Shown here: positions 1-19,392 of the stretch, in pieces
How positions within the stretch are numbered: position 1 is the stretch's first letter
How the letters are laid out: the number at the start of each line of letters is the position of its first letter
Assembly: GCA_027036915.1 (NCBI GenBank)
Contig: JALWCD010000191.1
Location: 1 to 19,392, forward strand
Direction: 5' to 3'
Origin: Thermodesulfatator sp.
Lineage (GTDB): Bacteria; Desulfobacterota; Thermodesulfobacteria; Thermodesulfobacteriales; Thermodesulfobacteriaceae
DNA length: 19,392 bases
Made by a program: the position numbers and the translations under genes
The notes under the pieces: model-generated
The model's input: the letters and a program-made list of their open reading frames with translations, nothing else
Database searches by the model: none
Told to the model about the DNA's origin: nothing

Positions 1-2
1 CC

Positions 3-1397
3 ACTCGCGGGGAGGAGGATCTCCGGGCCTTGGTGCAACAGCTTTTGAAGGAGGTCCAGGAACTCAAAAAGGAGAATGCGGAGCTTAGGAGCGAACTTGA
101 AAAACTCAAGACCCGGCAGGCGCCGGCTCCGGCTCAGGCCCTGGTTACGGCCCCGAGCAAGGGGAAACACAGCTTTTTCAGCAAGGGAGGCTACGGTTCC
201 TCGCCGAGCGGCATAGATTTTTACGGCTTTTTCAAGATTGACGCCGTGTGGCAGGATGCAAATGCCATAGGGGATGTCTATGTACTCTGGGTTCTTCCCG
301 AACACAATCTTAGAGGAGGGCATAAATTCGGGTCCGATTCTACCTTCACCATCAACTTCCGGCACAGCCGTTTCGGATTCAATCTTTACAAATATTACAG
401 GGACTGGAAGGTCTTCGGAAAATTCGAGATGGACTTCTATACCCAGAGCCACGAAGAAGATACTCTTCCCTGGAATCCCAACCATTCTCCCCTGCGGGCC
501 CGTCGGGTCTTTCTGGGGGTGGAGAAGGGCACCTGGCAGTTGCTTGCCGGGCTTGACTGGATGACCATCTCCCAGCTTTATCCTCACCTCTCTAACTTTC
601 CCTCTGGAACCTTTATGGGGAATATTGGCTACCGTATGCCCCAGATCAGGGTGAGCAAATGGTTTGATCTTTCCGGTGGGCGCCTCAAGTTCGAGGCCGC
701 TCTAGAGAAACCTTACGGTTTTCCCCGGATGGAGGGGATCATCTGGGACGAAGATCCCTCCAACCGGGCCGGTTACCCGGGTTTTGAGGGGCGTATTTCT
801 TATACTACTAAAATCTGGGGGCAGCCGGCGCTGGTGGCCGTCTGGGGACATTACTCGGAGGAGGAATACGATACCGTAGACGGAGTGGAGGATGCGGATA
901 GTTATTCTCTGGGGCTTGAGGCCAAATTTCCGTTACCCCTGCCTTTTGCCCGTAAGGCCTTCATTTTAGGCGAGATCTGGACCGGAACCAATCTGGACGG
1001 CTACTATACAGGGGGTGTAAATCAGGGTACACGTTTTCGTTTGGATAATGGCCGTTTTGTAACCGATTTAAGAGATAGATTTACCGGAGGGGGTAGAGTT
1101 GTAGACGTTGATGAAATTGACGCCGTAGGCGGCTACATAGAGCTTGAGATCTTCTGGACGCCCAAGCTGGTCACCCACTTCGGGTGGGGGATCGACAACC
1201 CGGACGACGGCGATCTTGAAGGGGTCAGGGGTGCCCGTCTCCAGCAGCAGATGTATTACGCGAATTTCCTTTACCGCTTTACCAAAGAGTTTGCGGTGGG
1301 CGGGGAATATATGTACATCGACTGTGATTATCGGGAAGCCGATGGCGACGATGGCGAATTGAACCGTTTCATGGCCAGCTTCTATTATTTCTTCTAG
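3..1397 (+). CDS. Outer-membrane porin-like beta-barrel protein, 5' end outside window
   Basis: The reading frame is open through the left edge, so the signal peptide and true start are missing; a TTG at position 30 is unlikely to be the start. The first ~35 visible residues are a charged heptad-like coiled coil (Glu/Lys/Leu rich), followed by an Ala/Pro linker and then a long region of alternating aromatic and polar strands (GIDFYGFFKIDAV near residue 60) ending in SFYYFF. A C-terminal Phe after alternating aromatics is the usual signature for outer-membrane barrel assembly. Periplasmic coiled coil plus barrel resembles DcaP-type trimeric porins, but the subfamily is an inference. It probably forms a channel for small solutes; the substrate cannot be read from the sequence. 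It ends before a strong hairpin terminator shared with the convergent cold-shock gene. Confidence 0.8.
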   Translation, partial: TRGEEDLRALVQQLLKEVQELKKENAELRSELEKLKTRQAPAPAQALVTAPSKGKHSFFSKGGYGSSPSGIDFYGFFKIDAVWQDANAIGDVYVLWVLPEHNLRGGHKFGSDSTFTINFRHSRFGFNLYKYYRDWKVFGKFEMDFYTQSHEEDTLPWNPNHSPLRARRVFLGVEKGTWQLLAGLDWMTISQLYPHLSNFPSGTFMGNIGYRMPQIRVSKWFDLSGGRLKFEAALEKPYGFPRMEGIIWDEDPSNRAGYPGFEGRISYTTKIWGQPALVAVWGHYSEEEYDTVDGVEDADSYSLGLEAKFPLPLPFARKAFILGEIWTGTNLDGYYTGGVNQGTRFRLDNGRFVTDLRDRFTGGGRVVDVDEIDAVGGYIELEIFWTPKLVTHFGWGIDNPDDGDLEGVRGARLQQQMYYANFLYRFTKEFAVGGEYMYIDCDYREADGDDGELNRFMASFYYFF

Positions 1398-1410
1398 AAC
1401 CAAATTTCCC

Positions 1411-1451
1411 AAAATAAAAAGGCCCGCCGGTCTGGCGGGCCTTTTTATTTT
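1411..1451. terminator. Perfect bidirectional intrinsic terminator
   Basis: An 18-bp perfect inverted repeat: a GGCCCGCC / GGCGGGCC core with a 5-nt loop (1429-1433), flanked by an A-rich left arm (1411-1420) and the exactly complementary T-rich right arm (1442-1451). Each strand therefore shows a GC stem followed by a U tract. It lies between the stop codons of the porin (plus strand) and the cold-shock gene (minus strand), so it can end transcription from both sides. Confidence 0.93.
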
Positions 1452-1468
1452 CAGGGCCAAACCGTTAA

Positions 1469-1672
1469 CTAGCCGATCACCTTGACGTTACTGGCCTGCT
1501 CCCCCTTCGGGCTCTGCGTGACCTCGAACTCCACCTTCTGGCCCTCCCGAAGAGTCTTGAAACCCTCCATCTGGATGGCGGAGTAGTGCACGAACACGTC
1601 CCCACCATCGTCCCGCGAAATGAACCCGTAACCCTTCTTCTCGTCGAACCACTTTACCGTACCTGTTGCCAT
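1469..1672 (-). CDS. Cold-shock domain protein (CspA family)
   Basis: A complete single-domain cold-shock protein of 67 residues, the normal family length. The N-terminal [15 protein letters not shown] carries the RNP1 motif and DVFVHYSAI the RNP2 motif; the aromatic residues of these motifs bind single-stranded nucleic acid. The protein should act in the cytoplasm as an RNA chaperone that melts RNA structure and affects translation or antitermination. The start is fixed by a clear GGAGG ribosome-binding site about nine bases upstream on the minus strand (around 1682-1687). It is monocistronic: a divergent gene starts about 30-70 bp upstream and a hairpin terminator follows. The long 5' leader seen in cold-induced csp mRNAs is not obvious, so cold induction cannot be inferred. 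Confidence 0.95.
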
Positions 1673-1701
1673 GATACTAAAACCTCCTTAAAAATTGATT
1701 C

Positions 1702-2472
1702 TTGAAGCAGCCTAACATTTTAAAGATTAAAAGTAAAGTCGTGGACGGGGGCCGGGATTGTCCTCGAAATGAAATTTACTTCCTGGGGGTGGATATAGCC
1801 GGGGAGAGGGGAAGCCGGGCGGTGGCCCTTCCCCGACAGGGGCGGTCTTCCCTTCTGATACCGGAAGCCCGGTCCCTCGAGTCTCTGGTGAGTTTCTGTG
1901 AAGAATATCTCGTAGCAGCCGTGGCCATAGACGCTCCCCTGACTTTCGGACTGCGAGACGAAAAGGGGTTCCGGGAGGCCGACCTACGGCTCCGGAGCCT
2001 GCTCCCCCCAAAAGCCCGATCCTGGGTGGTCTCCTATCACGGGCTCCAGGCCGTTCCTATTCGGGGAAAGATCCTGGCCGAAGCTTTAAGTCCCCTGGTG
2101 GGGACGGTGCTTGAGACCCACCCCCGGGCCAGTCTCTACTTTCTTCTGCCCGAAGCCCTGAAACCTCTGGTCTTCCTTTACAAACCCCGGCGGGGAATTC
2201 CTGAGACTCAGCGTCGGGAGGCCTGCGCCCGAATCCTGGAGTATCTTTCAAAAAAGTTCCATTTGAGAGCAGAAGAACTGACTCCGGAAGACGGTCTTCT
2301 CGACGCCCTGGTTTGCGCCCTCACCGCCCGGGTCTTTCATCAAGAGCTGGAAAACCTGCTCTTTCTTTCCCGAAAGGCCCGTGGGGTTTACGGCCGCGGC
2401 CCCTTCGTGGTCTTTAGCCCTTCAGCTCAGGGTCCAGGCCACCACCAGGGGCAGGGTGAAGTTGTCGTTTAG
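1702..2472 (+). CDS. DUF429 family protein (predicted RNase H-like fold)
   Basis: About 256 residues if the TTG at 1702 is used. The family hallmarks are the early GVDIAG strand (about residue 30), AIDAPL (about residue 75) and ETHPRASLYFLLP (about residue 145), then a C-terminal DGLLDALVCALTAR segment. The acidic residues in these motifs fit the predicted RNase H-like fold of DUF429, but no reaction is established for it. The start is uncertain: DUF429 proteins normally begin just before the GVD strand, there is an upstream stop at 1696-1698, and neither TTG 1702 nor GTG 1741 has a good ribosome-binding site. The 3' end overlaps the convergent kinase-like gene by 51 bp, and the last ~15 residues are low-complexity Gly/His/Gln/Val, perhaps an extension into that antisense region. 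Confidence 0.75.
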   Translation: MKQPNILKIKSKVVDGGRDCPRNEIYFLGVDIAGERGSRAVALPRQGRSSLLIPEARSLESLVSFCEEYLVAAVAIDAPLTFGLRDEKGFREADLRLRSLLPPKARSWVVSYHGLQAVPIRGKILAEALSPLVGTVLETHPRASLYFLLPEALKPLVFLYKPRRGIPETQRREACARILEYLSKKFHLRAEELTPEDGLLDALVCALTARVFHQELENLLFLSRKARGVYGRGPFVVFSPSAQGPGHHQGQGEVVV

Positions 2473-2943
2473 ATAAGGCATTCGTTCCACCAGGGTCCAT
2501 AAAAGAAGAATTGCCAGAAGCTCTCCGGAAAAGGGATAGCCCCGGAGTAAAACCACCCCCAGAGACAGGACCCCGAAGACCACCGAATGCAGGATGTCCC
2601 GTCCGAAAAGTCCGGCCAGACCGTCGGCCACCGCCAGCACCCAGAGCCCTGTAAGGGCTGCGGACTGCGGGAAAAGGCAGAAGGCTAGCCCCACCCCCCA
2701 GAGATAATAAAACGCCCCCGAGGGGCGCTTTTTTTCTTCCGGACGCATGAGGGCTCCGAAGAACCGTTCGAGCACCGGGAGTCTTCCCCGGAGCCGGAGT
2801 CCTTCTACCAGGGTTACCCCGGGAAGAAGAACCAGCCACAGCAGATGGGCCTGAGGCCCCAGCCACAGAACTAAAGGATGGATGATCAATCCCGAGAGGT
2901 GAAAAAGTTTGCGAAAAACTTCAGATTTCTGAGCTATTCCCAC
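2422..2943 (-). CDS. Dolichol/phytol/diacylglycerol kinase-like integral membrane protein
   Basis: 173 residues, very hydrophobic, with about five or six predicted membrane segments. Motifs match the CTP-dependent lipid kinase group (SEC59, DGK1, VTE5-like): RKLFHLSG at residues 11-18, [11 protein letters not shown] at 73-83, [10 protein letters not shown] at 106-115 and a C-terminal [14 protein letters not shown] at 153-165. Members phosphorylate polyprenols, phytol or diacylglycerol using CTP in the membrane; the lipid used here cannot be decided. The GTG start overlaps the guaA stop by 10 bp, which indicates translational coupling and makes it the last gene of the minus-strand operon. An isoprenoid enzyme (ispE) lies upstream in the same operon, loosely consistent with a polyprenol substrate. 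Confidence 0.72.
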
Positions 2944-4481
2944 TCGATGGTCGCCGGAGGCTTGGAGGAGATGTCGTAAACCACTCTATTAACCCCTTTA
3001 ACCTCGTTGATGATACGGTTTGAGAGCCGGGCGAGAAGTTCATAGGGTAATCTCACCCAGTCGGCGGTCATGGCGTCCTGGCTCTCCACACATCGAATGG
3101 CGATCACGTATTCGTAGGTCCGATAATCCCCCATGACCCCCACGGTCTTTACCGGGACCAGCACCGCAAAACTCTGCCAGACCTTATAATACCAGCCGCT
3201 CCTGAGCATCTCTTCCGTCACGATGGCGTCGGCCTCCCGCAGAATGGCCAGTTTCTCCTCGGTGACCTCGCCCAGGATGCGGATGGCCAGCCCAGGCCCC
3301 GGAAAAGGCTGCCGCCAGACCACCTTTTTGGGAAGCCCGAGCTCACGTGCGATCTCGCGCACCTCGTCCTTAAAGAGCTCCCGCAGGGGTTCTATGAGTT
3401 TGAGGTGCATGCGTTCCGGAAGGCCTCCCACGTTGTGATGGGTCTTGATGGTGGCCGAGGGCCCCTTGAAGGAAACGCTTTCGATCACATCCGGATAAAG
3501 CGTGCCCTGGGCCAGCCATTTCACCCCTCCGATCCTGCGGGCCTCTTCCTCAAAGACCTCAATAAAGGTGTGTCCGATGATCCGACGTTTCTTTTCCGGA
3601 TCGGTCACGCCCCTTAATCTTTCGAGGAATCGCTGCGAGGCCTCCACGTAGTGCACCTTAAGCCCCAGGGAGCTCATGAGCTCAAGGACCTCCTCCGGTT
3701 CGTTCTTGCGGAGCACCCCGTTGTTTACAAAGATGGGAATCAGGCGTTCCCCTATCGCCCGGTGGACCAGAAGGGCCGTGACCGTGGAATCGATGCCTCC
3801 GGAAAGCGCGCAGACTACCTTCTCGTCCGGGGGCACCATCTCCCGGATCTCGCGTACGGTGTTCTCGATGAAGGACTCCATGGTCCAGGTGGGCTGGCAA
3901 CCGCAGATCCGAAAGACGAAGTTGGCCAGGACTTCCCGGCCGATCTCGGTGTGGGCCACCTCGGGGTGAAACTGAACCCCGAAAAGCGGTTTTTCCGCGT
4001 GGCGCATGGCGGCGTAGGGCGAATTTTCACTTTCGGCCAGGGGTACGAAACCCGGCGGAAGGACCTCTATCCGGTCGCCGTGGCTCATCCAGACCCGGAA
4101 ACTCCGGGAAGGCTCAAGCCCGTAAAAAAGATCCTCCGTGGAAAGGACCCGGAGTTCCGCCGGACCGTACTCCCTCTTGAGGGACCGTTCCACCCGGCCG
4201 CCGAGGAGATGGGCCATAAGCTGCATCCCGTAACAGATACCGAGAATCGGAACCCCCAGCTCGAAGATCTCTTCGGGGATCCGCGGGGCCTCCGGATCGT
4301 AAACACTGGCTGGCCCTCCGGAAAGTATGATCCCCCTGGGACGGGAGGCTTTTATTTCCGCCAGACTCGCCGTACAGGGCTTGATTTCACTGTAGACCCG
4401 GAGTTCTCTCACCCGCCGGGCGATGAGCTGCGTGGTCTGAGAACCAAAATCGAGAACCAGAATGACGTCTTCAGGATGCAT
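2934..4481 (-). CDS. guaA: GMP synthase (glutamine-hydrolysing)
   Basis: A full-length 515-residue enzyme that converts XMP, ATP and glutamine to GMP in the cytoplasm, the last step of guanylate synthesis. The N-terminal class I glutamine amidotransferase domain has the nucleophile Cys83 in GICYGMQ and the His172/Glu174 pair in FGVQFHPEV. The ATP-pyrophosphatase P-loop SGGIDS lies at 227-232, and the C-terminal dimerisation domain ends in the typical [18 protein letters not shown] ribosome-binding site precedes the ATG. The start overlaps the upstream PsiE-like gene by 11 bp and the stop overlaps the downstream kinase-like gene by 10 bp, so all three are probably cotranscribed. PRPP made by prs in the same operon feeds purine synthesis. 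Confidence 0.98.
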
Positions 4482-4965
4482 ATTTCTCTCCCCACCGTCC
4501 TCTCCGCAACAGGATAACGGCTCCCACCAGAGCCAAAATGAGCAATCCCACGATCACCATCTCCAGAAGATAGAACTTGAGTTTGTCCGGGGTAAAGGCT
4601 CCGTGGGAGATCTCGAAGGCCAGGATGAGGAGCCGCCGCACCAGGGCGATGATGGCCACCATGAGGAAAGGCTCGATACACTGGAGATGATACTCCTCTC
4701 CGAAAATGATCTGCACGGTGTAGAGGATCTCAAGAAACATGAGCGCGATCAGGAAACGGTCGATAACCTTAAGGATACCCAGCGCGAAATCCTCATATTC
4801 AAAGGCCCGGATCAGGGCGTGAAAGCCGTCGTAAATGACCTCCACCGTGGCCAGCACGATGCCGAGGGCCACGAAGATGTAAAGGAGACGCTCCACCTTG
4901 AGAAAGGTGTCCTGAAACCAGATGTCCGTTTTGGAGCGTCCGCGACGGGGCTTGCTTTCGGCCAT
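4471..4965 (-). CDS. PsiE-like (phosphate-starvation-inducible family) membrane protein
   Basis: 164 residues with a short basic N-terminus and four clear hydrophobic helices (about residues 27-48, 67-88, 95-116 and 131-153). The pattern, including [12 protein letters not shown] and a conserved Arg-Arg pair in [10 protein letters not shown], fits the PsiE family (PF06146), whose function is not known despite the name. It should be an inner-membrane protein. It starts 6 bp after the pth stop and overlaps guaA by 11 bp, so it is a member of the operon. No Pho box was recognised, and nothing in the sequence itself supports phosphate regulation. Family assignment is from overall pattern and is moderately sure. 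Confidence 0.75.
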
Positions 4966-4971
4966 GGTCCC

Positions 4972-5556
4972 TCAGCCCTCTTTTCCATTTTGGAGGAGGT
5001 CTTTCCGGTTGTAAAGGGTCATGGCTTTGGGAAGGCCGGCCTCGATCACGGTCCGAACGGCCTCCACCGCCACTTCAAGAACCTTCTCCACCACCGGACG
5101 CTCCTCCAGGGTAAATTCTGAAAGCACATAGTCCCGCACCGCTATCCCGGCCAGGGGACGACCTATGCCGAGCCGGAGACGGGGGAAATCCTCCGTGCCG
5201 AGAGCCCCTATGATGGAGGCCACCCCCCGATGGCCGCCGCTTCCCCCTTTGGGGGCAAGCTTGAGCCTCCCCAGAGGCAGATCCAGATCGTCGTAGAGGA
5301 CCAGAAGTCTTTCCGGAGACAGAGCCAGTGTCTCAAGGGTTGGGGCGACCGCCTCCCCCGAAAGGTTCATGTAGGTAAGGGGCAGGAGAAGGGCGGCCTT
5401 CCCGGACCACTCCGCAAACAGACCTTTAAATTTCGAGACCTCCCGCCACCGGAGCTTCTCGCTTTCGGCCAGGGCGGCCACCGCCAGCCAGCCGAAGTTG
5501 TGCCGGGTACGTAAATACCGCGGGCCGGGATTCCCCAGCCCCACCACCAGCCACAT
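4972..5556 (-). CDS. pth: Peptidyl-tRNA hydrolase
   Basis: 194 residues, the usual length for bacterial Pth. It cleaves peptidyl-tRNAs that drop off ribosomes so the tRNA can be reused. The N-terminal VVGLGNPGP and TRHNFGW contain the catalytic His19; TYMNLSG carries Asn64, and YDDLDLPLGRLKL carries the helper Asp (Asp92 or nearby). In the next motif, GGSGGHRGVASI, Arg occupies the place usually held by the substrate-binding Asn (Asn114 in E. coli), a point to check by alignment. The start lies 2 bp after the rplY stop, so translation is probably coupled. The rplY-pth pairing is widespread in bacteria and fits a role in translation. Confidence 0.97.
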   Translation of the reverse strand: MWLVVGLGNPGPRYLRTRHNFGWLAVAALAESEKLRWREVSKFKGLFAEWSGKAALLLPLTYMNLSGEAVAPTLETLALSPERLLVLYDDLDLPLGRLKLAPKGGSGGHRGVASIIGALGTEDFPRLRLGIGRPLAGIAVRDYVLSEFTLEERPVVEKVLEVAVEAVRTVIEAGLPKAMTLYNRKDLLQNGKEG

Positions 5557-5558
5557 CC

Positions 5559-6170
5559 CTAAGCGGTCTCACTGACCTCGCCTTCCTCCTCGCCCGCGCC
5601 CTCTTCCTCCACCTCCACGATGGTCACCACCGGAGCCTCCGGATCCTCCGCGAAACGGACACCTTCCGGCGGGGTGAGATCCCGCACATGAAGGGTGTCT
5701 CCCACGTCAAGCCCGGAGACGTCGATTTCGATCCGGTCCGGAATACGATCCGGAAGACAGGAGACCGTAATCTCGTGCATGAGAACCTCAAGAAGCCCCC
5801 CGCGCTCCACGCCCTTAGCTTTGCCCACGATCTCCACCGGCACGTCCACCTCCACCGGACGATCCATCCGCACCTCGTAAAAATCGGCGTGGATGATCTC
5901 GTCGGTCACCGGATGATATTGCAATTCCTTGATCAGGGCCATCTTCTGCATGCTCTGCCCGTTGTCCTGAACCGTAAGATTAAAAATAATCTGCTCTCCT
6001 CGATAGCGCAGAAGGATCTTTTTGAGTTCATTGAGTCGAACCGTTAGAGGCATGGGGTCGGTCTGGGGACCATAAAGGATGGCCGGTATCAGCCCCTGCT
6101 TGCGAAGCTTCTTTGCCGCCTCTTTGCCTGTTTTCTTTCTGACCTCGACCGTGAAAGATACCTGCCTCAT
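5559..6170 (-). CDS. rplY: 50S ribosomal protein L25 / general stress protein Ctc
   Basis: 203 residues, the long Ctc-type form: an N-terminal 5S rRNA-binding L25 domain (about 1-95, with LRKQGLIPAILYG near residue 22) plus a C-terminal TL5-like beta domain (about 95-180) and a very acidic tail of Glu/Ala/Gly. It binds 5S rRNA in the central protuberance of the large ribosomal subunit. A GGAAGGAGGG ribosome-binding site sits close upstream of the ATG. It lies between prs (21 bp upstream) and pth (2 bp downstream), an arrangement conserved in many bacteria. The acidic tail is common in this subgroup; its role is unknown. Confidence 0.96.
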   Translation of the reverse strand: MRQVSFTVEVRKKTGKEAAKKLRKQGLIPAILYGPQTDPMPLTVRLNELKKILLRYRGEQIIFNLTVQDNGQSMQKMALIKELQYHPVTDEIIHADFYEVRMDRPVEVDVPVEIVGKAKGVERGGLLEVLMHEITVSCLPDRIPDRIEIDVSGLDVGDTLHVRDLTPPEGVRFAEDPEAPVVTIVEVEEEGAGEEEGEVSETA

Positions 6171-6190
6171 CCCTCAACCCTCCTTCCAGA

Positions 6191-7138
6191 TTAAACAAAA
6201 AGTGAACTTACGGAGTCGTCCGCATGAATTCTGCGGATAGCCTCCCCTAAAAGCCGGGCCACCGAAAGAACCCGGATCTTTTTAATCTCTTTTGCCTCCT
6301 CGCGCAAGGGGATGGTATCGGTCACCACCAGGGATTTGAGGGCCGATTTTCTTATGCGTTCCACCGCCGGGCCGGAGAGAACCGGATGGGTGGCCATACC
6401 GTGGACCTCCTTGGCCCCGCGTTCCTTGATGGCTTCCGCGGCCTTGCACATGGTTCCGGCGGTGTCCACCATGTCGTCCAGAATGATGGCCACCTTCCCC
6501 CTAACCTCTCCCACCACGTGCATGACTTCGCTCTGATTCGGCCCGGGCCGACGTTTGTCCACGATGGCGATCCCGGCGTCCAGCCTCTTGGCGTAGGCCC
6601 GCGCTCTTTCCACTCCTCCGGCATCCGGGGAAACAATCACCAGTTCCTCGTCCCGGAAGGTCTCCCGCAGGTAATCCAGAAGCACCGGGGCCGCAAACAG
6701 ATGATCCACCGGAATGTCGAAAAAGCCCTGAATCTGGCCGGCGTGAAGATCTACCGTAAGGACCCGCCTGGCCCCGGCCACGGTAAGGAGATTGGCTACC
6801 AGTTTGGCTGTGATCGGAGTCCGAGGGGCGGTCTTGCGGTCCTGCCTGGCATAACCGTAATAAGGAATGACGGCGGTAATGCGCCGGGCCGAGGCTCTTC
6901 TTAAGGCGTCGATAATGATAAGAAGCTCCATGAGGTGCTCGTTGACCGGGGTACAGGTGGACTGCACCACAAAGACATCCGCCCCGCGGACATTTTCCTT
7001 GATCTCTACGAAGATTTCCCCGTCGCTAAAACGCCTGATCTCTATCTGCCCCAGGGGAACAGCCAGGTATTCGCAAATCTTCCGCGCCAACTCCGGGTTG
7101 GAAGTACCGCAGAAAATCTTCAGATGATTGACGAACAT
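6191..7138 (-). CDS. prs: Ribose-phosphate pyrophosphokinase (PRPP synthetase)
   Basis: 315 residues, standard for class I PRPP synthetases. It makes PRPP from ribose-5-phosphate and ATP for purine, pyrimidine, histidine, tryptophan and NAD synthesis. Visible landmarks are the ATP-binding ARQDRK at 97-102, His132 in [12 protein letters not shown], the KRRPGPN flexible loop at 195-201 and the PRPP-binding loop DDMVDTAGT at 221-229. A GGAGGGAG ribosome-binding site precedes the ATG, supporting this start even though it lies 19 bp inside the 3' end of ispE. The overlap suggests translational coupling with ispE. guaA downstream uses the pathway that PRPP feeds. Confidence 0.98.
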
Positions 7139-7974
7139 GTCGCTCCCTCCTCGGGAGAGTAATTGGTGACCACAAAAAACTGATAGCCCGAAAAACGTTT
7201 TTCGAGCTCTTCCCGGGCTCTTTGGGCCTCTCTTTCAGCCTCGAAGACCCCGAAAAGGGCCGAACCGCTTCCCGAAAGGCCGACTTTAAGGGCCCCGCTC
7301 TGGCGGAGCGCCTCCTCCAGGACCTCAAGTTCGGGATGTTTTTCGAAAACCAGGGGCTTAAAATCGTTCACCAGCTCTTGGTCCCAGGAAAAATTTTCCG
7401 GCCCATAATTAAGCGGCCTTTTCTTCTTTGTCAATCTCAGATTCCGGTAGGCCCAGGCGGTGGAGATTCGGAAGGGCGGGACCACCACCAGATACCAGGC
7501 CGGAAGCGCTGACCAGGGACGGAGTTTTTCTCCCAGGCCTTCTCCCAGGGCCGTGGAATAGGGAGTGAGAAAAAAAGATACGTCCGCCCCGAGGTCTTTG
7601 GCCAGCTCAAAGAGTTCGCTTTCCGAAAGATGTCCGGGATAAAGCCGGGCCAGCCCTCTGAGGACCGCGGCCGCATCGCTTGAGGCCCCTCCGAGTCCGG
7701 TGCCCGCGGGTATTTTCTTTACCAGGCGGATAAAAACCCCGGCCTCCACCGCCGCCCGGGAAAGATACCTTTCTGCCGCAAGGAAACACAGGTTGGCCCT
7801 TCCCGGGGGGGCCTCCCCTTTCACCTCCAGGCTCAGACCGGTGGCCTTTTGCAGATAAACCTCGTCGCAGAGGGTGATCTTCTGAAAAAGGGTCCGGATC
7901 TCGTGGTAGCCGTCCGGTCGCCTTTCAAGGACGTAGAGAAAGAGATTCAATTTAGCCGGGGCCAGGAGTTTCAT
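7120..7974 (-). CDS. ispE: 4-diphosphocytidyl-2-C-methyl-D-erythritol kinase
   Basis: 284 residues of the GHMP kinase family. It phosphorylates CDP-methylerythritol in the MEP route to isoprenoids. The N-terminal [11 protein letters not shown] holds the catalytic Lys8; the ATP loop [14 protein letters not shown] lies at 89-102; the catalytic Asp131 is in GADVSFFL (the usual form is GADVPFFL); the C-terminal [11 protein letters not shown] is the third GHMP motif. The ATG overlaps the stop of the upstream DUF1844 gene in an ATGA-type overlap, and its 3' end overlaps prs by 19 bp. It ties the operon to isoprenoid supply, possibly relevant to the polyprenol-kinase-like gene at the operon end. Confidence 0.97.
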
Positions 7975-8243
7975 GAAGTAAGCTTCACATACCGGATCCG
8001 GAGTTCATAGAGAATGCTTTCGAGGAGCCGTTCCTCGTCCGGGGTGAGGTTGCCCCGGGTCTTCTCCCGGAGCATGTCCAGGGTGTCAATGGTGTGGCGG
8101 GCCAGGGCCAGGTTCACGCTCTTTTCGTTGGTTTCGGGATTGGGGAGTTCCCCCAGATGGATCAGGGCCGCGGTGTTGAGAGAAAGAATAAAGGTGCTGA
8201 AGGTCACCGGAGGAAGCGGGGCTTCTCCTTTCTCCTTGCTCAT
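7971..8243 (-). CDS. DUF1844 family protein
   Basis: 90 residues. The pattern PPVTFSTFILSLNTAALIHLGELPNP followed by LARHTIDTLDMLREKTRGNLTPDEERLLESILYELRIRYV matches DUF1844 (PF08899), a small family of unknown function common in Desulfobacterota and some other bacteria. The N-terminal half has a weakly hydrophobic amphipathic helix, and the C-terminal half is a helical hairpin with many charged residues. It starts 19 bp after the FmdB-type gene and overlaps ispE by 4 bp, so it is the second gene in the operon. No catalytic motif is seen; its genetic link to ispE is its only functional hint. Confidence 0.85.
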   Translation of the reverse strand: MSKEKGEAPLPPVTFSTFILSLNTAALIHLGELPNPETNEKSVNLALARHTIDTLDMLREKTRGNLTPDEERLLESILYELRIRYVKLTS

Positions 8244-8262
8244 GGACGTCCTCCCGTAAGAA

Positions 8263-8625
8263 CTATTTTTTCTTTTTGATCACCACTTCCGTGCGGCTGA
8301 GATAACCGCCCTTTACGGGCCTTCTTTCGCTCAGGGTGTCGTGAAGTTTTTTGACCGCATCGGTCTTAACGTATTCCTGGGCCAGGGAAAGAAACCTCTG
8401 GGCCTCTTTCACTTTGCCGTCCACCAGATAATCCCGGGCCCTTTTCAGAACGGCCCTTTCCCTTTCGGAACGGTAACCCGCGGCGTCCTGAAAACCAAAG
8501 ATGGAGGGCAGTTTCATCACCCGTTTCTCCCCACACCGGGGGCAGGGTGGAAAGTCCTCCCCCATCTTCATCAACCTCTCGAAGACCTCCCCGCAAACCT
8601 CACAGCGAAATTCGTAAATAGGCAT
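8263..8625 (-). CDS. FmdB-family zinc ribbon protein
   Basis: 120 residues. The N-terminal zinc ribbon (1-45) has two CxxC knuckles, CEVCG and CPRCG, in the typical MPIYEFRC context of the FmdB/CxxC_CxxC_SSSS family. The remaining 75 residues form a charged, mostly helical extension ending in KKKK. The zinc ribbon suggests nucleic-acid or protein binding; the FmdB name comes from a proposed regulator of formamidase genes and gives no function here. It is the first gene of the minus-strand operon. The ribosome-binding sequence GAAGG abuts the ATG with almost no spacer, which is unusual, so initiation could be weak or a nearby start could be used; the MPIYEF start is strongly conserved. Confidence 0.88.
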   Translation of the reverse strand: MPIYEFRCEVCGEVFERLMKMGEDFPPCPRCGEKRVMKLPSIFGFQDAAGYRSERERAVLKRARDYLVDGKVKEAQRFLSLAQEYVKTDAVKKLHDTLSERRPVKGGYLSRTEVVIKKKK

Positions 8626-8635
8626 CCTTCAAAGG

Positions 8636-8684
8636 CTGGTCGTTTCTTTGAATTTTTAATATAATGCTTTTTGCTGTCTTGGCA
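8636..8684. promoter_or_regulatory. Divergent promoter region between FmdB operon and HAD-phosphatase operon
   Basis: The 83-bp gap between the two divergent operons holds the only AT-rich stretch nearby. A consensus TATAAT lies at 8660-8665 on the plus strand with only a weak -35 match near 8637. The same stretch reads TATATT on the minus strand, with a weak -35 upstream of it. Both nine-gene and six-gene operons must start here, so at least one promoter in each direction is expected; exact boxes are uncertain. Confidence 0.4.
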
Positions 8685-8708
8685 CCCTGAAACTAACGAG
8701 GGATTAAA

Positions 8709-9716
8709 ATGCCGCTGGTGGCGCTTGATTGCGAAGGCCCCATCACCTTGAACGACAACGCCTACGAATTTACGGAGGCCCTTATCCCGGGAGGGGGAGA
8801 GTTTTTCGCCCGGGTTTCACGCTACGACGATTACCTGGCGGACGTGGAAAGACGTCCGGGCTACAAGGCCGGAGACACCCTCAAACTCATTTTGCCCTTT
8901 TTGAAGGCCTTCGGGGCCACCAATGAGGGGCTCAGGGATTTTTCCTGCCGGACCCTCCGGGTGTTGCCCCGGGCCGTGGAAACCCTGAGGGCCCTCGTTC
9001 GGCTGGCTCCCACCTTCATCATCAGCACCAGTTATCGTCCCTATCTGGAGGCCCTCTGCGAGATCTCGGGTTTTCCCATGGAGCGGGTCTTTTGCACCGA
9101 GGTGGATTTCGAGGCCGTAAGACTTTCTCCGGCCGAGGAAAAGGAACTTCGCCGGCTGGTGGAAGAGATCCTGAATCTGCCCCTCATTGAAATCCCTCCC
9201 GGAGCCCGCGGTTTTTCGGATCTTCCTCCGGAAAGTCAGCGGGCGGTGGAGCGTATGGAGGAGATCTTCTGGGAAATCATTCCCCGTATGGAAGCGGGCC
9301 GTTTTCTCCGGGAGGTAAATCCGGTGGGAGGCTCGGAGAAGGCCCGGGCCGTGGAGACGGCCCTTGCGGAAACCGGCACCCCGGGTTCCGGGGCCCTTTA
9401 TTTCGGGGACAGCATTACGGACGTGGAGGCCCTCTCTCTCGTGAGAGAAGCGGGGGGAGGGGCGGTGGCCTTTAACGCCAACCGTTACGCCCTCCGGGCA
9501 GCGAACTTTTTCGTGCTCTCGGAGACCGCGGAGCCGGAAAGGATTCTGACCGAGGTCTTTTTGCAAGACGGCCGGGTCGGGCTCGAAAGACTGGCCCGAG
9601 AGGCTAAGGAGGGCTTTGAGATGGGCCAACTCGAAAACCTTACCGAGGACCTCATCCGCCGAAGCGAAACCTTCCGCAAGGGCGTCCGCGGAGAAACCAT
9701 AGGAGCGTTAGGATGA
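8709..9716 (+). CDS. HAD-superfamily phosphatase-like protein (archaeal-type)
   Basis: 335 residues with the four HAD motifs in order: LDCEGPITL with nucleophile Asp7 (the second acid is Glu9 instead of Asp), IISTSYRP with Ser106/Thr107, Lys211 in GGSEKARAV, and YFGDSITDVEAL with Asp234 and Asp238. A long helical insert (about 135-200) lies between motifs II and III and should be the cap. It is probably a cytoplasmic phosphatase or phosphotransferase; the substrate is unknown. It resembles predicted hydrolases found mainly in archaea (COG4030-like), which is an inference from memory of the motif layout. GAGGG at about 8698 serves as ribosome-binding site. The stop overlaps the rhomboid ATG (ATGA), so the two are translationally coupled. 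Confidence 0.75.
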   Translation: MPLVALDCEGPITLNDNAYEFTEALIPGGGEFFARVSRYDDYLADVERRPGYKAGDTLKLILPFLKAFGATNEGLRDFSCRTLRVLPRAVETLRALVRLAPTFIISTSYRPYLEALCEISGFPMERVFCTEVDFEAVRLSPAEEKELRRLVEEILNLPLIEIPPGARGFSDLPPESQRAVERMEEIFWEIIPRMEAGRFLREVNPVGGSEKARAVETALAETGTPGSGALYFGDSITDVEALSLVREAGGGAVAFNANRYALRAANFFVLSETAEPERILTEVFLQDGRVGLERLAREAKEGFEMGQLENLTEDLIRRSETFRKGVRGETIGALG

Positions 9717-10459
9717 TTCCTCTACAGGACATCCTTCCCCGACGTACGGTGCCCGTGGTGACCTGGGGGCTCATAGCCCTGAACACCCTGGTCTTTCTCC
9801 TGGAAGTGTTACTTCCGGAGACCGGACGGGAGCTTCTTTTCCAGTATCTGGGGCTCATCCCGGCCCGGATTACGGATCCCGAATGGGCCAGAATGCACGG
9901 CTTCCCTCCGGGGGCCTACCTCACCTTCCTTACCCATCTTTTCCTCCACGGGGGCTGGGTGCATTTCCTGGGCAACATGTGGACCCTCTGGATCTTCGGG
10001 GATAATGTGGAGGATCGGCTGGGGCATGTGCGTTTCCTTCTTTTCTATCTTTTATGCGGTCTGGCCGCGGCCCTGGTCCACATTTACTTCCATCCCCATT
10101 CCACGATACCCACCATCGGGGCTTCCGGGGCCATTTCCGGTGTGCTCGGAGCCTACTTCGTGATGTTCCCCCTGGCCCGGGTGATCGTGATGATCCCCAT
10201 CTTCATTTTTCCTTTCTTCTTCGAGGTTCCGGCCGTGCTCTACCTGGGTTACTGGTATCTGATCCAGATCTTCTCCGGCACCCTTTCCCTGGCCCTTCCC
10301 GGACACGTGGGAGGGGTGGCCTGGTGGGCACATGTGGGAGGGTTTCTGGCCGGGGTCCTCACCCATCGCCTGTTCTGTTCCCGCCGGGGCTGTTATTACC
10401 GAGACGAGGAGGTCCCCTGGGGCACGGTAATCTCTTACCTTGATCGGATAAACCGGTAA
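9713..10459 (+). CDS. Rhomboid family intramembrane serine protease
   Basis: 248 residues, about six or seven membrane helices. The catalytic dyad is visible: Ser138 in the GASG motif (136-139) and His207 in AWWAHVGGFLAG. HFLGNMW (84-90) contains the conserved His and Asn88 of the oxyanion hole, and DRLGHVRFLLFYL follows as in other rhomboids. It cleaves substrates within the membrane. The long L1 region with EWARMHGFPPGAYLTFLTHLFLHG is typical for the family. A cysteine-containing tail, RLFCSRRGCYY, lies at the C-terminus. It overlaps the upstream HAD gene by 4 bp and is followed 10 bp later by another membrane-linked protease, suggesting a membrane protein quality-control pair. Confidence 0.95.
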   Translation: MIPLQDILPRRTVPVVTWGLIALNTLVFLLEVLLPETGRELLFQYLGLIPARITDPEWARMHGFPPGAYLTFLTHLFLHGGWVHFLGNMWTLWIFGDNVEDRLGHVRFLLFYLLCGLAAALVHIYFHPHSTIPTIGASGAISGVLGAYFVMFPLARVIVMIPIFIFPFFFEVPAVLYLGYWYLIQIFSGTLSLALPGHVGGVAWWAHVGGFLAGVLTHRLFCSRRGCYYRDEEVPWGTVISYLDRINR

Positions 10460-10469
10460 GGAGGGCGTT

Positions 10470-11336
10470 ATGAGCGGTTTCGATTTCTTCTGGCTCTTTT
10501 TCATGCTGGTCGCCTTACAGCCCATTCTCCGGCAAAGAATGCTTGAGGCCGCGCGCCAGCGCATGATCGCCAAGATCGAGAAGATGCGGGGCTCAAGGGT
10601 CATCCTTCTGGTTCACCGTCAGGAGACCATGAGCTTTCTGGGCTTTCCCATCATGCGTTTCATCGATATTAACGATTCCGAACAGGTCATCCGGGCCATT
10701 CATATGACCGACCCCGAAGTGCCCATCGACCTCATCCTGCACACCCCGGGAGGTCTGGTGCTGGCGGCCCTTCAGATCGCCCGGGCGGTGAAAAAACACC
10801 CCGGCAAGGTCACGGCCTTCATTCCCCACTACGCCATGAGCGGAGGGACGTTGATTGCGCTGGCTGCAGACGAGATCGTGATGGACGAGCACGCAGTGCT
10901 CGGGCCAGTGGACCCCCAGCTGGGACAGTTCCCCGCGGCTTCCATTGTGCGGGCCGCCCGTGAAAAACCCCTGGAGCACGTGGACGACCAGACCCTCATC
11001 CTGGCCGATATGGCGGAAAAGGCCCTGCGGCAGATGCGAGAGAATCTGCGGGATCTCCTCGCCGGAAAATATCCGCCAGAGAAGGTGGACGAACTTTCCG
11101 AGCTTCTTACGCAGGGACACTGGACCCACGATTATCCCATTACCTTTGAGGAGGCCCGGAAGATGGGGCTTCCGGTCCGCAAGGACATGCCGCACGAGAT
11201 CTATCAGCTCATGAGTCTTTTCCCGCAACCGGTGCGCCAGGCCCCTTCGGTGGAGTTCAATCCTGTCCCGCGGCGGGCTCCTTCCGGCTCTCAGAATCAC
11301 CAGTCGATGTTATCTCTGCTCCGCTATTGGTTTTGA
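10470..11336 (+). CDS. SDH family Clp-like membrane serine protease
   Basis: 288 residues with one N-terminal membrane helix (about 5-20), then a ClpP/crotonase-fold domain. LILHTPGG (88-95) is the oxyanion-forming loop, and the nucleophile is Ser124 in YAMSGGTLIALAADEI; ADEIVMDEHAVLGPVDPQ follows, as in the SDH/SppA-like family (PF01972). The C-terminal helical part contains WTHDYPIT and ends in a Pro-rich tail. It is expected to be membrane anchored with a soluble protease domain. The name 'serine dehydrogenase proteinase' is historical and does not mean dehydrogenase activity. The family is best known from archaea and scattered thermophilic bacteria. A GGAGGG ribosome-binding site precedes the ATG; it lies 10 bp after the rhomboid gene. 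Confidence 0.88.
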   Translation: MSGFDFFWLFFMLVALQPILRQRMLEAARQRMIAKIEKMRGSRVILLVHRQETMSFLGFPIMRFIDINDSEQVIRAIHMTDPEVPIDLILHTPGGLVLAALQIARAVKKHPGKVTAFIPHYAMSGGTLIALAADEIVMDEHAVLGPVDPQLGQFPAASIVRAAREKPLEHVDDQTLILADMAEKALRQMRENLRDLLAGKYPPEKVDELSELLTQGHWTHDYPITFEEARKMGLPVRKDMPHEIYQLMSLFPQPVRQAPSVEFNPVPRRAPSGSQNHQSMLSLLRYWF

Positions 11337-11341
11337 TACGG

Positions 11342-11370
11342 TTGACCCTTAGGGGCTTGCGGGCTAAGTT
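11342..11370 (+). promoter_or_regulatory. Weak candidate promoter before the M18 aminopeptidase gene
   Basis: TTGACC at 11342-11347, a 17-bp spacer, and TAAGTT at 11365-11370, in the 64-bp gap after the SDH protease gene. The -35 is close to consensus but the -10 is poor, so this may only be chance; the gene could equally be read from the upstream promoter. Confidence 0.3.
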
Positions 11371-11400
11371 TTCCCTGACTTCTCGCGCAAGGAGGCTCCC

Positions 11401-12810
11401 ATGGCGCGCAAAAAAGATGCTTTCAAGGAACTCAAGGAAAAGCTGACCCTTTCTCCCAAACCGGTCTGGGATCAACTTGCGGCCAAAGAAAAGAAGGCGG
11501 CCGAACGGTTGGCGGAGGATTATCGCAGGTTTCTCTCCACGGCCAAGACCGAGCGGGAATGTGTGGAGGCCATGGCGGCCCTTCTCAAAAATAAAGGTTT
11601 TACCGCCGAACCCTCGGCCCGTTATTACACCGTCTTCCGGGAAAAGATGCTAGCGGTCTTCGTGGCCGGAAAGAAACCCCCCTATTACGGGCTGCGCCTC
11701 ATCGCCACCCACATCGACAGTCCGCGTCTCGACCTCAAGCTCCATCCCCTCTACGAGGACCTGGATCTGGCCTTTTTCAAAACCCACTACTATGGCGGAA
11801 TCAAGAAATACCACTGGGTGGCCCGGCCGCTGGCCCTGCACGGTGTGGTGGTCAAACCCGACGGGCGCAAGGTGAAGATCGTCATCGGAGAAGACCCGGG
11901 CGATCCGGTGTTTACGGTCTGTGATCTTCTGCCCCATCTCTCCCGTAAGGTTCAGGGCGAAAAGAAACTCTCCGAGGCCATTCCGGGTGAAAAACTCAAC
12001 GTCCTGGTGGGGGGGCTGCCCCTGGTGGGGTCCTCCGAGGATAAGGAACGTGTGAAACTCTCTATCCTTAAGATTCTCCACGAAAAGTACGGTCTTACCG
12101 AGGAAGATTTCATCAGCGCCGAGCTCGAAGTGGTGCCCGCCGGTCAGGCGGTGGAGGTGGGCCTCGATCGGGCCTTTATCGGGGGCTACGGCCAGGACGA
12201 TCGCATCTGCGCCTTTGCCGCTCTGGCGGCCGTGCTGGATCTGGCGGAACCCCTCTATTCCACCCTGGTGATCTTCATGGACAAGGAGGAGATCGGCTCC
12301 GACGGAAACACCGGAGCCAAGAGCCGGTTTCTGGAAAAACTGGTCTACGAATATCTCAAGCTTTACGGGGTCACCCCCCAGGGGGACACCGTGCTTGAGA
12401 CCTTTCTGCGTTCCAGAGCCGTCTCGGGGGATGTAACCGCGGGTATGGACCCTCACTATATGGAGGTACACGAAAAGCTGAACGATGCCCGGATGGGATA
12501 CGGGGTGGTCCTTACCAAATACACCGGCCACGGCGGAAAGTATATGGCCAACGACGCCCATGCGGAGTACATGGCCTGGCTCAGGCGGATCTTCTCCGAG
12601 GCGGGTGTGGTTTACCAGGCGGCCTCCATGGGCAAGGTGGACGAAGGCGGAGGCGGCACGGTGGCCAAATATCTGGCGGCTTACGGGATGGACATCGTGG
12701 ACATGGGCCCTCCGCTCCTCGGTATGCACTCGCCCTTCGAGGTGGCCCACAAGGCCGATCTCTACATGACCTATAAGGCTTACCGGGCCTTCCTTTCCGC
12801 CGGAGACTGA
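11401..12810 (+). CDS. M18 family aminopeptidase (aspartyl aminopeptidase type)
   Basis: 469 residues, the standard length. It is a cytosolic zinc aminopeptidase that removes N-terminal residues, often Asp or Glu, from peptides and forms large tetrahedral particles. The metal and catalytic residues are visible: His104 and Asp106 in ATHIDSPRLDLK, Asp266/267 in GYGQDDRIC, Glu296/297 in DKEEIGSDGNTG, Asp350 in DVTAGMDPHY and His443 in GMHSPFEVAHKAD. AAGGAGG about 7 bases before the ATG sets the start. Its stop overlaps the trmI ATG by one base. In this cluster it could finish degradation of peptides made by the two upstream membrane proteases, which is an inference from position. Substrate preference cannot be assigned. 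Confidence 0.95.
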   Translation: MARKKDAFKELKEKLTLSPKPVWDQLAAKEKKAAERLAEDYRRFLSTAKTERECVEAMAALLKNKGFTAEPSARYYTVFREKMLAVFVAGKKPPYYGLRLIATHIDSPRLDLKLHPLYEDLDLAFFKTHYYGGIKKYHWVARPLALHGVVVKPDGRKVKIVIGEDPGDPVFTVCDLLPHLSRKVQGEKKLSEAIPGEKLNVLVGGLPLVGSSEDKERVKLSILKILHEKYGLTEEDFISAELEVVPAGQAVEVGLDRAFIGGYGQDDRICAFAALAAVLDLAEPLYSTLVIFMDKEEIGSDGNTGAKSRFLEKLVYEYLKLYGVTPQGDTVLETFLRSRAVSGDVTAGMDPHYMEVHEKLNDARMGYGVVLTKYTGHGGKYMANDAHAEYMAWLRRIFSEAGVVYQAASMGKVDEGGGGTVAKYLAAYGMDIVDMGPPLLGMHSPFEVAHKADLYMTYKAYRAFLSAGD

Positions 12811-13583
12811 TGACCGAAATCATCCGCGAGGGCGATCTGATCCTTCTGGTGGTTCCGGAGGGGGCGCACTACCTTCTGCGCGCCGAGGATCGCACGTTTC
12901 ACACCCATCGGGATTACGTGGCCCTCGGGGAGTTCATCGGAAAACCTTATGGAACGCGTGTTCCGGGAGCTCAGGGTACCCCCTTTTACGCCGTGCGTCC
13001 CACCCTTCATGATCATCTTATGAAGCTGCGCCGGGCCACTCAGATCATCTACCCCAAGGAAATCGGGATCATACTCCTGAAACTCGACGTGGGGCCGGGT
13101 AAAACGGTCCTCGAATGTGGTACGGGCTCGGGGGCCCTGACCACCGCTCTGGCCCACGCCGTGGGGCCGGAGGGTCGGGTCATCACCTACGAGAGGGAGG
13201 AGCGTTTCCGGGAACTGGCCCGGGAGAATCTCCGCCGGGCCGGTCTGGAGGGAAGGGTAATCTTCAAAGGAGAAGTTGTAGAAGGCTTTGAGGAGGAAGA
13301 GGCGGTGGACGCGGTCTTTCTGGACCTGCGGGAACCCTGGGAGCTTCTGCCCGCGGCCTGGCGGGCCCTTAGGGGAGGAGCCCCCTTTGGAGCCCTGGTT
13401 CCCACGGTGAATCAGGTCTCCCGGTTACTTTCCTCCCTGGCTGAACTTCCTTTCGTGGGACTTGAGGTGCAGGAGATACTTCAGCGATTTTACAAGGTCA
13501 ACCCGGAAAGACTCCGTCCCGAAGACCGGATGGTGGCTCACACCGGTTATCTCATCTTTGCCCGTAAGGTTTTTGAAAGATGA
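12810..13583 (+). CDS. trmI: tRNA (adenine-N1)-methyltransferase, TrmI family
   Basis: 257 residues of the TrmI/Trm61 type that use S-adenosylmethionine to methylate A58 (and in archaea-like forms A57) in the T loop of tRNA, a modification tied to heat stability. The N-terminal beta domain ends with QIIYPKEIG at 78-86; the SAM-binding motif I is [10 protein letters not shown] at 102-111; the catalytic motif is DLREPW at 172-177 (usually DLPEPW, so Pro is replaced by Arg at position 174); the C-terminal [13 protein letters not shown] is typical. Start and stop overlap both neighbours (TGATG with the aminopeptidase, ATGA with ybeY), showing one cotranslated operon. Confidence 0.94.
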
Positions 13584-14752
13584 CCCGTCAGGCGTTCCTG
13601 GAGGAAAAACTCCGAGAGGCCCTGAGACTCCTCGGACTTCCGGAAAAGATCTTCGATCTCCATCTACTCGACGACCGGGGTATTACCCGTCTGAATCAAC
13701 GTTATCTCGGCCGCTCCTATCCCACCAATGTAATCGCCTTTTCTTTCTGGGAAGGGGAACGGCCGCCGGGCACACCTTACCTGGGTGAAATCTTTATTTC
13801 CGTTGAGACGGCCCGGAGGGAGGCCCGGGAATACGGCCTGCCCTTCAGGGATTACTTGCTTGCGCTTGCGGTTCACGGTCTGCTGCATCTTCTGGGATAT
13901 GATCACGAGAAAGGGCTTCAGGCCCCGGCTCGCATGGCCCAAAAAGAAGCGGAACTCCTTGAAAAACTCCTGGGAAAGAGGCATAAAGCTATCGTAAACT
14001 TCATAAGAAGGAGGGAATACATGCCGGCCAAACTAGCGGTCAATGTGGATCATGTAGCCACGGTAAGGGAGGCCCGGAAGGTTCACTATCCGGATCCGGT
14101 GCACGCGGCGGTTCTGGCCGAACTGGGGGGAGCTCACGGGATCGTGGTCCATCTCCGGGGTGATCGACGGCACGTTCAGGAACGGGATGTTCGGCTTCTC
14201 CGCGAGATTGTAAAGACCAAACTCATCCTTGAGATGGCCCCCACGGAGGAAATGATCGCCTTCGCCCTTGAGGTTAGACCGGATCAGGTCACGCTGGTTC
14301 CGGAAAGAAGGATGGAGATCACCACCGAAGGGGGGCTGGCGGTAAAGGGACGGGTCAAAAAGGTGCGCACGGTGGTGGAACGATTAAAGGAAGGGGGTAT
14401 CCCCAAGGTAAGCATTTTTATCAACCCTGATCCGGCCGAGCTCCGTTCGGCGGCCAAAACCGGGGCGGATGTGGTGGAGCTTCATACCGGACACTACGCC
14501 GAGGCCGGGACTTCGGAAGAACGGGAAAGGGAGCTGGCGCGCCTTGAGGAGGCCGCTCGCGTGGCCCGGGATCTGGGGTTTGAGGTTCACGCGGGGCATG
14601 GACTCTCTTACGAGAATGTGGAACCGGTGGCCGCCATTCCCGAGATCGAGGAATTTAGCATCGGCCACGCCATCATCGCCCGGGCCATCATGGTAGGCAT
14701 GCGGGAGGCCGTACGGGAGATGTTGAGCCTGATAGAGAAGGCCCGGGGCTAG
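13580..14752 (+). CDS. YbeY endoribonuclease fused in frame to pyridoxine 5'-phosphate synthase PdxJ
   Basis: One 390-residue reading frame holding two complete proteins. Residues 1-147 are YbeY, an rRNA-maturation RNase, with the zinc motif [11 protein letters not shown] (His99, His103, His109) and PTNVIAFSF near residue 48 (the usual Asp is Asn). Residues 148-390 are a full 243-residue PdxJ. No stop codon separates them, yet a strong ribosome-binding site and ATG sit at the junction, so PdxJ may also be made alone. The shifted frame has TAA codons at 13995-13997 and 14004-14006, where a separate ybeY would naturally end. The gene may thus be a true fusion, or two genes joined by a one-base change or sequence error. 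It overlaps trmI by 4 bp. Confidence 0.8.
14009..14014 (+). promoter_or_regulatory. Ribosome-binding site for independent pdxJ start
   Basis: AGGAGG lies six bases before the ATG at 14021, within the ybeY-pdxJ reading frame. It is as strong as any other in the window and supports separate PdxJ translation in spite of the in-frame join. Confidence 0.75.
14021..14752 (+). CDS. pdxJ: Pyridoxine 5'-phosphate synthase (from internal start)
   Basis: 243 residues, matching normal PdxJ length. It condenses 1-deoxyxylulose 5-phosphate with 3-amino-2-oxopropyl phosphate to make pyridoxine 5'-phosphate, the last ring-forming step of the DXP-dependent vitamin B6 route. Family signatures are [15 protein letters not shown] at the start, His44 and Arg46 in [11 protein letters not shown], Glu71 in [10 protein letters not shown], His193 in [10 protein letters not shown], and [14 protein letters not shown]. 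In the HLREDRRH motif the usual Glu is Gly47. The start at 14021 is supported by the ideal ribosome-binding site at 14009-14014. The same frame continues upstream without a stop into ybeY. The 3' end overlaps the convergent small gene by 4 bp. Confidence 0.93.
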
Positions 14753-14973
14753 GCCTGACCTTCGGGGAGTTTGGCCTTTTCCAGTCGGGCCAGGGCTTCC
14801 TCAAGGCTCATGATGCCCTTGGCCACGGCGTAAGCCACGTAAGGATACACCCGCGGATCATAACCTTCCGGTCGGGGGAAAAGCCCCTTGGCCCGCAGTT
14901 TAGCCAGTTTGGCCCGCCGCCGGCGGCGTCTTTCGATCTCTCTCTTCCGCTCGATTTTCTTGTGTCTGGCCAT
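14749..14973 (-). CDS. Small, highly basic hypothetical protein
   Basis: 74 residues. The first 30 contain about 20 Arg/Lys/His, including a run of six Arg (ERRRRRRAK), followed by LAKLRAKGL, a Tyr/Pro stretch ([19 protein letters not shown]), and a helix [17 protein letters not shown]. The basic N-terminus suggests contact with RNA, such as rRNA, or DNA; the rest could be a small folded helix pair. I do not recognise the family securely; a DUF6800-like short basic protein is one possibility. It has its own good promoter (see 15013-15041), a leader of about 30 bases, and it converges on pdxJ with overlapping stop codons. Real coding status is supported by its promoter and good codon use. Confidence 0.7.
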
Positions 14974-15012
14974 GACCTCGCCTCACCCCTTGATTTTTGT
15001 TTTCGGCTCCTT

Positions 15013-15041
15013 TATATAAAGGCTACTTCCGCTTCCGTCAA
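15013..15041 (-). promoter_or_regulatory. Sigma-70-type promoter for the basic small protein
   Basis: Read on the minus strand: TTGACG (-35, 15036-15041), exactly 17 bases, then TATATA (-10, 15013-15018). This is one of the clearest promoters in the window and points at the gene starting at 14973, giving a leader of roughly 30 bases. Confidence 0.72.
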
Positions 15042-15048
15042 GGAATCT

Positions 15049-15054
15049 TATAAT
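15049..15054 (+). promoter_or_regulatory. -10 box before the HxxxCxxC small protein
   Basis: A consensus TATAAT 22 bases before the ATG at 15077. No convincing -35 is found 16-18 bases upstream, where the opposite-strand promoter lies, so the two divergent promoters overlap and may compete. Confidence 0.45.
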
Positions 15055-15076
15055 TGTGTAGAGGGTTGCAGGGGTT

Positions 15077-15322
15077 ATGCAGTGTGCAAGGCTTAGGAGT
15101 CTGGCCCGGGAGTGGTTTCTAAAGGTGCGGGAGGATGCCCTGGCTCCGGCCCGGATGATGGAGTTTATTCATCGCCATATTCGGCAGTGTCCGGTCTGCC
15201 AAGCTGATCCGGATCTCCCTCAGGAGGTGGAAAAGATTCGGGAGTTCATCCGGGCTCCGGAGGTCATTCCTACCGTACAGGAAATCTCCGAGGAGACGGA
15301 GGAGGAAAAACCTCTTGTCTGA
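15077..15322 (+). CDS. Small hypothetical protein with HxxxCxxC zinc-type motif
   Basis: 81 residues. A basic helical N-terminus (1-37) leads to FIHRHIRQCPVCQADP, in which His34-x3-Cys38-x2-Cys41 matches the HxxxCxxC zinc motif of ZAS anti-sigma factors and zf-HC2 domains. The C-terminal half is acidic (PTVQEISEETEEEKPLV) and there is no membrane segment. It could be a soluble zinc-binding regulator; no sigma-factor gene is next to it here, so an anti-sigma role is only a suggestion. It has a TATAAT box upstream and a modest ribosome-binding site (CAGGGG). It ends 32 bp before the tRNA gene. I do not recognise a named family. Confidence 0.65.
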   Translation: MQCARLRSLAREWFLKVREDALAPARMMEFIHRHIRQCPVCQADPDLPQEVEKIREFIRAPEVIPTVQEISEETEEEKPLV

Positions 15323-15354
15323 GGGATAGATCTGTTAAAATTTTATATAGCTTG

Positions 15355-15431
15355 GCCCCCGTAGCTCAATCGGATAGAGCAGCGGCCTTCTAAGCCGTTG
15401 GTTGGGGGTTCGAGTCCTCCCGGGGGCACCA
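15355..15431 (+). tRNA. tRNA-Arg, anticodon TCT
   Basis: A complete 77-nt cloverleaf. Acceptor stem GCCCCCG (15355-15361) pairs with CGGGGGC (15421-15427); the D arm GCTC/GAGC, the anticodon stem GCGGC/GCCGT with loop CTTCTAA, and the T arm with TTCGAGT all fold. The anticodon TCT is at 15389-15391 and reads AGA (and probably AGG) Arg codons. The 3' CCA is encoded (15429-15431). A TATATA box at 15344-15349 may be its -10. tRNA-Arg 3' ends are common integration targets, and a degraded accessory gene follows directly. Confidence 0.97.
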
Positions 15432-15522
15432 GGTTTCTCATCAATTTCCCGATTCTACAAAGATTCCCGCCCTTATTTTCCCGGATTCGTGTGCGTCGTT
15501 CCGGGTTGTTGCGTGCTATTAC

Positions 15523-15542
15523 ACGGTAAAAATACGGTAAAA
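15523..15542 (+). repeat. 11-bp-period direct repeat downstream of tRNA-Arg
   Basis: ACGGTAAAA occurs at 15523-15531 and again at 15534-15542, giving an 11-base period, one helical turn. The unit resembles, in inverted orientation, the duplicated 11-mer at 15781-15802 (8 of 11 positions). Such spaced repeats next to a tRNA end could be remnant integrase or repressor binding sites. The stretch 15432-15540 shows no coding region I can support. Confidence 0.5.
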
Positions 15543-15590
15543 GGAGGTCCGGCCCATGGCCACCCTCTCCTGCCGGCTTTTTAGAAGCTT

Positions 15591-16176
15591 GTGCGTCTTT
15601 GTGCCGGAAGGGCGGGTCAGGTGCTAGACCTCTCGTCTTTGGCCTTGGATGCCGGAATCTCTCACACCACGGCTCGAAGGTGGTTTTCGGTGTTGCAAGC
15701 GGCCTTCGTGGTTGTTTTATCTTCTTCCACCTCATCACGAAAACTTCTCCAAAAGACTCATCAAGGCCTCCCAAAACTTTATTTTTACGACATTTTTACG
15801 ACACCGGGCTGCTCTGTTACCTCCTTGGCCTGAGGTTCCCGGAGGACCTTCGGGTGCATCCCCTGCGGGGGCTGTTTTTGAAAACTTCGTTTTTACCGAA
15901 CTCTACAAGGCCTTTGCCCATCAGGGAGAGGACCCCCCGCTTTACTTCTGGCGTGATCGGACCGGCCACGAGGTGGACTTTGTGCTGGATCTGGGGAGAA
16001 ATCTTACGCCGGTTGAGGCCAAATTTTCGGAAACCGCAACCCGGAATCAGCTTTGGAATTTTTTCTATTACCTGCGAGTGGCCGGCCCGCGGGCCGACCG
16101 CGGCCTTCTCATCTATGCGGGCGAGAAAGCCTTTGAGCGCGAGGGAATTTCCGTTCGCCCCTGGTTTTACCTGTAA
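15591..16176 (+). pseudogene. Remnant of a DUF4143-containing AAA-type ATPase
   Basis: The C-terminal half of an archaeal-style AAA_14/DUF4143 ATPase can be read, but only by changing frame four times. LCAGRAGQVLDLSSLALDAG to AAFVV is in one frame (15591-15713), FYLLPPHHENFSKRLIKA in the second (to about 15767), PKLYFYD back in the first (15771-15791), then TGLLCYLLGLRFPEDLRVHPLRG in the third after an 11-bp duplication, and finally VFENFVFTELYKAF to the stop in the second after apparent loss of one G in the run at 15867-15871. The N-terminal ATPase domain with its Walker motifs is absent. These proteins are often mobile and lie in accessory DNA; their function is poorly known. The stop overlaps the convergent cupin gene by 10 bp. 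Confidence 0.88.
15781..15802 (+). repeat. 11-bp perfect tandem duplication inside the ATPase pseudogene
   Basis: ATTTTTACGAC is present twice head to tail (15781-15791 and 15792-15802). Deleting one copy gives the continuous sequence PKLYFYDTGLLCYLLG expected for the DUF4143 domain, so the duplication is itself one of the frame-breaking mutations. Confidence 0.92.
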
Positions 16177-16436
16177 TGTTTACGGATGGGCTTTAGCACC
16201 CGCCACACGCAACGGACGCCCTTTCTAAAGGTCACGAGGTCTCCTTTCCCGAAGCGCACCTTGGTACCGTCGTCAAGCTCCACCTCCACTTCGCCCTCCA
16301 CCACATAGAAGGTCTCGTCCTCCGGGTAATACCAGTCGAACTCGCTTACCCCCTTCTCCCAGGTAGGCCAACTGAAGACCCCGAGTTTTTCAAGCTCCTC
16401 AGCTGTAGGCTTCTTGATAGTGACTTTTTCTTCCAT
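16167..16436 (-). CDS. Cupin-domain protein (DUF861 / cupin_3 type)
   Basis: 89 residues forming a single small beta-barrel. The core EFDWYYPEDETFYVVEGEVEVELDDGTKVRFGKGDLVTFRKGVRCVWRVLKPIRKHY matches the (S)-ureidoglycine-aminohydrolase-like cupin_3 group (PF05899). The usual metal-binding His residues are not obvious, so metal binding and enzyme activity are doubtful; Glu in ETFYVVEGE and Cys/Trp near the end are the conserved marks. It should be a cytoplasmic small-molecule binding or isomerising protein of unknown substrate. GGGGAGGG precedes the ATG. It is a single gene, converging on the ATPase remnant and divergent from the membrane-protein gene, sharing a 97-bp regulatory region. Confidence 0.85.
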   Translation of the reverse strand: MEEKVTIKKPTAEELEKLGVFSWPTWEKGVSEFDWYYPEDETFYVVEGEVEVELDDGTKVRFGKGDLVTFRKGVRCVWRVLKPIRKHYR

Positions 16437-16470
16437 GGTTCCCTCCCCTTGGCAGCTCTGAATTACAAAA

Positions 16471-16498
16471 TTACAATCTGTGAGAGGGATTATATAAA
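16471..16498 (+). promoter_or_regulatory. Candidate promoter of the accessory membrane-protein gene
   Basis: TTACAA at 16471-16476, 16 bases, then TATAAA at 16493-16498, inside the AT-rich divergent region. The -35 match is weak. It lies directly upstream of the palindrome at 16505-16521. Confidence 0.35.
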
Positions 16499-16504
16499 CA
16501 ATTT

Positions 16505-16521
16505 CCTTTTAAGTTAAAAGG
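16505..16521. promoter_or_regulatory. Operator-like palindrome
   Basis: CCTTTTAA and TTAAAAGG flank a single central G: a perfect 8-bp inverted repeat. It falls just after the candidate -10 and 12 bases before the ATG at 16534, where a repressor dimer would block transcription or initiation. It lacks a following T tract and is mostly A/T, so a terminator is less likely. Confidence 0.5.
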
Positions 16522-16533
16522 GGTGAGGGCGGG

Positions 16534-16965
16534 ATGGAGTACACCTCTCAAGAATTGCGAACTTTTATGCTCAAAGAAATAGAGATCATTCAGGAGATAA
16601 TAAAGCGTATGGCCTTTAATTCTTTTATGATCAAGGGCTGGACGGTGACCCTGGTAGCCATAACCCTTCTTCTTAAAGGTTCTCCTCATCAGGCTTTTAT
16701 TGCCTTTATTCCCCTTTTAGTGTTTTGGTATCTTGACGCCTACTTTCTGCACCAGGAAAGGCTTTACCGGCGGCTTTACCGCTGGGTGGTGGAGAATCGG
16801 TTGAAAACTTCAGAGTATCTTTTTGACCTCAATGCGTATCGGTTTGCCGGAGAAGAACAAAGCCGTTTCCGCATCATGTTTTCTCTAACGCTTTTTTCCT
16901 TCTACGGTTCCATATTCCTCCTGATTTTTCTCTATCTCGTCCTTCTGTTTGGAGGGCTCGGTTAA
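16534..16965 (+). CDS. Hypothetical three-helix membrane protein
   Basis: 143 residues. An N-terminal cytosolic helix (EIEIIQEIIKRMAFNSFMIKGW) is followed by two close membrane helices (about 32-50 and 53-73), a basic/aromatic segment DAYFLHQERLYRRLYRWVVENRL, a short loop, and a third long helix (about 114-142). I recognise the pattern as one seen repeatedly in bacterial accessory regions as an unnamed protein, possibly near defence genes, but cannot name a family or function. The gene is more AT-rich than the core genome to the left. GGGTGAGGGCGGG before the ATG is a rough ribosome-binding site. It is followed by a 177-bp gap before cas8, so it is probably a separate unit. Confidence 0.7.
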   Translation: MEYTSQELRTFMLKEIEIIQEIIKRMAFNSFMIKGWTVTLVAITLLLKGSPHQAFIAFIPLLVFWYLDAYFLHQERLYRRLYRWVVENRLKTSEYLFDLNAYRFAGEEQSRFRIMFSLTLFSFYGSIFLLIFLYLVLLFGGLG

Positions 16966-16970
16966 GCGAG

Positions 16971-17051
16971 TCTATACCGCTCTACCTCCGAGCCGGTTAT
17001 AAGGGATTTTTACCCAAGCTATTTGCTCCACACTTAAGAATTCGGTATAGA
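16971..17051. repeat. Inverted 9-bp repeat overlapping the cas promoter
   Basis: TCTATACCG at 16971-16979 and CGGTATAGA at 17043-17051 are exact inverse complements separated by 63 bases. The right arm covers the likely -10 box of the cas operon. The arms could be operator half-sites for a DNA-looping regulator or the stem of a large hairpin. No open reading frame of note lies in the 16966-17071 gap. Confidence 0.6.
17023..17051 (+). promoter_or_regulatory. Candidate promoter of the type I-B cas operon
   Basis: TTGCTC (17023-17028), exactly 17 bases, then TATAGA (17046-17051). Four of six bases match in each box. It lies about 90 bases before cas8 and 20 before the small GTG frame at 17072. 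Confidence 0.5.
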
Positions 17052-17071
17052 GATTTCGAGGGGGAAATAAA

Positions 17072-17158
17072 GTGATCCAGGCCCTCATCGTCATCGCCGG
17101 AGCCCTTCGCATCCGCTACCCCATGCCGTTTGCGGAGGGAGTATGGGAGAAAGGGTAG
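17072..17158 (+). CDS. Possible 28-residue leader peptide or gene remnant before cas8
   Basis: A GTG start at 17072 preceded by GAGGGGG at suitable distance opens a 28-codon frame that begins with a hydrophobic stretch (IQALIVIAGALRIRYPMPF) and ends with TAG at 17156, overlapping cas8 by 16 bp. It is GC-rich, unlike the AT-rich cas8 that follows. It could be a leader whose translation couples to cas8, the leftover of a deleted gene such as cas6, or chance. There is no recognisable domain. Confidence 0.28.
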   Translation: MIQALIVIAGALRIRYPMPFAEGVWEKG

Positions 17159-18480
17159 TTGTGGATCTTTCCAGGCCTACCGGAAATTTTTGGATAGACA
17201 ATGGCCTGGTAGTTCTTTATCGCCTTTTCGGAGCCGGGGAGGTTGATTGTGAGGAGGTTTTGGAAAAACTCATTGCCAAATTATATCCCAAAAAATTTCC
17301 GTATACTTCATTTAATAGGATAAGTACTGGTAAACCCAGATTGGATTTTACAGATAAAGGCTACTGTCACATTTGTGGCGCCCGGGAAAATCTTACGGAA
17401 GGTAAAATGTGGTTTTTTCCGTTTGTAGTCGCATTAAACAGATTCGCAAATTTTTATAGCAACCTTCAACAGAAATTAATGATGTGTCCCACCTGTGCGA
17501 TAGCAGGCTTAGCAGGGTATGTGGGCTGGCTCTGGCGGGCTCAGGGCAGAGATGCCCTTCACATTTTCTGTTTTCACGGAGATCTTAAAGACATAGAACA
17601 ACTTTACCGCGAGGTGCTTGATCCTATCCGTTTGGAAGAAAAAGGTGGAAATGTTCCTTTGGCTTTTTATGGACCCTATCTTCATGAGACAGCCTGGGGA
17701 CTCCTCCTGAGGCTTTTCTCCTATGTTCGGCACCATTCCGAAGAAGAAAAGCTATCTCCTGAAGCTTCACAGCTTTTGGCCGGGCTTTTCGGTGTTTCAG
17801 AAAAGACATCTTTTACTCCCTTAGTTCTATATGTGATTACCGGTAAACCGAGTAATGCTTTTGATATGCAATCCTTTAAAGAGATAAGTCATCTTGCAAG
17901 TCTATATCATCTCTACGAGCGCTGGATAGAAATTTTCAAAGAAGATCCCAAGCCTCAAGAAATTCTTGAGAAGGTCTTTCGACAGTTTCAGCGACCCGAA
18001 GGCAATACTTACAATACCATTTGGAGAGAACGAATTTCGGCTGCGGTCCTGAACTTTGAAGATCCTTTACCCCCGGTAGAAGAATTTCTTTTCCAGAGAG
18101 ATTCTAAACCGCTCATAAAAGGAAGCCTTGAGGTTTTTGAACTTTATGTAAAGGAGGTTTTGGCAATGGAGACCAATCTTTTAAATGCCATTAAACGCTT
18201 CGGTTATTCTCTGGGCAGTAAAGCTCAACAAAAAAACGAAATGGGGCTTCTTTATGCCTTGCGCAACGCTAAAAATCTGGATGAGTTCTTCCGGGTTTTA
18301 AACGATGTCCAATATCGGTTAGGACTTCCGGTACCCGAAAGTCTGCTTGAGGTTGAACCTGGAGAATCCATAAAGGGTAGTCCTTGGAGGCGAGTAAAAA
18401 CCCTTCTTTCCATTTATGCTATGAATGCCTTTTTACGGGCCCAAAATAAAGAAGAGGGCAAGGAGGGAGGAAATGAGTAA
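17143..18480 (+). CDS. cas8b1: Type I-B CRISPR-associated protein Cas8b1/Cst1 (CXXC-CXXC)
   Basis: 445 residues. The N-terminal half has the CXXC...CXXC pair that names the Cst1 family, CHIC at residues 75-78 and CPTC at 115-118, presumably a zinc site. Cst1 is the large subunit of the type I-B (Tneap) Cascade complex, responsible for PAM recognition and target-strand loading in the cytoplasm. The start at ATG 17143 has GCGGAGGGA upstream. It overlaps cas7 by 8 bp (ATGAGTAA), as usual for this operon. Near the 3' end a strong internal ribosome-binding site and in-frame ATG (18166) predict a separate small subunit. The AT-rich codon use contrasts with the housekeeping region, consistent with acquisition by transfer. 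No cas6 lies directly upstream in the window. Confidence 0.9.
   Translation: MGERVVVDLSRPTGNFWIDNGLVVLYRLFGAGEVDCEEVLEKLIAKLYPKKFPYTSFNRISTGKPRLDFTDKGYCHICGARENLTEGKMWFFPFVVALNRFANFYSNLQQKLMMCPTCAIAGLAGYVGWLWRAQGRDALHIFCFHGDLKDIEQLYREVLDPIRLEEKGGNVPLAFYGPYLHETAWGLLLRLFSYVRHHSEEEKLSPEASQLLAGLFGVSEKTSFTPLVLYVITGKPSNAFDMQSFKEISHLASLYHLYERWIEIFKEDPKPQEILEKVFRQFQRPEGNTYNTIWRERISAAVLNFEDPLPPVEEFLFQRDSKPLIKGSLEVFELYVKEVLAMETNLLNAIKRFGYSLGSKAQQKNEMGLLYALRNAKNLDEFFRVLNDVQYRLGLPVPESLLEVEPGESIKGSPWRRVKTLLSIYAMNAFLRAQNKEEGKEGGNE
18150..18157 (+). promoter_or_regulatory. Internal ribosome-binding site inside cas8
   Basis: AAAGGAGG lies 8 bases before the in-frame ATG at 18166. It is stronger than the site at cas8's own start. 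Such internal sites are known in type I-B cas8 genes, where they allow independent translation of the small subunit. Confidence 0.7.
18166..18480 (+). CDS. cas11: Predicted Cas11-type small subunit translated from within cas8
   Basis: The last 104 residues of Cas8, beginning METNLLNAIKRFGYSLG (Met342 of the full protein), can be made separately from the ATG at 18166, given the AAAGGAGG 8 bases before it. In type I-B and related Cascade systems the large-subunit gene has been shown to encode a second, shorter product that forms the belly of the complex as several copies; a mainly helical protein of ~100 residues is expected and this segment is helical in pattern. This is an inference from position and the ribosome-binding site; the protein itself cannot be observed from sequence. 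Confidence 0.6.
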   Translation: METNLLNAIKRFGYSLGSKAQQKNEMGLLYALRNAKNLDEFFRVLNDVQYRLGLPVPESLLEVEPGESIKGSPWRRVKTLLSIYAMNAFLRAQNKEEGKEGGNE

Positions 18481-19039
18481 AGCCATCAGTATTGGCTATC
18501 TCTTTAAGGTTTCAGCCGGCAATGTAAACGCATCCCATACGGAAGGAAATGTAATGGTGGCTAAAAAGGTAACGCTTCCCGACGGGAGCGCCATTCCATA
18601 CATTTCAGGGCAGGCCTTAAGGCGTATGCTCCGCGATCGCCTTGAAGACCTGGGTTGGCGTCTTTCAGAACGTTTCTGCCAGGTTTCCGGGCAGGAGGTT
18701 ACCCCGCCTGTGAGACCATGGGAGTTTATAGACGAAGACCTTTTCGGGTATTTGGATACTTCCGGGCGCAGGAGGCGCACCTCGCCGGTTAGGGTTTCAG
18801 CAGCTATTGGCCTTTTCCCTTATCAGGGCGATCGGGATCTTGGCACCCGTTCTTTTGAAAAATTCAGTCAAGCTATGAGCGAGGGCGGGAACATGTTCGA
18901 AACCGAAATATACGCCAATCTTTTCAGGGGGGTCATTCTGATCGAGCTTGACCGAATAGGAGTTTGGAAGACGCGATATGAGTTAATTCAGCCAAGTTCT
19001 AATAAAAATGCAGATGCAAGAGAGAAAGAAGAATTCTAA
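18473..19039 (+). CDS. cas7: Cas7/Cst2 (DevR-type), N-terminal part; frame broken by duplication
   Basis: 188 residues before a premature TAA. The start SKAISIGYLFKVSAGNVNASHTEGN and the segments LPDGSAIPYISGQALRRMLRD and RTSPVRVSAAIGL are typical of the Cst2/DevR Cas7 backbone protein, which coats crRNA in Cascade. AGGAGGGAGGAA precedes the ATG, which overlaps the end of cas8. Normal proteins are about 290-340 residues, so this is truncated. The stop comes from the junction of a perfect 37-bp tandem duplication (18997-19070). If one copy is removed the frame runs on without a stop through the right edge of the window, 294 codons in all within it. The AT-rich region after the break encodes a charged low-complexity loop, then the C-terminal half. 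Function is lost unless frameshifting, reversion or internal starts rescue it. Confidence 0.88.
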   Translation: MSKAISIGYLFKVSAGNVNASHTEGNVMVAKKVTLPDGSAIPYISGQALRRMLRDRLEDLGWRLSERFCQVSGQEVTPPVRPWEFIDEDLFGYLDTSGRRRRTSPVRVSAAIGLFPYQGDRDLGTRSFEKFSQAMSEGGNMFETEIYANLFRGVILIELDRIGVWKTRYELIQPSSNKNADAREKEEF

Positions 19040-19070
19040 TAAAAATGCAGATGCAAGAGAGAAAGAAGAA
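18997..19070 (+). repeat. Perfect 37-bp tandem duplication inside cas7
   Basis: Copy 1 is 18997-19033 and copy 2 is 19034-19070, identical at every base. Each starts TTCTAATAAAAATGC and ends AGAGAGAAAGAAGAA. The length, 37, is not a multiple of three, so the second copy shifts the frame and puts a TAA (19037-19039) in the first. No dyad or spacer is present, so it is not a CRISPR repeat. Confidence 0.96.
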
Positions 19071-19392
19071 AAGGAAAGAGAAAAAAGTTTAATAGAAAAT
19101 ACTAAAAATCAAGGATTACAATACGAAAGTTTACAGAATGGTTTATTAATTAGCCTTCCTTCTACCCAAAAAATAGAGAGGGTTGAGGCCCTATTTGACG
19201 CCCTCGGACTTCTCTGGGGTGGAGGGCGTACTGCCCGGATGCTTACCGACCTTTCGCCGCGCTTTTTTGCTTATGCACGCCTCAAGGTAAAACATCCGGT
19301 ATTTTTGGAAAATCTTGAGGCCGAATTCGAAAAAGGTAGGTACCTTTTAAAACTTAAGTCTCTCAGAAGCGTCCTTGAGCGCTTTAAGAATC
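19008..19392 (+). CDS. cas7: Cas7/Cst2, C-terminal part, shifted frame, runs off right edge
   Basis: The shifted frame has an ATG at 19008 and another at 19014 within the first repeat copy, and then continues with the expected Cas7 C-terminal half: LISLPSTQKIERVEALFDALGLLWGGGRTARMLTDLSPRFF and a C-terminal YLLKLKSLRSVLERFKN at the edge. A charged, Asn/Lys/Glu-rich linker precedes it. No ribosome-binding site is near the ATG, so this fragment may not be made by itself. It overlaps the N-terminal frame by 32 bp. Together the two fragments make one normal Cas7 when one repeat copy is deleted. The stop codon lies beyond the window. Confidence 0.75.
   Translation, partial: MQMQERKKNSNKNADAREKEEKEREKSLIENTKNQGLQYESLQNGLLISLPSTQKIERVEALFDALGLLWGGGRTARMLTDLSPRFFAYARLKVKHPVFLENLEAEFEKGRYLLKLKSLRSVLERFKN

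Follow-up and report, generated by a model that had tools for sequence, protein, structure and literature searches.

The window analysed here, a stretch of 19,392 nucleotides from a draft genome of Thermodesulfatator sp. (1.73 Mb in 263 contigs), corresponds to bases 1-19392 of a 22,576-base scaffold. It stops directly before a gap of 10 N (19393-19402) that falls inside cas7. The scaffold carries, in this order, cas8b, cas7, the 10-N gap, the tail of cas7, cas5, cas3 and an ORF that is cut by the scaffold end. The features of the cas region in the window are as follows.

17143-18480, forward strand: cas8b (Cst1-type large subunit, 445 aa), intact; TIGR01908, 21.2 bits (cut-off 19.4)
18473-19039, forward strand: 5' part of cas7, 188 aa, with the stop TAA at 19037-19039; TIGR02585, 159.3 bits (cut-off 72.75)
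18961-19187, forward strand: cas7 linker block, unlike that of the related locus L004
18997-19033, forward strand: copy 1 of a 37-bp tandem duplication (Tandem Repeats Finder)
19008-19391, forward strand: 3' part of cas7 in a shifted frame, open to the window end (ORF list, profile search)
19034-19070, forward strand: copy 2 of the 37-bp tandem duplication, which brings a TAA in frame (Tandem Repeats Finder, sequence)

Beyond the window, the 3' part of cas7 ends at scaffold position 19475, past the 10-N gap. The Cas5 encoded downstream on the same scaffold scores above the cut-off of TIGR02593 and below that of Cas5t, and the downstream Cas3 is above the cut-offs of both helicase and HD models. 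With cas8b upstream of cas7, and cas5 and cas3 downstream, the operon is of type I-B. None of cas8b, cas5 and cas3 contains a stop. The cut ORF is assigned to cas4 by its position only. A second cas7 copy and a match to Cas1 were not found in this genome, and a crude scan of 886 kb of it revealed no CRISPR array; the lone match of the array scan, located in L106, is a tandem repeat of 84 bp in coding sequence. Since the cas scaffold stops within the ORF at the cas4 position, the adaptation genes may simply be unassembled. A search of the operon against Rfam at gathering thresholds gave no match.

Several other features were observed upstream of the operon. An ORF of 143 aa (16534-16965) shows two hydrophobic stretches by eye and had no match in Pfam or NCBIfam at E 0.001. 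The reading IQALI...RYPMPFAEG, recognized by eye, is common to the window (17072-17158) and L004 (1094-1180); it precedes cas8b, overlaps its start in another frame and is a possible gene remnant. Just after a tRNA-Arg (15355-15431) lies the decayed remnant of a DUF4143 gene (~15585-16173, split over frames), which contains a perfect 11-bp tandem duplication (15781-15803). This is the second frame-changing tandem duplication in the same 19 kb.

A preliminary description of the locus had reported two identical 37-base copies, head to tail, in cas7 of a type I-B system, and a reading frame that is broken at once. Tandem Repeats Finder confirmed the repeat at 18997-19070 (period 37, 2.0 copies, 100% matches); its score of 148 is the highest among the 14 rows returned for the window. 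A perfect tandem copy of this length is far beyond chance. Because 37 is not divisible by three the frame shifts, and the cas7 frame that starts at 18473 is closed by the second codon of copy 2, a TAA at 19037-19039. A second ORF, which opens at 19008, encodes the C-terminal half of a Cas7-family protein. Residues 12-167 of the first ORF align with positions 3-168 of the TIGR02585 profile (Cas7/Cst2/DevR), and residues 22-127 of the second ORF continue this match at positions 179-272. The 3' part alone reaches 51.5 bits, which is under the cut-off of 72.75. With its 5' part above this cut-off and with cas8b, cas5 and cas3 as neighbours, the broken gene reads as a type I-B Cas7 (Cst2/DevR). It belongs to the same family by sequence, but the window allele is truncated: the stop comes after 188 aa in an otherwise conserved gene, whereas intact homologues have ~300-350 aa. 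The linker block that holds the repeat (18961-19187) is ~69% A+T as compared to 44% for the window. The description of the repeat, the gene and the broken frame was thus upheld.

The linker was compared among relatives by taking its length between two fixed points of the protein, which gave a value for 29 of the 31 fetched loci (all except L030 and L034). The length varied between 13 and 57 aa, and both halves of cas7 were in one frame in all 29. The duplication lies in a linker that varies naturally. Subtracting one 37-base copy from the 190 bases of the window linker leaves 153 bases or 51 codons, the same length as in L013 and L029; a linker of at least 49 aa occurs in four of the 29 relatives, and the one-copy window linker is among the longer ones. 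The same linker type, undoubled, is present in a metagenomic protein of 346 aa (P0017), which has 88% identity to the read-through of the window gene in a local alignment and 93% in a multiple alignment. From the 51-aa arithmetic and the intact linker of P0017 we conclude that the undoubled gene is ancestral and that intact copies exist.

The five other genomes of the genus that were examined contained no close cas7 copy; there was one weak match with 34% identity, in G005. Among viral contigs nine stretches fit a pattern, none of which was confirmed as a relative. In a survey of 198 genomes of the phylum, 13 were above the family cut-off, and a stop in cas7 was found in one of the 12 other than the window's own. 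The stop is an in-frame TGA (1837-1839) in the cas7 of G105 (L178:1483-2574), a gene of a distant type; G105 is a single-contig genome from the same family. The loss of cas7 is therefore not unique to the window genome, and inactivation recurs.

A broken frame could still yield a working protein if ribosomes shifted frame at the repeat, or if the two halves were made separately, the second from the ATG at 19008, and assembled as a split Cas7. This ATG belongs to copy 1 and precedes the stop by about 30 bases. The break is near the start of a helix predicted for the linker of P0017 (residues 180-198), where the length varies among relatives. By eye, however, no Shine-Dalgarno-like sequence precedes 19008 and no obvious slip site is present for the required +1 shift, and in none of the 29 measured relatives is cas7 split at the break site. 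A middling-quality model of the intact P0017 is Cas7-like over both halves when compared with the solved Cas7 subunits 8fcj_E, 3ps0_C, 7xz3_A and 8h67_J, and its fold matches to Cas7 chains cover model residues 1-344. Sequence searches of solved structures gave weak matches only (best Cas7 8h67_E, E=0.026, with profile A1) and no match for the Cas8b profile A2. We consider a functional split or recoded gene to be very improbable.

The duplication could also have been made by the assembler or scaffolder, in which case living cells carry one copy. The 10-N gap is in cas7 as well, 322 bases downstream of the repeat, and each of the 54 N runs seen has a length of exactly 10, so that gap sizes look nominal. 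The odd length of the repeat, 37, might come from a k-mer overlap that was not merged. Furthermore, an alternative linker with near-identical flanks is known from P0014, P0015 and L004, which makes a mixed-strain assembly plausible. On the other hand, there are no Ns between the two copies. We scanned 886,166 bases in 118 sequences (51% of the genome) and detected 12 perfect tandem duplications with a period of 12 to 399, nine of them with periods divisible by three; when the limit was lowered to 10 bases and multiples of three were left out, there were six, two of which are in the window. The 886 kb contained no other 37-bp tandem copy, unlike what is expected from k-mer overlaps, and no duplication across or flanking an N run. 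End overlaps of 16-200 bases were also absent among the unmasked whole contigs compared. An assembler k-mer signature was rejected on these grounds for the part scanned; the scan argues against an assembler-wide error and not against a local one. For a Cas8b that differs from the window's by one residue (H256R; P0177), the longest contig measures 24,085 bases and not 22,576, so that a second assembly of the population probably exists. Two sequences make up the cluster of the truncated 188-aa Cas7 (P0128), and the best 120 of 721 matches include no intact Cas7 that is near-identical. From this we infer, indirectly, that the second assembly is also devoid of an intact cas7. Together, an artefact seems unlikely to us, although misassembly is the main alternative to an ordinary recent inactivation of cas7, which is the most likely reading.

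The absence of stops in cas8b, cas5 and cas3 suggests that the break is young and that the operon is not long dead. For an estimate of selection, the differences from L004 (a 3,262-base contig from a draft genome that bears the label Thermodesulfatator atlanticus) were polarised with two outgroups, L007 and L008, over the N-part of cas7 and the C-part of cas8b. The ratio of nonsynonymous to synonymous changes was 16/10 on the window branch, 4/14 on the L004 branch and 7/18 for differences assigned to neither (Fisher p=0.014). A count at the protein level of Cas8b with four outgroups gave 19 residues private to the window, one private to L004 and eight ambiguous; four of the 19 fall in an exchanged segment described below. 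In cas7 the window has P67R, P96T, G99R and G132S, which are absent from the nearest relatives and occupy positions that are 94-100% conserved among 175 sequences. Columns with at least 95% conservation took three of five private changes in cas7 against a baseline of 66/312 (p=0.07), while in cas8b there was no excess (1/22 against 26/1019, p=0.44). The window cas7 departs from four such columns, one of them shared with relatives, and seven of the 175 other sequences depart from more (relatedness ignored); in this raw count it is no outlier. The signal of relaxed selection is weak. Constraint may have loosened, but the data are also consistent with a very recent break.

Over most of cas8b and the N-part of cas7 the window and L004 are ~95% identical. 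Two blocks are quite different, one in cas8b (~17262-17502) and one in the cas7 linker (18961-19187), and their borders are abrupt, those of the linker block with near-identical DNA on either side. The forms of the window occur in P0178 and P0017 (longest contig 7,496 for each), and those of L004 in P0179 and P0014 (longest contig 14,847 for each); the equal contig sizes suggest that each pair comes from one operon. Hence the near-identical cas operons (L004, P0014, P0015, P0017, P0178, P0179 and the window) differ in an N-terminal segment of Cas8b and in the Cas7 linker, each of which comes in two alternative forms. A strict coupling of the two across phyla was rejected upon inspection, as long linkers occur with both Cas8b forms: the TGN-GEY stretch of Cas8b is present in L013 and absent from L005 and L029, all three of which have long linkers. 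Recombination between related operons is the plain reading of the two forms; they may reflect recombination or pressure on the surfaces of Cascade.

The preliminary description had also raised the possibility of a reversible on/off switch. Copies of the 37-bp unit would then be gained and lost often enough to be useful, and interference would operate in cells with one copy and be silent in those with two. Phase-variable contingency genes have repeat tracts of many short units whose copy number sets the frame, and such a tract is usually, though not of necessity, kept in relatives. The window resembles them in that repeat number sets the reading frame (with two 37-bp copies a stop appears) and contraction could restore it; it differs in having two long copies, and relatives without the repeat. 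The perfect repeat, its frame-changing length, the A+T-rich site and the open neighbouring cas genes are all compatible with a switch, and for Staphylococcus epidermidis it has been speculated that IS256 insertions make CRISPR immunity phase-variable (PMC3784566). However, the comparison with relatives did not bear out the switch. None of the 29 measurable linkers contained a comparable tandem repeat; the highest score among them was 3.1, and the window scores 16.6. A copy number of just two is what a single duplication event would leave, and the private changes of the window cas7 at near-invariant sites are unexpected in a gene that is regularly switched on, although this is a weak test. With no comparable repeat in 29 relatives and one continuous frame in all of them, the 37-bp site does not appear to be a conserved switch site. 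On the same survey we reject the idea that linkers have grown repeatedly through such repeats. Among the open-access papers listed, titles and the beginnings of abstracts yielded no slippage-type phase variation of a cas gene. A designed or programmed switch is possible but unsupported, and we judge a reversible phase switch to be improbable. An extended version, in which the copy number switches Cascade across the population while the linker and the Cas8b segment form a surface that diversifies in response to phage inhibitors, is very improbable.

Loss of immunity through spontaneous frameshifts in cas genes has been documented by Jiang et al. 2013 (PMC3784566) for the csm/cas10 locus of S. 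epidermidis; the genotypes include single-base deletions, nonsense and missense mutations, IS insertions and larger deletions. The present case is similar in that a frame-breaking change affects one cas gene, with interference abolished in those mutants and expected to be abolished here. It differs in the kind of change, a tandem duplication of 37 bp, and in the gene affected, a type I-B cas7 that is known from the sequence of an environmental draft genome.

On balance we lean towards the view that a spontaneous, recent 37-bp tandem duplication knocked out CRISPR interference in this lineage. The duplication in the A+T-rich linker of this type I-B cas7 would be of recent date, and, 37 being no multiple of three, translation stops one codon into copy 2. 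The 188-aa product lacks the C-terminal portion of Cas7, a backbone subunit; Cascade should then fail to assemble, and interference would be lost in the lineage. Most simply, this is a young loss-of-function allele, one of those that accumulate at CRISPR loci where immunity carries a cost. As the two copies are perfect, slippage or recombination could delete one of them and so repair the gene in occasional cells. The change is reversible in principle, like any tandem duplication of this kind, with no sign of selection for reversibility or of its maintenance.

If the duplication is real, a type I-B backbone gene was knocked out in nature, and recently, by a precisely revertible change. It would offer a testable case for how frequently wild populations lose their CRISPR immunity and recover it. 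The two forms of the linker and the Cas8b segment in near-identical operons provide a separate lead on what drives variation of the Cascade surface.
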